A DNA stretch of 64,000 nucleotides, from positions 2,790,001 through 2,854,000 of the forward strand of contig NZ_AP022619.1 in NCBI RefSeq assembly GCF_010731655.1. Reading direction: 5' to 3'. The position numbers were made by a program, and so were the translations under genes. Below are positions 1-64,000 of this stretch, in pieces (positions within the stretch are counted from its first letter, which is position 1; every line of letters begins with the position of its first letter). Below the pieces are notes generated by a model that was not told where the DNA came from, ran no database searches, and was given only the letters and a program-made list of their open reading frames with translations. The stretch is from Mycobacterium paraseoulense. GTDB taxonomy: Bacteria; Actinomycetota; Actinomycetes; Mycobacteriales; Mycobacteriaceae.

Positions 1-525
1 GCCGAACTGGCCGAGGTCGGCTACGGCGGTCTGACGATGGAGGGGATCGCGGCGCGCGCCCACACCGGCAAGGCGGCCCTGTACCGGCGCTGGACCACCA
101 AGTGCGAGCTGGTGCATGCCGCCCTGGTCCACACCCTGCCGCCCGTGCCCGAGGCCCGGCCCGGCCGCTCGGCCCGGGAGAACCTGCTGACGGTGTTCAC
201 CGCCCACCGCGACGTCTGCGCCGGGAAGACCGCTTTCCCGGGCATGGCCACCGTCAACCAGCTCCTGCACGAACCGGAGATGCGCGCCATCTTCGCCGAC
301 GCCGTGGTGGCCCCGCGCCTGCAGATCGTCGAATCGATCCTGCAGGCCGCCGTGGCGGAGGGTGACCTCGATCCGGAGATGATCACCCCGCTGACCGCAC
401 GCATCGGCCCGGCCTTGATCAACCAGCATTTCCTGCTGACCGGATCGCCGCCGAACCGCCGGGAGCTGGCGCTCATCGTCGACGCGGTGATACCGCCGCG
501 CAAGGCGCGGGCGGCCTCCGACTAG
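1..525 (+). CDS. TetR family regulator, C-terminal part (5' end outside window)
   Basis: The reading frame is open from base 1, so the start lies upstream of the window. The visible 174 residues begin inside the TetR DNA-binding domain: TMEGIAARA followed by GKAALYRRW and TTKCELVHAAL is the usual helix-turn-helix and start of helix 4. The remainder is a helical ligand-binding domain of the TetR_C class with no recognisable ligand motif. It ends 28 bp from the stop of the convergent lpqW gene. The position fits the TetR gene next to lpqW in M. tuberculosis (Rv1167c, from memory). Its target cannot be inferred because its promoter is not in the window. Confidence 0.85.
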   Translation, partial: AELAEVGYGGLTMEGIAARAHTGKAALYRRWTTKCELVHAALVHTLPPVPEARPGRSARENLLTVFTAHRDVCAGKTAFPGMATVNQLLHEPEMRAIFADAVVAPRLQIVESILQAAVAEGDLDPEMITPLTARIGPALINQHFLLTGSPPNRRELALIVDAVIPPRKARAASD

Positions 526-553
526 GGCGCGACCACAGACCGGCGAGGCCGGC

Positions 554-2428
554 TCAGGGCCCGGTCTTGATCCATTGGCCGGCGTCGCCGACGATCCCGA
601 CCGGCACTGCACCCGAGAGGCTGACGTTCTGCACGCTGGGGCCCGCGGCCACGATCGTGGTGTCCTGCAGGATCGGCAGCACGGTCGACATGTTCCACAG
701 TCGCGGCTCGACCGCGGTGATCACGTCGTTGATGTTCTTGGTGCCGTTGAGCGCGGCGTCGATGTTCGACTGCACGCTGCGATCGCAGATCCCGGTGAGG
801 TTCGACGGCGCCTGCACCAGCGCGTTGGGGTCCGCCGGGCGGCTGGGCGGGGTCGAGGTCGGTGTCGTGGCGGAGGTGGCGGGCGCGGTGGTGGTCGGCG
901 AGGACGGGGTGGTGGTCGGCCCCGTCGACGTCGGTACCTGCGTCGCCTGCAGCGCCGGGCAGCCGTACCGCGACGCCAGGCGCGTCGCCAGGCTCCCGCC
1001 CGCCTGGTGCCAGCCGATGATCGCGTCCACCTGGTTGTTGTTCAGCGCGTCCCGATACAGCGTCACCGGGTCCAGCGCGAGCACGCTGGCGGCGATGCCC
1101 ACATTGCGCAACTGGTCGGCCGCGGTGTTGGCCACGGCCACCGACGTCGGGTCGTTGGCCGCCACTCCGATGACCAGCGACAGCTGTTGGCCGTCCTTGC
1201 TGATCCGGCCGCGGATTACTTCGGGCGGCCCGTTGTTCGCCGGGGTCGGCGCCGGCGACGCCGACGAGTTGCCCTCCACCTTGTAACCGGATCCCTCCAA
1301 CAACCCCAGCGCCGCCGGCGTCGTCATCGCGGGCGGTGCGGTCGGTTCGTAGCCCGGGTCGCTGGGCGCGCGGATCTGGGCCTGGTCGAGCGTGACCGTG
1401 TTGTCGCTGCCCGCGCCCACCGCCGCCAGCAGGTCGACGTCGAGCAGCCCCAGGATCGCCTTGCGCACCTGCGCGTCGGCCAGCTTGGGCTCGTTGGCCC
1501 GCAACGTCAGCTGCATGACCCGGGGCGTCACGATCCGGGCGGTGCGCACGTCGGGGATGGCGGACAGCTGCGCGAACGCCGCCGATCCGCCGTGCACCTG
1601 GGCCACCTGGGTGTCGCCGTTGCGGACCGAATCGGCCAGCGCCGCAGGCGCTCCGGCGCGCCGGAACAGGATGAGCGCGGGCTTGGCCGGTGATCCCCAG
1701 TAGCGGTCGTTGCGGGCCACCAGGATCTCGTCGCGCTGCGGATCGATGCTCTCCACGCGGAACTGGCCGCCGGTGACCGGCAGCGCCCGGGCCAGCCCGG
1801 ACGCGAACCCGCCCGGCACGTCCTTGACGATGTGCGCCGGAAGGATGTTGCTGAACAGCTCTTTCCACGACGGATACGGCTGGGCGAAGGTGACCACCGC
1901 CTGCTTGCCGCCCTCGAGCGACTGCACGCCGGTGATCAGGTCGTAGCCGGCCGGGTCGATGACGCCGGGCTGGCTGACCATCTGCCGCCACAGGTACCAG
2001 AAGTCATCGGCGGCGATCGGGGCGTTGTCGGTCCACTGCGCCTCCGGCCGGATCTTGTAGGTCACCGTGAACGGGTTCTGGCTGGTGACCTCGGCGGAGT
2101 CGAGCAGGGTCGGGTCCATTTCCCAGCGGGAACCGGTCGGCGTGCCAGGGTCGGGCACCGGCCGGAACGCGCTGGGCAGCACCAGCGCGCTGATCGCCGC
2201 GTTCACCGGGGACAGGTCGGACAGCAGGTGCGGGTTGAAGCCGGCGCCGATCGAGTCGATGCCCATGATGATCTGCGTCGGCCGCGGCGGCGGCGGCGGC
2301 GAGTTGTGCGGCGTGTCCGTGCTCTGCGGCGCCGGCGGGGGGTTGACCGTGCACGCCGCGAGCGCCAGTCCGGACAGCGAGACGACCACGCCGACCGTCA
2401 TAAACAAGCGGCGGGCACGCGTCGGCAT
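554..2428 (-). CDS. lpqW: LpqW, substrate-binding-fold lipoprotein controlling PIM/LAM synthesis
   Basis: This is a 624-residue lipoprotein with the fold of oligopeptide-binding proteins (SBP_bac_5). In mycobacteria LpqW does not import peptides; it channels phosphatidylinositol mannoside intermediates at the PimE branch point towards lipomannan and LAM. The start at 2428 gives a normal signal peptide with a basic MPTRARRL stretch, a hydrophobic core and the lipobox LAAC. A longer start at 2473 would run into typA and add residues before the signal. A Pro/Thr/Ser-rich insertion near residues 500-540 is typical of the family. The C terminus ([19 protein letters not shown]) is strongly LpqW-like. 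It lies 51 bp after typA on the same strand, and pimE is about 10 kb away. Confidence 0.93.
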
Positions 2429-2479
2429 GCCGATCAGGGTATCGAGCAGCCGCCCGGCGGCCCGCCCGAGCACGCGCGG

Positions 2480-4369
2480 CTAACCCCGTGCCTTGGCGCG
2501 CGACCGGCTGCGCGCCCGGGTCGTGGCGTCCAACTCGACCTTGCGCACCCGGACGATTTCCGGGGTCACCTCCACGCACTCGTCCTGCGCGCAGAACTCC
2601 ATGGCCTGTTCCAGGTCGAGCTCGAGCGGCTTGGCCAGGGTCTCGATGACGTCCGCGGTCGACGACCTCATGTTGGTGAGCTTCTTCTCCCGGGTGACGT
2701 TGATGTCGAGATCCTCGGCGCGCGGGTTGATTCCGACGACCATGCCCTCATAGGTGTCCTGGCCGGGCTCGACGAAGAACTGGCCACGGTCGGCGAGCTG
2801 AATCAGGGCGAACGGCGTGATGGTGCCGGCGCGGTCGGAGACCAGCGACCCGGTGTGGCGGGCCCGGATCTCCCCGGCCCACGGCCGGTAGCCGTCGAAC
2901 ACGGCGTTGGCGATGCCGGTGCCCCGGGTGATCGTCAGGAAATCGGTGCGGAAGCCGATCAGGCCGCGGCTGGGGACGATGAAATCCATCCGGACCCAGC
3001 CGGCCGCGTGGTTGGTCATCTCCTCCATGCGGCCCTTGCGGGCCGCCATCAGCTGGGTGATCGCGCCGACGAACTCTTCTGGGCAGTCGATCGTCATCGC
3101 CTCGAAGGGCTCGTGCAGCCTGCCGTCGATCGTGCGGGTCACCACCTGCGGCTTGCCGACCGTGAGCTCGAAGCCCTCCCGGCGCATCTGCTCGACCAGC
3201 ACCGCCAGCGCGAGCTCGCCGCGGCCCTGCACTTCCCACGCGTCGGGCCGGCCGATGTCCACGACCCGGATCGACACGTTGCCGACCAGCTCTTGGTCGA
3301 GCCGGCCGCGGACCATGCGCGCGGTCAGCTTGTGGCCCGACACCTTCCCGGCCAGCGGCGAGGTGTTGGTGCCGATCGTCACCGAGATCGCCGGCTCGTC
3401 GACGGTGATCCGCGGCAGCGCGTGGGCGTGGTCGGGGTCGGCCAGCGTGTCACCGATCATGATCTCGGGCAGGCCGGCCACCGCCACGATGTCACCGGCG
3501 ATCGCCTCCTCGGTGGGGCTGCGCTCGACGCCCTCGGTCGCGAGCAGCTCGGTGATCTTGGCGCTGGTGATGACGGGCAGCCCGTCGACCTCGCGCATCC
3601 AGGCGACCTGCTGGCCCTTGCGCAGTTTGCCGTTGTAGATGCGGATCAGGGCGAGCCTTCCGAGGAAGGCCGACGCGTCGAGGTTGGTCACCAGCGCCTG
3701 CAGCGGCGCCTCGGGATCCCCTGCCGGCGCGGGGATGTGCTCCATCAGGACGTCGAACAAGGGGTCGAGGTTGTCGCCGTCGGGAATCTCGCCGTTGGCC
3801 GGCTGGGTGGTGCTGGCCACGCCGGCCCGCCCGGACGCGTAGAGCGTCGGCAGGCCCAGCGCGTGCTCGGCGGCCTTGGCCGCCTCGTCGTCGAGGTCCG
3901 ATGCGACGTCCAGCAGCAGGTCGTGGCTCGCGTCCACCACCTCGGCGATGCGCGCGTCGGGCCGGTCGGTCTTGTTGACGACGAGGATCACCGGCAGGTG
4001 CGCGGTAAGCGCCTTGCGCAGCACGAACCGCGTCTGGGGCAGCGGCCCCTCGGACGCGTCGACCAGCAGCAGCACCCCGTCCACCATCGACAGCCCGCGC
4101 TCCACCTCACCGCCGAAGTCGGCGTGGCCCGGGGTGTCGATCACGTTGATGACCGTGACCGTTCCGTCCGGGTTGTGGCGATGCACGGCGGTGTTCTTGG
4201 CCAGGATGGTGATGCCCTTTTCCTTCTCGAGGTCACCGCTGTCCATGATGCGTTCCTGGGTGTCGTCACCGCGGTGGTGCAGCGCCCCGGACTGCCGCAG
4301 CATCGCGTCCACCAGGGTCGTTTTGCCGTGGTCGACGTGGGCGACGATGGCGACGTTACGGAATGGCAC
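2480..4369 (-). CDS. typA: TypA/BipA ribosome-associated GTPase
   Basis: This is a 629-residue translational GTPase of the EF-G superfamily that binds 70S ribosomes and helps 50S assembly and stress adaptation. The G domain starts at once: AHVDHGKTT (G1), [14 protein letters not shown] (G3) and NKTDRP (G4), followed by the EF-Tu domain 2-like, EF-G_C-like and BipA-specific C-terminal parts. I chose the GTG at 4369 ([18 protein letters not shown]) because BipA proteins begin a few residues before the G1 motif. The frame runs upstream to 4483, but that stretch is arginine/proline-rich spacer. It lies between narI and lpqW on the same strand. A short basic tail ([12 protein letters not shown]) ends the protein. 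Confidence 0.95.
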
Positions 4370-4520
4370 GTCGGTGATTGTGGCAGCGGAGGGCCGTACA
4401 AAGCGAACTGGCAGGCGCCCGGGGCCGCGGTCCGGTGTGCGTGCAGGGCGGCCCGGCACGGCGTGTCGGCGCCGTGGCCGCACACCGAAAGCCCGGGCCG
4501 CACACTCGGTGGCCGGCCCG

Positions 4521-5252
4521 CTACCAGCCCCTGCGGCGGGGCGCCGTGCCGACCAATTCGCCCTTGGTCGCCTCGTCGCGGCTGCGGTAGACGATGTAGG
4601 GCCGGAACAGGTAGGCGACCGGCGCGCTCAACATGTGCACCAGCCGGGTGAACGGCAACAGGGTGAACAGCACCATGCCGATCAGGGCGTGCAGCTGGTA
4701 GTCCAGCGGCGCGTTGATCATCACCTCGCCGTGTGGCTGGAAGATCCAGATCCGGCGGAACCACAGGCCGACCGTGTAGCGGTAGTGGAACTCGCCGCCG
4801 TGCGGGCCGGTGCCGATCAGGTCGCAGTACAGGCCCACCACGATGGCCAGCACCAGCACCACGTACATCACCTTGTCGCCGCGGGTGGTGGCCATGGACA
4901 CCGCCGGGCGGGTGAACCGCCGGTAGATCAGCAACCCGATGCCGGCCAGGGTGGCAATCCCCGCCACCGACCCGGCGATGACCGCCTGCAGATGATAGGC
5001 GTGGTCGCTCACCTTGAGCAGGTGCGTCACCCGCGGCGGGATGAACAGCCCCATCACGTGCCCGGCGAAGACCGCCAGGATGCCGAAGTGAAACATCGGG
5101 CTGGCGATCCGCAGCAGCCGCGACTCGTAGATCTGCGAGGAGCGGGAGGTCCAGCCGAACTTGTCGTAGCGGTAGCGCCACCAGGTGCCGACGATCAACA
5201 CCGTCAGCGTGACGTAGGGCGCGATGTCCCAGAACAACACGTTGCTAAACAC
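4521..5252 (-). CDS. narI: NarI, nitrate reductase gamma subunit (cytochrome b)
   Basis: This is the 243-residue membrane subunit of respiratory nitrate reductase. It carries two b hemes and passes electrons from menaquinol to NarH. Five hydrophobic segments are visible, with the expected histidines in ILAVFAGHVMGLF, KVSDHAYHLQAV and LPFTRLVHMLSAP. The sequence near the C terminus (YRSRDEATKGELVGTAPRRRGW) is the cytoplasmic tail. The gene overlaps narJ by 8 bp (5245-5252), so it is the last gene of narGHJI and translationally coupled. A 151-bp gap follows before typA. Confidence 0.95.
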   Translation of the reverse strand: MFSNVLFWDIAPYVTLTVLIVGTWWRYRYDKFGWTSRSSQIYESRLLRIASPMFHFGILAVFAGHVMGLFIPPRVTHLLKVSDHAYHLQAVIAGSVAGIATLAGIGLLIYRRFTRPAVSMATTRGDKVMYVVLVLAIVVGLYCDLIGTGPHGGEFHYRYTVGLWFRRIWIFQPHGEVMINAPLDYQLHALIGMVLFTLLPFTRLVHMLSAPVAYLFRPYIVYRSRDEATKGELVGTAPRRRGW

Positions 5253-5910
5253 CTGGCGCTCCTTCGCGTCGGGGCGGCACGGTCAAGTTGAAGGGTTGCA
5301 GCCCAACGGCTTCCGCGGGCGGCCCGGCCTTGGCCAGGCGCTGCGCGCGGCGCACGTCCTGATCGGTCGCGGCCGGCAGCGTCGCGCACACCGCCGCCAC
5401 GGTGGGCTCGTAGGGCGACTTCGCGTCGGCGAGCGCGCCCCGCAACACGTCGATCGGGACGCGGTGCTCGGCCAGCAGCCGCCGCCCGGCCCCGGGATCG
5501 ACGGTGGCGGCGAATTCCAGCACGACGGGCAGGTGGTCGGGCGCCTCGGCGTGCGGGGGCTGCACCCCCGATTCCCGGTAGGTGGCGGCGAACTCCACCA
5601 TCTCCCGGCCGCGGTTGCGGGTGTCGCCGGCGGTCCAGTACGTCAGGTACATCGTGCAGTGGCGCCGCATGTCGAACGTGGCGACGTAGTCCATCGCGGC
5701 GGCCATGGGTTCGCGAGCGCGCAGCGCGGCCAGCGTCTGCGCGAGCAGCGCCGCCGCGGGCCCGCCGATGTGGCTGAGCAGCTCCTCGACGGTGTCCAGC
5801 CGACCCGGCAACTCGTCGTCCGGGTAGGCCAGCAGCAGCGATGCGGCCTGCCACACCAGCCGGTCCTGCAGGATGTCGGCGCGTCCCCGGCGCCCGGCCA
5901 GCAGCCTCAT
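5245..5910 (-). CDS. narJ: NarJ, nitrate reductase assembly chaperone
   Basis: This is a 221-residue chaperone of the NarJ/DMSO reductase-maturation family, which binds apo-NarG and helps insert the molybdenum cofactor and the FS0 cluster. It is not part of the mature enzyme. The region around YVATFDMRRHCTMYLTYW with the following GDTRNRG is the family signature. I placed the start at the ATG at 5910, which overlaps the narH stop as ATGA. The open frame upstream to 6108 is only a shadow of narH. The 3' end overlaps narI by 8 bp. Confidence 0.93.
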   Translation of the reverse strand: MRLLAGRRGRADILQDRLVWQAASLLLAYPDDELPGRLDTVEELLSHIGGPAAALLAQTLAALRAREPMAAAMDYVATFDMRRHCTMYLTYWTAGDTRNRGREMVEFAATYRESGVQPPHAEAPDHLPVVLEFAATVDPGAGRRLLAEHRVPIDVLRGALADAKSPYEPTVAAVCATLPAATDQDVRRAQRLAKAGPPAEAVGLQPFNLTVPPRREGAPGV

Positions 5911-7529
5911 CGCTTCTGCTCTTCGGGGAACATCCCCGCGGGCACCTGGCGGCCGTCCCAGTTCAGCAGGTTCACCCGCGCGGACCGGTGACCGTTGACC
6001 GGCTCCTCGCCGCCCGGCCGCTTGAGCGCGTGGAACGTCTCCACGGACACGGGCACCGGTTCGCCCGACTCGTACATGCCCGGGCCGCCGTCGCCCGTCA
6101 ACGAGCAACCCATGTCCTCGAGGTCACGGGCCTGCGGGGCGAACGCGGTCGGAATGACGTACCGTTCTTCGTATTTCGCGATCGCCAGCAGCCGGTACAT
6201 CTCGTAGATCTGCTCTTCGGTCATCCCCACCGAATGCGGGATTTGCGGCTGGGTTTCGCGCCCGAGATTGATGTCGCGCATGTAGGAACGCATCGCCGCG
6301 AGCCGCCGCAGCACGCCCTCGACCACAGCGGTGTCACCGGCGGTGAACAGTTCGGCCAGGTACTGCATGGGGATGCGCAGCGCGTCCAGCGCGCCGAAGA
6401 GGTTGCCCAGCTCCTCCCCGTCATGGCCGTCCCGGCTGACCGCGTCGACCACTGGCGACAGCGGCGGGATGTACCAGACCATCGGCATGGTGCGGTATTC
6501 GGGGTGCAGGGGCAGCGCGACCTTGTAGTCGTTGATCAGCGCGTACACCGGCGAGCGCTGTGCGGCCTCGATCCACTCGTCGGAGATGCCCTCCGCGCGG
6601 GCGGCGGTGATCACCTCGGGATCGTTGGGATCCAACAGGATTCGGCACTGCGCCTCGTACAGGTCGGTGTCGTTCTCCACCGACGCCGCCTCCAGCACGC
6701 GGTCGACGTCGTAGAGCACCAGGCCCAGATACCGCAGTCGGCCCACGCACGTCTCCGAGCAGATGGTCGGCAGGCCGACCTCCATCCGCGGGTAGCACAG
6801 CGTGCACTTCTCGGCCTTGCCTGTCTTGTGGTTGAAATACACCTTCTTGTAAGGACATCCGGAGACGCACATCCGCCAGCCGCGGCAGCGGTCCTGGTCG
6901 ACCAGGACGATGCCGTCCTCGCTGCGTTTGTACATCGCGCCCGACGGGCACGACGCCACGCAGGAGGGGTTGAGGCAGTGCTCGCAGATCCGGGGCAGGT
7001 AGAACATGAAGGTCTCTTCGAGCGCGAGCTTGACGTCCTCGCTGACCTTCTTCAGGATCGGGTCGCCGGCCAGGATCTCCGGCGACCCGGACAAGTTGTC
7101 ATCCCAGTTCGGTCCCCACGAGATTTTCATCGGTTCGCCGGTGATGAGGCTCTTCGGCGCGGCCGTGGGGAACGTGTCACCCGCGGGCGCGGTGGTCAGG
7201 TTCTCGTAGTCGTAGGTCCAGGGCTCGTAGTAGTCGTCGATGATGGGCAGCCGGGGGTTGGCGAAGATGCGCAACAGCTTGTGGATGCGGCCGCCGTCGC
7301 GCAGCCGCAACCGGCCCTTCTTGTCGCGAATCCAGCCACCGCGCCACCGCTCCTGGTCTTCGTAAGTGCGCGGATAGCCTTGGCCGGGGCGGGTTTCGAC
7401 GTTGTTGAACCACACGTACTCGGTGCCGGGGCGGTTCGTCCAGGCCTGCTTGCAGGTGACCGAGCAGGTGTGGCAGCCGATGCACTTGTCGAGGTTCATC
7501 ACCATCGCCAGCTGCGCCATGACTTTCAT
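5907..7529 (-). CDS. narH: NarH, nitrate reductase beta subunit (iron-sulfur)
   Basis: This 540-residue subunit carries four Fe-S clusters between NarI hemes and the NarG molybdenum site. The N terminus MVMNLDKCIGCHTCSVTCK holds the first ferredoxin-type cysteine motif. Further clusters lie at CEHCLNPSCVASCPSG, near residues 180-195, and CRGWRMCVSGCPYKK. In the latter a tryptophan sits where a cysteine would complete a [4Fe-4S] motif, which is the hallmark of the NarH [3Fe-4S] cluster. The gene begins 25 bp after narG and overlaps narJ by 4 bp. The protein faces the cytoplasm as part of the NarGHI complex. Confidence 0.96.
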   Translation of the reverse strand: MKVMAQLAMVMNLDKCIGCHTCSVTCKQAWTNRPGTEYVWFNNVETRPGQGYPRTYEDQERWRGGWIRDKKGRLRLRDGGRIHKLLRIFANPRLPIIDDYYEPWTYDYENLTTAPAGDTFPTAAPKSLITGEPMKISWGPNWDDNLSGSPEILAGDPILKKVSEDVKLALEETFMFYLPRICEHCLNPSCVASCPSGAMYKRSEDGIVLVDQDRCRGWRMCVSGCPYKKVYFNHKTGKAEKCTLCYPRMEVGLPTICSETCVGRLRYLGLVLYDVDRVLEAASVENDTDLYEAQCRILLDPNDPEVITAARAEGISDEWIEAAQRSPVYALINDYKVALPLHPEYRTMPMVWYIPPLSPVVDAVSRDGHDGEELGNLFGALDALRIPMQYLAELFTAGDTAVVEGVLRRLAAMRSYMRDINLGRETQPQIPHSVGMTEEQIYEMYRLLAIAKYEERYVIPTAFAPQARDLEDMGCSLTGDGGPGMYESGEPVPVSVETFHALKRPGGEEPVNGHRSARVNLLNWDGRQVPAGMFPEEQKR

Positions 7530-7554
7530 GAGGGCCTCGCTTCCCGTGCGCGCA

Positions 7555-10500
7555 TCAGTACGTCACATCCTGACTGCGACGGCGCACCACGGTGACCTCG
7601 TCGCGCTGGTTGCCGGTCGGTCCCATGTAGTTGAAGGCGAACGCGTGCTGGCCATAACCCCCGGCGAGATGGCTGGGCTTGATGCGGACGCGGGTCAGCG
7701 CGTTGTGGTTGCCGCCGCGCTTGTTGTTGGTTTCGGTGCGGGGTGTGTCGACCGTGCGCTCCTGCACGTGGTAGACGAAGACCACGCCGTCGGGCATCCG
7801 GTGGCTGACGATGGCCCGGCACACGTAGATGCCGTTGGCGTTGACCGCCTCGACCCAATCATTGTCGCGCACTTGCAGTTTGGCCGCGTCGCCCGGACTC
7901 ATCCACATCGTCGGTCCGCCCCGTGACAACGACAGCATGTAGAGGTTGTCCTGGTAGGTGGAGTGGAACGACCACTTTGAATGCGGCGTCAAATACCGCA
8001 CGGTCAGCCCGATCCCGTCGTCGGTGGGACCGAGCTCGGGCTGCCCGAACAGCCGCGCCATGTCCAGCGGCGGGCGGAACACCGGCAGGTGCTCGCCGAG
8101 TTCCTCGACCCAGTCGTGGGCCAGATAGAAGTGCATCCGCCCGGTGAGCGTGTGGAACGGCTTCAGGTTTTCGATGTTGATGGTGAACGGCGCGTAGCGG
8201 CGCCCGCCGGCCTCGCTGCCCGACCACTCGGGGCTGGTGATCACCGGGACGGGACGCGCCTGGGTGTCGGCGTAGCTGATGCGCCGGTCTTCGCTGCCCT
8301 CGGCCAGGTGCGCCAACCGCTGGCCCGTCCGCTTTTCCAGCTCGCGGAAGCCCTCGACGGCGAGCCGGCCGTTGGTGGTCCCGGACAGCAGCAGCAGCAC
8401 GTCGGCCATCCGCGCGGCGGTGGTGATGGCCGGGCGGCCCGCTGCCGCACCGGAATTCATCACCCCGAACTTGGCCGCCAGCTCCTCGACCTCCCGGAAC
8501 GGGTGCACGGTGACGCCCTTGGTGGTGAGCCCGAACGTGTCGACCAGCGGGCCCAGGGTTTGCCATTTGTCGTAGATCGCGCCGTAATCGCGTTCCACCA
8601 CGGTGAGTTTGGGCATGGTCCGCCCGGGCACCGGCGTCGCGCCGCTGTGCAGCCAGTCTTGTTCCGTGCCGTCGGGATAGGCCATCGCGTCGGGCGTGTC
8701 GTGCTGCAGCGCGGTCAGGACCACGTCGCTGCGGGTGCCCAGGTGACGCTTGGCCAGCGCACTGAACGCGCGCGCGATCGCACCGAAAGCCTCGAAATCC
8801 GAACGGGTCTCCCAGGGCGGGTCGGTCGCGGCGCTGAACGCGTGCACGAACGGGTGCATGTCCGTGCTCGAGATGTCCGCCTTCTCGTACCACGTCGCCG
8901 CCGGCAGCACGATATCCGAGACCAGCGTCGTCGACGTCATCCGGAAGTCGATCGACATCATCAGGTCGAGCTTGCCCTCGGGGATGTCCCCCTCGCACAC
9001 CACGTCGGCGGGCGGCACGCCGTCGGTCGGCGGTTCGGCCTGCACGTTGGAATCGGTGCCCAGCAGGTGGCGCAGGAAGTATTCGCCGCCCTTGCCCGAC
9101 GACCCGATCAGGTTGGCCCGCCAAACCGTAAGCACCCGAGGCCAGTTGACCGGATTGTCGGGATCGGTGACGGATAGCTTGAGTTTGCGGTCGCGAAGTT
9201 GCTCGGCGACGTAGTCGGCCACGTCGCGGCCCGCGGTGCGCGCCTCGTCGGCGACGTCCAGGCTGGACCGGTCGAACTGGGGGTAGAACGGGCTCCAGCC
9301 CATGGCCGTCGCCGAGGCCAGCAGGTCCATCGTGTGCTTGCCGGCAAATCGTCCCCGGCCCAGCGGGCTGGCCAGTTTGTCGGCGCCGTAGCCGTCATAG
9401 CGCCACTGGTCGGTGTGCGCGTACCAGTAGGACGCGCCCGGCACCTGCCGCGGCGGGCGCACCCAGTCCGTGGCCATCGCCATCGTCTGAAACCCGGTGA
9501 GGGGCCGCACCTTTTCCTGGCCGACGTAGTGCGCCCAGCCCCCGCCGTTGCGTCCCATCGAGCCGGTCAGCATCAGCAGCGCGAGCACCGCCCGATAGAT
9601 GGCGTCGCCGTGGAACCACTGGCAGATGCCACTGCCCATGATGATCATCGACCGGCCGCCGGATTCCTCCGCGCTGCGCGCGAATTCCCTGGCGACGCGG
9701 ATGGCCTGCGCGGCCGACACCCCGGTGATCGCCTCCTGCCACGCGGGGGTGTTCTGCTGGGTCGGGTCGTCGTAGCCGGTGGGCCATTCGCCAGGCAGCC
9801 CCGGGCGGGCCACCCCGTACTGGGCGAGCATCAGGTCGAACACGGTGCACACGCGGTGCGTGCCGACGCGGCGCACCGGGACACCGCGGGCGATGGTGCT
9901 GCCTTCGCCGTTGAGGGTGTCGAAGCTGGCCAGGTGCACCACCGCGGTGTCGCCATCGCCGTTGGCGCCGTCGGCATTTCGCACACTCAGCGCCGGCACC
10001 AGGGTGCCCAGGTCGAGGTTCCACTTGCCGACGCCGTCCTCGCCGTAGCGGAATCCCAACGAGCCGTGGGGCACCACCACCGAGTCGCTGGACTCGTCCA
10101 GCACCGCCGGCTTGAGCGCCGCGTTCTCGACAGCCTCCCCGAGGTCCGCCGCGGTCAGGTTCTTGCCGGGCACCAGCATGTCGCCGCGCTCTTCCAGCTT
10201 GATCAGGAACGGCAGGTCGGTGTAGCGGCGTGCGAAGTCGCTGAAGAACGGAACCTCCTTCTGCACATAGCATTCCGAGAGAATGACGTGCCCCATCGCC
10301 ATCGCTAGCGCCCCATCGGTGCCGGCCGCGCACGGCATCCACTCGTCGGCGAACTTGGTGTTGTCGGCGTAGTCGGGGCTGACGGTCACCACCTTGGTGC
10401 CGCGGTAGCGCGCCTCGGCCATCCAGTGCGCGTCGGGGGTCCGGGTGATCGGCACGTTGGAGCCCCACATCATCAGATAGGCCGCGTCCCACCAGTCTCC

Positions 10501-11253
10501 GGATTCGGGGACGTCGGTCTGATCGCCGAACACCTGCGGCGAGGCCACCGGCAGGTCGGCGTACCAGTCGTAGAACGACGTCATCGGGGCGCCGATCAGC
10601 TCGAAGAACCGCGACCCCGCGGCGTAGGACACCATGGACATCGCCGGGATGGGCGAGAAGCCGGCGACGCGGTCGGGGCCGTAGGTCTTGATGGTGTGCA
10701 CGTGAGCGGCGGCGATCAGCTCGGTGGCCTCGGCCCAGGTGATCCGAACCAGTCCGCCCTTGCCGCGGGCCCGCTGGTAGCGGCGCCGGCGTTCGGGGTC
10801 CGCCTGGATGTCGGCCCACGCCAGCACGGGATCGCCGAGCCGCGCCCTGGCCTCCCGGTACATCTCGACCAGCACGCCGCGGGCGTACGGGTAGCGCACC
10901 CGGGTGGGCGAGTAGCTGTACCAGGAGAACGACGCCCCGCGGGGGCAGCCGCGCGGCTCGTATTCCGGCCGGTCCGGGCCGACCGACGGGTAGTCGGTCT
11001 GCTGAGTCTCCCAGGTGATGATCCCGTCCTTGACGTAGATCTTCCAGGAGCACGAACCGGTGCAGTTGACCCCGTGCGTCGAGCGCACCACCTTGTCGTG
11101 GCTCCACCTGTCGCGGTAGAACGTGTCGGCCTCGCGGCCGCCCCGACGCGTCACCGTCCGCCGGTCGGCCGAGACCTCGCCCGGCGTGAAGAACCGTCCG
11201 CTGCGCTCCAGCAATTCCTCGAGCGCTCCACCAACGTGTGGTGTGACAGTCAA
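7555..11253 (-). CDS. narG: NarG, nitrate reductase alpha subunit (molybdenum catalytic)
   Basis: This 1232-residue subunit reduces nitrate to nitrite at a bis-MGD molybdenum centre on the cytoplasmic side. It has the N-terminal histidine/cysteine segment for FS0 (STHGVNCTGSCSWKIYVKDG), the conserved YEPRGCPRGASFSWY stretch, the molybdopterin oxidoreductase core and a C-terminal dinucleotide-binding domain. The start is a TTG at 11253. It gives the family N terminus MTVTPHVGG and is preceded by AGAAGG with an 8-nt spacer, so I accept the rare codon. It is the first gene of narGHJI. No nitrate transporter or two-component regulator is adjacent. Confidence 0.96.
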   Translation of the reverse strand: MTVTPHVGGALEELLERSGRFFTPGEVSADRRTVTRRGGREADTFYRDRWSHDKVVRSTHGVNCTGSCSWKIYVKDGIITWETQQTDYPSVGPDRPEYEPRGCPRGASFSWYSYSPTRVRYPYARGVLVEMYREARARLGDPVLAWADIQADPERRRRYQRARGKGGLVRITWAEATELIAAAHVHTIKTYGPDRVAGFSPIPAMSMVSYAAGSRFFELIGAPMTSFYDWYADLPVASPQVFGDQTDVPESGDWWDAAYLMMWGSNVPITRTPDAHWMAEARYRGTKVVTVSPDYADNTKFADEWMPCAAGTDGALAMAMGHVILSECYVQKEVPFFSDFARRYTDLPFLIKLEERGDMLVPGKNLTAADLGEAVENAALKPAVLDESSDSVVVPHGSLGFRYGEDGVGKWNLDLGTLVPALSVRNADGANGDGDTAVVHLASFDTLNGEGSTIARGVPVRRVGTHRVCTVFDLMLAQYGVARPGLPGEWPTGYDDPTQQNTPAWQEAITGVSAAQAIRVAREFARSAEESGGRSMIIMGSGICQWFHGDAIYRAVLALLMLTGSMGRNGGGWAHYVGQEKVRPLTGFQTMAMATDWVRPPRQVPGASYWYAHTDQWRYDGYGADKLASPLGRGRFAGKHTMDLLASATAMGWSPFYPQFDRSSLDVADEARTAGRDVADYVAEQLRDRKLKLSVTDPDNPVNWPRVLTVWRANLIGSSGKGGEYFLRHLLGTDSNVQAEPPTDGVPPADVVCEGDIPEGKLDLMMSIDFRMTSTTLVSDIVLPAATWYEKADISSTDMHPFVHAFSAATDPPWETRSDFEAFGAIARAFSALAKRHLGTRSDVVLTALQHDTPDAMAYPDGTEQDWLHSGATPVPGRTMPKLTVVERDYGAIYDKWQTLGPLVDTFGLTTKGVTVHPFREVEELAAKFGVMNSGAAAGRPAITTAARMADVLLLLSGTTNGRLAVEGFRELEKRTGQRLAHLAEGSEDRRISYADTQARPVPVITSPEWSGSEAGGRRYAPFTINIENLKPFHTLTGRMHFYLAHDWVEELGEHLPVFRPPLDMARLFGQPELGPTDDGIGLTVRYLTPHSKWSFHSTYQDNLYMLSLSRGGPTMWMSPGDAAKLQVRDNDWVEAVNANGIYVCRAIVSHRMPDGVVFVYHVQERTVDTPRTETNNKRGGNHNALTRVRIKPSHLAGGYGQHAFAFNYMGPTGNQRDEVTVVRRRSQDVTY

Positions 11254-11657
11254 CAGGTATCCCTTCTACTCCGTGCTGCCTCGAGTCGTAGCCGGGCCGT
11301 TCTTTCGACCGCAGGTGCGCCCGTGTCGCACACCGGGGTCATCGGTCGCGCCGGCCCCGAACGCCGATGCCGTCGTTGTCGGCGGGCCCGCGGGCCGGGG
11401 AGCAATCGGGCACCAGCATACGGTGCGGCGGACCGGCCGATCACCGTCGCCGCGCGCGGGCCGTCAATCAAATATGGTCTGGTCAGCATAGGTTTTGCGG
11501 ACCTAGACATAGCCGGCGTGGAAGCCGTGACGACGGATCGCGTCCGGCGCGCGCTTCCAGGTCAAGTCGTTATTACAAGCTTCGTTGTTATATCCCAAGT
11601 TCACCTTCGCGACCTTCCACGGCGCTGAATGTTAGCTGCGGGAAGGCTGTGGACTTG
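11254..11657. other. Intergenic region between mutT2 and narG
   Basis: This 404-bp non-coding stretch must hold the narG promoter, because mutT2 and narG are both on the minus strand and mutT2 ends at 11658. It is more AT-rich than its surroundings at 11465-11625. A short inverted repeat, TAGGT at 11489-11493 and ACCTA at 11501-11505, sits about 235 bp upstream of narG. I could not find a convincing -35/-10 pair at normal spacing for narG. No protein-like ORF is supported here. Confidence 0.6.
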
Positions 11658-12062
11658 TTATGAGGCCGATGCGGCCAGCGTCCGCATCAGGTCGGGGACC
11701 CAGCCGCGGTCGGCGGGCACCCAGTCGACGTCGGGCAGCTCGGCCGCCGTCACCCAGCGCACCGCCCGGTGGTCACGGGCACGCGGTTGGCCGCCGAGCA
11801 GGTGCACGCGGTACGCCCGCAGCGTCATACCGTCCAGCGCGACGTCGTCGCCCAGGCGGCCGCCCACCGCAACGTCGCCGACCGCCAGTCCCAGCTCCTC
11901 GGCCAGCTCGCGGGCAAGCGCGCCGGGCTCGGTCTCCCCCGGAGCGACCTTGCCGCCGGGCAATTCCCACCGACCGGCCAGCTCCGGCGGCCGGACGCGC
12001 TGCGCCACCAGGACCCTGGCCCCGCGGATGACGGCCCCGGCGACGACGATCTGGGTCGGCAT
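11658..12062 (-). CDS. mutT2: MutT2, Nudix nucleotide pyrophosphatase
   Basis: This 134-residue Nudix hydrolase is of the MutT/CTP-pyrophosphorylase type. M. tuberculosis MutT2 is known to hydrolyse 8-oxo-dGTP and 5-methyl-dCTP/dCTP. The Nudix box is complete: [18 protein letters not shown] followed by AEELGL fits GX5EX7REUXEEXGU. The WELPGG and [11 protein letters not shown] stretches match small single-domain MutT proteins. It is divergent from the pterin dehydratase gene with only 24 bp between the two start codons. The ATG follows a TACCGT -10 element by 6 nt, so the message is probably leaderless. Confidence 0.93.
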
Positions 12063-12086
12063 GGCCAGACGGTATACGGTCGGTTC
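12063..12086. promoter_or_regulatory. 24-bp bidirectional leaderless promoter, mutT2 / pterin dehydratase
   Basis: Two -10 elements lie back to back. TACGGT at 12075-12080 reads rightward and ends 6 nt before the ATG at 12087. TACCGT reads leftward over 12074-12069 and ends 6 nt before the ATG at 12062. Both fit the mycobacterial TANNNT consensus, and their centre is the symmetric GTATAC. The spacing predicts transcription starts at or next to each A of ATG. There is no room for a Shine-Dalgarno sequence on either side. Confidence 0.7.
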
Positions 12087-12371
12087 ATGGCTGTGTTAAC
12101 GGATGAGCAGGTGGACGCCGCACTGCCCGATCTCAACGGATGGGAGCGCGTCGACGGTGCGCTGCGCCGGTCGATCAAGTTCGACAGTTTCCTCGCCGGC
12201 ATCGACGCGGTGCGCCGGGTGGGTGAGCACGCGGAGAGCAAGGACCATCACCCGGATATCGACATCCGTTGGCGGACGGTGACTTTCGCTCTGGTGACGC
12301 ATTCCGCGGGGGGTATCACGGACAAGGACGTGGCGATGGCGCACGACATCGACGAGATCGTCGGCGGCTAG
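12087..12371 (+). CDS. Pterin-4a-carbinolamine dehydratase-like protein
   Basis: This 94-residue protein belongs to the PCD/DCoH family (EC 4.2.1.96 in characterised members), which dehydrates 4a-hydroxytetrahydropterin. The signature [13 protein letters not shown] contains the conserved catalytic histidines, and the fold-defining segments [10 protein letters not shown] and [13 protein letters not shown] are present. No aromatic amino acid hydroxylase is nearby, so the mycobacterial substrate is uncertain; it may act in molybdopterin or folate metabolism. The ATG is 6 nt from a -10 element, implying a leaderless mRNA. The stop overlaps the convergent pimE stop within the four bases CTAG. Confidence 0.9.
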
Positions 12372-13678
12372 CCCTTCGATCGGCCGGCAGCGGCGATCCA
12401 GACCAGGGTCGCCACGGCCGCCGCGATGTAGACCAGGCCGGCCCAGGCCAGATACCACGGGCGGCTGATCTGCCAGATGGTCGGCTGCGCGAAGAGCAGC
12501 AGCCACGGCAGGCCGACGATGGTGAGCGCCAGCCAGCCCCAGCCCACGATCGGCGAGCCGGCACGCTCGCGCAGCGGGCCGTGGATCGCCCAGATCATCA
12601 ACGGCACCAGCCACACCCAGTGGTGCGTCCAGGAAATCGGGGAAAGCAACAGCCCGAACAGCTCGACCACCAGCAATCTGCCCAGCCGATCCGAGGTGTC
12701 CAGGGCCCGCCACGCCAGGACGGCCAGCACCGCGGTGACGGCGATGGCGGCCAGCACCGGCGCGCCGAAGCCGGCGTCGTAACCGAGGATCCGGGAGATG
12801 CCGCCGCGCCAGGATTGGTTGATCGACGTGGCGATGGGCCCCACGCGGTGCGCGTCGCCCAGCAGCTTGGTGAAGTAGTAGCGGGTTTGGTCTCCGACCA
12901 CCAGGGCGGACACGCCGATGGTGGCGACGAAGACCACGAACGAGAAGGCCGCCGCGGCCCACCGGCGCACGCCGACCAGGTAGACGCCGGCGATCGCCGG
13001 CGTCAGCTTGATGCCGGCCGCCACGCCGACAAGTAGGCCCGACAGCCACCACCGCGTCGTCAGGACCGCCCACAGCACCCCGAGCATCAGCAACACGTTG
13101 ACCTGCCCGTAGTCGAACGTGCTGCGCAGCGGCTCGATCCAGATGGTGACCGCCGTCCAGGCCATGGCCAGGCGGCGGCCGTCGGCGCCGGCCGCAATGC
13201 CGATCAGGCGCTGACTGATCCGGATCGCGCCGTACAGGGCGGCCATCGTCGCGACCTGCCACGCGAAGGCGACCAGCCCGAACGGCAGCAGGCTCAGCGG
13301 ATAGAAGACGACCGCCGCGAACGGCGGGTAGGTGAACGGCAGCGGGAAGTCCGGCGTCTGGTCGGCGTAAACATAGCTGTACAGGGTGCCGGGGTGGTTG
13401 ATCGCGGCGGCGCCGCCGAGGTAGACGTGCAGGTCGACGAAGTTCGCCCCGTGGGGCGACAGATAGGTCCAGCCCAGTCGCGCCGCGACGCTGGCGACCA
13501 GCAGCGCGGGTGCCGCCGCCCGAATCAGGCTCGCGTAGCGCCGGTGCGGGGGTGCCGCCGGGGCGGCCGAGGTGGTGTCTATCCGCCCGACTCTAGCGAT
13601 GGACGCGCGCCGCGCGGCCCGGGCGGACCTCGCTGACCCGGCGCGCCTGGTCGCGGGGCGTTCGGTCACCGCCGTCAC
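12368..13678 (-). CDS. pimE: PimE, polyprenyl-phosphomannose-dependent alpha-1,2-mannosyltransferase
   Basis: This 436-residue polytopic membrane enzyme (GT87 family) adds the fifth mannose in alpha-1,2 linkage to Ac1PIM4, committing the molecule to polar PIM6. An arginine- and alanine-rich cytoplasmic N terminus of about 50 residues precedes the first membrane segment. The first extracytoplasmic loop holds [13 protein letters not shown], with the aspartate that is catalytic in characterised PimE, and the [21 protein letters not shown] stretch diagnostic of this family. About ten hydrophobic segments follow. An ATG further in would shorten the Arg-rich tail, so the exact start is uncertain. 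LpqW, encoded in this window, acts at the same branch point. Confidence 0.92.
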
Positions 13679-13717
13679 TCGTATCAGTAACGATCAAATA
13701 AATGCCACACGTGTCAC

Positions 13718-13745
13718 TTGAGTCCCATCAGTATCAACGTAACTT
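13718..13745 (+). promoter_or_regulatory. SigA-like promoter for the Ala/Pro-rich secreted protein gene
   Basis: TTGAGT at 13718-13723 and TAACTT at 13740-13745 are separated by 16 bp, a normal housekeeping promoter layout. The element is 36 bp upstream of the ATG at 13782, and a purine-rich AGGGAGAG stretch lies between as a ribosome binding site. The short palindrome ACACGTGT lies just upstream, near 13707. Confidence 0.55.
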
Positions 13746-13781
13746 CGGCGGCGGACCCGTTTTCCACAACCAGGGAGAGTC

Positions 13782-14456
13782 ATGCCAACCATCTGGACTT
13801 ACATGCGTGCCGCGGCCGTCGTCGTCGGTTCGTCCGCAGCCCTACTCACGGGCGGTATCGCCCACGCCGACCCCGTGCCGGCCCCGCCCATTCCGAACAT
13901 TCCGCAGCAGCTGATCAGTTCGGCGGCCAACGCGCCGCAGATCCTGCAGAACCTCGCCACCGCCCTCGGTGCGACCCCGCCAGCCGCGCCGGCCGCGCCC
14001 GGCATCACGTTCCCGGGAGTTCCGTCGGCCGCCGCAACGTCACCGGCGACGGCGGCCGTCCCCTCGATTCCCGGCCTGGCCCAGGCGCCGACGCCCTCGG
14101 CACCTTCCGCCCCGGCCGCGCAGGGTCTCCAGGGGCTGATTCCCGGCCTGACGCAGCAGGCTCCCGCGGCGCCCGCCGCCCCCGCCACGTCGTCCATTCC
14201 CGGACTGCCGGCCATCCCGGGGCTGTCGACGCCGACCGCGCCCGCCACACCGCCGACCCCGCAGCTCCCGCAGGCCAAGGTCGACATGCCGGCGTTCCTG
14301 CCCAACCTGCCGGTCAACATGCCCGCGCAGATGACCCTGCCGCAGGACCTGCCGGCACTGGCCGGGGCGCCGGCCGCACCGGCCGCACCGGCCGCACCCG
14401 CCGCACCGGCAACCGGGGCCAACCCGGTGGCGCCGCTGCTCGCCGCCCTGCCCTGA
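13782..14456 (+). CDS. Ala/Pro-rich secreted protein (Rv1158c-like)
   Basis: This 224-residue protein has a Sec signal peptide (MPTIWTYMRAAAVVVGSSA and on to about residue 29) ending at AHADPV. The mature part is low-complexity: repeated PGL/PAIPGL and APAAPA stretches, with short LPQDLPAL and FLPNLPVNMP motifs. Such exported Ala/Pro-rich proteins are common mycobacterial cell-wall or culture-filtrate proteins; no enzymatic domain is visible. It precedes a second protein of similar style by 53 bp on the same strand, and the pair matches Rv1158c-Rv1157c by position. Function unknown. Confidence 0.85.
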   Translation: MPTIWTYMRAAAVVVGSSAALLTGGIAHADPVPAPPIPNIPQQLISSAANAPQILQNLATALGATPPAAPAAPGITFPGVPSAAATSPATAAVPSIPGLAQAPTPSAPSAPAAQGLQGLIPGLTQQAPAAPAAPATSSIPGLPAIPGLSTPTAPATPPTPQLPQAKVDMPAFLPNLPVNMPAQMTLPQDLPALAGAPAAPAAPAAPAAPATGANPVAPLLAALP

Positions 14457-14509
14457 GTAGTTAGCCAGACAGCAAAGCCAGCCACTACCTAATGACCGGA
14501 GGACGCACC

Positions 14510-15610
14510 GTGGCAACCAGTTGGAATCTGTCCAAAGGATTGGCCGCTGTCGTCACGGCATCGGCTGCCGCGTTCGGGTTCTGCCCGAGCGCGGCAGCCG
14601 ACCCGGCGGCACCGCAACCGAGCTCGACCCAAGAACTCCCGGGCCTGCCGGCGCTATCGCAGCTGAGCCCGATCATTCAGCAAGCGGCCGGCAATCCCGG
14701 GCAGGCGACCCAGCTGCTCATGGCCGCAGCGCAAGCTTTCAGTCACAACCAGGGCGCCCCCACCGAGTCCCGGAACGTGGCCGCGTCGGTGAACCAGTTC
14801 CTGGCCGAGCCCGGCGCCGCCCTGCCGGACGGCTCGCCCGTGCCGCACGTGCCTGCGGCGGGCGTCGAACCGGGCGCCCAGTCGCACCTGCCGACCGGCA
14901 TCGACCCCGCACACGCGGCCGGTCCGGGACCGGTCGCGGCCCCGCCGGCCTCGGGCGTCGAACCGAGCGCCCAGTCGCACCTGCCGGCCGGCATCGACCC
15001 CGTACACGCCGCCGGTCCGGGACCGGTCGCGGCCCCACCCGCGTCCGCGCCTGCGCCCGGCACCATCGCTCCCGTCGCGGCGCCCGCACCGGTACCCCCG
15101 GCGCCCGCCGAGGCGGCACCGGCCGCCACCCCGGCGCCCGACGCCGCGCCGGCTCCCGCGCCCGCCGCCGCACCGGCGGCGGCTCCGGGATTCGGCCCCG
15201 ATGCTCCGCCCACCCAGGACTTCATGTATCCCTCGATCGGCACCAATTGCCTGGCGGACGGCACCACCGCGATCGCCACCGCGCTGTCGGTGGCGGGTCC
15301 GGCGAAGATCCCGACGCCCGGCCCGGGTCCCGGGCAGACCGCCTACGTGTTCACCGCCGTCGGCACCCCCGGACCCGCCGAGGTGCAGAAGCTGCCGTTG
15401 AACGTCACGTGGGTGAACCTGACGACGGGCAAGTCGGGGACGGTCGCGCTCAAGCCGCGCACCGACATCAACGCCGACGGGCCGACGACGCTGACCGCGA
15501 TCGCCGACACCGGGTCCGGCAGCATCATGTCGACCATTTTCGGGCAGGTCACCACCAAGGAAAAGCAGTGCCAGTTCATGCCCACCATCGGCTCCACGGT
15601 GGTGCCGTAG
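14510..15610 (+). CDS. Ala/Pro-rich secreted protein with internal tandem repeat (Rv1157c-like)
   Basis: This 366-residue protein starts with a signal peptide cleaved near AAADPAAP. I chose the GTG at 14510 because GGAGGA lies 6 nt upstream; the ATG at 14492 has no such site. Residues about 118-179 are two nearly identical 31-residue units beginning GVEPxAQSHLPxGIDP, followed by a long Pro/Ala linker. The C-terminal 130 residues (from DAPPTQDFMYPSIGTNC) form a compact, non-repetitive domain with two cysteines, possibly disulfide-bonded. The protein is probably exported and wall-associated. The linker-plus-domain layout suggests a stalk holding the C-terminal domain away from the membrane. The role is unknown. 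Confidence 0.83.
   Translation: MATSWNLSKGLAAVVTASAAAFGFCPSAAADPAAPQPSSTQELPGLPALSQLSPIIQQAAGNPGQATQLLMAAAQAFSHNQGAPTESRNVAASVNQFLAEPGAALPDGSPVPHVPAAGVEPGAQSHLPTGIDPAHAAGPGPVAAPPASGVEPSAQSHLPAGIDPVHAAGPGPVAAPPASAPAPGTIAPVAAPAPVPPAPAEAAPAATPAPDAAPAPAPAAAPAAAPGFGPDAPPTQDFMYPSIGTNCLADGTTAIATALSVAGPAKIPTPGPGPGQTAYVFTAVGTPGPAEVQKLPLNVTWVNLTTGKSGTVALKPRTDINADGPTTLTAIADTGSGSIMSTIFGQVTTKEKQCQFMPTIGSTVVP
14861..15046 (+). repeat. Two tandem 93-bp coding repeats
   Basis: Copy 1 is 14861-14953 and copy 2 is 14954-15046, each coding for 31 residues from GVEP to APPAS. They differ at only a few codons (G/S, T/A and A/V substitutions), so the duplication is recent or kept homogeneous. Copy number could vary between strains. 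Confidence 0.85.
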
Positions 15611-15631
15611 GGCCACCACTGTTGCCTGCCT

Positions 15632-15667
15632 GAGCGCGCGTGTTCCCCACCGGGGCCACGCGCGCTC
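15632..15667. terminator. Hairpin between convergent genes
   Basis: GAGCGCGCGTG at 15632-15642 pairs perfectly with CACGCGCGCTC at 15657-15667. The loop itself contains CCCC-ACC-GGGG, which can extend the structure. It lies 22 bp after the stop of the secreted protein gene and 16 bp before the stop of the convergent small gene. There is no U-tract, as is usual in mycobacteria. Confidence 0.55.
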
Positions 15668-15682
15668 GCGTCGGACGAACGG

Positions 15683-15829
15683 CTAGTACGCCATGAACAG
15701 GATCGCGTCGCGGTCGTACTCGAGGCCCGGATGATCGCTGGCGAGATGAGCCTGGGTCAGCTCGACCAGCTCGTCCTCATCCTTGCCGACGATGGCTTCC
15801 CCGCACGGACACGTCAGGTGTGTCTTCAC
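15683..15829 (-). CDS. Small DUF1059-like protein
   Basis: This 48-residue protein starts at a GTG and so is easily missed. It reads VKTHLTCPCGEAIVGKDEDE and continues LVELTQAHLASDHPGLEYDR to a DAILFMAY end. The CPCG pair near the start, the LVELTQAHLASDHP helix and the D-rich ending match small DUF1059 proteins, which have a possible metal-binding cysteine pair. An AAGGGAAGGG stretch just upstream of the GTG serves as a ribosome binding site and supports the start. It lies 29 bp upstream of the stop of the HhH-GPD gene on the same strand, so it is probably the second gene of that unit. The function is unknown. Confidence 0.75.
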   Translation of the reverse strand: MKTHLTCPCGEAIVGKDEDELVELTQAHLASDHPGLEYDRDAILFMAY

Positions 15830-15858
15830 GTTGCCGCCCTTCCCTTCTGGTCACCCAG

Positions 15859-16437
15859 CTACTTCGCCGTCTTGGCTGCTGCCTTCATCTGCTTCTTGTA
15901 GGACCGGACTTTGCCCATCGATTGGGCGTCGACGATGTCGGCGACGGAGATGTGCGTGCCGTCCTTGCCGAACTGCCCGGCCGCCGCGCGCCAGCCTTTC
16001 GGGGTGACGCCGTACTGCTTGCCCAGCAACGCCAGGAAGATCTGCGCCTTGACCTCGCCGAAACCGGGCAACCCCTTGATGCGCCGCAGCAGCTCGGCGC
16101 CATCCGGGTCGCCGGCGGTCCACAGGCCGGCGGCGTCGCCGTCGTAGCGGTCCACGATGATCTGCGCCAAAGCCTGGATCCGCTTGGCCATCGATCCCGG
16201 AAAGCGATGTATCGCAGGCCTTTCCGAGCACAACGCGGCGAACTTGTCGGGGTCGTACTCGGCGATTTCATGGGCGCCGAAGCGGCCCATCCGGTCCGCG
16301 ATCTTCTTCGGTCCGGCGAAGGCCGTCTCGAAAGGCACCTGCTGGTCCAGAACCATCCCGATGAGCAGGGCCAACGGGTCCTCGTCCAGCAGCGCGTCGG
16401 CCTCCGGGTCTTGAGCGAGCCAAAGTTTCACCGTCAA
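15859..16437 (-). CDS. HhH-GPD base-excision repair family protein
   Basis: This 192-residue protein is of the HhH-GPD DNA glycosylase superfamily. LIGMVLDQQVPFETAFAGP matches the helix containing the family QQ motif. The helix-hairpin-helix is LRRIKGLPGFGEVKAQIF, but the catalytic lysine/aspartate arrangement of EndoIII/AlkA is not clear, and no Fe-S cysteines follow. Substrate and activity are therefore uncertain. The frame begins with TTG at 16437, which has AAAGG about 7-9 nt upstream. A GTG two codons later is an alternative. It is the M. tuberculosis Rv1156 equivalent by position. Confidence 0.85.
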   Translation of the reverse strand: MTVKLWLAQDPEADALLDEDPLALLIGMVLDQQVPFETAFAGPKKIADRMGRFGAHEIAEYDPDKFAALCSERPAIHRFPGSMAKRIQALAQIIVDRYDGDAAGLWTAGDPDGAELLRRIKGLPGFGEVKAQIFLALLGKQYGVTPKGWRAAAGQFGKDGTHISVADIVDAQSMGKVRSYKKQMKAAAKTAK

Positions 16438-16535
16438 CGACCAACCTTTCCGCTGAACAGCCTAAGACCGACGCGTCTGTGTTCGACAGACTACTCACAC
16501 CGACGGCGGCAACGGCCAGCACATAACCACCGCGT

Positions 16536-16541
16536 TATCGT
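16536..16541 (+). promoter_or_regulatory. -10 element of leaderless SnoaL-like gene
   Basis: TATCGT lies 6 nt upstream of the GTG at 16548 and fits TANNNT. No ribosome binding site precedes the GTG, so the spacing supports this start codon. Confidence 0.55.
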
Positions 16542-16547
16542 GACCTG

Positions 16548-17078
16548 GTGGTGGATGAGGCCCGATTGGCGCTGATGCTGGCCCGCGACGAACTGCATGC
16601 CCTCGTCACCGCCTATTGCCGCGCCGTCGACCGCGCCGACTATGCGGCGCTTCGCGACCTGTACCACCCCGAGGCGACCGACTCGCACGGGTCGTTCTCG
16701 AGCGGCGGCGTCGATCAGTTCATCGCGCAGCTACAGGCGGCGGAACCGTATGTGCGTGTCTCCCAACACAACATCACCACGACGAACTTCGTGGTCGAGG
16801 ACGACACCGCCCGCGGTGAGATCTACTGCCTGGTGTTCCACACGTTCGCCGGTCCCGAACACGACGTGGACGTCATCATCGGCGGCCGGTACCTGGACAG
16901 CTACGCCAGACACGACGGGCGCTGGAAGTTCCTTCGACGCACCATCGTGGCGGACTGGGCCTACCAGAACGACCCGTCGCAAGTGGACTTCGGACACCCC
17001 AGCACCCGGGGAAGCCTGCGCGGCGCACCCGGTCAGGCCGACCCGTCGATAAGCCTGTTCACGCCGCCCCAGGTCTGA
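16548..17078 (+). CDS. SnoaL-like (NTF2 fold) protein
   Basis: This 176-residue single-domain protein has the cone-shaped NTF2/SnoaL-like fold. The N-terminal helix (ELHALVTAYCRAVDRADYAALRDLYHPEATDSH) contains the YxxAxDRxDYxxLRxLYHPDA pattern typical of dehydratase or isomerase members such as scytalone dehydratase-like and bile-acid dehydratase-like proteins. A later GRYLDSYARHDGRWKFLRR is the usual beta-sheet end. Potential acid/base residues are the Asp-Tyr of the first helix and the following histidine. The substrate cannot be told. The start codon follows a -10 element by 6 nt. It stands alone between convergent DUF5302 and divergent HhH-GPD genes. Confidence 0.8.
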   Translation: MVDEARLALMLARDELHALVTAYCRAVDRADYAALRDLYHPEATDSHGSFSSGGVDQFIAQLQAAEPYVRVSQHNITTTNFVVEDDTARGEIYCLVFHTFAGPEHDVDVIIGGRYLDSYARHDGRWKFLRRTIVADWAYQNDPSQVDFGHPSTRGSLRGAPGQADPSISLFTPPQV

Positions 17079-17126
17079 ACCGGGGATGCAACGTAAGTCT
17101 TGGCGCGCAACGACTTACGGAAGGAT

Positions 17127-17315
17127 CTATCCGCTCTTGCGGCGGAATTCGCGGCGGTTCTCCACCGGGCCGTGCGCACGTGACTGCTTGCCGCCACCGT
17201 TCTTGTGGTCGGTCGTGCCCGACGACCTGGCCATCTTGCGGTCGAGGGCCTCACGGAACTTGCGCTTGGTGTCGTCGTCCGATTCCGGCGCCTCGGAAGA
17301 CTTGGGTTCAGCCAT
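17127..17315 (-). CDS. DUF5302 family small protein
   Basis: This 62-residue hydrophilic protein has an acidic N terminus (EAPESDDDTKRKFREAL), a short helix and a basic tail with GGGKQSRAHGPVENRREFRR. That tail and the KRKFREALDRK core are the DUF5302 signature found across actinobacteria. Nothing points to an enzyme; the charge pattern suggests an intrinsically disordered nucleic-acid- or protein-binding peptide. The ATG is 6 nt downstream of TAGGCT (17327-17322), implying a leaderless mRNA. It follows the split-barrel protein gene on the same strand. Confidence 0.85.
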   Translation of the reverse strand: MAEPKSSEAPESDDDTKRKFREALDRKMARSSGTTDHKNGGGKQSRAHGPVENRREFRRKSG

Positions 17316-17321
17316 ACCGGC

Positions 17322-17327
17322 AGCCTA
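17322..17327 (-). promoter_or_regulatory. -10 element of leaderless DUF5302 gene
   Basis: On the minus strand TAGGCT is followed by GCCGGT and then the ATG at 17315. The 6-nt spacing places the transcription start on the start codon. Confidence 0.6.
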
Positions 17328-17352
17328 GCCCGCGGCCGCGGGAATCGGGCGG

Positions 17353-17808
<456 letters not shown>

Positions 17809-17872
17809 CGTCGCGGGTCCAGCGACCGGTCCCGGATCGCGCCCGCGCGGACCGCCCTGGTGGAATCGGACC

Positions 17873-18394
17873 ATGACCGAATACGCGGCGTTCCTGCGCG
17901 GCGTCAACGTCGGCGGCGTCAACCTCAAGATGGCCGAGGTGGCGCGCGCGTTGACCGGCGCGGGATTCACCCACGTGCGCACCATCCTGGCCAGCGGCAA
18001 CGTCGTGCTGGAGTCATCCGGCGGCGCGGCGGCGGTGCGCAAGAAAGCGGAAGCCACCCTGCGGGAGAGGTTCGGCTACGACGCGTGGGTGCTGGTGTAC
18101 GACCTCGCAACGGTGCGCGCCGTCGTCGACGCCTACCCGTTCGAGCCCGAGGTCGACGGCTACCAGTCCTACGTCACGTTCGTCGCCGACAAAGCGGTGC
18201 TCGACGAACTCGCCACGCTGGGCGAGGGCGCGGGCCCGCACGAGAGGATCGGCGTCGGCGCGGGCGTCATCTATTGGCAGGTACCCAAGGGCGGCACCCT
18301 GGACAGCACGATCGGCAAGACGATGGGCAAGCCGCGCTACAAGTCGTCGACCACGACACGCAACCTGCGCACGCTGGCCAAGGTGTTGCGGTAA
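17873..18394 (+). CDS. DUF1697 family protein
   Basis: This 173-residue protein matches DUF1697: the start YAAFLRGVNVGGVNLKMAEV, the LASGNVVLES strand and the C-terminal TIGKTMGKPRYKSSTTTRNL are diagnostic. Family members are small alpha/beta cytoplasmic proteins without a proven activity. I chose the ATG at 17873 because the family begins at this point; the open frame upstream overlaps the divergent split-barrel gene. Its 3' end converges with the GntR gene, with a GC-rich hairpin-prone 21-bp gap between. Confidence 0.87.
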   Translation: MTEYAAFLRGVNVGGVNLKMAEVARALTGAGFTHVRTILASGNVVLESSGGAAAVRKKAEATLRERFGYDAWVLVYDLATVRAVVDAYPFEPEVDGYQSYVTFVADKAVLDELATLGEGAGPHERIGVGAGVIYWQVPKGGTLDSTIGKTMGKPRYKSSTTTRNLRTLAKVLR

Positions 18395-18415
18395 AGCACG
18401 GCGCGCCAGGCGCGC

Positions 18416-18781
18416 TCAGTCGTCCGGCACGTTGGTCAGGTAGCGCATCGCGTCGGACTTGGTGAGCCCCAGCGCCCGCGCCACCTCGACGTACTCCTTG
18501 GCGGCGGCCGCCATCGCGGCGTCGGTCGGGTCGAAGCGGGAGATGAAAGTGCCGAAGCGCCCACGGGTTTCGACGATCGCCGCCGACTCGAGTTCCCGAT
18601 AGGCGCGGGCCACGGTGTTCGCCGCGACGCCCAGCTGGCCGGCCAGGTCGCGCACCGTGGGGAGCCGGGTCCCGGGCGGCAGCGCGCCGGCGCGAACGCC
18701 GTCGATGACCTGGGTCCTGAGCTGGTCGAACAGCGGTTTGCCCGCCTTCACGTCGACCTTCAGCAAATCCCGCAGCTCCAC
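18416..18781 (-). CDS. GntR family (YtrA-like) regulator
   Basis: This 121-residue regulator has an N-terminal winged helix: [38 protein letters not shown] and the wing GRFGTF. It has only a short helical tail (about 40 residues) instead of an effector domain, as in the YtrA subfamily. I chose the GTG at 18781 over the ATG at 18799. A -10-like CATACT lies exactly 6 nt upstream of that GTG, and the ATG would push into the sirtuin promoter. It is divergent from the sirtuin gene with 37 bp between, so the sirtuin promoter is a plausible target. It corresponds to Rv1152 by position. Confidence 0.87.
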
Positions 18782-18787
18782 GTCTTC

Positions 18788-18812
18788 AGTATGTCCCAAG
18801 CACGGCTATCTT
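18788..18812. promoter_or_regulatory. Divergent leaderless promoters, GntR regulator / sirtuin
   Basis: Rightward, TATCTT at 18807-18812 is followed by 6 nt and the sirtuin ATG at 18819. Leftward, CATACT (18793-18788) is followed by 6 nt and the GntR GTG at 18781. Both genes are therefore likely leaderless. A GntR dimer bound between them would block both. Confidence 0.55.
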
Positions 18813-18818
18813 TGTGGG

Positions 18819-19532
18819 ATGCGAGTAACGGTGCTGAGCGGCGCGGGAATCTCCGCGGAGAGCGGGGTGCCGACCTTCCGCGACGACAAGAACGGATTGT
18901 GGGCCCGGTTCGACCCCTACGAGCTGTCCAGCACCCAGGGGTGGCGCGACAATCCCGAGCGGGTCTGGGGTTGGTACCTGTGGCGTCACTACCTGGTGGC
19001 CGACGTCGCGCCCAACGTCGGGCACCGCGCCATCGCCGCCTGGCAAGACGGCGCCGAAGTCAGCGTCATCACCCAGAACGTCGACGACCTGCACGAGCGC
19101 GCCGGGAGCATGCCGGTGCACCACCTGCACGGCAGCCTGTTCGAATTCCGTTGCGACCGTTGCGGTATGCCCTACACCGGCGCGCTGCCCGAGATGCCCG
19201 AACCGATGCTCGAGGTCGAGCCGCCGGTCTGTCACTGCGGCGGCCTGATCCGGCCCGACATCGTGTGGTTCGGTGAGCCGTTGCCCGACGAGCCGTGGCA
19301 GAGCGCCGTCGAGGCGACCGAGGCCGCCGATGTGATGGTGGTGGTCGGCACCTCGGCGATCGTCTATCCGGCGGCCGGGCTGGCCGAGCTGGCGCTGTCC
19401 CGCGGGACCGCCGTCATCGAGGTCAATCCCGAAGTCACCCCACTGTCCAGGAACGCCACGATCAGCATCCGCGAGACCGCCGGCGAGGCGCTGCCCGGGT
19501 TGCTGCAGCGGCTGCCCGCCCTGCTGACGTAG
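18819..19532 (+). CDS. Class III-type sirtuin, NAD-dependent protein deacylase
   Basis: This 237-residue sirtuin removes acyl groups from lysines using NAD. The Rossmann signature [15 protein letters not shown] starts at residue 8, [12 protein letters not shown] and the catalytic histidine in [10 protein letters not shown] follow, and a four-cysteine zinc site is formed by FRCDRCG and VCHCGG. Y53 and R56 in [10 protein letters not shown] form the YxxR pair that in SIRT5 and E. coli CobB recognises negatively charged acyl groups, so desuccinylation is likely besides deacetylation. The length equals M. tuberculosis Rv1151c. It is divergent from a GntR regulator. Confidence 0.92.
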
Positions 19533-19540
19533 CCCGCGAG

Positions 19541-20170
19541 CTACGGCCTGCGGGCGCGGCCCAGCAGCAGTTCCGAGACCGGCATCGGTGCCCACGCCGG
19601 CAGCGTGAACTCGCGCCGGGAGACGTCGACCTCGAAGCCGGCCTCGACGATCGCGCGCTCGGTGTCGCGGTGGGTGTGGCAGTTGCCGAACAATCGGGGC
19701 CACACCGTCGCGTCGGCGATCCGTTGCAGGCGGCCCCGCCCGCCGGCGCTCGCCACGTGCTCGAGGTAGCGCAGCTCCCCGCCCGGGCGCAGCAACGAAT
19801 ACAGGCGTCGCAGCACGCCGTCGGGGTCGCGCACCGAACACAACACCAGCGAGCAGACCACGGCGTCGAACAGCTCGCCGCCGCTGAACCCCTCGGCCGT
19901 CTCGCCGGTCACGACGACTCGGGCGGGCACCACGTCCGCCGCGGCGCGGGCCTGGGCCGCCAGCCGCGGCTCCGGCTCCATCGCCACCACCTCGTGGACC
20001 GACTCCGGGTAGTGGGGAAAGTTCGTACCGATGCCCGCGCCGACTTCGAGCACCCGCCCGGACAACCCGGCAAGATTCTCCCGCCGCAGGGCCCGGATGG
20101 CCTCGGTTTCGTGGGTGGCGACGACGGGCCAGATGCGCGCGAAGAACGGGTTGTCCACCGCCGTTGTCAT
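19541..20170 (-). CDS. Class I SAM-dependent methyltransferase
   Basis: This 209-residue methyltransferase has motif I VLEVGAGIGTNFPHYP, the acidic MEPEPRL end of strand 2, motif IV FDAVVCSLVLCSVRD and LLRPGGELRYLEHV. The pattern resembles the small phosphatidylethanolamine- or thiol-methyltransferase-like group; the substrate is unknown. I chose the ATG at 20170 with GGAAGG about 9 nt upstream over the frame start at 20278. It lies 64 bp downstream of mmpL13 on the same strand and may modify or process the transported lipid. It corresponds to Rv1147 by position. Confidence 0.85.
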   Translation of the reverse strand: MTTAVDNPFFARIWPVVATHETEAIRALRRENLAGLSGRVLEVGAGIGTNFPHYPESVHEVVAMEPEPRLAAQARAAADVVPARVVVTGETAEGFSGGELFDAVVCSLVLCSVRDPDGVLRRLYSLLRPGGELRYLEHVASAGGRGRLQRIADATVWPRLFGNCHTHRDTERAIVEAGFEVDVSRREFTLPAWAPMPVSELLLGRARRP

Positions 20171-20234
20171 CAAGGTCAACCTTCCGATTCGGATGGCCCC
20201 AGAATAGGGTCTTACCGCCGACGCGGTCGGCGCG

Positions 20235-22550
20235 TCAGCCGATGTTGGGTACGGGTTCCCCCAGCCGGCCCCCGTCAAGCGGGATCGGCTCAGCGTATCC
20301 GTGGGTCCCGCCCTCGCTGACGCCGAACCGATCGTGCAGCCACGCCATCGGCTTGGGCGCCCACCAATTCCACCGGCCCATCACATGCATGAACGCCGGC
20401 ACCACAACCATCCGCACCAGGGTGGCGTCGGCGAGCACGGCGAGCGTCAGGCCGAGGCCGAACATCCGCATGAAGGACACGTGGGCGGCGATGAGCGCGG
20501 CGAACGACATCGACATCACCAGCGCGGCCGCCGTGATCACCCGGCCGGTGCGGGCCACACCGAGCGCCACGCTCTCGTCGTTGGCGGCGTCGGCCTCCGT
20601 CGCGCCCGGTTTCGCCGGCCGAGCGGCCCCGGACGCCAGCCAGTACTCGCGGATGCGCGAGAGCAGGAACACCTCGTAGTCCATGGACAATCCGAAGGCG
20701 ATGCAGAACAGCAGCACGGGCATGTTGGCGACCAGCGTCCCGCTCGGCGTCGTGCCGAGCGCGCCCAGGTGCCCGTCCTGGAAGATCCACACCAGCGCAC
20801 CGAAGGCCGCGGTGAGCGACAGGATGTTGCAGGCCAGCGCCTTGGCCGGCAGCAGCACGCTGCCGGTGAGCAGGAACAGCAGCGCAAAGGTGATCGCGGC
20901 CATCAGCCCGAGCACCAGCGGAAGGCGGTCCGTCACCGCGTCGACGCTGTCGCGGTTGACCTGGGCGACACCGCCCATCACGACGGCCCGACCGGCCGGC
21001 CCTGGCACCTCATGCAATCGCTTGAGCTGGGCGTCGTTCGCGCCGGAGAACAGCGGCGCCGTGCTGCTGACGGTCAGGAAGGCGCTGCCGTCGGCCAGGC
21101 CGGTGGGACCGGCCGGCGGCCCCGTCCGGTTCCCGCCGACGAACGTCCCGCCGGGCGCCGCCACCGCCGCCACCTCGGGCACCCGCGACAAGTCGGCGGC
21201 GTACCTGGCGAGGTCCGCTGGGCTCAACCCACGCGCGTCGGGGACGACCACCGGCACGGACGTCGCGGGGTCGTGCGCGAACTCGGTGCGCAATTGGTCA
21301 CCGACCTGGTGCGAGGACGCCGACCGCGGCAACACCCGGTCGTCCGGGAAACCCCATTTGACGCCCATGAAGGGCAGGCCGAGCAGGAGCAGCAGCGCGA
21401 CGACGGTCAGCCCGATCGGGGCCCAGCGGCGCATCACCAGCTTGCTCGACCGGTACCAGAACAGCTGCTCGACGGGCCTGCGCGCCGGTTCCGGCCGGCG
21501 GAAGACGCGGCGCATCAGCCGGCGCACGTCCAGTGCGTCGAGTCGGGGGCCCAGCAGCACGATGGCGGCCGGGGTGATCACGATCGAGGCGGTCGCGACG
21601 AACGCGACGGTGGCCACGCCGGCGTAGGCGAACGACTTGAGGAAGTACATCGGAAACGCCACGGTCGCCGACATGGACAACGCCACCGTGACCGCGGAGA
21701 ACAACACCGTGCGACCCGAGGTGGCCATGGTCCGGACCAGCGCCTCGTCTCGGTCGCTGCACTCAGCCAATTCGTCGCGATACCGGCTGACGATCAGCAG
21801 GGTGTAGTCGATGGCCAGCGCCAGGCCCAGCGCGGTGCTCAGGTTGAGCGCGAAGATCGACACCTCGGTGGTGAACGTGATCAGCCGCAACACGGTCATT
21901 GACCCGACGACGGCGAGCGCGCCCAGCGCCATCGGCAACGCCGCCGCCAACAGACCGCCGAACACCCAGATCAGGACCAGGAAGCTCAGCGGCAGCGCGA
22001 TCATCTCCATCAACAGCAGGTCAGCCTGATTCTGGGTGTTGATCTGGGCGTATTGCATGGCAGCGCCGCCGGCGCGAACCGTGACCCCGCCGCGGTCGTG
22101 GATGAACTGGTCCGCGACGGTTTGGGCGTTGCTCTGCGCGTAGTTCTCGCCGCCCTTGAGGTTGACCACGACCAGACCCGACTTGCCGTCGCGGCTGACC
22201 AAGTCGGCGGCCGCTTGCGGGGGGACCGTCCACGGCGATGACACGTTGTACACCAGCGGTGACTTCTTCAGCCGGTTGACCAGGTCGGTGCCCACGGCGC
22301 GGGCCCGTGCGCTGTCGTTGCCGCCGGGAGCGGTCACGACGATCAGCATCTGCTGACCGCTCTGGCCGAACTTGTCGGACAGCACCTGGATCGCGTGGGC
22401 GGACTCCGAGTGGGGATCCTGGAAACCGCCGGGAGACAGGCTCTTGGCGACCGGGACACCGAAGATCGCGGCGGCGGCGAAAACCAGGACGCCGATGGCG
22501 ATGATGCGGCGGGGCGCCGCGATGGCCAGGCGGGCGATCCCCTGCAGCAT
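20235..22550 (-). CDS. mmpL13: MmpL13, intact RND-family lipid transporter
   Basis: This 771-residue MmpL/RND protein has twelve expected membrane segments in two halves. Each half has a hydrophobic start, an extracytoplasmic domain and a five- to six-helix bundle. The proton-relay region of the first half holds LALAIDYTLLIVSRYRDEL and that of the second half GLSMDYEVFLLSRIREYW, the Asp-Tyr pairs of MmpL proteins. In M. tuberculosis this gene is split into mmpL13a and mmpL13b; here the frame is continuous. A GGGAAGGG ribosome site lies about 7 nt upstream of the ATG. The promoter contains a 14-bp dyad. The substrate is unknown; a hydrophobic envelope lipid is likely. Confidence 0.92.
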   Translation of the reverse strand: MLQGIARLAIAAPRRIIAIGVLVFAAAAIFGVPVAKSLSPGGFQDPHSESAHAIQVLSDKFGQSGQQMLIVVTAPGGNDSARARAVGTDLVNRLKKSPLVYNVSSPWTVPPQAAADLVSRDGKSGLVVVNLKGGENYAQSNAQTVADQFIHDRGGVTVRAGGAAMQYAQINTQNQADLLLMEMIALPLSFLVLIWVFGGLLAAALPMALGALAVVGSMTVLRLITFTTEVSIFALNLSTALGLALAIDYTLLIVSRYRDELAECSDRDEALVRTMATSGRTVLFSAVTVALSMSATVAFPMYFLKSFAYAGVATVAFVATASIVITPAAIVLLGPRLDALDVRRLMRRVFRRPEPARRPVEQLFWYRSSKLVMRRWAPIGLTVVALLLLLGLPFMGVKWGFPDDRVLPRSASSHQVGDQLRTEFAHDPATSVPVVVPDARGLSPADLARYAADLSRVPEVAAVAAPGGTFVGGNRTGPPAGPTGLADGSAFLTVSSTAPLFSGANDAQLKRLHEVPGPAGRAVVMGGVAQVNRDSVDAVTDRLPLVLGLMAAITFALLFLLTGSVLLPAKALACNILSLTAAFGALVWIFQDGHLGALGTTPSGTLVANMPVLLFCIAFGLSMDYEVFLLSRIREYWLASGAARPAKPGATEADAANDESVALGVARTGRVITAAALVMSMSFAALIAAHVSFMRMFGLGLTLAVLADATLVRMVVVPAFMHVMGRWNWWAPKPMAWLHDRFGVSEGGTHGYAEPIPLDGGRLGEPVPNIG

Positions 22551-22607
22551 TTCGAGCCCTTCCCACCGCCGGTGCTGGTCGCGCTGGCCGCTGGCGTAAC
22601 CGGCGAC

Positions 22608-22638
22608 AACCTAACAAACGTTAGTTTTCACGCGTCAA
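22608..22638 (-). promoter_or_regulatory. mmpL13 promoter with CTAAC-N4-GTTAG operator
   Basis: On the minus strand TTGACG (22638-22633) and TAGGTT (22613-22608) are spaced by 19 bp. The dyad CTAACAAACGTTAG at 22611-22624 sits in the spacer and overlaps the -10 element. That layout is classic for repression by a TetR-type dimer. No TetR gene is adjacent; the one at the window start is 22 kb away. Confidence 0.5.
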
Positions 22639-22801
22639 ACAGATTCCTCCCTAAGCACGCACCGCGTGCACTGCTCGGTTCAACGCGGCGTTTTAAACCG
22701 CGGACACAGTAAGAGTCCGGCCAGAAAATTGGCCGGTGATTAAGCAGGTCACGGGGCTAAACGCCGCGCTTGACGGCGCTCAACCTACCCGTCGGTAAAT
22801 T

Positions 22802-22846
22802 GCCACCATTTTCCGAATCGTGACTCAAAGATTCCTTAATGGTGGC
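22802..22846. repeat. Nested inverted repeat upstream of the tiny ORFs
   Basis: GCCACCATT at 22802-22810 pairs perfectly with AATGGTGGC at 22838-22846. Inside it GAATC at 22815-22819 pairs with GATTC at 22830-22834. The structure covers the -35 region of the promoter whose -10 is at 22850-22855, so it can act as an operator or as a cruciform. Confidence 0.65.
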
Positions 22847-22849
22847 CCA

Positions 22850-22855
22850 TACGCT
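22850..22855 (+). promoter_or_regulatory. -10 element of the tiny ORF transcript
   Basis: TACGCT fits TANNNT and is 7 nt upstream of the ATG at 22863. It predicts a leaderless or near-leaderless message. Confidence 0.5.
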
Positions 22856-22862
22856 CAGTGTC

Positions 22863-22985
22863 ATGTGGATCGACGACACAAGTGCCGACGTCATCAAGGT
22901 TGACTTCGAAGCCCTCTACCACGGCGATGTGCTGGTGGAAGGGGAGACCTCGGAGCAGTTCGAAGAACTGCAAGCGGCGAGCTGA
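22863..22985 (+). CDS. Possible 40-residue acidic small protein
   Basis: The ORF reads MWIDDTSADVIKVDFEALYH and continues GDVLVEGETSEQFEELQAAS. It is strongly acidic, has no cysteine, and could form a strand-helix arrangement. I do not recognise a family. Support for a real gene comes from its surroundings: a TANNNT element 7 nt upstream of the ATG, a dyad in the -35 region, and a 15-bp-stem terminator about 90 bp downstream on the same strand. A second tiny ORF follows after 2 bp. Alternatively this could be a non-coding RNA whose sequence happens to be open. Confidence 0.4.
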   Translation: MWIDDTSADVIKVDFEALYHGDVLVEGETSEQFEELQAAS

Positions 22986-22987
22986 CC

Positions 22988-23050
22988 ATGAGCATGCTCG
23001 CACGGCTGTTGATGGCCGAACCCGCAGTCAGTCGATGGTTCCGTCGATAG
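22988..23050 (+). CDS. Possible 20-residue basic peptide
   Basis: The frame reads MSMLARLLMAEPAVSRWFRR, then stop. It begins 2 bp after the preceding acidic ORF, close enough for translational coupling, and ends 21 bp before the terminator hairpin. It is amphipathic and basic, which would pair well with the acidic partner, but this is only a chemical observation. I know no homologue and the chance of a spurious ORF of this size is high. Confidence 0.25.
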   Translation: MSMLARLLMAEPAVSRWFRR

Positions 23051-23071
23051 GCCGATAGACCTTCTTCCGTT

Positions 23072-23106
23072 ACGAAAGCCCCCCGCTCATCGCGGGGGGC
23101 TTTCGT
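23072..23106. terminator. Strong 15-bp-stem bidirectional terminator
   Basis: ACGAAAGCCCCCCGC at 23072-23086 and GCGGGGGGCTTTCGT at 23092-23106 are perfect complements with a 5-nt loop. It ends the rightward tiny-ORF transcript and the leftward SDR gene, which stops at 23118. It is the strongest intrinsic terminator I see in the window. Confidence 0.85.
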
Positions 23107-23117
23107 GTTCACCGGCC

Positions 23118-23882
23118 TCAGCGCGGCGCCATGCGGATGGCGCCGTCGAGGCGGATGACCTCGCCGTTGAGCATCGGGTTCTCGATGATGTGGACCGCGA
23201 GCGCGCCGTACTCGTCGGGGTCACCGAGCCGGGCCGGGTGCGGGACCTGCTTGCCCAGCGACTTCTGCGCCTCCTCGGGCAGCGAGCCCAGCAGCGGGGT
23301 CTTGAACAACCCGGGCGCGATCGTCACCACGCGGATGAGCTCGCGCGACAGGTCGCGCGCGATCGGCAGCGTCATGCCGACCACACCGCCCTTGGACGCC
23401 GAGTAGGCGGCCTGGCCGATCTGGCCCTCGAACGCGGCGACCGAGGCGGTGTTGATGATGACGCCGCGCTCTTGTTTGTCTTCAGGGCCGATGGCCTCCG
23501 TCTTGGCGATGCGCTCGGCGGCCAGCCGCAACACGTTGAACGTGCCGATCAGGTTGACCCCGACGACCTTCTTGAACGCGTCCAGCGGGAACGGGCCGTC
23601 CTTGGACAGCGTCTTGATGGCGTTGCCGATGCCCGCGCAGTTGACGTTGATGCGCAGCGGGCCCATCGACTCGGCGGTATCCAGCGCCTTGCCGACCGCG
23701 GCCTCGTCGGTGACGTCGGCCTGCACGAAACGGGCGCGTTCCCCCAGCTCCTGGACCGCTTCTTCGCCCCGCAGGTCGATCACCACCACCTGCGCGCCGG
23801 CGTCGAGCAGCCTCTTGGTGGTCGCCAGGCCCAGGCCCGAGGCGCCCCCGGTGACGACGGCAACGGCGTCCTTGATCTTCAT
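23118..23882 (-). CDS. Short-chain dehydrogenase, HSD10-like 3-hydroxyacyl-CoA dehydrogenase
   Basis: This 254-residue SDR resembles type 10 17-beta-hydroxysteroid/2-methyl-3-hydroxybutyryl-CoA dehydrogenase. It has the NAD site [22 protein letters not shown], an aspartate after strand 2 (VVVIDLRG, so NAD rather than NADP), NCAGIGN, catalytic Ser/Tyr/Lys in [22 protein letters not shown] and the [10 protein letters not shown] loop. The start at 23882 follows AGGAAGG. It oxidises a hydroxyacyl-CoA or hydroxysteroid. It lies 65 bp downstream of mcr and has its own promoter region with a CCAAC-N2-GTTGG operator. It corresponds to Rv1144 by position. Confidence 0.9.
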
Positions 23883-23893
23883 CCGAATCCTTC

Positions 23894-23915
23894 CTCGCGA
23901 ATCCCTCGCGAATCC
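23894..23915. repeat. Tandem 11-bp repeat in SDR leader
   Basis: CTCGCGAATCC occurs twice back to back at 23894-23904 and 23905-23915, between the operator and the SDR start codon. Copy number changes would alter the leader length. Confidence 0.6.
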
Positions 23916-23927
23916 CTTACGAGTCCA

Positions 23928-23952
23928 GCCAACCAGTTGGTTGGCGACTATA
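23928..23952 (-). promoter_or_regulatory. Operator CCAAC-CA-GTTGG and -10 upstream of the SDR gene
   Basis: GCCAACCA-GT-TGGTTGGC at 23928-23945 is a perfect dyad with 8-bp arms and contains CCAACCAGTTGG. TATAGT on the minus strand at 23952-23947 is a good -10 element, so transcription would start inside the dyad. The -10 overlaps the mcr stop codon. The same CCAAC-N2-GTTGG core recurs upstream of the thiolase operon at 32952. Confidence 0.55.
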
Positions 23953-25033
23953 CCCAGTCGGTCAGCACGGCCTCGACGTCGGCCAGCGGCGCGGCCGGCG
24001 GTCGGGGGACGTCGGGCGTGGTGCGGGAGAACCGCGGGGCAGGCAGCGGCTGCAGGCCACCGTCCACCTCGTAGAAGGTGTTCCGCTCGGTGATGTGCGG
24101 CTCGGTGTGCACCTCGCCGAACGCCAACACCGGCGTCACGCAGGCGTCGGAGTCGGCGAACACCTTCGCCCAGTGGTCGCGGTCGTGAGCGGCGAAGGCG
24201 GCCGTCAGCGCCCCGCGCAACTCGGGCCAGCGGCTGACGTCGTTCTGCGCCGGCAAGCTGGCGGCATCCAGACCCAGCCCGGCGAGCATGGCCGCGTAGA
24301 ACTGCGGCTCGATCGCGCCGACGGCGACATAGCGCCCGTCGGCGCACTCGTAGGTGTCGTAATAGGGCGCGCCGCCGTCGAGCATGTTGGTGCCGCGCAC
24401 GTCCGACCACATGCCCAGCCCCCGCATGGCCCACATCATCTGGATCAGCACGCTGGAGCCGTCGACCATGGCCGCGTCGATCACCTGCCCCTTGCCGGAG
24501 TTCTGCCGCTCCCACAGCGCGGACAGGATTCCGACCAGTAAGAACATCGAGCCGCCGCCGAAATCGCCGACCAGGTTCAGCGGCGGCACCGGCCGCTCGT
24601 TCGCCCGCCCGATGGCGTGCAGGATGCCGTTGAGCGAGATGTAGTTGATGTCGTGCCCGGCCTGCTGACTGCGCGGGCCGGCCTGCCCCCAGCCGGTCAT
24701 GCGGGCGTAGATCAGCCGCTCGTTGACCTCGGCGCACTGCTCGGGCCCGAGGCCGAGCCGCTCGGTGACGCCGGGACGGAATCCCTCGATCAGCACGTCG
24801 GCCTTGGCGACCAGCCGGAGCACGACGGAGCGCCCCTCGTCGGACTTGAGGTCGACGGTCAGGACGCGCCGGTTGCGCAGCATGGCGTCCTTCGCGACAC
24901 CGCCGGGACCGCTGGACGGCCGGTCGATGCGCACCACGTCGGCTCCCAGATCCCCCAAGATCATCGCCGCGTGCGGACCCGGCCCGATGCCGGCCAATTC
25001 GACGACCCGAAGTCCCTTCAGCGGTCCAGCCAC
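23948..25033 (-). CDS. mcr: Mcr, alpha-methylacyl-CoA racemase
   Basis: This 361-residue class III CoA-transferase-fold enzyme epimerises 2-methylacyl-CoA esters, a step needed to degrade cholesterol side chains and methyl-branched fatty acids. The sequence tracks M. tuberculosis Mcr closely from [20 protein letters not shown] onward. Catalytic residues are visible: His at about 127 ([14 protein letters not shown]) and Asp at about 157 ([13 protein letters not shown]), with the [20 protein letters not shown] segment. I chose the GTG at 25033 because it gives the known N terminus; the frame up to 25117 lies over the echA10 promoter. It is divergent from echA10 and upstream of the SDR gene. Confidence 0.95.
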
Positions 25034-25118
25034 GACCCACCGACCTTTCGTCTGCTCTGACGCCCGTTGTTGTTGGCATCTTCGCAGCCGCCCACGGCGG
25101 GCGCGCAGCCCGGTCACT

Positions 25119-25124
25119 TAGGGT
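25119..25124 (+). promoter_or_regulatory. -10 element of leaderless echA10
   Basis: TAGGGT is followed by GAGCCC and the ATG at 25131. The 6-nt spacing is the leaderless pattern seen repeatedly in this window. Confidence 0.6.
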
Positions 25125-25130
25125 GAGCCC

Positions 25131-25940
25131 ATGCCGCAATCCGCGATCGACACCCTGACCCCCGTCGCAGGCCTTTCCGTCACGCTGTCCGACGGCGTGT
25201 TGGCGGTGACCATCGACCGCCCCGACAGCCTCAATTCGCTGACCGTGCCGGTGATTACCGGCATCGCCGACGTGATGGAACGCGCCGCGACCGACCCGGA
25301 GGTGAAGCTGGTGCGCCTCGGCGGCGCGGGCCGCGGCTTCTGCTCCGGGGCGGGGATCAGCGCCGACGACGTGTCCGAGACCGGGCTCTCGCCGGACGAG
25401 ATCGTCCTGGAGATCAACCGGCTGATCCGGGCGATCGCCGCCGTGCCGCACCCGGTCGTCGCCGTGGTACAGGGACCGGCGGCCGGCGTCGGCGTCTCCT
25501 TGGCGTTGGCGTCCGACATCGTATTGGCTTCGGAGAGCGCCTTTTTCATGCTCGCCTTCACCAAGATCGGCCTGATGCCCGACGGCGGCGCGTCCGCGCT
25601 GATCGCCGCCGCCGTCGGCCGCATCCGGGCGATGCACATGGCGTTGCTGCCCGACCGCCTCCCGGCCGCCGAGGCGCTGTCCTGGGGTCTGGTCAGCGCC
25701 GTCTACCCCGCCGACGAATTCGAGGCCGAGGTCGACAAGGTGATCGCCCGGCTCTTGGCGGGCCCCGTCGCCGCGTTCGGCAAGACCAAGCTCGCGATCA
25801 ACGCGGCCACGCTCCCCCAGCTGGATCCGGCGTTGCAGCGTGAATACGACGGCCAGGCCGTCCTGCTGCGGTCCCACGACTTCGTCGAGGGCACAAAGGC
25901 TTTCCAGCAGCGCCGCGCGCCCGAGTTCACCGATCGCTGA
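25131..25940 (+). CDS. echA10: Enoyl-CoA hydratase/isomerase (EchA10-like)
   Basis: This 269-residue crotonase-family protein hydrates or isomerises enoyl-CoA in beta-oxidation. The oxyanion-hole segments are [17 protein letters not shown] and [20 protein letters not shown]. In [14 protein letters not shown] position it has [16 protein letters not shown]. An aspartate stands where hydratases have the second catalytic glutamate, and an alanine where the first would be, so it may be an isomerase or have altered activity. It is divergent from mcr. M. tuberculosis has two echA genes here; only one is present. Confidence 0.85.
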
Positions 25941-26024
25941 CCTGTGGCGCTTACCGGTGGCCCACACCGGTAATCCTCCCCCGCGTCGGGTCCGAATAAT
26001 TGGAAGACGACGAACGGAGAAGCC

Positions 26025-27374
26025 ATGGCTGGACAGGTTCGCAGTCTCGTGACCGGGGCGACCGGATACATCGGCGCCCGGCTGGTGCCGCGACTGCTGG
26101 ACGAAGGCCACGTGGTGCGCGCCCTGGCGCGCAACCCGGCCAAGCTGGCGGACGTGCCGTGGCGGCAGCAGGCGGAGGTCGCGCGCGGCGACCTGGGTGA
26201 CGTCGATTCCCTCATCGCGGCCTTCGACGGGATCGACGTCGTCTACTACCTGGTTCATTCGATGGGCACGGCGAAGGATTTCGCCGACGAGGAGACGCGC
26301 GCGGCCCGCAACGTCGTGACCGCGGCCCGGCGCACGGGGGTGCGGCGCATCGTGTATCTGAGCGGGCTGCATCCCGAGGGCCGCAAGCTCTCGCCGCACC
26401 TCGAGTCGCGGGCGGCCGTCGGCGACGCGCTCATCGCGTCGGGCATCGAAACGATCGTGCTGCAGGCGGGCGTCGTCGTCGGTTCGGGATCGGCGTCGTT
26501 CGAGATGATCCGGCACCTCACCGACCGGTTGCCGGTGATGACCACCCCGAAATGGGTGCACAACAAGATTCAGCCGATCGCGGTGCGCGACGTGCTCTAT
26601 TACCTGGTCGCCGCGGCCACCGCGACGGTGCCAGAAAAGGACAAGTCGCGCACCTGGGACATCGGCGGACCCGACGTGTTGGAGTACGGCGACATGATGC
26701 GGGTGTACGCCGACGTCGCGGGCCTGGGCAAGCGCTATCTGATCGTGCTGCCGTTCTTGACACCCACGATCGCCAGCCTCTGGGTCGGCACCGTGACGCC
26801 GATCCCGCCCGGTCTGGCGCGCCCGCTGATCGAGTCGCTGGAGTGCGACGCGGTGATGCGCGACCACGAGGTCGACAGCATCATCGGGCCCCCGCCCGCC
26901 GGGCTGACCGGCTACCGCCGCGCCGTCGAGTTGGCGCTCGACCGCGCGGCGCACGGCGTCCCGGAACCCTCGTGGTCGTCGTTGCGGTCCGACCCGGCCG
27001 AGGCGCTGCCCACCGATCCGGATTGGGCGGGCGAGATCGTCTACGCCGACGTGCGCACCGAGGACATCGCCGCCGAACCCGCCACCGTCTGGGCGGCGGC
27101 GGAGAACGCCGTGAACTCACGGGCGGGCGGCTGGAAGGTCGAGGAGCGCGAGGCGGGAGCCCTGCTGCGGCTACGCTCCCCCAAGCGAGCGCCGGGACGG
27201 GAATGGCTCGAGATCGCGGTCACGCCGCGCGACGGTGGCGGCAGCCGCTACACCCAGCGGTCCATCTTTCTGCCGCGGGGCATCCCGGGGCGGGTGTACT
27301 GGTTCTTCGTGCGGCCGGTCCACACCGCCACGATGCGTGCGCTGGCCCGCGAGGTCGTCGGTTCGGCCCGATAA
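26025..27374 (+). CDS. Extended-SDR oxidoreductase with C-terminal DUF2867
   Basis: This 449-residue protein has an N-terminal NAD(P)-binding atypical SDR domain ([52 protein letters not shown]) of about 290 residues. A DUF2867 domain (about 330-449, including [19 protein letters not shown] and [21 protein letters not shown]) follows. The second domain resembles START/polyketide-cyclase-like proteins, so the fusion may bind a hydrophobic substrate. The ATG at 26025 has a GGAGA site nearby. It converges with a CPBP protease gene, beyond which lies a paralogue of its N-terminal domain in opposite orientation. Confidence 0.87.
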
Positions 27375-27379
27375 CGGCG

Positions 27380-28102
27380 TCAGACGCCGAACATGGGGGG
27401 CAGCGCAAGCACCATGATCAGCCCCCACACCAAGTGGGTGAGCATCGGCGCCAGGACACCGCCGGTCGCCCGGCGTTCGAACGCGCACACCGTCCCCAGG
27501 ATGACCGCGGCGAAGCCGAGCATGGGGTTGCCGCTGGCCAGCGTCGCACAGGTGTAGAGGACGGTCGAAATCATGACGGGGTGATAGCGGCCCAGGGCGG
27601 TGTAGAGCGCGCCACGGAAGAACACTTCCTCGGCGACGCCGTTGACAAGCGTGATCGCCACGATCACCGGATACCAGCCGTGGTTGGCGTATTCCAGCAC
27701 CCGGGTGATCAACTCCGCCACCGGCGTGATCTCCCGGGCGATCAGCCCGCCGATCACGAAGACCCCGCCGAGCAGGAGACCGACTGTCGTCCCGGTGATG
27801 ACCGGCCGTTGATTGCGGCCGCGCCAGCAGATGCCGCCCAGGTGCAGCGGACCGGAGACGAACCCGCCGGCGACCCACACACCCGCCAGCGCCAGGGTCA
27901 GCCAGTAGAAGCTCGACTCGCCCGGGTGGCGCCGCAGCGAGAACGCCAGCACCGCCGCGCCGACCAACAGCGTCACCGTCACGATGACGCGCCGGCGACG
28001 TACGACGGCCGGCGATTCGTGATGGGGCACAGCGACGTTGGTGAGCGCGCGCCACCACTCGGACAGCGTGCCGGTGTTGGACCGAGCGGTTGACTGGCTC
28101 AT
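27380..28102 (-). CDS. CPBP-family intramembrane metalloprotease (CAAX-like)
   Basis: This 240-residue polytopic membrane protein has about six hydrophobic segments and the Abi/CPBP signature. The motif-1 EE-x3-R is in NGVAEEVFFRGALYTAL and the motif-2 histidine in LAPMLTHLVWGLIMV. The family contains CAAX prenyl proteases and bacteriocin-immunity proteins; the substrate here is unknown. Its start overlaps the stop of the upstream SDR gene as ATGA (28099-28102), so the two are translationally coupled. An isoprenylcysteine methyltransferase-like gene is encoded 1.3 kb away on the other strand. Confidence 0.88.
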   Translation of the reverse strand: MSQSTARSNTGTLSEWWRALTNVAVPHHESPAVVRRRRVIVTVTLLVGAAVLAFSLRRHPGESSFYWLTLALAGVWVAGGFVSGPLHLGGICWRGRNQRPVITGTTVGLLLGGVFVIGGLIAREITPVAELITRVLEYANHGWYPVIVAITLVNGVAEEVFFRGALYTALGRYHPVMISTVLYTCATLASGNPMLGFAAVILGTVCAFERRATGGVLAPMLTHLVWGLIMVLALPPMFGV

Positions 28103-29244
28103 GCGGGGTGCACCTTCGGGGTCAGGGCGATCAGGAGGTCAAGGCCGGTGCGAAGCGCTCCGGCGAGCGGGCCGGGCATCATACGCACCAGCCCCAGAGC
28201 CGGCCGCGCGATGGGCGGGGTGACCCGGCGCGCGACGCGGCGGATGCGCCGCACGTCACCGCCGGCCCACGCGGGATCGGTGTCGGCGAGGTGATGGGGA
28301 TCGGCCAGGCCGTTGACGGGGCACGGGCGGTTCGACTGATCGGCCAAGGCTAGGGCGATGGCGTCGCCCACGCCGAGCAACCCGCCGGGCGGGTCGGGCA
28401 CCCGATCGCGAAGGTCGCCCTTCGACGCCACCATCGGATGGTCCAGCGATTCGACCAGGTCCCCCGCCAGACCCGGCGGCACCGGCAGGGCGACGCCGGT
28501 GATCAGCGACGCCAGCCCGGTGGCGACCCTGCCGACCGGCAACCCGGCGTGCCACCTGCCGGAGATGCGCGTGTACGTCTTGAGCAGCTCCCGGTAGGAC
28601 GTGGTGTCCGGGCCACAGATGTCATACGCCCCGGGCGGAACCCGGCCGGGGTCGGCGGCGGCGACGAGGTAATGCAGGACATCGCGGATCGAGATCGGGT
28701 CGATCGGGTTGTCCATCCAGCTCGGTATGGGAATGAGCGGGAAGCGGTCGCCGACGTAGCGCATCATCTCGAACGAGGTCGAGCCGGCGCCGATGATCAT
28801 GGCCGCGCCGAGCCACACCAGCTCCGGGCCGTCTGGGACCGTCAAGGCCTCGGCGACCTCGGCCCGGCTTGTCAGGTGCTCGGACAGCACCTCGCCTGCG
28901 GGCACGAACCCGCCCAGGTAGACGATCCGGCGCACACCGGCGTCCCGGGCCGCCGCGGCCAGGTTCGCGGCCGCGGCCTTGTCGGCGTCGCGAAAGCCGG
29001 GCTGGCCGATGGCGTGCACGAGGTAATACACCACGTCAACGGGCCCGGAGGCGGCGAAGGCCGCCCGGATCGAGGCGGGATCCGCGGCGTCGAGGGCCAC
29101 CGGTGTGACGTCGCCGTACCATCCGAACCGCCCGAGACGCGCGGGGTGTCGGGTGGCGGCCAGGACGTGGTGCCGCTCCGCCAGCAACGCCGTGACCAGG
29201 CGCGATCCGACATAACCGGTGGCACCGGTGACCAGGACCCGCAT
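28099..29244 (-). CDS. NAD(P)H-binding SDR-like oxidoreductase
   Basis: This 381-residue protein starts [20 protein letters not shown] and carries [25 protein letters not shown] and GAGSTSFEMMRYVGDRFPLI. These are the same signature segments, in the same order, as in the gene at 26025, so the two are paralogues. The DUF2867 domain is absent; the C terminus is a helical, proline-rich tail. The ATG at 29244 is 7 nt from TAGTGT, a -10 element, which fixes the start against the longer open frame. It is the first gene of a coupled pair with the CPBP protease. Confidence 0.85.
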   Translation of the reverse strand: MRVLVTGATGYVGSRLVTALLAERHHVLAATRHPARLGRFGWYGDVTPVALDAADPASIRAAFAASGPVDVVYYLVHAIGQPGFRDADKAAAANLAAAARDAGVRRIVYLGGFVPAGEVLSEHLTSRAEVAEALTVPDGPELVWLGAAMIIGAGSTSFEMMRYVGDRFPLIPIPSWMDNPIDPISIRDVLHYLVAAADPGRVPPGAYDICGPDTTSYRELLKTYTRISGRWHAGLPVGRVATGLASLITGVALPVPPGLAGDLVESLDHPMVASKGDLRDRVPDPPGGLLGVGDAIALALADQSNRPCPVNGLADPHHLADTDPAWAGGDVRRIRRVARRVTPPIARPALGLVRMMPGPLAGALRTGLDLLIALTPKVHPA

Positions 29245-29251
29245 ACCGTCG

Positions 29252-29257
29252 ACACTA
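29252..29257 (-). promoter_or_regulatory. -10 element of leaderless SDR-CPBP operon
   Basis: On the minus strand TAGTGT is followed by CGACGGT and the ATG at 29244, a 7-nt spacing that leaves no room for a ribosome binding site. Confidence 0.55.
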
Positions 29258-29431
29258 GCTCGGCGGGTCGGGGGCGCGGGGCCCGGCGTACGTAACCCCA
29301 CCGCGGCATCCGGCCCGGATCGTCGCACTGGCGTTACGCTCGCGGCGGTGACCCGGCCTCGGGGTTGAACCCCCGGGGCCGCGGCACCGTGGACCCGGTA
29401 CACGGGATCCTGGTCGACAGATAGCGGAGAC

Positions 29432-29932
29432 ATGTACTACCTGCTGGTTTTGGCGGTCGGCATCGAACGCGTGGTGGAGCTGGTGGTGTCCAACCGGAAC
29501 GCGCAGTGGTCTTTCGCCCAGGGCGCCAAGGAGTTTGGTCGGCCGCACTACCCCGTGATGGTGTTCGTCCACACCGCGCTGCTGGCCGGCTGCATCGTCG
29601 AGCCGTGGGCGCTGCATCGGCCGTTCATCGGGTGGCTGGGCTGGCCGATGCTGGCTGTGGTGGCCCTCAGCCAGGGTCTGCGCTGGTGGTGCATCGCCAC
29701 GCTCGGCCGGCGGTGGAACACCCGGGTGATCGTGCTGCCGGATGCCCCGCTCGTGCGGCAGGGTCCCTACCGCTGGCTGCACCACCCGAACTATGTTGCA
29801 GTGGTGGCCGAGGGGTTGGCGCTGCCGCTGGTGCACACGGCGTGGCTGACCGCGGCCCTTTTCACGCTGGCCAACGCGGCGTTGCTCAGGGTGCGGCTGC
29901 GGGTCGAGAACTCGGCTCTGGGCTACACGTGA
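29432..29932 (+). CDS. Isoprenylcysteine carboxyl methyltransferase (ICMT)-like membrane protein
   Basis: This 166-residue membrane protein has four to five hydrophobic segments. Its C-terminal part holds the ICMT/PEMT signature: QGPYRWLHHPNYVAVVAEG followed by a glutamate near the end (RVENSALGY) that contacts SAM. Bacterial ICMT-like proteins methylate carboxyl or phenolic groups of hydrophobic substrates. The product SrsB in Streptomyces methylates alkylresorcinols. The gene is coupled to the following flavoprotein gene through a GTGA overlap at 29929-29932. The pair matches Rv1139c-Rv1138c. Confidence 0.85.
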   Translation: MYYLLVLAVGIERVVELVVSNRNAQWSFAQGAKEFGRPHYPVMVFVHTALLAGCIVEPWALHRPFIGWLGWPMLAVVALSQGLRWWCIATLGRRWNTRVIVLPDAPLVRQGPYRWLHHPNYVAVVAEGLALPLVHTAWLTAALFTLANAALLRVRLRVENSALGYT

Positions 29933-30945
29933 GCGGTTACGACACCGACCTGTTGATCGTCGGCGGCGGGCCGGGAGGCCTGGCCACCGCGTTACACGCT
30001 CGCAGGCACGGACTTTCGGTGATCGTCGCCGACCCGCGCGAGGGTCCCATCGACAAAGCGTGCGGCGAGGGCCTGATGCCAGGCGGGCTGGCCGAGCTGA
30101 CGTCGCTCGGGGTCGACCCCGCCGGCATGCCCTTCCACGGGATCGCCTACGTCAGCGAACACCGCCGGACGCAGGCGCGGTTTCGCAACGGGCCGGGCCG
30201 GGGCGTGCGACGCACCACTTTGCACGCGGCACTCGCCGCACGCGCGAAAGAGCAAGACGTCGAATGGCTTCGGGCGCGGGTGACCACCGTGGAGCAGGAC
30301 GCCCACGGGGTGGCGGCCGCCGGTGTACGCGCGAAATGGATGGTGGCGGCCGACGGGCTGCACTCACAGGTCAGGCGGGCCGCCGGAATCACCGCGACCG
30401 CCGGAAAACCCCGGCGCTACGGCGTGCGCTGGCATTTCCGGGTGCCGGCATGGTCGGAATTCGTCGAGGTGCACTGGTCGCGGTGGGGTGAGGCGTACGT
30501 GACCCCGGTGGAACCGGACCTGGTCGGCGTGGCGATCCTCTCGCGCGGCCGGCCCGACCTGGCCTGGTTTCCCTCGCTGGCCCCGCAGTTGGCAGGCGCG
30601 GCGCCCGGGCCGGCCCGGGGGTGCGGCCCGCTGCGGCAGGTGGTGTCCCGGCGGGTCGCGGGGCGGGTGCTGCTGGTGGGGGACGCGGCCGGGTACGAGG
30701 ACGCGCTGACCGGCGAGGGCATCAGCCTGGCGGTCAAACAAGCGGCCGCCGCCGTCGCCGCCATCGTCGACGAGTCCCCGGCGTCGTATGAGCTTGCGTG
30801 GCACCGGATTACCCGCAACTACCGACTACTCACCCGGGCCCTGGTGCTGGCCAGCGCCCCGGCGGTCACCCGCCGTGCCATCGTGCCCGCCTGCGCGCTG
30901 CTGCCCGGCGCGTTCCGGCGCGGGGTGAATGTCCTGGCGATGTAA
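29929..30945 (+). CDS. FAD-dependent monooxygenase/reductase (geranylgeranyl reductase-like)
   Basis: This 338-residue flavoprotein has an N-terminal FAD-binding GxGxxG (LLIVGGGPGGLATALHARRHG), a KACGEGLMPGG segment typical of geranylgeranyl reductase-like and halogenase-like enzymes, a middle WMVAADGLHSQVRRAAG, and the GDAAGYEDALTGEGISLA motif that binds the FAD ribose and phosphate. No C-terminal membrane helix is clear. The GTG start overlaps the preceding ICMT stop. Together they recall the methyltransferase-hydroxylase pair of phenolic lipid operons, but there is no type III polyketide synthase in the window, so the substrate is open. Confidence 0.85.
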   Translation: MSGYDTDLLIVGGGPGGLATALHARRHGLSVIVADPREGPIDKACGEGLMPGGLAELTSLGVDPAGMPFHGIAYVSEHRRTQARFRNGPGRGVRRTTLHAALAARAKEQDVEWLRARVTTVEQDAHGVAAAGVRAKWMVAADGLHSQVRRAAGITATAGKPRRYGVRWHFRVPAWSEFVEVHWSRWGEAYVTPVEPDLVGVAILSRGRPDLAWFPSLAPQLAGAAPGPARGCGPLRQVVSRRVAGRVLLVGDAAGYEDALTGEGISLAVKQAAAAVAAIVDESPASYELAWHRITRNYRLLTRALVLASAPAVTRRAIVPACALLPGAFRRGVNVLAM

Positions 30946-30950
30946 GGGGG

Positions 30951-31754
30951 CTAGCGCGCCTTCCAGACCGGCTCCCGCTTCTCGGCGAACGCCAGCGGGC
31001 CCTCCTTGGCGTCTTCGGACCTGATCAGCACGCCCATCTCGGCCATCGTGCGCGCCCAGCCCGCCTCTTCGTCGGTGACGACGCCGTCGTCGACCCCATA
31101 GGCGATGCGCTTGCTGGCCTGCACCGACAGCGGCGCGTTGACGGTCACCCGCGCGGCCAGGGCGAGCGCGGCCTCGAGGACCGTGCCCTCCTTGACGACC
31201 TGATTGATCAGGCCCCATTCGAAGGCGTCGGCGGCGGTGATCGGCTCGCCGGTCAGCAGCAGCTCCATCCCCACCTTGCGCGGCAGCTGCTGCACGATCC
31301 GGAACACGCCGCCGGCGGCCGCGATCAGCCCGCGTTTGACCTCCGGCAGGCCGAACTTGGCCCGCTCGTCGGCCACCACCAGGTCACTGGCCAGGGCCAG
31401 CTCGGTGCCGCCGCCCAGCGCGGTGCCGTTGACCGCCGCGATGGTGGGCTTGTCGATGAAGTGGTGCACGTAGCCGGCGAACCCCCACTCCCCGTGGTCG
31501 GGGTGATACAGGTTCTCCCGGCGCGAGATCGCCTTGAGGTCGGCACCGGCGCAAAACGACTTGTCGCCGGCACCGGTGATCACCACCGCCCGCACGTCGG
31601 GATCGCGCTGCGCCTCGTCGAGCGCGTCCCCCACGCCGATGCTGACGGCGCCGTTGACCGCGTTGCGGGCTTCGGGCCGGTTGATCGTGATCAGCATGAC
31701 GTTGCCGCGGCGGTCGACCAGCACCGCCGGCCGGTCGACCGGGGCGTCGGTCAC
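30951..31754 (-). CDS. Enoyl-CoA hydratase
   Basis: This 267-residue crotonase-family hydratase acts on 2-enoyl-CoA in beta-oxidation. The oxyanion-hole elements are SFCAGADLKAISR and AAVNGTALGGGTELALASDLVVA; LPEVKRGLIAAAGGVFRI follows. The region GGGTELAL carries the first active-site glutamate, and LPEVKRG the second. The GTG start at 31754 overlaps the thiolase stop as GTGA, so the two are translated together. In M. tuberculosis I recall only fragments of this gene pair at the same place (Rv1136 and Rv1135A); here both are full length. Confidence 0.9.
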   Translation of the reverse strand: MTDAPVDRPAVLVDRRGNVMLITINRPEARNAVNGAVSIGVGDALDEAQRDPDVRAVVITGAGDKSFCAGADLKAISRRENLYHPDHGEWGFAGYVHHFIDKPTIAAVNGTALGGGTELALASDLVVADERAKFGLPEVKRGLIAAAGGVFRIVQQLPRKVGMELLLTGEPITAADAFEWGLINQVVKEGTVLEAALALAARVTVNAPLSVQASKRIAYGVDDGVVTDEEAGWARTMAEMGVLIRSEDAKEGPLAFAEKREPVWKAR

Positions 31755-32896
31755 AACAGCTCCACGATGGTGGCGTTGGCCTGGCCACCGCCCTCGCACA
31801 TCGTCTGCAGGCCGTAGCGAATTCCCTTGTCCCGCATGTGATAAAGCAGCGTGGTCATCAACCGCGCACCTGAGCCGCCGAGCGGGTGGCCCAGCGCGAT
31901 GGCGCCGCCGTTGGGGTTGAGCTTCTTCTCGTCGGCCCCAATGTCTTTCAGCCACGCCAGCGGGACGGGCGCGAACGCCTCGTTGACCTCGTAGGCCCCG
32001 ATGTCGCCGATGGTGAGGCCGGACTTCTTGAGCGCCTTCTGCGTCGCCGGGATGGGCGCCGTCAGCATGATCACCGGGTCGGCGCCGGCCAGCACCGCGG
32101 TGTGCACCTTGGCGATCGGCGTGAGGCCCAGTTGCTTGGCCTTCTCTGCCGACATGAACAGCAGTGCGGCCGAACCGTCGGTGATCTGCGAGGAGTTGCC
32201 CGCGTGGATCACCCCGCCCTCCTTGAAGGCCGGCTTCAGCGACGCCATCTTCTCCATCGGGGTGCCGCGGCGGATACCCTCGTCCTTCAGAACCACGTTC
32301 CCGTCCTGATCCTTGATGCCGACGATCTGGTCGTCGAACGCGCCCGAATCTTGTGCCGCGGCGGCCTTTTCGTGTGATCCCAGCGAGAACTCGTCGAGCG
32401 CGGTGCGGTCGAAGCCCCACTGCTCGGCGATCATTTCGGCACCGATGCCCTGGTTCGGCGTCCGGTGGTAGCGGTCCTTGAAAGCCTGGGGGTACGGGTT
32501 GCCGCCGTTGGCCAGCGACGAACCCATCGGCGTCCGTGACATCGACTCGACACCGCCGGCGACGACGACGTCGTAGTGGCCCGCGACCACGCCCGCCGCG
32601 GCGAAGTGGATGGACTGCTGGCTCGACCCGCACTGGCGGTCGACGGTCACGCCGGGCACGGTCTCGGGCCATCCGGCGGCCAGCAGCGCGGTGCGGCCGA
32701 TGTCGAGGGCCTGCTCACCGGCCTGCATCACGCAGCCCCAGATGACGTCGTCGACGATTCCCGGGTCGATGCCGGCCTTGTCGACCAGCCCGTTGAGGAC
32801 CTGCGCGGACAGGTCGGCCGGGTGCACCCCGGACAGCCCGCCGTTGCGCTTGCCGAGCGGTGAGCGGACGGCCTCGACGATGACGGCTTCAGCCAT
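31751..32896 (-). CDS. Acetyl-CoA acyltransferase (thiolase)
   Basis: This 381-residue thiolase cleaves 3-ketoacyl-CoA. All catalytic elements are present: nucleophile Cys89 in VDRQCGSSQQS, NEAFAPVPLAWLKD, the histidine in GGAIALGHPLGGSGARL and the second cysteine in TMCEGGGQANATIVEL. It is the first gene of a two-gene operon with the enoyl-CoA hydratase. An AAAGGAGA site lies just upstream of the ATG. The promoter has a perfect TTGACA -35 element directly next to the palindrome CCAACGCGTTGG, implying repression by a TetR-type regulator. Confidence 0.93.
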   Translation of the reverse strand: MAEAVIVEAVRSPLGKRNGGLSGVHPADLSAQVLNGLVDKAGIDPGIVDDVIWGCVMQAGEQALDIGRTALLAAGWPETVPGVTVDRQCGSSQQSIHFAAAGVVAGHYDVVVAGGVESMSRTPMGSSLANGGNPYPQAFKDRYHRTPNQGIGAEMIAEQWGFDRTALDEFSLGSHEKAAAAQDSGAFDDQIVGIKDQDGNVVLKDEGIRRGTPMEKMASLKPAFKEGGVIHAGNSSQITDGSAALLFMSAEKAKQLGLTPIAKVHTAVLAGADPVIMLTAPIPATQKALKKSGLTIGDIGAYEVNEAFAPVPLAWLKDIGADEKKLNPNGGAIALGHPLGGSGARLMTTLLYHMRDKGIRYGLQTMCEGGGQANATIVELL

Positions 32897-32945
32897 GGTG
32901 TGTCTCCTTTGACGCGTGGAATTCAGACGAAGATCGTCCGTCGAT

Positions 32946-32963
32946 TGTCAACCAACGCGTTGG
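32946..32963 (-). promoter_or_regulatory. -35 element and CCAACGCGTTGG operator of thiolase operon
   Basis: On the minus strand the perfect 12-bp palindrome at 32963-32952 is followed immediately by TTGACA (32951-32946). A matching -10 is not obvious at 17 bp. The CCAAC-N2-GTTGG core is shared with the operator in front of the SDR gene at 23882, 9 kb away. Confidence 0.5.
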
Positions 32964-33048
32964 ACGGTCGCCTGCCGGGGTCGCTCCTATCGGAGTCGGC
33001 GGGTGCATGCCGCCCCGACACGAGACCGTCCAGGAGGATCAGCGGGTC

Positions 33049-33669
33049 TCATCGGGTGTAGGGCGCGGGACGGGCGTTCGCGTACCCGTCCCACCACCCG
33101 AACAAGCTGTTCAGGTCCTGACCGCCGTGGACGTTGAGGAGCAACAGTTCCCCTTCCCGTGTCCACTCGATATCGGGGGCGCCTTTGAAGGTGCCGCAGA
33201 AAATCTGGCCGGCGGTCTCGCCGGGACTCGCTGTGTAGTGCCACCGCCCCGGCGAGCCGTCCACACCCGGGCACGGCACCGGCGCGTAGTCAGACCCACG
33301 GCTGGCCAGGTCATTCTGGAAAGCACTGTTCATCGAGTCCAGGTCGGCAAATCGCGTGAAGCGCCCGGCCATCGGAGCCGAGAGCCCGGCATTTTGGTCG
33401 CAGTCCAGACTGGCCACGGACCCGGGGGGCGCGTCGCTGGAAGGTTTGCAGGCATTGCCCGCGAATCCGAAGGGCAACTCGTCAACGATTTGTTGCTCTT
33501 CGTGGTTGAACGGAATGGCGCCTGCGGGCGCAGCGCCGACGTGCGTGGTGAGACTCAAACCACCGAGGAGAGTTAGCACGCCGAAGGCGCGGCGGGCGAC
33601 CCGCCGTGAAACCAGCGGCCGGTGCGAGCGTGCCCATGAGAGCGTGAAACCGAAACGTGGACTATCCAT
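33049..33669 (-). CDS. Secreted protein, unknown family
   Basis: This 206-residue protein has a long basic N-region (to about residue 28), a hydrophobic stretch AFGVLTLLGGLSLTTHV and a likely cleavage after GAAPAGA. The mature domain has four cysteines (FGFAGNACKP, SLDCDQ, PVPCPG and IFCGTF) likely paired, and ends EWTREGELLLLNVHG-GQDLNSLFGWWDGY. Related domains occur, to my recollection, as mycobacterial exported or kinase-sensor-like proteins, without known function. An 8-bp direct repeat ATTTGACC (33676-33691) lies just upstream of the start. The gene separates the thiolase operon from the accessory cluster. Confidence 0.7.
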   Translation of the reverse strand: MDSPRFGFTLSWARSHRPLVSRRVARRAFGVLTLLGGLSLTTHVGAAPAGAIPFNHEEQQIVDELPFGFAGNACKPSSDAPPGSVASLDCDQNAGLSAPMAGRFTRFADLDSMNSAFQNDLASRGSDYAPVPCPGVDGSPGRWHYTASPGETAGQIFCGTFKGAPDIEWTREGELLLLNVHGGQDLNSLFGWWDGYANARPAPYTR

Positions 33670-33675
33670 CGGAGT

Positions 33676-33691
33676 ATTTGACCATTTGACC
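33676..33691. repeat. Tandem 8-bp repeat upstream of secreted protein gene
   Basis: ATTTGACC occurs twice in direct tandem at 33676-33683 and 33684-33691, ending 7 bp from the ATG at 33669. It may be a regulator site, but its closeness to the start codon is unusual. Confidence 0.45.
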
Positions 33692-33891
33692 GAGGGCCTG
33701 TACCAGGGATTGAATCCGCTTTTTCCAGGACGTTGGGCTTTTCCGCATGCAGGCCGCGTCCTTCACGGCGCCACCGTTTTGGTATCCCAGCAGACAAACA
33801 ACTCGGGGTGGTCAAACCGGGCGTCGTTCAGACCGTCCACACGCAACGCCGGAACGCCGGAACGTATTGACTTGCCCCGCCGTTCCTTACC

Positions 33892-35385
33892 TCACCCGGC
33901 GGGGTAGCCGACCGATTTGATCTCGGTGTACTGGTCGAACCCGGCGACCCCGTTCTGGCGGCCCACCCCGCTGTACTTGTAGCCGCCGAACGGGGTGTCG
34001 GCGCCGTACGGTGCGCCGCCGTTGACGCCCATGAAGCCGGCCCGGATCCGGCGGGCCACCGCCAGCGAGCGCTCCAGCGAGCCCGACATCACGTTGCCGG
34101 CCAGGCCGTACTTGCTGTCGTTGGCGATCCGGATCGCGTCCTCCTCGTCGTCGAACGGGATGACGGCGAGCACCGGGCCGAAGATCTCCTCCTGGGCGAT
34201 GGTCATGGAGTTGTCGACATCGGTGAAAAGCGTTGGCCTGACATAGAAACCCTTGTCGAAGCCGGTGGGCGCGTCCGGCCCGCCGACGAGCGCGGTCGCG
34301 CCCTCTTCGACGCCCTTGCGGATGTAGCCCATCACGCGGTTGCGCTGCACCTCCGAAATCACCGGGCCGCACAGCGTTCCCGGGTCCTGCGGGTCGCCGC
34401 ACGTGACGTTCTCGTAGATGCTCTTCAGGATTTCCACGCCCTCGTCGTAGCGCGACCGCGGCAACAGCATCCGGGTGGGATTCGCGCAGCCCTGTCCGGC
34501 GTGCATGCACGGTGCGATGCCGATCGCGCACGCCAGGCCGAAGTCGGCGTCCTCCAACACGATGGTGGCCGACTTGCCCCCGAGCTCGAGAAACAGCCGC
34601 TTCATCGTCGCGGCGCCCTTTTCCATGATCCGCTGCCCCACGACGGTCGAGCCGGTGAACGAGATCAGGTCGACCTTGGGCGAGAGGGTAAGTTCCTCGC
34701 CCACAAAGTGATCCGACGCGGTCACGACGTTCACGACACCCGCGGGGATGTCGGTCTTCTCGGCGATCAGCCGGCCCAGCCGGGTCGCGTTGAACGGGGT
34801 GTTCGGCGCCGGCTTGAGCACCACGGTGTTGCCGGTGCCCAGCGCCTGACCGAGCTTGTTGAGGGTCACCTCGAACGGGAAGTTCCACGGCACGATCGCG
34901 CCGACGACGCCCACCGGCTCGCGCCACACCTTGCGGGTCGTCAGCGTGCCGGTCAGGCTGATCACCTTGTCCCCCAGGTCGGTCTCCCAGGCGTACTCGT
35001 CGATCAACCGGGCGGGATACTTCAGCCCGTCCTCCAGCGGGGCGTCCAGCTGGGGCCCGAAAGTGATGGCCCGCGGCGATCCCACCTCGAGGATCAGCTC
35101 CTCGCGCAGCTCTTCCTTCTCCGATTCGATCGCCTCGTGCAGCTGCAACAGGCAGCGCTTGCGCAGCTCGCGGTTGGTCGACCAGTCGGTCTCGTCGAAG
35201 GCGCGGCGGGCGGCGTCGATCGCCCGGTGCATGTCCTCCTTGGACGCGTCGGCGACCTCCCCGAGCGGCTCCTCGGTGGCGGGGTTGATGTTGGTGAAGG
35301 TGCCGGCTTGGCCGTCGACGAGCTTGCCGTCGATCATCATCTTCGGCTCGAAACGCACCTTTACAGCCTCGGTCATATCTGTCAC
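33892..35385 (-). CDS. NAD(P)-dependent aldehyde dehydrogenase
   Basis: This 497-residue ALDH superfamily enzyme oxidises an aldehyde to the acid. It carries GAIVPWNFPFEVTLNK and LKPAPNTPF for cofactor binding, FTGSTVVGQ, the general base glutamate in LFLELGGKSA, and the catalytic cysteine in HAGQGCANPTRM. The C-terminal YGADTPFGGYKYSGVGRQNG is typical. The gene follows the P450 gene by 81 bp on the same strand and probably takes aldehyde products of P450 or alcohol oxidation further. A weak promoter could lie in the 81-bp gap, so separate expression is possible. Confidence 0.92.
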   Translation of the reverse strand: MTDMTEAVKVRFEPKMMIDGKLVDGQAGTFTNINPATEEPLGEVADASKEDMHRAIDAARRAFDETDWSTNRELRKRCLLQLHEAIESEKEELREELILEVGSPRAITFGPQLDAPLEDGLKYPARLIDEYAWETDLGDKVISLTGTLTTRKVWREPVGVVGAIVPWNFPFEVTLNKLGQALGTGNTVVLKPAPNTPFNATRLGRLIAEKTDIPAGVVNVVTASDHFVGEELTLSPKVDLISFTGSTVVGQRIMEKGAATMKRLFLELGGKSATIVLEDADFGLACAIGIAPCMHAGQGCANPTRMLLPRSRYDEGVEILKSIYENVTCGDPQDPGTLCGPVISEVQRNRVMGYIRKGVEEGATALVGGPDAPTGFDKGFYVRPTLFTDVDNSMTIAQEEIFGPVLAVIPFDDEEDAIRIANDSKYGLAGNVMSGSLERSLAVARRIRAGFMGVNGGAPYGADTPFGGYKYSGVGRQNGVAGFDQYTEIKSVGYPAG

Positions 35386-35466
35386 TCTCTTTTGAATCGC
35401 GGAGGGGCTATGGAGAGCCTTACCGGAAACTAGCCGATTGGCAAGCGCAAACGTCTGGGGGCCTGG

Positions 35467-36681
35467 TCATTGGGGGTCGAACAGCACCGGCACCGAGGTG
35501 GGCGACCGGAAGACCTGCCCGCGGATGTGCGGGTCGTCCGCGCCGGGGTCCAGCCGCAGGTTGGGCAGCCGGTCCAGTAAAAGGTTGACGGCGGTGCGCA
35601 TTTCCAGCCGCGCCAGGTGCATGCCGAGGCAGACGTGCACCCCATGCCCCCAGCCCAGGTGTCCCCTGGCCTGCCGGAAGATGTCGAACCTGTCCGGATC
35701 GGGGTAGCGGTCTTCCTGGCGGTTGGCCGAGCCCAGCATCGGCATCACCGTCGAGCCTTCCGGTATCGGCACCCCGCCGAGTTCGGTGTCGCGGGTGGCC
35801 ACCCGGGTGATGGTTAGCAGGGGCGGTTCCCACCGCACGCCCTCCTCGATGGCCTGCGGCAGCAGCGACCGGTCCGCGCGGATGGCGTCCAGCTGTGCGG
35901 GATCCGAAAGCAGGGCCAGCAGCAGGCTGCCCAACGACCGGTACGTCGTCTCCACCCCGGCGGGCAGCAGCAGGCGCAGGAAGGAGTAGATCTCCTCGTC
36001 TGCGAGCTTCTCTCCGTCGATCTCCGCCTCCGCCAGCGCGCTGATCAGATCATCCTTGGGTTCGGCCCGGCGGGCCTGCAGGATGGGTGCGAAGTAGTCG
36101 CAGAGCGCGGCCGAGGCGGCCAGGCCGCGTTCGGGGTTGAGAATCCAACTCAGCAACGAGATCGACCACCGCTGGAACTGGGGATAGTCGTCCTGCGGCA
36201 GGCCCAGCAGGCCCGCGATGATCTGACTCGGGTAGTCGAAGGTGAATTCCTTGACCAGGTCGGCCTTTCCGTTCGCCGCGAACTTGTCGATCAGGCTGTT
36301 GCCCACCCGTCCGACAAGCTCGTCCTCCCAGCGCGCCAGCGCCTTCTGCGAGAACGCCTTTGACACCAGTGACCGCAGCCGGCCGTGCACCGGCTCGTCC
36401 ATGCCGAGCATGACCCGCTCCCCCAGCACCGGGCCGAACGCGGCGATCACGGCCGCCGACGAGAATGTCTCGTTGTCGCGCAGCATCTGCTGGGCTTCTT
36501 CGTGGCGGTAGACGATGAAGACCGGTTTGGATTCCTCGTGCGGCATCCCGGAGACGTCCAGTCGCTGGACGGGCTCCTCGCGCCGCAGCCGCGCCAGTTC
36601 CGTGTAGGGGTCGCGCACGTCGCCGGAGACCGCATCGTCGAAGGCGCCGAAATCCTCCAGGTCGTCGAAAAGCTGTTCCAC
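35467..36681 (-). CDS. Cytochrome P450
   Basis: This 404-residue soluble class I P450 has the I-helix LLPAGVETTYRS (oxygen-activating acid-Thr pair replaced by E-T-T), the K-helix EEGVRWEPP (ExxR) and the heme loop GWGHGVHVCLGMHLAR with proximal Cys351. The first aromatic of the heme loop is Trp instead of the usual Phe. No ferredoxin or ferredoxin reductase gene is adjacent, so redox partners come from elsewhere. The ATG is 2 bp downstream of the SDR stop, so the gene is co-translated in the operon starting at 39928. I infer hydroxylation of a hydrophobic catabolic substrate. Confidence 0.93.
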   Translation of the reverse strand: MEQLFDDLEDFGAFDDAVSGDVRDPYTELARLRREEPVQRLDVSGMPHEESKPVFIVYRHEEAQQMLRDNETFSSAAVIAAFGPVLGERVMLGMDEPVHGRLRSLVSKAFSQKALARWEDELVGRVGNSLIDKFAANGKADLVKEFTFDYPSQIIAGLLGLPQDDYPQFQRWSISLLSWILNPERGLAASAALCDYFAPILQARRAEPKDDLISALAEAEIDGEKLADEEIYSFLRLLLPAGVETTYRSLGSLLLALLSDPAQLDAIRADRSLLPQAIEEGVRWEPPLLTITRVATRDTELGGVPIPEGSTVMPMLGSANRQEDRYPDPDRFDIFRQARGHLGWGHGVHVCLGMHLARLEMRTAVNLLLDRLPNLRLDPGADDPHIRGQVFRSPTSVPVLFDPQ

Positions 36682-36683
36682 TG

Positions 36684-37673
36684 TTACCCCTCATTTCCCT
36701 TGCGGCGCTTGGCCGCCAGCGCGGCCAAGCGTTGCAACACCGGCTGCGGCAGAACGCGCGCCGCGAATACCATCGCCCGTTGGCCCGCTGTCAGCGGCCA
36801 CGCCCCGTCCCGCATCGAACCCTGCCTGGGTATGCCCAGCACGACCCGCGACACGTGATGCATGCCGGAAGCCGGCAGGATCCTGTTGGCGGCCAGCAAC
36901 ATCGACGCGTCCGGCCCGACGCCGCGGCGGCGGAAGGGCGCTCGGTCATCCAGCGCCTCGAGCAGGCCGTCGGTGAACTTCTCGGGTCGCCGGGCCAGTT
37001 TCATCGCGGCCCTGCCCCGGCTGTTCATCGTGTTGTGCAGCCGGGCGTACGGGCCGCCGAAGTCGCGATTGTCGGTGGTGCCCGCGTCGGTGATGATCTC
37101 GGTGTCGTACGTGCCCGCCACCAACACGGTGACACCCAAACCGAAGGGCGCGATCTCGCACGCCATGGCCTCACCCCACCGCTCCAACGCGCCCTTGGCC
37201 GCCGAGTACGGCGCGGTGGCCGGCTGGCCGCGCACGCCGGCCGCGCTGGAAACCAGGACGATGCGCCCCCCGCCGGCCGCCCGCATCGATGGCAGCAATG
37301 CCTGGGTGAGCGCAACGGGGCCCATGACAGTGGTTTGGAACATCCTCTGCCACAACGCCATATCGGTCTCCTCCACCATTCCGGCGGCGGAGATGCCGGC
37401 GTTGTGCACCACCGCGTAGGGAGCGCCGACGGCCTCCTCGATCGCCTTGGCCGCCGCGGAGATCGACGCGGGGTCCAGCAGATCGAGCTGCACGCCGACC
37501 AGCCGATCGTCGTCCTGGTGGGCACCCGTGGCCTCCCGAAGCAGCGGGAGCCCGCCGTCGGGCGTCCGCATGGCCGCGACCACGCGCCAGCCTTCGCGGT
37601 ACAGGCGCACCGCCGACGCGAACCCCAGACCTCGGGACGCGCCGGTCAGGACGACGCTGCGCGGCTCAGCCAT
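36684..37673 (-). CDS. Short-chain dehydrogenase/reductase
   Basis: This 329-residue classical SDR has the NADP-type motif VVLTGASRGLGFASAVRLYREG with an arginine after strand 2 (VVAAMRTPDG), HNAGISAAG, and catalytic Ser-Tyr-Lys in IVLVSSAAGVRGQPATAPYSAAK. An extra C-terminal stretch of about 80 residues (from LEALDDRAPFRRRGVG to the end) contains a hydrophobic end that may attach to membrane, as in retinol/steroid dehydrogenase-like SDRs. The start at 37673 overlaps the AveC-like gene by 8 bp. It is followed by the P450 with a 2-bp gap. Confidence 0.88.
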   Translation of the reverse strand: MAEPRSVVLTGASRGLGFASAVRLYREGWRVVAAMRTPDGGLPLLREATGAHQDDDRLVGVQLDLLDPASISAAAKAIEEAVGAPYAVVHNAGISAAGMVEETDMALWQRMFQTTVMGPVALTQALLPSMRAAGGGRIVLVSSAAGVRGQPATAPYSAAKGALERWGEAMACEIAPFGLGVTVLVAGTYDTEIITDAGTTDNRDFGGPYARLHNTMNSRGRAAMKLARRPEKFTDGLLEALDDRAPFRRRGVGPDASMLLAANRILPASGMHHVSRVVLGIPRQGSMRDGAWPLTAGQRAMVFAARVLPQPVLQRLAALAAKRRKGNEG

Positions 37674-38808
37674 GCGCGCTCGGGGTTGCGCAGGCGCCCA
37701 CGCCCGGCGGCGGGGGATCGACATGGGGTCGCCCATTGGGCTCCCCGCTTGCCCAGGTCGACCAGATGCCGACCGAGTACGGACCTTGCGCACCAGCCTT
37801 CTCGTAATAGCCTTGCGGGTCATACACTTTCGCCTCGGGGTACGGCCACGGGCACGCGACGGAGGTGGCCGCGTGGCTGACCTTGATGATCCAGAACCAC
37901 GCCCCGTAGGCGAAGTAGGACACGTTGATGATGGCGAACATCACCAGGAACGTGCCGAGCACCGGACGCGTCGGGAAGATCTTGGCCTTCGCGGCCAGCT
38001 TCTCCGCCACCGATTTACCGGTGTCGTCGCGGTAGCAGAGGATTGCCGCCGGCACCATCACGAAGGTCACCGAGAACGACTCCCAGATCAGCGGGAACTG
38101 GAACGTCGTGCCGGTGAACACCGAGCCCCACGGGATCACCTGGGAGTAGATGTACATGCCCATGTGGACGAGCTGAATCTCCAGCCAGGCGTCGAAGACG
38201 AAGCCGATCACACATGTCAGCAGGCCCAGGCTGATCAGCGGGTGGCGCGACACGAACGCCGTCGGACCGTACTTGGCCTGCAGTTTGCGCAGGATCCAGA
38301 TCGCCGGGAAGTAGGGTCCGAAATAGAAAGTGACGTACCCGAAGACGACGAACGGCTCGACGGTGGGCGATAGTGACACCAGCGGCCAGGACTCCGGCCA
38401 GTGGATGAGGTCGGGGTTGTACACGGCGAACGGGGCCCAGTTCATGATCGGGTCCTGCCACACGATCAGAGTGGTGCACAGGAACATCAGCATCACCGGG
38501 CTGCCCGGATTGCGGCGCCAGCCCCTGACGAACACCGCGAGCAGGACGAGCAGCATGATGACGGTGGAGATGTGCAGGAAGGTGATGTAGTCCAGTCCGA
38601 AGATGAACCGCACCGGACGGGGCCGCCCCTGCACATTCGGGTTGGCGACTCGCGGGTCGAGGGCGACGCGGCAATTCGCGATGAAGAAGAGCGCGAACGC
38701 CGCCAGCGCGGCCCCGGCGATCCAGCCGCCCCAGCCGCGCTTCTCGGTATGCCGTGGCGACGCGGATTGCTCCTGCGCCACCGGCGATTCGGATTGGTCG
38801 GTGCTCAT
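37666..38808 (-). CDS. AveC-like (spirocyclase AveC family) membrane protein
   Basis: This 380-residue polytopic protein has about seven hydrophobic segments and a hydrophilic N-terminal 25 residues. The segments WQDPIMNWAPFAVYNPDLIHWPESWP and FDAWLEIQLVHMGMYIYSQVIP match what I remember of the AveC family. AveC in avermectin synthesis is a membrane spirocyclase/dehydratase. Numerous mycobacterial homologues exist with unknown substrates. Conserved histidine, aspartate and glutamate residues in membrane-proximal positions could be catalytic. I chose the ATG at 38808, 7 bp after the preceding gene, over 38862. It sits between a binding protein and an SDR-P450 pair in one operon. Confidence 0.78.
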   Translation of the reverse strand: MSTDQSESPVAQEQSASPRHTEKRGWGGWIAGAALAAFALFFIANCRVALDPRVANPNVQGRPRPVRFIFGLDYITFLHISTVIMLLVLLAVFVRGWRRNPGSPVMLMFLCTTLIVWQDPIMNWAPFAVYNPDLIHWPESWPLVSLSPTVEPFVVFGYVTFYFGPYFPAIWILRKLQAKYGPTAFVSRHPLISLGLLTCVIGFVFDAWLEIQLVHMGMYIYSQVIPWGSVFTGTTFQFPLIWESFSVTFVMVPAAILCYRDDTGKSVAEKLAAKAKIFPTRPVLGTFLVMFAIINVSYFAYGAWFWIIKVSHAATSVACPWPYPEAKVYDPQGYYEKAGAQGPYSVGIWSTWASGEPNGRPHVDPPPPGVGACATPSAHG

Positions 38809-38815
38809 GTCAGCC

Positions 38816-39928
38816 TCACTCTCCGAAGCGATCGACCAGGTGGGAGTTGGTGCCGTCGGCATCCAGGGTCCGGGCCACCAGATAGCCGGCGCCCATCCAC
38901 GCGCGGCGAGTCCATTTCCCGAAGGAGACGCGGGTGCCCGGCGAGCCCGAGGCGGCGGGCATCATCTTCACCCGCTCCAGCGCTTCCTTGACGCCGCGCG
39001 GGCTGAGCGGGTGAGCGTCGGCGAACGCGCGGACGAGGGTGGCGGCCACGTCGTGGTTGACCACCACCACGCAATATTCGGGACGGCTGCCATCGTATTT
39101 CGTTGCGTAACGGTCGAGGAATTCCTGACCGAGCCGGTTCGCCTCGTCGTACTGATCGACCCCGACCCACCCCATGAACGCATTCCACATGATCGGGTTC
39201 ACCCAGGCGTTCTGGAAAGCCGTGGTGGTGAATCGCGGTGGATCCCAATTCACGGCTTCCAGCGCGGGGTTGATGAAGACGATGCCGAAGCCGAAACCCA
39301 GATGCACGATCGCCTGAGACTTGGCTTCGTGCAGCGCGCGGACGGCATCGTTGATGTCCTGCGCGGTCTGGGCGATAGGCGCTTCCGCGACGATGCGAAT
39401 CCCGTTGCGCCGGCATGCGCTTCGCAGGTTCTTCAGGTAGCTCTCGCCGATCAGGTTCTGCTCCACGAGGACTCCGATTTCGGAGAATCCGCGTTTGGCG
39501 ACGAGGTCGGCGATGAAGATCGGCTCGTCGGTCATCGAGCCCTGCGGGAAGGCGAAGGTCCACTCGCCCAGCCAGTCATCCGTGCCGGTGACGCTGATCG
39601 CCGGCACCTTGAACCGCTCCTCGATCGCCTCGCGGGTGGGCACGCAGTTGTCGGTGATGTGCGGTCCGAACACCACCAGGCAGCCCTCGTCGACAAGCTC
39701 GCCGAACGCGTCGATGACGGCCTTGACCGAACCTTTGGGTAGACCCTCCACCTCGCGGTAAATCATTTGCACCGGACGATCGAGCAGGCCCTGTTCGACG
39801 GCCTCTTCGAAGATCAGGTCGAAGCACCGCGTGAAACTCGCCATCAGTTCTTCGGGGAATCCCGGTGGCAGCGTGAAGTCCATCAGGTAGCCGACCTTGA
39901 TCGGCTCAGCGCTGCTTTCGTAGGACAT
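38816..39928 (-). CDS. Substrate-binding-fold protein (amide/branched-chain type) lacking a signal peptide
   Basis: This 370-residue type I periplasmic-binding-fold protein (Peripla_BP_6/LivJ-AmiC type) begins MSYESSAEPIKVGYLMDFTL. There is no signal peptide or lipobox before the first beta strand. Later segments LVVFGPHITDNCVPTREAIEE and IPAISVTGTDDWLGEW-type sequence belong to the fold. Without export it cannot serve a transporter in the usual way, and no ABC permease or ATPase is near. It may be a cytoplasmic ligand sensor like AmiC, or may bind an intermediate. GGAGG lies 5 nt upstream of the ATG. It is first in the five-gene operon. Confidence 0.82.
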   Translation of the reverse strand: MSYESSAEPIKVGYLMDFTLPPGFPEELMASFTRCFDLIFEEAVEQGLLDRPVQMIYREVEGLPKGSVKAVIDAFGELVDEGCLVVFGPHITDNCVPTREAIEERFKVPAISVTGTDDWLGEWTFAFPQGSMTDEPIFIADLVAKRGFSEIGVLVEQNLIGESYLKNLRSACRRNGIRIVAEAPIAQTAQDINDAVRALHEAKSQAIVHLGFGFGIVFINPALEAVNWDPPRFTTTAFQNAWVNPIMWNAFMGWVGVDQYDEANRLGQEFLDRYATKYDGSRPEYCVVVVNHDVAATLVRAFADAHPLSPRGVKEALERVKMMPAASGSPGTRVSFGKWTRRAWMGAGYLVARTLDADGTNSHLVDRFGE

Positions 39929-39971
39929 CTGACCTCCCGGGTGACGAACTCACACGCGTCGATCGAGCACA

Positions 39972-39986
39972 AACCTAATTTTTGTT
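39972..39986. promoter_or_regulatory. Cluster dyad site A, upstream of the binding-protein operon
   Basis: AACCTAATTTTTGTT on the plus strand matches 12 of 15 positions of site D (AACCAAATCTTTGTT). It lies 44 bp upstream of the ATG at 39928 in the 90-bp gap after the AAA gene. I could not pair it with clear -35/-10 hexamers, so it is weaker evidence than sites B, C and E. Confidence 0.45.
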
Positions 39987-40018
39987 CAGACCCTAGCGGG
40001 GGGCGTATGCAGCGTCAA

Positions 40019-40873
40019 TCATTCGGCCGCTCCGCCCAGATAGATCTCGATCATCTCGCCCAGGGCCCTGCCCACCGCCATGTCGTCGGTCAGCGGCCCC
40101 GCGATCGCGGCCCGGGCCGCCTCGCGCATGGTGAGCCCCTCCGCTACCAGCCTGCCCGCGGCGATCAGCACGCGGGTCGACGCGACCTCGCGCAGCCCGC
40201 CGGTTTCCAGCCGGCGGATGGCCTGCCCTAAGCGCACCAGTTCCGCGGCGGTGGCACCGTCCACGCCGGCCTCGTGCGCGACGATCCCCTCTTCGACATC
40301 GGCTGCGGGAAAACCGAATTCGATGGCGACCATCCGCTGCCGGGTCGAATCCTTGAGGTCTTTCAGCACGCTCTGGTAGCCGGGGTTGTAGGACACCACC
40401 AGGCCGAAGCCGGGCGCCGCGTCCAGCGTGACACCGAGCCGCTCGATCGGCAGCTGCCGCCGGTGATCGGCGAGCGGGTGCAGGACCACGGTGGTGTCCT
40501 GGCGGGCCTCCACCACCTCGTCGAGGTAGCAGATCGCCCCTTCGCGCACGGCGCGCGTCAGCGGCCCGTCCACCCACACGGTTTCGTCGCCCTGCAGTAG
40601 GTACCGGCCGACCAGGTCGGCGGTGGTGAGGTCGTCATGGCAGGCGACCGTGATGAGCGGCCGGCCGAGATCGTGGGCCATGGCCTCGACGAATCGGGTC
40701 TTGCCACACCCCGTGGGCCCCTTCAGGACGAGGGCCAGACCCTGGCGGTACGCCGCCTTGAAAATGGCTTCCTCGCCGCCGATCGCCCGGTAGTAGGGAC
40801 GCGACCCCTCAGCCCCGGGCATCGCGCCGTTCCGGTGCACCAGCCCGGACTCGTTGGCCATCGCTTCTGTCAT
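40019..40873 (-). CDS. MoxR-type AAA ATPase (CbbQ/NorQ/GvpN subfamily)
   Basis: This 284-residue ATPase of the AAA+ MoxR clade has Walker A GPTGCGKT (residues 52-59), Walker B AICYLDEV (about 111-118) and sensor 1 [30 protein letters not shown] is typical of CbbQ/NorQ. These ATPases form hexamers that work with a VWA partner to activate a metalloenzyme, such as Rubisco (CbbQ/CbbO) or nitric oxide reductase (NorQ/NorD). The partner gene lies 86 bp upstream on the same strand. No Rubisco or NOR is in the window, so the client is unknown. It has its own dyad-containing promoter. Confidence 0.9.
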
Positions 40874-40882
40874 GGTGAATGC

Positions 40883-40912
40883 ACCCTATCGCGGAACAGA
40901 TGTTTGTTTCAA
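40883..40912 (-). promoter_or_regulatory. AAA ATPase promoter with dyad site B
   Basis: On the minus strand TTGAAA (40912-40907) and TAGGGT (40888-40883) are 18 bp apart, and the ATG follows the -10 by 9 nt. Site B, AAACAAACATCTGTT (40909-40895), overlaps the -35 and the spacer. Six bases separate its GTT end from the -10, as at site C. Confidence 0.65.
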
Positions 40913-40959
40913 GCTCTCTGACGAGCGGGTTTAGGATGGGCAATTGATTCCCCCGGCGC

Positions 40960-42666
40960 TCACGACACCCGGCGCCGGACCTCGGCCGAGCGCAGCGCGG
41001 ACCGGAACAGCGGGCCGATCACGCCGGCGAGTTGGTCCGGGCGCGCGATCGTGGCATGCGCGGCGCTACCGAACACCCGGCGCAACGACTGCACGTCGGT
41101 ACCCGCGCCGACGGTCAGGCATACGCAGCCGGTGCCGCGGCGGCGGGCCTCGGTCAAGGCGCGGCGCGCATCGGCGGCACCGTAGGCCCGCTCGTAGCCG
41201 TGGTCGTAGGCCAGTCCATCGGACAGCACCACCAGCAGCCGCCGCGAAGTCCCGCCGCGCGCCTCCAGCACCGCCGACCCGTGCCGGATGGCCGCGCCCA
41301 GGCGCGAATACGCGCCCGGCTCAAGGCTGTTGAGCCGTCGCATGACTCGGGCGTCGAGGTGATCGTCGAACCGCTTGACCGGCATCATGTGCACCGCGCG
41401 CCGGCCCTGCGAGCAATAGGCGTAGAGCGCGACCCGGTCACCCAGGTCGTGCAGCGCGATGGTGAGGTTGGCGGCCGCCGTGCGCTGTTGCTCGTGCACC
41501 GTGCGCCCGACCGTGCCGGGCTCGGCGGCCGACCCCGACACATCGAGCAGAAGGAGCACCGACAGATCTCGCCGGCGCCGCAGGCTGTCGAGATACACCG
41601 CCTCGTCGGGCACCGACCCCGCCAGCACCTCGACGCGGGCCTCGACCGCCGCGTCGATGTCGATGTCGTCGCCCTGTGTCTGCCGGTGGCGGCGGTGCAG
41701 GCCCATCCCGAGCCGGGACAGCGGGCGGCGCACGCTGATCGCGGCTTCGATCGCGTGCGTCGCCGACGGTTTGATCTCCACCTCCACCTCGCGCACGGTG
41801 CACCACGCGGGCCGGTACATCTTTCGCCCGCCGTCCCATTCCGGGTAGGTGACGCCGTCCGCGGACGTCGGCTGGTCCTCGCCGTCCTCGCTCGACGTGG
41901 CGGCCAGCGACGTCACCGCATGCAATCCGCGCTGGGCGGAGTTGGTCCGATGCGTCGGGGTGTCCGCACCGGGCGGTCCCCCACCGCTCCCGGTCTTGCG
42001 CGCCGACGAGAGCATCTTCTTCAGCCACTTGCCGATGAAACCGCCGCCGCCCACCGGGCTGGTGAACATGTCTGGATCGTCCGAATCGTCGGTCTCGCCG
42101 TCGTCGAGTTCCTCCAGGTCGTTGGTGCCCTGGCGCCTCGGTACGTGTCGGGGGTCTTCCTTGTCCTGCTGGTCGGCGGCCCGGGCGCAGGCGGCCAGCA
42201 CCTTCGCCGCGCGGATGACACCGAATTCGGGTGCCGCATCGCCGATCGGCGTCCGCCCGTTGGCGATTCGCAGCGAAGCCGCGGGCGAATCGCTGCGCCG
42301 CGCGGTGGCGGGGTCGGCCAGCGACGCCAGAACACCGGGCAGCAGGTCGGCGTTGGCGGTGAGCGCACGGTGACCTTCCACCGCCAGGTAACGCTTGGCC
42401 ACCCGGGGGCGGCGCAGCAGGCGGCGCATCGCGTCCGGATCCAGGCTGCCGGCCGCGATCATCGACGCCTGCACGGCAACGGCTTCAAGCTGCCCGCGGG
42501 CGCCCGCACCGGCATCGATGTGGATGGTCTGGCCGTCGGTCCATGACGGTTCGCCCGGACGCACTTCGGCGACCGCCACGGCCCGGCCCGCCAGCGCGGA
42601 TGCCAGCATGCCGAGGCCGGGCAGCCGGTCACCTCGAACGTCGGTGGACACGCTCGATCTCCGCAC
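40960..42666 (-). CDS. VWA-domain protein (CbbO/NorD-like)
   Basis: This protein of about 568 residues has a helical N-terminal region, an acidic linker (LEELDDGETDDSDDPDMF) and a C-terminal von Willebrand A domain. The metal-binding MIDAS motif is intact in LLLLDVSGSAAEPG, and VVLSDGLAYDHGYE carries the later aspartate. CbbO and NorD proteins use this domain to dock on the metalloenzyme that the AAA partner remodels. I chose the GTG at 42666, which has CGGAG about 7 nt upstream. The open frame up to 42726 would cover the divergent SDR promoter; a GTG at 42651 is another option. Confidence 0.85.
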   Translation of the reverse strand: MRRSSVSTDVRGDRLPGLGMLASALAGRAVAVAEVRPGEPSWTDGQTIHIDAGAGARGQLEAVAVQASMIAAGSLDPDAMRRLLRRPRVAKRYLAVEGHRALTANADLLPGVLASLADPATARRSDSPAASLRIANGRTPIGDAAPEFGVIRAAKVLAACARAADQQDKEDPRHVPRRQGTNDLEELDDGETDDSDDPDMFTSPVGGGGFIGKWLKKMLSSARKTGSGGGPPGADTPTHRTNSAQRGLHAVTSLAATSSEDGEDQPTSADGVTYPEWDGGRKMYRPAWCTVREVEVEIKPSATHAIEAAISVRRPLSRLGMGLHRRHRQTQGDDIDIDAAVEARVEVLAGSVPDEAVYLDSLRRRRDLSVLLLLDVSGSAAEPGTVGRTVHEQQRTAAANLTIALHDLGDRVALYAYCSQGRRAVHMMPVKRFDDHLDARVMRRLNSLEPGAYSRLGAAIRHGSAVLEARGGTSRRLLVVLSDGLAYDHGYERAYGAADARRALTEARRRGTGCVCLTVGAGTDVQSLRRVFGSAAHATIARPDQLAGVIGPLFRSALRSAEVRRRVS

Positions 42667-42678
42667 GCCTGGACTCCG

Positions 42679-42707
42679 TTGACCAAATATCTGTTCCACC
42701 GTAGAGT
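42679..42707 (+). promoter_or_regulatory. SDR promoter with dyad site C; divergent VWA promoter overlaps
   Basis: TTGACC (42679-42684) and TAGAGT (42702-42707) are 17 bp apart. Site C, GACCAAATATCTGTT (42681-42695), occupies the -35 and spacer. On the minus strand TACGGT (42703-42698) is a -10 for the VWA gene and overlaps the plus-strand -10 by two bases, so one operator could control both directions. Confidence 0.65.
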
Positions 42708-42742
42708 CCGGTGCCACGGCAGTCAATCAGGGCAAGGAGCAC

Positions 42743-43720
42743 ATGGTGATTGACTTCACCGGGCAGGTCGCGGTCGTCACGGGCGCGGGCCGCGGACTCG
42801 GTCGGCTGTACGCGTTGGACCTGGCGCGCCGCGGCGCCGCGGTGGTGGTCAATGACATCGGGGGCTCGATGCGCGGCGAGGGCACGGACTCCCGCGTCGC
42901 CGACGACGTGGTCGACCAGATCAAGAGGGCCGGTGGCACCGCGATCGCCTCCTACGACTCCGTCGACAGCCCAGCGGGCGGCCAGGCGATCATCGACGCG
43001 GCCGTCGAGGCGTTCGGGCGGCTGGACGCGGTCATCAGCAACGCCGGCATTTTCGGCACCGTCGCCTTCGAGGACCTCTCACTTGACGACTGGGCCCGGA
43101 TGCTGCGGGTGCATCTCGACGGCGGTTTCTATCTGTCCCAGCCCGCGTACCGCGTGATGAGGAACAACGGGGGCGGCCGGTTCGTGTTCATCTCGTCGTC
43201 CGCCGGGATCTTCGGTCAGCCGATGGAGGCCCACTACGCGGCGGCGAAGGCGGGCCTGGTCGGGTTGACGAACGTGATCGCGATCGAGGGCGAGGCGCAC
43301 GGCATCGTCGCGAACTCCGTTATGCCGACCGGCTTCTCACGCATGGTGACCGAGACCGTCGGCGACGAGAAGTTCCTCGCCGAATCCGGATTCATGCAGG
43401 CCATCAGGCCAGAGCTCGTGGTGCCGCTGGTGACCTTCCTGGCCAGCAGCGCGTGCACGTTCACCCACCGCAATTATTCGGCCGCCGCCGGCCGCTACGC
43501 GCGCGTGTTCGTCGGCCTGAGCGAGGGTTGGCTCGCGGACGCCGCGAGCCAACCGACGGCCGAAGACATCCAGGCGCACCTCGAGCAGATCTCGTCGACG
43601 GAGAAGTTCGTCGTGCCCGCGTCGATCGTGGACGAGGTGCTCGAGGTATGCGCACGACGCGGCGTGAGCGCGATGCCGGGCGAGGCCGATGTCGCCTTCC
43701 CCGAACCACGGGGGAGCTGA
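42743..43720 (+). CDS. SDR related to 3-hydroxyacyl-CoA dehydrogenases of MFE-2 type
   Basis: This 325-residue SDR has VAVVTGAGRGLGRLYALDLARRGAAVVVND, with an aspartate that prefers NAD. SNAGIFG and the catalytic set ISSSAGIFGQPMEAHYAAAK follow. The GGSMRGEGTD loop after the first beta-alpha pair is a mark of the peroxisomal multifunctional enzyme type 2 dehydrogenases (HSD17B4-like). The C-terminal 60 residues extend beyond the SDR core. AAGGAG lies just before the ATG; a GTG one codon on is possible. It is followed by two acyl-CoA dehydrogenases, fitting beta-oxidation of a steroid or terpenoid side chain. Confidence 0.88.
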   Translation: MVIDFTGQVAVVTGAGRGLGRLYALDLARRGAAVVVNDIGGSMRGEGTDSRVADDVVDQIKRAGGTAIASYDSVDSPAGGQAIIDAAVEAFGRLDAVISNAGIFGTVAFEDLSLDDWARMLRVHLDGGFYLSQPAYRVMRNNGGGRFVFISSSAGIFGQPMEAHYAAAKAGLVGLTNVIAIEGEAHGIVANSVMPTGFSRMVTETVGDEKFLAESGFMQAIRPELVVPLVTFLASSACTFTHRNYSAAAGRYARVFVGLSEGWLADAASQPTAEDIQAHLEQISSTEKFVVPASIVDEVLEVCARRGVSAMPGEADVAFPEPRGS

Positions 43721-43726
43721 CCGTTA

Positions 43727-43755
43727 TTGACCGGCTATCTGCTCAAACGTAAAGT
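43727..43755 (+). promoter_or_regulatory. Acyl-CoA dehydrogenase promoter with degenerate dyad site F
   Basis: TTGACC (43727-43732) and TAAAGT (43750-43755) are 17 bp apart, 8 nt before the GTG start. The spacer begins GGCTATCTGCTC, which resembles site C (AAATATCTGTTC) in the same register. Site F covers 43729-43743. Confidence 0.5.
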
Positions 43756-43763
43756 CCCGACAA

Positions 43764-44909
43764 GTGGACTTTTCATATCCGGCGGGCGTGGAGCAGTTCC
43801 GCATCGAGCTGCGCGACTGGCTATCGAAGAACCTGACCGACGAGCTGGTGGCCGCCCGTCGGCCCTCCGGACGCGATGACGCCGCGTTCGAGCTGCTGCG
43901 CGCGTGGAGCGCGACGATGGCCGATGCGGGCTGGGCCGCGGTCTCGTGGCCTCGCGAGTACGGCGGCCGCGGCGCGACGGTTCTCGAGCAACTCGTCTAC
44001 ACCGAGGAAACCACGCGCGCTCGAGCGCCCATGCCGCTCAATGTCATTGGGCTGAATAACATCGCGCCGGCCATCATGCAATACGGAACCGAGTCACAGA
44101 AGCTCACGCTACTCCCCCGCATGATGCGCGCCGACGACATCTGGTGCCAAGGGATGTCGGAACCCGAAGCGGGGTCCGATCTCGCGGCACTGCGCACCCG
44201 CGCGGTGCGCGATGGTGACGACTTCGTCGTCAACGGCCAGAAGATCTGGACGTCGCTCGGGCATCGGGCGGATTGGTGCCAGCTATACGTGCGCACCGAT
44301 CCCGAAGCGCCCAAGCACAAGGGCATCTCCTGCCTGATCGTCGACATGACACTGCCCGGCATCGAAGTCCGCCCGCTGGTGACGCTCAACGGCGACGCCG
44401 ATTTCGCCGAGGTCTTCTTTCACGACGTGCGCGTGCCCGCCGACGCGTTGCTCGGGCCACTGAACGCGGGCTGGCGGGTGGCCACCACCACGCTCAGTCA
44501 CGAGCGCGCCGGCGCCGCCCGGCTGTACGCCGAAATGCAGGTTCGGCTTGAGGAATTGGCCGACGACATCGCCGCGCACACCGACGCGCTCGGTGATCCC
44601 GTGACATTGCGGCGCCTCGGTGAAATCGCGCTTCGCATCAAGTATCTGGAAGTCCTGTGCCAGAGGTCGATCTCGGCCACGCTGCACGGCGGAGACGCGT
44701 TCGGTTCGGCCAGCCTCGCCAAGACCGTGTGGGGGGAAATCGGGCAGGACATGGCGGCACTGGCCTTCGACGTGCTGGGCACGAGCGGCGCCGGCGCGCC
44801 GTGGGCGAACTACCGCCTGACGTCGCGCTCGCTGACCATCGCGGGGGGCACCAGCCAGATCAACAAGAACATCACCGCCCAGCGTGTCCTCGGGCTGCCG
44901 CGCACATGA
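43764..44909 (+). CDS. Acyl-CoA dehydrogenase, large-subunit type
   Basis: This 381-residue flavoprotein has the acyl-CoA dehydrogenase fold: WPREYGGRGATVLEQLV, the FAD/substrate loop WCQGMSEPEAGSDLAALRTRA, KIWTSLGHRADWCQLYVRTD and the C-terminal IAGGTSQINKNITAQRVLGLPR. The usual catalytic glutamate before GGT is not evident, as in FadE26-type subunits that work with a partner. It overlaps the next acyl-CoA dehydrogenase gene by ATGA, so an alpha2-beta2 heterotetramer like those acting on cholesterol side chains is likely. The GTG start has its own -10 just upstream. Confidence 0.9.
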   Translation: MDFSYPAGVEQFRIELRDWLSKNLTDELVAARRPSGRDDAAFELLRAWSATMADAGWAAVSWPREYGGRGATVLEQLVYTEETTRARAPMPLNVIGLNNIAPAIMQYGTESQKLTLLPRMMRADDIWCQGMSEPEAGSDLAALRTRAVRDGDDFVVNGQKIWTSLGHRADWCQLYVRTDPEAPKHKGISCLIVDMTLPGIEVRPLVTLNGDADFAEVFFHDVRVPADALLGPLNAGWRVATTTLSHERAGAARLYAEMQVRLEELADDIAAHTDALGDPVTLRRLGEIALRIKYLEVLCQRSISATLHGGDAFGSASLAKTVWGEIGQDMAALAFDVLGTSGAGAPWANYRLTSRSLTIAGGTSQINKNITAQRVLGLPRT

Positions 44910-46009
44910 ATCTCGAACTCACCGACGAGCAGGTGGCGCTGCGCGACACCACCCGCCGCTATCTCGCCGAAAAGGCCTCCGTCTCCGATCATGTGCGCCC
45001 GCTACTCGACGACCCGACCGGCACCACCGAACCCGTGTGGCGCGGCCTTGCCGAGCTCGGGACCACGGGTCTGCTGGTGCCTGAGGACTACGGCGGCGCC
45101 GGCATGACGATGGTCGAGGCCGGAATCGTCGCTGAAGAGCTCGGTGCCGCCCTGCACCCGGGGCCGTGGTTGTCGACCGCGGTCGCCGCGGCCAGGGCGC
45201 TGACGCGGCTCGGCGCCACCGCCGGCGCAGCCGAGCTGCTGAGCGGGATCGCCGACGGCACCACGGTCGCCACCGTGTGCTTCCTGGATGCCGACACCGC
45301 TTCGGCTGCCGCGAGCCGCCGGGGCGGCGACGCCGTGTTGCTAGGCGAGATCGCCGCCGTACCCGACGCCGCCGCCGCCGACGTGCTGTTGACGCTCGCC
45401 GAGGACGATGGCGGTCAAGGGCTTTTCGCGGTGCGGACCGCGTCGCCGGGTGTCTCGGTCGCGCCCGAGCGCGGTATCGACCAGACCCGCAAGCAGTTCC
45501 GGGTCGCGTTCGACTCGGCGCCCGCACAGCGGCTGGGCGCGGCTTCCCGGGAGGATGTCGCGGCGGTGGTTGACGACGTGCTGGTCGCGACCGCCGCCGA
45601 CGCGCTCGGCGCAGCGCGCGCCGTCATGACGACGGCCATCGAATACGCCAAAACCAGAACGCAATTCGGTCAGCCCATCGGCTCGTTCCAGGCGGTCCAG
45701 CATTTGTGCGTCGACATGTTCGAGACCGTCGAATTGGCCCGCAGCGGTGTGACCCACGCGCTGTGGGCCGCCGACAACGCCGACGCCGACGAGCGGCACC
45801 AGTCCGCGATACGGACGAAGGCGTTCGCCGGGCGCCTCGCCACGGTGGGCGACACGGCCATCCAGGTGTTCGGCGGGATCGGCTACACCTGGGAGCACGA
45901 CGCGCACCTCTACCTCAAGCGGCTGCTGAGCTGGAGCGCGTTCCTGGCGGGGCCCGACCGATACCTCACCGAACTCGGTGCGCGCCTTGCCAACAGGGGT
46001 CATCGGTGA
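44906..46009 (+). CDS. Acyl-CoA dehydrogenase, small-subunit type
   Basis: This 367-residue acyl-CoA dehydrogenase-like protein starts MNLELTDEQVALRDTTRRYL. It has a diverged middle region without the WCxxxSEPxAGSD loop of its partner. The C-terminal domain holds KTRTQFGQPIGSFQAVQHL and FGGIGYTWEHDAHLYLKRL; the latter is characteristic of FadE27/FadE29-type subunits in steroid degradation. It is encoded directly after, and overlapping, the large-type subunit gene. Together they probably form one heteromeric dehydrogenase for a bulky acyl-CoA. Confidence 0.88.
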   Translation: MNLELTDEQVALRDTTRRYLAEKASVSDHVRPLLDDPTGTTEPVWRGLAELGTTGLLVPEDYGGAGMTMVEAGIVAEELGAALHPGPWLSTAVAAARALTRLGATAGAAELLSGIADGTTVATVCFLDADTASAAASRRGGDAVLLGEIAAVPDAAAADVLLTLAEDDGGQGLFAVRTASPGVSVAPERGIDQTRKQFRVAFDSAPAQRLGAASREDVAAVVDDVLVATAADALGAARAVMTTAIEYAKTRTQFGQPIGSFQAVQHLCVDMFETVELARSGVTHALWAADNADADERHQSAIRTKAFAGRLATVGDTAIQVFGGIGYTWEHDAHLYLKRLLSWSAFLAGPDRYLTELGARLANRGHR

Positions 46010-46656
46010 TGGATATCGAGTACCTCCTCACCGCCACCCGTTCGGCGCGCAAGACGCTCGACGTGGACGCGCCGGTCGACCTCGCGGACATCCGGGAGTG
46101 CCTGCGCATCGGTTTGCAAGCGGCCAACGGCTCCAATCAGCAGTCCTGGCGGTGGCTCGTGGTCAGCGACCCGGCATTGCGCAACGAGATCGCCGAGCTG
46201 TACCGCGCCGCCTACCTGCTGCGGGTCGGTGGCCGGCTGATCGCCGACGTGGTGCCGGCGGGAACGCCCGAAGGCCGGATCATGTCGTCGACGGAGTGGT
46301 TGGTCACCAATATGGCGAAGGTTCCGCTGCTGGTGATTCCCTGCTACCAGCCCTACCTGCCGCGCATCGAAGGCGACGAATTGTTTCACCAGGCCACGCT
46401 CTACGGCTCGATCTTCCCGGCAGTGTGGAACTTTCAGCTGGCGCTGCACACCCGGGGCTACGGCACCTGCATCACCACCCTGCATCTGCATCGTGAGGAG
46501 GAGGTGCGGCGGCTGCTCGGGATTCCCGAGACCTACGTCCAGGGTTGTCTGCTGCCGGTGGGCCGGCTGCGCGCCGGGCACACGTTCCGGCCCGCCCGGC
46601 GACGGCCCGTCGGCGAGGTGGTCGCGCGCGACGGTTGGGACGGGCCCGCGCTCTAG
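46009..46656 (+). CDS. Nitroreductase-family flavoprotein
   Basis: This 215-residue FMN-dependent nitroreductase-fold protein has the N-terminal RSARKTLDVDAPV (phosphate-binding arginines), GLQAANGSNQQSWRWLVVSD, an insert of about 50 residues, and AVWNFQLALHTRGYGTCITTL. Family members reduce nitro groups, quinones or enones, or dehalogenate. In this setting reduction of a conjugated ring ketone is possible, but this is inference. The ATG overlaps the preceding stop codon by one base (TGATG), with a GTG one codon earlier. It ends the four-gene run that started at 42743. Confidence 0.85.
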   Translation: MDIEYLLTATRSARKTLDVDAPVDLADIRECLRIGLQAANGSNQQSWRWLVVSDPALRNEIAELYRAAYLLRVGGRLIADVVPAGTPEGRIMSSTEWLVTNMAKVPLLVIPCYQPYLPRIEGDELFHQATLYGSIFPAVWNFQLALHTRGYGTCITTLHLHREEEVRRLLGIPETYVQGCLLPVGRLRAGHTFRPARRRPVGEVVARDGWDGPAL

Positions 46657-46714
46657 AATGGTCCCGTCACCGTCGTTATGCAGCGCATTCGTTGCGCCCG
46701 GTCTGATAACCTCT

Positions 46715-46729
46715 AACAAAGATTTGGTT
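46715..46729. promoter_or_regulatory. Cluster dyad site D, upstream of the tandem TetR gene
   Basis: AACAAAGATTTGGTT on the plus strand is AACCAAATCTTTGTT on the minus strand, and is the most symmetric copy of the dyad. It lies 80 bp upstream of the proposed TetR start and 16 bp before a short leader ORF, as expected for autoregulation. Confidence 0.55.
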
Positions 46730-46744
46730 CGGTGAGAGGGACGA

Positions 46745-46792
46745 ATGCGAATGGATGCCGGTCCGCAGTCGTCCGGATGCGCGCACCGCTGA
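46745..46792 (+). CDS. Possible 15-residue leader peptide of the TetR gene
   Basis: ATG at 46745 is preceded by GAGAGGG at 4 nt, the best ribosome site in this region, and opens MRMDAGPQSSGCAHR then stop at 46790-46792. The TetR ATG at 46795 starts two bases after that stop. Terminating ribosomes could re-initiate there, coupling the two. Confidence 0.3.
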   Translation: MRMDAGPQSSGCAHR

Positions 46793-46794
46793 TC

Positions 46795-48075
46795 ATGCCG
46801 CGAGCGGAGTCATTGCGAGCCGGTGCCGCAGCCGATTTGGGTACGCGCCGAACCGAGATCCTGACCACCGCAGCCTCGTTGATCGCGCAGTCGGGACTGC
46901 GGACCTCGTTGCAGGAGATCGCCGACGCGGCCGGCATTCTTCCCGGCAGTCTCTATCACCATTTCGAATCCAAAGAAGCGATCCTCATCGAGTTGATCCA
47001 CCGCTATCAGGACGATCTGGACCGGATCGGGCAAGCCGCGCAAGCGAAGTTGGACAAAGCCGACCCGCGCCCCGTCCCCGACCAGATCGTCGAGCTGGGC
47101 TCGGCCATCGCCAACTGCGCCGTGCAGCACCGCGCCGCCCTGCAGATGTCGTTCTACGAGGGCCCGAGCACGGACCCGGAGTTGATGAAACTGACGCAGC
47201 AGCGGCCCGTGGCCATCCAGGAGGCGATGCTGCAGACGCTGCGCGCGGGCAGGTGGAGCGGCTACATCAAACCCGACATCGACCTGCCGACGTTGGCCGA
47301 CCGCATCTGCCAGACCATGCTGCAGGTCGGCCTGGACGTCATGCGTCACAGGTCCCCCGCCGACCAAGTGGCCGCGCTCCTATGCCGAATCATGTTGCAG
47401 GGGCTGGCAACCCGGCCGCCCACCGACTCAGCGCTCGACCGATCCAACGCCTTCGCAGCCGCCCGGGACGTCATCGACACGTGGTCGGACGACAGCGAGG
47501 CCGACCCCAGCGACAAAGCGGCGCACGTCCGCGCGGTGGCGCGAACGGAATTCGGCCGCAAGGGCTACGAGGCCACCACCATCCGGGACATCGCCTCCGC
47601 GGCCGGCCTGGGCACCGGAACCGTCTACCGGCTGATCGGATCCAAGGACGAACTTCTCGCGTCGATCATGGAATCGTTCGGCCGCAAGGTCGAGGCGGGC
47701 TGGGTCAACGTGCTGCGCGCGGATGCCACGCCCATCGAAAAGCTTGACGCACTGAGCTGGGTCAACGTCAACGCCCTCGACCGGTTCTCCGACGAATTCC
47801 GCATTCAGCTCGCCTGGATGCGTCAATCACCGCCGGACACTCCCAACCCGGGCTGGCTGTACGCGACCCGACTTCGGCAGATGAAAACGCTGCTTTCCGA
47901 AGGCATCCGCTCCGGGGAGATCAGCGTGGACGCGGCATCCACCGCGATGCTCGCGCGGTGCGTCATCGGCTTGCAGTGGATACCGGAGAACATCCTTGCC
48001 GAGGTCGGCAAACGCGCGGCGCTGGTGCATGTCCGCGACACGGTTCTGCGTGGCGTCGCGGTTCGCGCCGGGTAG
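46795..48075 (+). CDS. Tandem TetR/AcrR regulator with two DNA-binding domains
   Basis: This protein of about 426 residues consists of two fused TetR units. The first helix-turn-helix spans about residues 17-65 (RTEILTTAASLIAQSGLRTS, then AGILPGSLYHHFESKEAIL) and is followed by a TetR_C-like domain. The second lies at about 241-295 (EFGRKGYEATTIRDIASAAG, then GTGTVYRLIGSKDELL) with its own C-terminal domain. A single chain may thus act as a pseudo-dimer. I prefer ATG 46795, coupled to a leader ORF; ATG 46777 and GTG 46732 are in frame too. It lies inside the cluster whose promoters share a 15-bp dyad and is the obvious regulator. Confidence 0.88.
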   Translation: MPRAESLRAGAAADLGTRRTEILTTAASLIAQSGLRTSLQEIADAAGILPGSLYHHFESKEAILIELIHRYQDDLDRIGQAAQAKLDKADPRPVPDQIVELGSAIANCAVQHRAALQMSFYEGPSTDPELMKLTQQRPVAIQEAMLQTLRAGRWSGYIKPDIDLPTLADRICQTMLQVGLDVMRHRSPADQVAALLCRIMLQGLATRPPTDSALDRSNAFAAARDVIDTWSDDSEADPSDKAAHVRAVARTEFGRKGYEATTIRDIASAAGLGTGTVYRLIGSKDELLASIMESFGRKVEAGWVNVLRADATPIEKLDALSWVNVNALDRFSDEFRIQLAWMRQSPPDTPNPGWLYATRLRQMKTLLSEGIRSGEISVDAASTAMLARCVIGLQWIPENILAEVGKRAALVHVRDTVLRGVAVRAG

Positions 48076-48078
48076 GTG

Positions 48079-48108
48079 TTGAACCAAAAAACTGTTACCC
48101 ATACAGTT
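48079..48108 (+). promoter_or_regulatory. SDR promoter with dyad site E and second inverted repeat
   Basis: TTGAAC (48079-48084) and TACAGT (48102-48107) are 17 bp apart. Site E, AACCAAAAAACTGTT (48082-48096), covers the -35 and spacer. A further inverted repeat, AACTGT (48090-48095) N7 ACAGTT (48103-48108), overlaps it and the -10. Confidence 0.6.
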
Positions 48109-48152
48109 GGGCAATTAGAACCGCGTTGGCAGTGAACGAGAAGGGGATTTCC

Positions 48153-48995
48153 ATGACTATTGTCGATCGCTTGCGCTACGACGGCAAGCGGGCTCTTGTC
48201 GTCGGCGGCGCCACCGGCATGGGTGCGGCAGCGGCCAAGTCAGCGGCCGAACTCGGCGCCGAGGTGATCGTGATGGACTACGCGCCGGTGAACTATGACG
48301 TCGCCAAGTCCATCCAGGTCGACCTGCGCGATCCCGCATCGATCGACGCCGCACTCGAGCAGCTCGACGGTCCGATCCACGCCCTGTTCTCGGCCGCCGG
48401 CATCGCCGACGGAACAACCGACCTGATGGCGATCAACTTCATTGGCCACCGCCACCTCATCGACCGGCTCCTCGAGAAGAACCAGCTACCCTCGGGCTCG
48501 GCGATCTGCTTCATCTCCTCGGTCGCGGGCATGGGCTGGGAGAACGACCTGGATCTGCTGACGGAGTTCCTCGCCACGCCGGACTTCGCCTCGGCGCAGG
48601 AATGGGTCAAGGCGCACGAAGCCGAAGGCATCATCCACTACGGCTTCTCCAAGAAGGTCGTCAACGCCTACGTCGCAACGCAGGGCTACCCGCTGCTGAA
48701 GAAGGGCATCCGGATCAACGCGATCTGCCCCGGCCCCACCGACACCCCCCTCGCCCAGGCCAACGCCGACCTCTGGCTCACCTTCGCGCAGGACTACCGC
48801 GAAGAAACCGGTTCGAAGGTGCACACCCCGGAGCAGATGGGTGACGTGATGGCGTTCCTCAACAGTGCCGCCGCCTTCGGCATCAGCGGCATCACGCTGT
48901 TGGTGGACTACGGGCACACGATGGCCTCGCTGACGAATGCCTACCCGCCGGGCAAGCCGATCATCGACATCATCATGGGGCGCGTCAAACTCTAG
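48153..48995 (+). CDS. SDR, 3-alpha-hydroxysteroid dehydrogenase-like
   Basis: This 280-residue SDR resembles bacterial 3-alpha-hydroxysteroid dehydrogenase/carbonyl reductase. It has VVGGATGMGAAAAKSAAELG, a VIVMDYAPVNYDV strand 2 end, FSAAGIADGTTDLMAINFIG, and the catalytic set FISSVAGMGWEN ... IHYGFSKKVVNAYV. The loop between serine and tyrosine is longer than in classical SDRs, as in that group. INAICPGPTDTPLAQ follows. AAGGGGA lies about 8 nt before the ATG. It has its own promoter with the cluster dyad directly after the tandem TetR gene, suggesting tight co-regulation. Confidence 0.87.
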   Translation: MTIVDRLRYDGKRALVVGGATGMGAAAAKSAAELGAEVIVMDYAPVNYDVAKSIQVDLRDPASIDAALEQLDGPIHALFSAAGIADGTTDLMAINFIGHRHLIDRLLEKNQLPSGSAICFISSVAGMGWENDLDLLTEFLATPDFASAQEWVKAHEAEGIIHYGFSKKVVNAYVATQGYPLLKKGIRINAICPGPTDTPLAQANADLWLTFAQDYREETGSKVHTPEQMGDVMAFLNSAAAFGISGITLLVDYGHTMASLTNAYPPGKPIIDIIMGRVKL

Positions 48996-49072
48996 GCCGT
49001 ATGGGCGGCCGGGCGAAGCGGCGGACTAGTAAGAAGTGTCGGGTGCCCGGCCAGCGGGGCGCCGAGCCGCGA

Positions 49073-49092
49073 GCGCCCGGCGAGCCGGGCGC
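49073..49092 (+). terminator. GC hairpin after the SDR gene
   Basis: GCGCCCGG (49073-49080) pairs with CCGGGCGC (49085-49092) around a 4-nt loop, 78 bp after the SDR stop, in a generally GC-rich spacer. There is no U-tract, so the role as terminator is tentative. Confidence 0.3.
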
Positions 49093-49107
49093 CCGGCGCG
49101 CAAAGGC

Positions 49108-49113
49108 TAATGT
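49108..49113 (+). promoter_or_regulatory. -10 element of leaderless NmrA-like gene
   Basis: TAATGT is followed by 7 nt and the ATG at 49121; there is no ribosome site. It supports this start over the longer open frame. Confidence 0.5.
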
Positions 49114-49120
49114 CGAGGGC

Positions 49121-49762
49121 ATGGCACGAATCGTCGTCATCGGGGGCCACGGCAAGGTCGCACTGCAGCTGGCCCGCATCCTGCGCGAACGCGGCGACCA
49201 GGTCACGTCGGTCTTCCGCAACCCCGAGCACTCCGACGACGTCGCGGCCACCGGCGCCCAGCCCATGGTGGCCGACATCGAGCGGCTCGACACCGATGTC
49301 CTGGCCGGCCTACTGGCGGGCCACGACGCGGTGGTCTTCTCGGCCGGAGCCGGCGGCGGCAACCCGGCGCGCACCTACGCCGTCGACCGCGATGCCGCGA
49401 TCCGCGTCATCGATGCCGCCGCGCGGGTGGGCGTCAAGCGATTCGTGATGGTCTCCTACTTCGGCGCCGGTCCAGATCATGGTGTACCACAGGAGAATTC
49501 GTTTTTTCACTACGCGGAGGCCAAGGCGGCCGCCGATGCCCATCTGCGCGCCAGCGGTCTCGACTGGACCGTCCTGGGACCGGGGCGGCTCACCCTCGAA
49601 CCACCCACCGGCCGCATCGCGCTGGGCGAAGGCAAGGGCGAGGTCTCCCGGGCCGATGTCGCCTCGGTGGCCGCCGCCGCGCTGGCGGACGACTCGACCG
49701 TCGGCCGAACGATCGACTTCAACAACGGCGAGACACCGATCGCCGAAGCGCTGGCACGCTGA
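49121..49762 (+). CDS. NAD(P)-binding atypical SDR (NmrA/SDR_a5-like)
   Basis: This 213-residue single-domain protein has the dinucleotide motif IVVIGGHGKVALQLARIL, followed by RNPEHSDDV and VVFSAGAGGG. Of the later family features, VKRFVMVSYFGAG and the segment HYAEAKAAADAHLRASGLDWTVLGPG are visible. It belongs with YwnB/SDR_a5-type proteins that bind NADP and are often redox sensors or reductases without a known substrate. The ATG follows a -10 by 7 nt. It lies directly before the cobalamin riboswitch of metE but is probably not part of that unit. Confidence 0.85.
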   Translation: MARIVVIGGHGKVALQLARILRERGDQVTSVFRNPEHSDDVAATGAQPMVADIERLDTDVLAGLLAGHDAVVFSAGAGGGNPARTYAVDRDAAIRVIDAAARVGVKRFVMVSYFGAGPDHGVPQENSFFHYAEAKAAADAHLRASGLDWTVLGPGRLTLEPPTGRIALGEGKGEVSRADVASVAAAALADDSTVGRTIDFNNGETPIAEALAR

Positions 49763-49827
49763 CAAGGAGCACCCGGGTAAGCTGCGAAACGCAGCTGGTT
49801 TGCCGTCGCCGCGCCAAAGCGACGCCG

Positions 49828-50006
49828 GCATCGAGCGAGGCAAGTTGGTAGCGCTTCGCGAGAGGGAACCCGGTGAGAGCCCGGGACTGTCCCGCAGCGG
49901 TATGCAGGAACGACCGCCGTCACACGAGCACTGGTCGCAAGACTGGGAAGCGACGGCCAGTAGGAGCACCAGCCGGTGCGCGCCTGCGAGTCCGAAGACC
50001 TGCCAG
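49828..50006 (+). promoter_or_regulatory. Cobalamin (B12) riboswitch upstream of metE
   Basis: The conserved core is clear: GGGAACCCGGTGAGAGCCCG begins near 49864, GACTGTCCCGCAGCGGTA follows, and the 3' GAGTCCGAAGACCTGCC is at 49988-50004. This is the adenosylcobalamin aptamer (RF00174). It sits on the metE strand, 157 nt before its ATG. In mycobacteria the metE riboswitch lowers expression of the B12-independent enzyme when cobalamin is present. The outer boundaries are estimates. Confidence 0.93.
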
Positions 50007-50010
50007 CCGT

Positions 50011-50031
50011 GCCGGGCGCGCCGCGCCCGGC
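50011..50031 (+). terminator. Hairpin just after the B12 aptamer (expression platform candidate)
   Basis: GCCGGGCGC (50011-50019) pairs with GCGCCCGGC (50023-50031) with a 3-nt loop. It begins 5 nt after the aptamer. No U-tract follows, so it is either part of a Rho-type or weak intrinsic termination device or a purely structural element. Confidence 0.45.
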
Positions 50032-50162
50032 GGCTCACCGCCTCGTGGAATGGGCGTTTGGCTGGGTCGGTTGCGGTCTATGTACCAGAGGTGCCATCGC
50101 AACCGGATTGGCTTGCGTCCGTTGGCGGTGACCACCCCGTCGATTGAAGGACGAAAAGTATC

Positions 50163-52433
50163 ATGACCCCTCAACCATTCACCGCCACCGTCATCGGCTC
50201 GCCACGCATCGGGCCGAAACGCGAACTCAAGCGCGCCACCGAGGGCTACTGGGCGGGGCGAACCAGTCGAGCCGAGCTCGAAACCGTTGCCGCCACGCTG
50301 CGGCGCGACATGTGGGCCGGGCTCGCCGCCGCCGGCCTGGACTCGGTTCCGGTGAACACCTTCTCCTATTACGACCAGATGCTGGACACCGCGGTGATGC
50401 TCGGCGCCTTGCCCGCCCGGGCCGCGCAGGTCGCCGACGATCTGGACCGCTACTTCGCCGCGGCGCGCGGCAATTCCGACATCGCGCCGCTGGAGATGAC
50501 CAAGTGGTTCGACACGAACTACCACTACCTGGTCCCCGAGCTCGAGCCCACGACCACGTTCTCGCTCAACCCCGACAAGGTGCTTTCTGAACTGAAAGAG
50601 GCTCTCGGGCAAGGGATTCCCGCCCGGCCGGTCGTGATCGGGCCGATCACTTTCCTGCTGTTGAGCAAAGGCGTCAAAGGCTCGGGCGCTCCCATCGATC
50701 GGCTCGAGGAGCTGGTGGGAATCTACGGGGAGCTGTTGTCCTTGCTCGCCGATAACGGCGCGCAGTGGGTGCAGTTCGACGAGCCGGCGCTGGTGACCGA
50801 CATCTCCCCCGATGCCCCGGCACTGGCCGAGGCCGCGTACAACGCGCTGGGCAAGGTGAGCGACCGCCCCGCCATCTTCGTTGCCACCTATTTCGGCGAC
50901 CCCGGCGCATCACTGGCCGGGCTGGCCCGCACCCCGGTCGAGGCGATCGGCGTCGACCTGGTTTACGGCGCCGACACGGCCGTGGCGGGCATTCCGGAGT
51001 TGTCCGGCAAGACCCTGGTGGCCGGCGTCGTCGACGGACGCAACGTCTGGCGCACCGACCTGGAGGCGGCGCTCGGCAAACTGGCCACCCTGCTGGGTTC
51101 GGCTGCCACGGTGGCGGTTTCGACGTCGTGCTCCACGATGCACGTCCCATACTCGCTGGAACCGGAATCCGAACTCGACGACGCGCTCCGCAGCTGGCTG
51201 GCGTTCGGGCAGGAGAAGGTGATCGAGGTGGTGACGCTCGCGCGCGCCCTGCGCGACGGGCGCGAGGCCGTCGCCGACGCGATCGCGGGGTCCAACGCCG
51301 CGGTGGCCTCCCGCAAGAGCGATCCGCGGCTGCACAACGACGGGCTGCGCGCCCGCATCGACTCGATCGTCGCCAGCGGCACCCACCGCGGTGATGCGGC
51401 CCAGCGCCGCGCCAGCCAGGAGGCGCGGCTGCACCTGCCGCCGCTGCCGACGACGACCATCGGCTCCTACCCGCAGACCTCCGCGATCCGCAAGGCGCGC
51501 GCCGCGCTGCGGGCCGGCGAGATCGACCAGGCGGAGTACGAGAAGCGGATGCGCAAGGAGATCGCCGACGTCATCAAGCTGCAGGAGGAGCTCGGGCTCG
51601 ACGTGCTGGTGCACGGCGAGCCGGAACGCAACGACATGGTGCAGTACTTCGCCGAGCAGCTGGAGGGGTTCTTCGCGACGCAGAACGGCTGGGTGCAGTC
51701 GTACGGCAGCCGCTGCGTGCGCCCGCCCATCCTGTACGGCGACGTGATCCGTACCCGCCCGATGACCGTCGAATGGATCTCCTACGCGCAGTCGTTGACC
51801 GAGAAGCCGGTGAAGGGCATGCTGACCGGTCCGGTCACGATCCTGGCGTGGTCGTTCGTCCGCGACGACCAGCCGCTGGCCGACACCGCCAACCAGGTGG
51901 CGCTGGCCATCCGCGACGAGACCGTGGACCTGCAATCCGCCGGCACCGCCGTGATCCAGGTCGACGAGCCGGCGCTGCGGGAGCTGCTTCCGCTGCGTCG
52001 CGCCGATCAGGAGGACTACTTGCGGTGGGCCGTAGGGTCCTTCCGGTTGGCCACCTCCGGCGTCGCGGACTCCACGCAGATCCACACCCACCTGTGCTAC
52101 TCGGAGTTCGGTGAGGTGATCGGGGCGATCGCCGACCTGGACGCCGACGTGACATCCATCGAGGCGGCACGCTCGCATATGGAGGTGCTGGACGACCTGA
52201 ACTCCGTCGGCTTCTCCAACAGCGTCGGCCCGGGCGTCTACGACATCCACTCACCGCGGGTGCCGAGCACGCAGGAGATGGCCGAGTCGTTGCGCGCGGC
52301 GCTGAGAGCCGTGCCGGCGGAACGGCTGTGGGTGAATCCCGACTGCGGGCTCAAGACCCGCAACCCCGACGAGGTGACCGCGTCGCTGAGAAACATGGTC
52401 GCCGCCGCGCAGGAAGTCCGTTCGGGGGCTTGA
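50163..52433 (+). CDS. metE: MetE, cobalamin-independent methionine synthase
   Basis: This 756-residue zinc enzyme transfers the methyl of 5-methyltetrahydropteroyl-triglutamate to homocysteine. The N-terminal half ([20 protein letters not shown] and [18 protein letters not shown]) and the catalytic C-terminal barrel ([17 protein letters not shown]) are complete. Zinc ligands can be seen as the histidine and cysteine of [16 protein letters not shown] and the cysteine of [17 protein letters not shown] precedes the ATG by about 11 nt. Transcription or translation is controlled by the B12 riboswitch directly upstream. The gene ends in a hairpin shared with the convergent DUF3556 gene. Confidence 0.97.
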
Positions 52434-52452
52434 GGTTTCTGTGGTTGCGCTC

Positions 52453-52510
52453 GCGGGCGTAACGGCAGGGCGACTATGGGCAAGAAATTCCGCCCTGGCG
52501 TTACGACCGC
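52453..52510. terminator. Long hairpin between convergent metE and DUF3556 genes
   Basis: CGTAACGGCAGGGCG (52458-52472) and CGCCCTGGCGTTACG (52491-52505) form a 15-bp stem with one mismatch, extended by GCGG/CCGC at 52453-52456 and 52507-52510. The loop is 18 nt. The position fits a bidirectional terminator. Confidence 0.6.
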
Positions 52511-52523
52511 GGCGCTCGCGCGC

Positions 52524-54248
52524 CTACTCCGAAAGCACCGCGACGGGGACGTCGTCGGCCCAGGGCTGCCGGGTCACCATGTCCGCGACCCGGACGACGC
52601 CGCGCTCGAACTCGCCCGTCGCCGCATCCACCAACCGGTAGGCCTGGATCTGCTTGTGGATCGGCTGGGCATCGAGCAGGACCACTCGCACCTCGCCGGG
52701 CTCGAAGTGGCAGCGCTCCTGCAGCGCGGCGATCAGCTGCTCGTTGTGCATGTGGCCGTCGCCGAAATTCCAGCCGATGGCGGTGCTGCAAATGCGCTCG
52801 CCGTCGATGAGGATGTAGTCGTCCTCGTTGTGGCCCGCCATTGCGCGGTGCGCCAGCGTGAACAACGCGCGGCCGTGAGTGTTGAACCCGCGGAACGCAT
52901 ATCCCATGTAGAGCGGGATCTGGGCGGCCTCCGGGCTGCCGTAGAACCGCTCCAGCTGGGCCTGCGGCATGCTCGCGATCGCCACGATGCCCCTGCTGAT
53001 CTTGTCGTTGGCCGAGGGTTTGATGCACCACAGCGTGGTGTCCCAGTTCCCGGCGTAGTACCGCATCCCCGGCAGGAATGAGATTTTGCGTGGAAACAGG
53101 TTGCCCAGCAAGACGATTCCCGCGATGACCACGAACAGGATCGCCACCACCACCGGGTGTCTCAGGTCGCGTAGGCCCAGCCTGGCGTGCGCGACGAACA
53201 AGGCGAGCACGCCGTAGATCATGAAGACGTTCCACTCCAGCGGCACGCCCATCGGGATCGACACGAGAATGCCCAAGTGGAAACAGACCATGACGACGGC
53301 GGCCACCGTGATCGGCGAGCCGCTGTGGCAGAAGAACAACGGCAGCGGCACCAGCATCTCGATGGCGGTGCTCACGTGCGCCACCCAGCGCGACAGCCGC
53401 CCGGGCCGCAGGTCGTCCGGAAACCTCTCGAAGAACTGCCGTTTCAGCCACCGGGGACGCACCAGCGGGTTGTTGGACATCATCGTGGAGATCACGAACG
53501 GGAAGTGCTTGTTGAGCTTCGACGTCGCGGCACCCATCCAGATGACCAGGAACACCACCTTGGACCCGACGATCATGTCGGCGCCGCCGAACAGGAACGT
53601 CACCGCCATGGTCGCGTAGACCTCGCCGCGGGCGGCCAAGAAGATCACCTTGTCGCGCAGGCCCAGCACGCCGAGCAGCAGCAGGATCAGCACGATCTTC
53701 CAGGTCGGCAGCAACCCGACCGTCGTGCCCAGCTCCGGTATCGGCCCGGTGCCGTCGGAGAACAACGCACTGAAGGTCACCAGCAGGAACAGCGCGTACA
53801 GCGCGACGTCGATCGGCTTACGCTTGGTGCCCCTGGTCAGGGGCACCCGGTCCGGCCACGGTGGCAGCCGGATGGTGCCGAACCGCATCCAGTAGAGGAT
53901 CGAGCCCATGGGTGGGAAGAACCGGTTGTTCAGCGGCCCGAACCCGCAACCCAGCCCGATCACCTCGAACAGCATCGTGTAGAGGACGACCTTCTCGAAC
54001 GCGATGGGCTCCGACCACCACGACGCGACGTTGGTGAAGCCGCCGAACCCTTTGGTCGCCGAGGCGAACAGCCAGGCGCCGAGGATGTAGAGCAGGATTT
54101 TGACGACATAGAACAGGTGCAGCGCGACCGGCGTGCCGAAACCGACCTCGGCCCAGTGCTTGGCCATCGGACGGATCTTCTCGCTACGGGTGCCCTTGTT
54201 CCACTCGGCCATGTCGAGCTGCGGCAGCTCAGGCTTGAGAAATCCCAT
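52524..54248 (-). CDS. DUF3556 membrane protein under a KstR-type box
   Basis: This 574-residue protein has about ten hydrophobic segments in its first 400 residues and a soluble C-terminal domain of about 170 residues. DUF3556 features include MGFLKPELPQLDMAEWNKG at the start, FGPLNNRFFPPMGSILYWMRFG, and GYAFRGFNTHGRALFTLAHR in the soluble part. Histidines in the membrane part recall HTTM or oxidoreductase-like membrane enzymes, but no function is known to me. The ATG at 54248 is 7 nt from TAATCT, a -10 element, which fixes the start. TnnAACnnGTTnnA directly upstream suggests control by the cholesterol repressor KstR. The length equals Rv1132. Confidence 0.85.
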   Translation of the reverse strand: MGFLKPELPQLDMAEWNKGTRSEKIRPMAKHWAEVGFGTPVALHLFYVVKILLYILGAWLFASATKGFGGFTNVASWWSEPIAFEKVVLYTMLFEVIGLGCGFGPLNNRFFPPMGSILYWMRFGTIRLPPWPDRVPLTRGTKRKPIDVALYALFLLVTFSALFSDGTGPIPELGTTVGLLPTWKIVLILLLLGVLGLRDKVIFLAARGEVYATMAVTFLFGGADMIVGSKVVFLVIWMGAATSKLNKHFPFVISTMMSNNPLVRPRWLKRQFFERFPDDLRPGRLSRWVAHVSTAIEMLVPLPLFFCHSGSPITVAAVVMVCFHLGILVSIPMGVPLEWNVFMIYGVLALFVAHARLGLRDLRHPVVVAILFVVIAGIVLLGNLFPRKISFLPGMRYYAGNWDTTLWCIKPSANDKISRGIVAIASMPQAQLERFYGSPEAAQIPLYMGYAFRGFNTHGRALFTLAHRAMAGHNEDDYILIDGERICSTAIGWNFGDGHMHNEQLIAALQERCHFEPGEVRVVLLDAQPIHKQIQAYRLVDAATGEFERGVVRVADMVTRQPWADDVPVAVLSE

Positions 54249-54255
54249 GGTGGTC

Positions 54256-54273
54256 AGATTAGAACGTGTTCTA
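54256..54273 (-). promoter_or_regulatory. KstR-type box and -10 of the DUF3556 gene
   Basis: TAGAACGTGTTCTA at 54260-54273 fits the KstR consensus TnnAACnnGTTnnA at all eight defined positions. The -10 TAATCT (54261-54256, minus strand) overlaps its end and is 7 nt from the ATG. Repressor bound here would block RNA polymerase. Confidence 0.72.
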
Positions 54274-54370
54274 GGCGCGCGGCACCCGAGCCGGGCAAGA
54301 AACCTTTGCCCATGACTTGGCCGCCGGATAGCGTGAAGGCGGGTCGGCACGGGCCTTAGGAGGCGTCACC

Positions 54371-54580
54371 ATGAGCAGACTTCGAATCCTCGGCTCGGCC
54401 GCCGTGATGACCGTCGCCGTCGCCGTCGCACCGGCCGCCCGCGCCGAGGCACCCGCGCCGGGCGATGCCTGCACGGTGCTGCACGCGACCACCCAGGACG
54501 CCAACAACCGGACGATGTGGTGCAACCCCACGATGACCGGCGCCCACGACCTGGTGTGGCAGTACGGCGGGCCGGCCTAA
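54371..54580 (+). CDS. Small secreted protein
   Basis: This 69-residue protein has a Sec signal peptide (MSRLRILGSAAVMTVAVAVA, cleavage near ARAEAPAP) and a mature part of about 43 residues. Two cysteines (GDACTVLHATT and TMWCNPTM) could form one disulfide. AGGAGG lies 6 nt before the ATG, an ideal ribosome site. Small exported two-cysteine proteins of this sort are frequent in mycobacteria; the role is unknown. It is followed by a long inverted repeat. Confidence 0.8.
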   Translation: MSRLRILGSAAVMTVAVAVAPAARAEAPAPGDACTVLHATTQDANNRTMWCNPTMTGAHDLVWQYGGPA

Positions 54581-54600
54581 ACGGCGGTCTCCCTGGTCGA

Positions 54601-54690
54601 GTGTGAGCCTAGGGCTTTCAGCGTGCGCTGAGGGCGAGAAATCCGCGACATTTCCGCCGTGGATGCACACTGAAAGCCGTGAGCGCACAC
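54601..54690. repeat. Long imperfect inverted repeat, possible bidirectional terminator
   Basis: GTGTG (54601-54605) and GGCTTTCAG (54613-54621) pair with CACAC (54686-54690) and CTGAAAGCC (54670-54678), giving a long interrupted stem around a loop of about 48 nt. It fills the gap between the small secreted protein gene and the convergent prpD. It may be a terminator or a dispersed repeat of the genome. Confidence 0.5.
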
Positions 54691-54700
54691 GCGATTTCAC

Positions 54701-56206
54701 TCACGGAAAGATGCCTGGGGCGATCGTCGGCGCGTGCTCGAGCGCCCGACGATCAACCACGACGTTGAGCGCGCCGACGTCGCCCGCCCGCAGGTCGGCC
54801 AGCGCGGCCACGGTGGAGAGAAACCTTTCCCGCTCAGCCGCGTCCACGACGTCTCCGGCGAGCTCGGTGAACTTCTGCACGTACTGGGGCCGCCGGAATG
54901 GCCGCGCGCCCAACGGATGGGCGTCCGCGACGGCCAGCTCGTCGACGATCACTTCCCCACTTTTCAGCGTGACCTCGGCGCGGGCCCCGAACGCCCTGTC
55001 GGCCGGATCGGGCGCGTGGTAGCGGCGGGTCCAGTCCGGATCCTCGACCGTGGAGATCTTGCGCCAAAGTTCGACGGTGTCGGGCCGGTGGGCGCGCTCG
55101 GCGGTGTACGAGCGTTCGTGGTGCCAGCTGCCGTCCTGCAGCGCGACGGCGAAGACGTAGGGCAGCGAGTGGTCGAGCGTTTCCCGTGACGCGTCAGGGT
55201 CGAACTTCTGCGGATCCCCCGAGCCCGTTCCGATCACGACGTGGGTGTGGTGGCTGGTGTGCAGCACTATCGTGGCCACCTCATCGAGGTCACCGATGCG
55301 GGCCCGCAGCCGCCGCGCCAGGTCGATCGGCGCCTGGCTCTGATACTCCGCCGAATGCTCCTTGGTATAGCTGTCCAGGATGGCGCGCTTGGGCTCGCCG
55401 GGAGCGGGCAACGGCACCTGATATTCGCGGTCGGGACCGCCCAGCAGCCAGGCGATCACCCCGTCCTCGCCCTCCCAGATCGGCGCCGGCGATGTCTCGC
55501 CGCGCATCGCGCGGTCCACGGCCTCGATGGCGACCTTGCCCGCGTGCGCGGGGGCGAAAGCCTTCCAGCTGGAGATCAGTCCCTTGCGGGACTGGCGGGT
55601 GCTGGTGGTGAGGTGCAGCGCCTGCCCGACCGCCTGATAGATCGTCTCGGTGTCCAGCCGCAGCATGGTTCCGATGCCGGCGGCCACGGACGGACCCAGA
55701 TGGGCGACGTGGTCAATCTTGTGCTCGTGCAAGCAGATTCCACGGGACAGGTCGATCTGAATTTCGTAGGCGGTGGTCAGGCCACGGATCAGGTCGGCGC
55801 CGCCCAGCCCCAGCTGCTGGGCGACCGCGACCAGCGGGGGGATGTTGTCACCCGGGTGGGAGTATTCGGCGGCCAAAAACGTGTCGTGGTAGTCGAGTTC
55901 GCGCACCGCGACGCTGTTCGCCCAGGCGGCCCACTCCACCGAATAGGTCCCGTCGACGCCGAAAACCCGGGCCCCCCGCCGCGCCGGATGGGCCAGCGCC
56001 TGCTGTCGCGCCACGGTGACCGGCCGCCGCAGCACGGCGGCCGCGCTGACCGCCGCGTTGTCGATGATGCGATTCGCCACCATCTCCGCGGTTTCCGGCT
56101 CGACGGCGACCGGGTCGGCGGCGACTTCGGCGATCTTGGCCGCCAGGTGTTCGGCGCGGGGAAAGTCGTCGGAGCTGCGCCGCGTCCGCACCGTATGGAT
56201 CAACAC
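54701..56206 (-). CDS. prpD: PrpD, 2-methylcitrate dehydratase
   Basis: This 501-residue MmgE/PrpD-family enzyme dehydrates 2-methylcitrate to methylaconitate in propionyl-CoA detoxification, which matters when cholesterol or odd-chain lipids are used. The sequence follows M. tuberculosis PrpD closely: [38 protein letters not shown] and [19 protein letters not shown]. The start is a GTG at 56206; TAGGGT (56220-56215) lies 8 nt upstream, suggesting a nearly leaderless message. The usual partners prpC and prpR are not adjacent; a flavin oxidase gene occupies the place where they would be. Confidence 0.95.
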
Positions 56207-56324
56207 AAACCCGCACCCTATGACCGGCGAGAACGCGAGCGGAAATCTCCGTTAACCCACAACCACCGGCACCGGCCGAGGTGTAGTTTGCTCCTGGGGC
56301 GGTGCCTAGGTTGAGGAGCCAGCC

Positions 56325-57689
56325 GTGTCAGAGGTCGATTATTGCGTAGTCGGAGCGGGATTCGCGGGCCTGACGGCCGCCCTGCGGTTGACACAGTCAG
56401 GCCATTCGGTGGCCTTGCTGGAGGCGCGTGACAGGGTCGGCGGCCGCACCTTCACCGAGTACCGGCCCGACGGGACATGGATCGATCGCGGCGGCGCGTG
56501 GATCGGGCCGGGACAGGACCGGATCTACGCGCTGATGGACGAGTTCGGCGTGTCCGAGTACAAGCAGCACCACGACGGCGACGCCATGATGATCGTCGAC
56601 GGCAAGAAGCACCGCTACGGCGGCACCATCCCCTGGACGATGAGCCCGTGGGCGGTCGCCAACCTCGGGGTCGGCCTGCTGTCGATCGAGAAAATGGCCA
56701 AATCCCTTCCGCGCGAGGCGCCTTGGGATGCCAAGCAGGCCGACGAGTGGGACCGCATCAGCATCGGGGAATGGATCGAGCAGAACACCATGTCCAAGGC
56801 GGCACGTGAGATGCTGGACATGGCCTTTGCCGGCCTCTATACCTCGGCGGCGTCAGAGACGTCGTTGCTGTGGGGGTTGTTGCAGACGGCATCGGCTGGC
56901 GGACTGACGTTCGCGATCTCGGGCAAGGGCGGCTCCCAGGACGCGCGCCCGGTCGGCGGAATGGGCGCCATCTACGGGCGCATCACGGCCGAGCTCGGCG
57001 ACTCGGTGCACCTGTCGCAGCCGGTGCGGCAGATCGCGCAGGACGCCGACGGGGTGACGGTGACCGCGGCCGACCTGACGGTGCGGGCCCGGCGGGTCAT
57101 CGTGGCGATCCCGCTGGCGATCGCCTCCTCGATCGTCTACGAGCCGATGCTCCCGGTGGACCGGGCGATGCTGCACCAGCGCATGCCGAGCGGCGCGGTC
57201 ATCAAGACGTCGATCGTGTACGACGAGCCGTTCTGGCGCGCCGACGGACTGTCCGGCCAGTCGGCGGCTCCGGGGAGCCCTGCCACCCTGACCATCGACG
57301 CCTGCGCGGACACCGGCGACCCCGGCGTCATGTGCGTCATCACCGAGGGACCCGCGGCACGCCGGCTGACGAAGCTCAACGAAGCCGAGCGCAAGGCGGC
57401 GCTCGTCGGCGAGCTGGTCGACCGATTCGGCGAGAAGGCCCGAACGCCGCAGGAGTACCACGAACAGAACTGGACGATCGACCGCTACTCCGGCGGCGGG
57501 ATGATCGGCCACGCCCCGACCGGCGTGCTGACCGAATTCGGTTACACCCTGCGCGAGCCATGTGGCCGCATCCACTGGGCCGGGACGGAGAGTTCGGCCG
57601 TCATGTGCGGGTGGATCGACGGCGCGATCCGCTCCGGTGAGCGCGCCGCCACTGAAGTCCGGGAAGCCGAGACCGCCGCGGTCGCCTGA
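56325..57689 (+). CDS. Flavin monoamine oxidase family protein
   Basis: This 454-residue FAD-dependent amine oxidase starts with the dinucleotide motif VVGAGFAGLTAALRLTQSG, then LLEARDRVGGRTFTEY and IDRGGAWIGPGQDRIYAL. Of the C-terminal FAD contact, IHWAGTESSAVMCGWIDGAIRSGERAA is visible. The cysteine that binds FAD covalently in mitochondrial MAO is replaced here (ESSAVMCGW), as in many bacterial members. It probably oxidises a primary or polyamine; the substrate is unknown. The start is GTG with GAGGAG about 8 nt upstream. It is divergent from prpD with 118 bp between. Confidence 0.9.
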   Translation: MSEVDYCVVGAGFAGLTAALRLTQSGHSVALLEARDRVGGRTFTEYRPDGTWIDRGGAWIGPGQDRIYALMDEFGVSEYKQHHDGDAMMIVDGKKHRYGGTIPWTMSPWAVANLGVGLLSIEKMAKSLPREAPWDAKQADEWDRISIGEWIEQNTMSKAAREMLDMAFAGLYTSAASETSLLWGLLQTASAGGLTFAISGKGGSQDARPVGGMGAIYGRITAELGDSVHLSQPVRQIAQDADGVTVTAADLTVRARRVIVAIPLAIASSIVYEPMLPVDRAMLHQRMPSGAVIKTSIVYDEPFWRADGLSGQSAAPGSPATLTIDACADTGDPGVMCVITEGPAARRLTKLNEAERKAALVGELVDRFGEKARTPQEYHEQNWTIDRYSGGGMIGHAPTGVLTEFGYTLREPCGRIHWAGTESSAVMCGWIDGAIRSGERAATEVREAETAAVA

Positions 57690-57800
57690 TCGAATCACCC
57701 GGCCACGTCTTTTCAGTGGCCTGGTTCAATCCCGCAGACCCCTACATTGGCGTACGTGAGCCGAGATCCTTAGCAGACGACGGGATCGGGAGGAAACCGG

Positions 57801-58292
57801 GTGCGCACCAGGGTAATCGACGTAGTGACCGTCGTGGCGGCCGTCGCGTCAGCCGCACTGACTCTTCTGCCATGGATCGATATGAGCCCGTTGGGCTTGC
57901 CCATGCGCTGGAACGGTCTGGGCATCTACATCGGCGAGCATGGCGAACACTATGGTGCTCTGTTCACCGACCTGGTCAACGGCACGCCGGGCTGGGTTGT
58001 GGTGATTGCCTCGCTTGCGGCCGGAGGCGCGCTGCTTGGCGCGAGCCGAGTGCGGGTGCTCGGACTCGTCGCCTGCGGATGCGCGGTCGTCGCATTCGTC
58101 AGCGCTGCCTTGTGTTTGGTGTATCCGGCGGTACTGGCCGGCGATGCCGGGCACGAATTGGGCATATCTCTGGTCCCGGACCGGGAAGTGCTGAACTCCT
58201 CCGCGTTGATCGCCGAAGCCGTGTCCACCGGCGTGCTGGTGGTGTGCACCGTGCTCACCGTCGCCAGAGCGAAGAGCACCACCGCCAGCTAA
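57801..58292 (+). CDS. Four-helix membrane protein, unknown function
   Basis: This 163-residue membrane protein has four hydrophobic segments: the start (VVTVVAAVASAALTLLPWI), near residue 70 (WVVVIASLAAGGALLGA), near 90 (VLGLVACGCAVVAFVSAAL), and the C-terminal end (VSTGVLVVCTVLTVARA). Between the first two is a loop with GIYIGEHGEHYGALF. I do not recognise a family. GTG is used as start with GGGAGGAAA about 6 nt upstream. It overlaps the convergent DoxX gene by four bases at the stop codons. Confidence 0.7.
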   Translation: MRTRVIDVVTVVAAVASAALTLLPWIDMSPLGLPMRWNGLGIYIGEHGEHYGALFTDLVNGTPGWVVVIASLAAGGALLGASRVRVLGLVACGCAVVAFVSAALCLVYPAVLAGDAGHELGISLVPDREVLNSSALIAEAVSTGVLVVCTVLTVARAKSTTAS

Positions 58293-58798
58293 CCGGTCTG
58301 CTTAGCGGGCGGCCGGTAGAAGATCACCAGCTGGCCGATCGCCCCGGCGAGGCCGAGCACGACCGAGATCAGCAGTCCGCGCCAGCCGTCCATCCAGTTG
58401 TGCCCGAACACCACGTAATCAAGGCTGAGCTTTCCGGCGCCCAGGGTGGCGACCGCGACGGCGCTGACCGCCAGGACCAGGTTGTACTCCCAGCCCTCCT
58501 TCACAATGAAGAAGCCGTTGGCCCGGTGCACGGTCCAGGCGGCGACCAGCATCAACGACACGAAGCCCGCCGCGGGGATCGGGGTGAGCAGGCCGGCGGC
58601 CAGGCCCAGCCCGGCGGCCATCTCGGTCGTGGCGGCCACGGTGGCGTGGAACTTGCCCGGCTTCATGCCGATGCTCTCGAACCACCGCGCGGTGCCCGGG
58701 ATGCGGCCGCCGCCGAAGAACTTGTTGTAGCCATGCGCGGCCAACGTCACGCCCAACACCAGCCGCAGGATCAATAACCCGACGTCGTAGGGAGTCAT
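58289..58798 (-). CDS. DoxX family membrane protein
   Basis: This 169-residue membrane protein has four hydrophobic segments and the DoxX signature: LLILRLVLGVTLAAHGYNKFFGG at the N terminus, ATTEMAAGLGLAAGLLTPI and VHRANGFFIVKEGWEYNLVL. Mycobacterial DoxX proteins have been linked to a membrane oxidoreductase complex with SodA and SseA in redox stress, though many paralogues are unassigned. The start follows TAGGTT (58811-58806) by 7 nt, so the mRNA is leaderless. It converges with the four-helix protein gene, sharing four bases. Confidence 0.87.
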   Translation of the reverse strand: MTPYDVGLLILRLVLGVTLAAHGYNKFFGGGRIPGTARWFESIGMKPGKFHATVAATTEMAAGLGLAAGLLTPIPAAGFVSLMLVAAWTVHRANGFFIVKEGWEYNLVLAVSAVAVATLGAGKLSLDYVVFGHNWMDGWRGLLISVVLGLAGAIGQLVIFYRPPAKQTG

Positions 58799-58805
58799 AC
58801 CTGCA

Positions 58806-58811
58806 AACCTA
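58806..58811 (-). promoter_or_regulatory. -10 element of leaderless doxX-like gene
   Basis: On the minus strand TAGGTT is followed by TGCAGGT and the ATG at 58798, the same pattern as at other genes in the window. Confidence 0.5.
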
Positions 58812-58998
58812 GATCATGGGGCGCACCGGAGGACAGGAGCGGCGAGCAGCTAACTCCGGTGACCCGTGTGGGAACATTGCGATCGTTCCGACGTTGGCCG
58901 ATCGGCAGCTGACCCGAAGGGGGTGCACCACGGCTCGTATCGCACGAGGCAGCGGCGCCCACCGTGACGCGTCTGGGGTCGCTTCTGACGGGCAATCC

Positions 58999-60576
58999 GT
59001 GGTGTCACTCGACGGCACAGCAAGTCACCCCCGGGAGTTGCTGGGCAACAAGGGCCACGGCATCGAGGTGATGCGCCGGCACGGTCTGCCGGTGCCTCCC
59101 GCGTTCTGCATCACCACCGAGGTGGGCCTGCGCTACCTCGCCGACCGCCGTTCGGCGATGGACGCGATCTGGGACGACGTGCTCGACCGGATGAGTTGGC
59201 TGGAGGCACAGACCTCCCGCACGTTCGGGCGGGGTCCGCGTCCCCTGTTGGTCAGCGTGCGCTCGGGAGCCACCCAGTCGATGCCGGGCATGATGGACAC
59301 GATCCTGGACCTCGGCATGAACGATGAAGTCGAGCACGCTCTGGCCGCCGCCGATGCGGCGTTCGCCCGTGACACCCGCCGGCGGTTCGAGGGAATGTAC
59401 CGGCGCATCGTCGGCGTAGGCGACCACGAAGCGGTGCCCGCCGACCCCTACGCGCAGCTGCGCACCGGGATCGAGGCGGTGTTCGCCTCGTGGAACTCGC
59501 CCCGGGCGGTCGCCTACCGCGCCCACTACGGCGTCGACGACCGGAGCGGCACCGCCGTCGTCATCCAGGCGATGGTGTTCGGCAACCACGGCCCCGATTC
59601 CGGTGCGGGCGTCCTCATTTCGCGCAACCCCATCACCGGCGACAACGCGCCGTTCGGCGAATGGCTGCCCGGCGGGCAGGGCGACGACGTGGTGTCCGGT
59701 TCGGTTGACGTGGAACCGATCGCCGCCCTGCGCGACGAACAGCCGGCCGTCTACGACGAGCTGATGGACGCCGCCCGCCGATTGGAGCGACTCGGGTCCG
59801 ACGTCCAAGAGATCGAGTTCACCGTCGAAGGCGGCAAGCTGTGGCTGCTGCAGACGCGGGGCGCGGAGCGGTCGGCGCAAGCCGCGGTGCGGCTGGCGCT
59901 GCAGCTACGGCACGAGGGGCTCATCGACGATGCCGAGACGCTGCATCGGGTGACTCCGGCGCACGTGCAGACGCTATTGCGGCCCGCTTTACAACCCGAG
60001 ATACGTTTGGCCGCAAAGCTCTTAGCCAAGGGGCTGCCGGCCTGCCCCGGCGTGGCGTCGGGCAAGGCATACACCGACGTTGATGAGGCGCTCGACGCCG
60101 CGGAGCGGGGTGAGTCGGTGATCCTGGTGCGCGACCACACCAGGCCCGAAGACGTCTCCGGCATGCTGGCCGCCCAGGGCATCGTCACCGAGGTGGGCGG
60201 CGCGGCCAGCCACGCGGCGGTGGTCAGCCGCGAACTCGGCCGGGTGGCCGTGGTGGGTTGTGGTCACGGGGTCGCCGCGTCGTTGGCCGGCAGGTTGATC
60301 ACCGTCGACGGCGCCGAAGGCGAAGTGCGCGAGGGCAATCTGAACTTGTCCGCGTGGTCGGAAAGCGACACGCCCGAGCTGCGGGAGCTGGCCGGCATCG
60401 CGCGGCGGATCAGCCCGTTGCGTGCCCACAGCTCCGGCGACCACGCGCGGCTGGACGACACCACACCGGCCGCGGTCGCGGCGGCCATGCAGAGCGGGCG
60501 CACCGACGTCGTCTCGGCCACCCCGCTGATCGTCATGCTGACCGCGTTGCGCCTGGCGAGCGGGACCACCTCGTGA
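58999..60576 (+). CDS. ppdK: Short pyruvate phosphate dikinase (nucleotide and phosphohistidine domains only)
   Basis: This 525-residue protein covers the N-terminal ATP-grasp part of PPDK (NKGHGIEVMRRHGLPVPPAF, RSGATQSMPGMMDTILDLG and LISRNPITGDNAPFGEWLPG) and the swivelling domain, with catalytic histidine in GGAASHAAVVSRELG. The C-terminal PEP/pyruvate barrel of full-length PPDK (about 870-900 residues) is missing, as in M. tuberculosis PpdK. It could phosphorylate the histidine but not complete the pyruvate reaction alone. I place the start at the GTG pair 58999/59002, since SLDGTASHPRELLGNKG is where the family begins. The frame upstream to 58816 is poorly supported. It overlaps the next gene by GTGA. 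Confidence 0.85.
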   Translation: MVSLDGTASHPRELLGNKGHGIEVMRRHGLPVPPAFCITTEVGLRYLADRRSAMDAIWDDVLDRMSWLEAQTSRTFGRGPRPLLVSVRSGATQSMPGMMDTILDLGMNDEVEHALAAADAAFARDTRRRFEGMYRRIVGVGDHEAVPADPYAQLRTGIEAVFASWNSPRAVAYRAHYGVDDRSGTAVVIQAMVFGNHGPDSGAGVLISRNPITGDNAPFGEWLPGGQGDDVVSGSVDVEPIAALRDEQPAVYDELMDAARRLERLGSDVQEIEFTVEGGKLWLLQTRGAERSAQAAVRLALQLRHEGLIDDAETLHRVTPAHVQTLLRPALQPEIRLAAKLLAKGLPACPGVASGKAYTDVDEALDAAERGESVILVRDHTRPEDVSGMLAAQGIVTEVGGAASHAAVVSRELGRVAVVGCGHGVAASLAGRLITVDGAEGEVREGNLNLSAWSESDTPELRELAGIARRISPLRAHSSGDHARLDDTTPAAVAAAMQSGRTDVVSATPLIVMLTALRLASGTTS

Positions 60577-61187
60577 CGGAACTGGCCGTGCTGCAGGCGG
60601 TTCGACTCAAAGGCCGGGTGCGTCCCACCGACCTGGCCGCGACATTGCACGAGGACCTTGCCGGCGTGACGGCAGCGATCGAGCAGCTCACCGCGTCAGG
60701 TCTGCTCGCCGATGGCGCGACGGTGCGGATCACCCCCGCCGGGCGCGCGAGGCTCGCGGCGCTGCTGGACGAGGAACGCCGCCACACCGACCATTCCGCG
60801 CTGGCCGCCGCCTACGCCGACTTTCGCCCCGTCAACGCCGATTTCAAATCGGTGGTCACGGATTGGCAGCTCAAGGGCGGGCCCGAGGGCATCCCCAACC
60901 CCCACGACGACGCGGAATACGACGCCGCGGTACTGGCCCGCCTCGGCGATGTGCAGGCGCGGGTGCTGCCGATCATCGAGGCCGCCGCGGCTCAGCTGCC
61001 GCGATTGTCGGTTTACTCGGCGAAATTGGTTGCGGCACTGGACAAAGTGCGGGACGGTGACAGCGCCTGGCTGACCAGGCCGCTCGTCGACTCCTACCAC
61101 ACCGTGTGGTTCGAGCTGCACGAGGAGCTGATTACGGCCGTCGGCCTGACGCGGGAGGAAGCGGCCAGGTCCGGCGACGCCCACTAG
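60573..61187 (+). CDS. Winged-helix protein coupled to short PPDK (Rv1126c-like)
   Basis: This 204-residue protein has an N-terminal MarR-like winged helix (LQAVRLKGRVRPTDLAATLH, then IEQLTASGLLADG and a wing) and a helical C-terminal domain including YSAKLVAALDKVRDGDSAWLTRPLVDSYHTVWFELHEELI. The GTG start overlaps the ppdK stop as GTGA, so the products are made together. It may be a regulator of PPDK or, by its invariant linkage, a subunit. I cannot name a function. It corresponds to Rv1126c by position and length. Confidence 0.82.
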   Translation: MTELAVLQAVRLKGRVRPTDLAATLHEDLAGVTAAIEQLTASGLLADGATVRITPAGRARLAALLDEERRHTDHSALAAAYADFRPVNADFKSVVTDWQLKGGPEGIPNPHDDAEYDAAVLARLGDVQARVLPIIEAAAAQLPRLSVYSAKLVAALDKVRDGDSAWLTRPLVDSYHTVWFELHEELITAVGLTREEAARSGDAH

Positions 61188-62429
61188 CTACAGCGCCGCG
61201 TCGAGCAACCCCAGGTAGACGTCGATGTCGGGGACGGCCGACTCCGCCGCGTGCACGCTGATCGCGACGGTGTCGCCGATGCCGTGCACGCCGTGCGTCA
61301 GGCCCATCACCGGTGACAGTGCCGGGTAGCCGGCCGTCAGGGCCACCCGGGCGCCCCCGAACGTCAGATCGGCCGGCCCCCGGTGAACGCTGGATACGAC
61401 GGTGTTGCCGGACACCTGCACCGGGCGGACGTCGGCGTCGAATTGGGCCACGCCCCAACGTAATAGGGGCGCGGGCACCGCCGCGAAAGCGCGGTCGGCG
61501 TAGCGCGTCGCCGGATGCGCGAAGCGGCGCCGGCCGTCGGCCAGCTCGGCCGCGATCCGCTCGGCGCGCGCCTCCCACCCCAGGTTCGGATGCAGCCCCA
61601 CCACGACGTTGCCGAAGTGGTTGTGCGCATGCGGCTCACCGGGCTTGGCCATCGGGACCTCGGCGCCCAGCGTACCGGCGGCGTCGCCCAGCAGGTTGGA
61701 CAGCGCGGCGGACACCGCGCACAGCGCACCCACGGTCACCGTCGGGCCACGCACCTGACTTCGGCGTCGCAGCAGCGTCCGCACCGAGCGGGCCGGTCCG
61801 GGACGCGCGTTCGTCGGCAGCAGGGGGCGGGGACCGGCCCTGGGCGCCAGCAGCCCCGCGCCGATGTCGCGCTCCAGCCGGCGATGGGCGCGTGCCGCCT
61901 GGGCCGCCCGCCACGGCAGCAAGCCCGCCCGCGGCGGTCGCACCGCGGGCACGGGATGGGACCGGCCGAACAGCCAGGCGGCCATCGCGGCCGCCCGCGC
62001 CCCGTCGGCCAGCGCGTGCGCGACCTGCATGACCGCCACACTCCCCGGCCCGGTGACGCCCGGGATGTCCAGCACCGGCGCGAAGACGTGCAGTCGCCAG
62101 GGCATCCGGCGAACGTCCAGCTGGTCGGCGGCGAGGGCGACGACGGCCGCCAGGCAACCCGCCCACGTCTGTTCGTCGAGGTCGTGGCGGACCACCCGGT
62201 CCGGCGCGACGGTCGCCGACACCCACCGCGGGTAGGTCAGCGGGCTCCCGTCCCGCACCCGCGTCGTCAGCTCCGGGCAGGCGCGCGCCCGCCGGCAGAC
62301 CTGGTCGGCGGCGGCGGGGTAATCCGACGGTTCGCCGTCGAAGGCGTACAGCAGGAACTCGTCGTTGGGGATCTTGGCCGACATCCAATAGAACTGCGCA
62401 TCGACGGCGGCCATCCGCTGCGCGGCCAT
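61188..62429 (-). CDS. WS/DGAT-like acyltransferase with altered active-site motif
   Basis: This 413-residue protein has the fold of wax ester synthase/diacylglycerol acyltransferases: AVDAQFYWMSAKIPNDEFLLYAFDG at the start, a CoA-dependent acyltransferase N-terminal domain and a DUF1298-like end with PHAHNHFGNVVVGLHP and TAGYPALSPVMGLTHGVHG. The catalytic HHxxxDG is AHxxxDG here (A137, H138, D142, G143). The first histidine is lost but the second, catalytic one is kept. The acyl acceptor is unknown. It begins directly after the epoxide-hydrolase-like gene stops, with no gap. It matches Rv1125 by position. Confidence 0.82.
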   Translation of the reverse strand: MAAQRMAAVDAQFYWMSAKIPNDEFLLYAFDGEPSDYPAAADQVCRRARACPELTTRVRDGSPLTYPRWVSATVAPDRVVRHDLDEQTWAGCLAAVVALAADQLDVRRMPWRLHVFAPVLDIPGVTGPGSVAVMQVAHALADGARAAAMAAWLFGRSHPVPAVRPPRAGLLPWRAAQAARAHRRLERDIGAGLLAPRAGPRPLLPTNARPGPARSVRTLLRRRSQVRGPTVTVGALCAVSAALSNLLGDAAGTLGAEVPMAKPGEPHAHNHFGNVVVGLHPNLGWEARAERIAAELADGRRRFAHPATRYADRAFAAVPAPLLRWGVAQFDADVRPVQVSGNTVVSSVHRGPADLTFGGARVALTAGYPALSPVMGLTHGVHGIGDTVAISVHAAESAVPDIDVYLGLLDAAL

Positions 62430-63341
62430 TCAGCCGGGTGAACCGATGAACCCGAGCACCAGGTCGGCGACCTTGTCGGGCTGTTCGAGCTGCAAGAAGT
62501 GTCCCGCGTGTTCGACGACGGCCACCTCGCTGCCCGGCGGCAACACCTTCTCGGCCCAACGGGCGAACGCCGCTGTCATGCAGCCGTCGTCGCGGCCGTG
62601 CAGGTAGAGGCACGGCCACACGGGTTCCTCGGTCCACAGCTCGTTGAGTTCGGCGTACTGCGCCGGCGACGGGGTGTTTCGGATGGTGGCGCGGTAGGGG
62701 CCCAGCGCCGCATGCCAGCTCTCGGGCGTCCCGATCGCCGCGTCGACATGGCGCAGGTCCTCGTCGGCGTGATAGCCCGGCGACCACCGCCGCCACAGCA
62801 GCGGCAGCACCCAGGAGGCGGAACGCTCAGGCAGCCACGGCAATTGGAAGTACATGATGTACCAGCTGCGCAGCAGCTGGCGCGCCAGGTGCGCGCCCAG
62901 CCGCGCGCGCTCGGCGGCGCCGGCCTTGCGACGGAAGGCCGCCGACGGGGGGACCGACATGATGACGGCCTTGGCGAAGGGGCTGTCGGGCATGGCGGCC
63001 AGACCGGTGGTGGCGATCGCACCCCAGTCGTGGCCGATCACCACGTCGTGGGGGGTTCCGCCCGCTGCCGCGCGCACCCGCAGGGCGTCGTCCATCATCG
63101 CACCGACGTGATAACTGCCGTCGGTGGGAATCGACGACGGCGCGTACCCGCGCATGAACGGCGCCACCACCCGCCAGCCCGCCTCGACGAGCCGGGGAGC
63201 GATCTTGCGAAATCCGTAGGGAGTGTCGGGAAACCCGTGCAGGCACAGCGCGACGGGGGCGTCGCGCGGCCCCCAAGTGAGTGCCTTGAGGTCCCCAGCG
63301 GGGCTGGGCACGTCGATCCAGCCTGGTTCACCCATGTTCAC
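62430..63341 (-). CDS. ephC: Alpha/beta hydrolase, epoxide-hydrolase-like (EphC)
   Basis: This 303-residue alpha/beta hydrolase has the oxyanion motif LCLHGFPDTPYGFRKI, nucleophile aspartate in VIGHDWGAIATTG (the Asp in place of Ser marks epoxide hydrolases and dehalogenases), a cap domain, LHGRDDGCM with the acid residue, and the catalytic histidine in VEHAGHFLQLEQP. The lid tyrosines expected for epoxide hydrolysis may be in WYIMYFQLPWLPE. M. tuberculosis EphC occupies the same position. Either Met1 or Met3 could be the start. It is followed without a gap by the acyltransferase gene. Confidence 0.87.
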   Translation of the reverse strand: MNMGEPGWIDVPSPAGDLKALTWGPRDAPVALCLHGFPDTPYGFRKIAPRLVEAGWRVVAPFMRGYAPSSIPTDGSYHVGAMMDDALRVRAAAGGTPHDVVIGHDWGAIATTGLAAMPDSPFAKAVIMSVPPSAAFRRKAGAAERARLGAHLARQLLRSWYIMYFQLPWLPERSASWVLPLLWRRWSPGYHADEDLRHVDAAIGTPESWHAALGPYRATIRNTPSPAQYAELNELWTEEPVWPCLYLHGRDDGCMTAAFARWAEKVLPPGSEVAVVEHAGHFLQLEQPDKVADLVLGFIGSPG

Positions 63342-63446
63342 TCCCTGCTCGGCGCGTCCGCACGGACCAACCTAACGCGCGCGGCCAAAAGACGCACCGA
63401 CCGCATACCGCTAGCGGTCAAATTGCAGCTGCGACAGGGAATTTCG

Positions 63447-63920
63447 CTATGCCTGCGCGGCGGCTCTGTCCAGCTCGGCGATGATGATCTTGCGCATGCC
63501 ATACATCGCCCGGGTGGCCGCCGCGGCGCGCACCCGATCGGGGCCGCCGATGAGCTCGTAGAGCCGGTCCGGGATGATCTGCCAGCTCAGGCCGAAGCGG
63601 TCTTTGCACCAGCCGCATTGCGACTCCTCGCCGCCGTCGGTCAACCGCTCCCAGTAGTAGTCGACCTCGTCCTGGTCCGTGCAGTGGATCGTGAAGGAGA
63701 CGGCTTCGTCGAACTGGAAGTGCGGGCCGCCGTTGATGCCGATGAACCGGGTGCCGTCCAGCACAAAGCTGCCGGACAGGACGGTGCCCGGCTCGCCGGG
63801 CCCGGCCTCCGTAGTTCGGTTGAAGCCCTCGATGTGCGAGTTCGGGAATACCGAGGTGTAAAACCTCGCGGCCTCCTCCAAATCGTGGTCGAACCACAAC
63901 GACGGGGTGATCGATGGCAT
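63447..63920 (-). CDS. VOC-superfamily protein (PhnB/3-demethylubiquinone methyltransferase-like)
   Basis: This 157-residue protein has the vicinal-oxygen-chelate fold of the PhnB-like group: SLWFDHDLEEAARFYTSVFP, DGTRFIGINGGPHFQFDEA, DEVDYYWERLTDGGEESQCG and CKDRFGLSWQIIP. Despite an old database name this group has no proven methyltransferase activity. Metal ligands are not certain. I chose the ATG at 63920 with GAGGAGG about 14 nt upstream over 63989. The 80 bases after it to the window edge hold no further gene that I can support. Confidence 0.85.
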   Translation of the reverse strand: MPSITPSLWFDHDLEEAARFYTSVFPNSHIEGFNRTTEAGPGEPGTVLSGSFVLDGTRFIGINGGPHFQFDEAVSFTIHCTDQDEVDYYWERLTDGGEESQCGWCKDRFGLSWQIIPDRLYELIGGPDRVRAAAATRAMYGMRKIIIAELDRAAAQA

Positions 63921-64000
63921 GGGTCGCGGCCTCCTCATTGGCTCGGTGGTGTCGTCCCCAGATAGACCGCCGCGGCGGCGGAAATTCATCGCGTCATCGA

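Follow-up and report, generated by a model that had tools for sequence, protein, structure and literature searches.

The described systems closest to the locus reported here are Mce3R, the double TetR repressor of the mce3 regulon (PDB 9b7y), and KstR2, a TetR repressor of cholesterol catabolism that consists of a single unit. The operators of Mce3R are described as 25 bp long and occur in two copies about 53 bp apart, while the operator of KstR2, in the available part of PMC3068626, is a 14-bp palindrome, AnCAAGnnCTTGnT. Among the genes concerned, a third likeness is to NorQ/NorD, a MoxR–VWA chaperone pair in the portion of PMC9976466 that was accessible. Here we analysed a 64,000-nucleotide stretch of the Mycobacterium paraseoulense chromosome (the window), in which a 15-bp word recurs at six sites, A to F, in a gene island encoding a different double TetR-family regulator, TetR2.

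The structure predicted for TetR2 matches the intramolecular arrangement of Mce3R, with 18% identity in the structural alignment. However, TetR2 is not the Mce3R orthologue, because the same genome has a separate Mce3R region (984303–984575, minus strand; 90% identity over 91 N-terminal residues). Mce3R was also rejected as the binder, and the mce3 regulon as the regulon, since none of the 14 Mce3R regions scanned, of the 23 found, has the word at 17 or more bits in the 1.2 kb upstream (best score 16.2 bits, at -1021). The TetR2 word is shorter than the Mce3R operators, only one was found per promoter, and no mce gene was present among the target genes examined. KstR2 gave the second and third sequence matches to the N-terminal half of TetR2 and the best single-unit fold match to the modelled C-terminal half. 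Nevertheless, KstR2 is a single TetR unit with a palindrome, whereas TetR2 is a double unit with a different, polar word, and the KstR2 regulon was rejected because AnCAAGnnCTTGnT, as that available text gives it, occurs in none of the six site sequences. We found no description of the regulator, the operator or the cluster in the literature searched, as far as the texts were available, the motif logos of PMC4482099 and the motif table of PMC3388012 lying outside the comparison. TetR2 would therefore be, within that literature, an undescribed double-TetR repressor additional to Mce3R, with an unusually clear operator.

The island and its promoters

The minus-strand genes follow one another in the series VWA, AAA, SBP, AveC-like, SDRm, P450 and aldehyde dehydrogenase, and the plus-strand genes in the series SDR1, ACAD1, ACAD2, nitroreductase, TetR2 and SDR2. 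Site A precedes SBP, B precedes AAA, C lies between VWA and SDR1, F precedes ACAD1, D precedes TetR2 and E precedes SDR2. The features, in window coordinates, are as follows.

36684–37823, minus strand: SDRm, short-chain dehydrogenase, presumed member of the SBP transcription unit; the true start is probably inside this open reading frame
37666–38826, minus strand: AveC-like protein (Pfam AveC_like), presumed member of the SBP transcription unit
38816–39928, minus strand: SBP, periplasmic-binding-protein-like (Pfam Peripla_BP_6)
39972–39986, plus strand: candidate operator site A, AACCTAATTTTTGTT, just 3' of the -10 of the minus-strand SBP promoter
39990–40018, minus strand: SBP promoter, TTGACG-N17-TAGGGT; site A begins 3 nt past the -10
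40019–40873, minus strand: AAA, AAA+ ATPase with CbbQ/NirQ/NorQ C-terminal domain
40883–40912, minus strand: AAA-ATPase promoter, TTGAAA-N18-TAGGGT
40895–40909, minus strand: candidate operator site B, AAACAAACATCTGTT, inside the -35/-10 spacer of the AAA-ATPase promoter
40960–42651, minus strand: VWA, VWA-domain protein (Pfam VWA_2); start GTG at 42651 assumed
42679–42707, plus strand: SDR1 promoter, TTGACC-N17-TAGAGT; its spacer holds site C
42681–42695, plus strand: candidate operator site C, GACCAAATATCTGTT, common to two divergent promoters
42698–42726, minus strand: VWA promoter, TTGACT-N17-TACGGT; site C starts 2 nt past the -10
42743–43720, plus strand: SDR1, short-chain dehydrogenase (Pfam adh_short)
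43727–43755, plus strand: ACAD1 promoter, TTGACC-N17-TAAAGT
43729–43743, plus strand: site F, GACCGGCTATCTGCT, degenerate candidate operator in the ACAD1 promoter
43764–44909, plus strand: ACAD1, acyl-CoA dehydrogenase, pimC_large-like, below cut-off
44906–46009, plus strand: ACAD2, acyl-CoA dehydrogenase, pimD/IpdE2-like, below cut-off
46009–46656, plus strand: nitroreductase-family protein
46704–46712, plus strand: TetR2 promoter, extended -10 TGATAACCT
46715–46729, minus strand: candidate operator site D, AACCAAATCTTTGTT, 2 nt past the TetR2 -10
46795–48075, plus strand: TetR2, 426-aa double TetR-family regulator with two different HTH domains (Pfam TetR_N, two stretches)
48079–48107, plus strand: SDR2 promoter, TTGAAC-N17-TACAGT
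48082–48096, plus strand: candidate operator site E, AACCAAAAAACTGTT, in the SDR2 promoter spacer
48153–48995, plus strand: SDR2, short-chain dehydrogenase

NorQ/NorD and CbbQ/CbbO are MoxR–VWA chaperone pairs, and the AAA+/VWA pair of the island likewise has the CbbQ/NirQ/NorQ C-terminal domain; this likeness concerns a target of the regulon and not its operator.

All six 15-mers of the preliminary description were found in place, as were the promoter registers that it gave for B, C, E and F and the gap of 6 nt that it placed between the site end and the -10 at B and C; the gap is also 6 nt at F and is 5 nt at E. Three further promoters became apparent, namely the minus-strand SBP promoter at A, the minus-strand VWA promoter at C and the extended -10 of TetR2 at D, so that seven island promoters are readable. 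The site lies in the spacer at B, C (SDR1), E and F, while at A, C (VWA) and D it lies in the opposite orientation and begins 2–3 nt after the -10. Two divergent promoters thus share the single 15-bp site C. In the window one match of the word was found per promoter region, and a second, weaker site of another form is possible. Two parts of the earlier picture had to be redrawn: the regulator gene is not in the middle of the set of sites but at its right end, flanked by D and E, and the proposed dyad is indeed a repeated word, but an imperfect one (2–5 of 7 pairs), better described as a polar operator than as a plain dyad.

The sites had been proposed to be far beyond chance, which holds for A to E and not for F. 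With a matrix built from the other four of A–E, sites A, B, C and D each ranked first and E second among about 127,700 window placements, while F ranked 25th. A degenerate pattern, RRMCWAANNWYTGTT, has seven exact matches in the 6.09-Mb genome (A–E, window position 22613 and chromosome position 1477753), and the reversed pattern has none; the genome count is partly circular, since the pattern was derived from A–E and their orthologues, a circularity from which the hold-one-out test is free. When up to one mismatch was allowed, 32 matches of the real pattern stood against 25 of the reversed one, which leaves only near-exact sites as informative. In a blind repeat search of the island, the motif was not among the best 20 of at least 60 families. 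Near-matches elsewhere in the genome were seen at 587119, 697848 and 3180692, the last within long open reading frames. The one at 587119 (position 9120 of locus L112) is a one-mismatch site, AACCAAATCTTTGTC, that matches site D except at the final base, and the surrounding stretch has no open reading frame of 200 aa or more.

Conservation of sites and promoter registers

Conservation at orthologous loci was assessed in 80 loci selected by TetR2 similarity (74–96% identity), from which genes whose alignment started after residue 25 or that had fewer than 80 upstream bases were dropped; these loci are related, so the following counts are not independent. A site of at least 17 bits was kept upstream in 59/62 orthologues for A, 60/63 for B, 65/66 for C, 77/80 for D and 64/66 for E, and site C was identical in 63 of its 65 site-bearing orthologues. 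The median best scores of the site-less controls were 4.7 bits for ACAD2 (n = 72), 7.1 for the nitroreductase (n = 47) and 6.5 for AveC (n = 50). In sequences with a site and 42 bases on each side, the site was 94–100% conserved, the left flank 41–57% and the right flank 61–81%, the right flank being the more conserved because promoter elements lie there.

The promoter registers were kept as well. Among site-bearing orthologues, the -35, -10 and site of the SBP promoter at A were in register in 56/59, the VWA promoter at C in 64/65, the SDR2 promoter at E in 59/64 and the AAA promoter at B, in a loose form (mainly the -10), in 58/60; for TetR2 at D the -10 was in register in 73/76 and the extended form in 64/76. 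The SDR1 promoter at C was in register in 38 of the 40 orthologues with the site before SDR1, the other 13 of 53 upstream regions having been left out for want of a 17-bit site in that orientation; in four of these that were listed, the SDR1 homologue is located behind ACAD2. In the 38 loci with SDR1 before ACAD1, the ACAD1 promoter TTGACC-N16-19-TANNNT was kept in 36, but operator F reached 17 bits in only 15, from which we regard F as a decayed operator. In this genome site F is degenerate. In one locus (L153; G134, C4, 2980000–2999900), AAA, VWA, ACAD1 and ACAD2 are tandem-duplicated, and sites B and C are repeated too.

TetR2 as the predicted binder of a polar word

The structure model of TetR2 contains two TetR units in one polypeptide, predicted to pair as an intramolecular M1–M2 pseudo-dimer. 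Consistently with the nonpalindromic operators of Mce3R-type double TetR regulators, the word is polar in silico: A/T-rich dyads carried C4/T12 in 139/139 and 65/68 cases, although without the A/T filter C4/T12 made up 174/440 and 88/250 dyads, the remainder being mostly G-bearing classes. Alternatively, a TetR2 homodimer could pair like halves on a symmetric dyad, with the asymmetry arising from promoter overlap (-35 TTGACC), as the symmetric AAC-N9-GTT ends and the overlap of the left half with the -35 element in B, C, E and F might suggest. However, A and D are oppositely oriented, their left half facing away from the -35, and have the same C4/T12 polarity, which is also nearly invariant among the A/T-rich dyads, and the modelled chain fits the intramolecular arrangement of Mce3R. 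We consider the homodimer unlikely, and prefer a pseudo-dimer within one TetR2 chain.

TetR2 was present in 121 of 198 Mycobacterium genomes (E <= 1e-80), and at E <= 1e-60 a match was found in 27 of 249 sampled genomes of the order, 4 of them outside the genus. Two or more exact motif matches occurred in 117 of the 121 genomes with TetR2, the other 4 having fewer than two, and in 7 of the 77 without it. The mean number of exact matches was 4.8 with TetR2 and 0.62 without, compared with 0.98 and 0.86 for the reversed pattern. Fisher's test gave p ~5e-40 for the co-occurrence, uncorrected for phylogeny, a value that overstates independence because TetR2 presence follows phylogeny.

These counts also bear on whether the sites belong to another, unlinked regulator, with TetR2 a mere neighbour. 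TetR2 binding is a prediction from sequence, and a second search of the seven TetR2-less genomes with at least two matches found a TetR2 relative in none of them, as that explanation would have it. Nevertheless, two of the seven genomes are assembled only as fragments (700 and 720 contigs), and most of their matches are of the cluster-site type; in addition, site D is present at the promoter of TetR2 itself in nearly all orthologous loci. Moreover, sites persist close to TetR2 at paralogous loci that share hardly any or none of the other cluster genes. In 12 of 15 paralogous loci (51–67% identity) and in 16 of 20 distant orthologue loci, the 1 kb upstream of TetR2 contained a site of at least 16 bits, leaving 3 and 4 loci, respectively, with no such site in that interval. 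Three of the paralogue stretches have no other recognised cluster gene, and in some others part of the cluster occurs a second time. Site density near TetR2 was 0.89–0.95 per kb versus 0.10–0.17 in the rest of those loci, the background of the M. paraseoulense genome being 4 sites in 103 kb. Of the four loci outside the genus (41–55% identity), three had no site in the 4 kb examined and the fourth had one just downstream of the TetR2 gene. An unlinked regulator is thus very unlikely, and TetR2 is by far the best candidate binder on sequence grounds. The proposals that the tandem TetR protein binds these sites and that a shared operator makes the island one regulated system are well supported, the former by the co-occurrence and the paralogue loci, and the latter strongly. 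The 15-bp word, which recurs ahead of a group of lipid-type enzyme genes, is thus very likely where one two-in-one repressor docks, its lopsided form suiting a protein with two unlike DNA-binding parts, and we are confident that A–E, together with the weak F, are TetR2 operators.

Two further arrangements were observed around TetR2 genes. One locus (L144; G193, C37) has two adjacent TetR2 relatives, 65% and 70% identical to that of the window, with sites nearby. A conserved-looking site, ACCTAATATTTGTTCRGCTCTAGATT, lies 14–15 kb from TetR2 in three genomes (G061, C120, 24487; G059, C419, 28764; G048, C29, 1510) and possibly belongs to another regulon gene there.

An unlinked operon, repression and the meaning of the regulon

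The exact match at chromosome position 1477753 lies 1.35 Mb from the island. A DAP_DH_C-family gene starts about 160 bp past it, with an aminotransferase gene next in line and an alpha/beta hydrolase gene farther along. From the matches listed in other genomes, 11 that lie away from the cluster and read AACCTAAN were chosen without regard to genes; other distal matches, most of them GGCCAAA-like, were left out. Eight of the 11 are near a DAP_DH_C-type homologue (36–96% identity), two more are near an aminotransferase homologue and one is near neither; in three loci an SDR2 homologue (65–66%) lies within about 1.2 kb of the distal site. A distal-site pattern with a spaced ATG, present in 12 of 98 genomes, was left unused. 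The match and its conserved neighbours point to a second conserved operon, so the regulon, first taken to be local, very probably includes this unlinked DAP_DH_C/aminotransferase operon.

The remaining exact match, window site 22613 (minus strand; palindrome 22608–22627), was the usual runner-up in the hold-one-out test. It lies upstream of an MmpL transporter gene (20235–22550, minus strand) and fits the pattern. We rejected it as a regulon member, since the same core occurs in only one of the 15 closest MmpL relatives (79–93% identity, one per genome). Most near relatives read CTAGCGTTTGTT, and other palindromes are found in those farther away, which makes a different regulator likely at 22608–22627.

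A protein bound between the -35 and the -10, or immediately past the -10, would be expected to keep polymerase out, as TetR-family repressors do. The position of the sites thus indicates occlusion of RNA polymerase, and site D at the TetR2 promoter indicates autoregulation. In the mechanism we propose, a single TetR2 chain would form a pseudo-dimer within itself, and its two different HTHs would recognise the unlike halves of a polar 15-bp word, approximately RAMCWAANNWYTGTT. Ligand-free TetR2 would block RNA polymerase at the seven island promoters, inside the -35/-10 spacer at B, C (SDR1), E and weakly F, and directly past the -10 at A, C (VWA) and D; it would repress its own promoter through D and also control the unlinked DAP_DH_C/aminotransferase operon. 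A pathway intermediate, plausibly an acyl-CoA, would release it. The ACAD pair resembles pimeloyl-CoA/IpdE2-type enzymes, below cut-offs, and on that basis the inducer may reasonably be guessed, and no more than guessed, to be a cyclic or lipid acyl-CoA.

Site location alone is no proof of repression, and TetR2 might instead activate these promoters; given where the sites lie, we find this highly improbable. That the word is part of a promoter class recognised by a sigma factor can be all but dismissed: four sites overlap the -35 region, but the word occurs in two registers and both orientations, and its counts in TetR2-less genomes are at background level.

Overall, with a probability of roughly 0.7, we propose a genus-wide mycobacterial regulon in which one TetR chain, as a pseudo-dimer, recognises a polar 15-bp word oriented according to the geometry of the promoter, the left half lying over the -35 at spacer sites and the right half beside the -10 at sites past it. 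One site could then silence two divergent promoters, and the polarity would have been kept through duplication of the regulator. The regulon would join the AAA+/VWA pair, the acyl-CoA dehydrogenases, the dehydrogenases, the nitroreductase and the distant DAP_DH_C/aminotransferase operon, a previously uncharacterised gene set, in one probable pathway. Mce3R is the only double-TetR repressor with a solved DNA complex that we met here, and TetR2 provides a second system, whose operator is short, clearly delimited and highly conserved and whose gene family is spread over much of the sampled genus. How two unlike HTHs in one chain may read two unlike half-sites thereby becomes a question that can be tested with short oligonucleotides.
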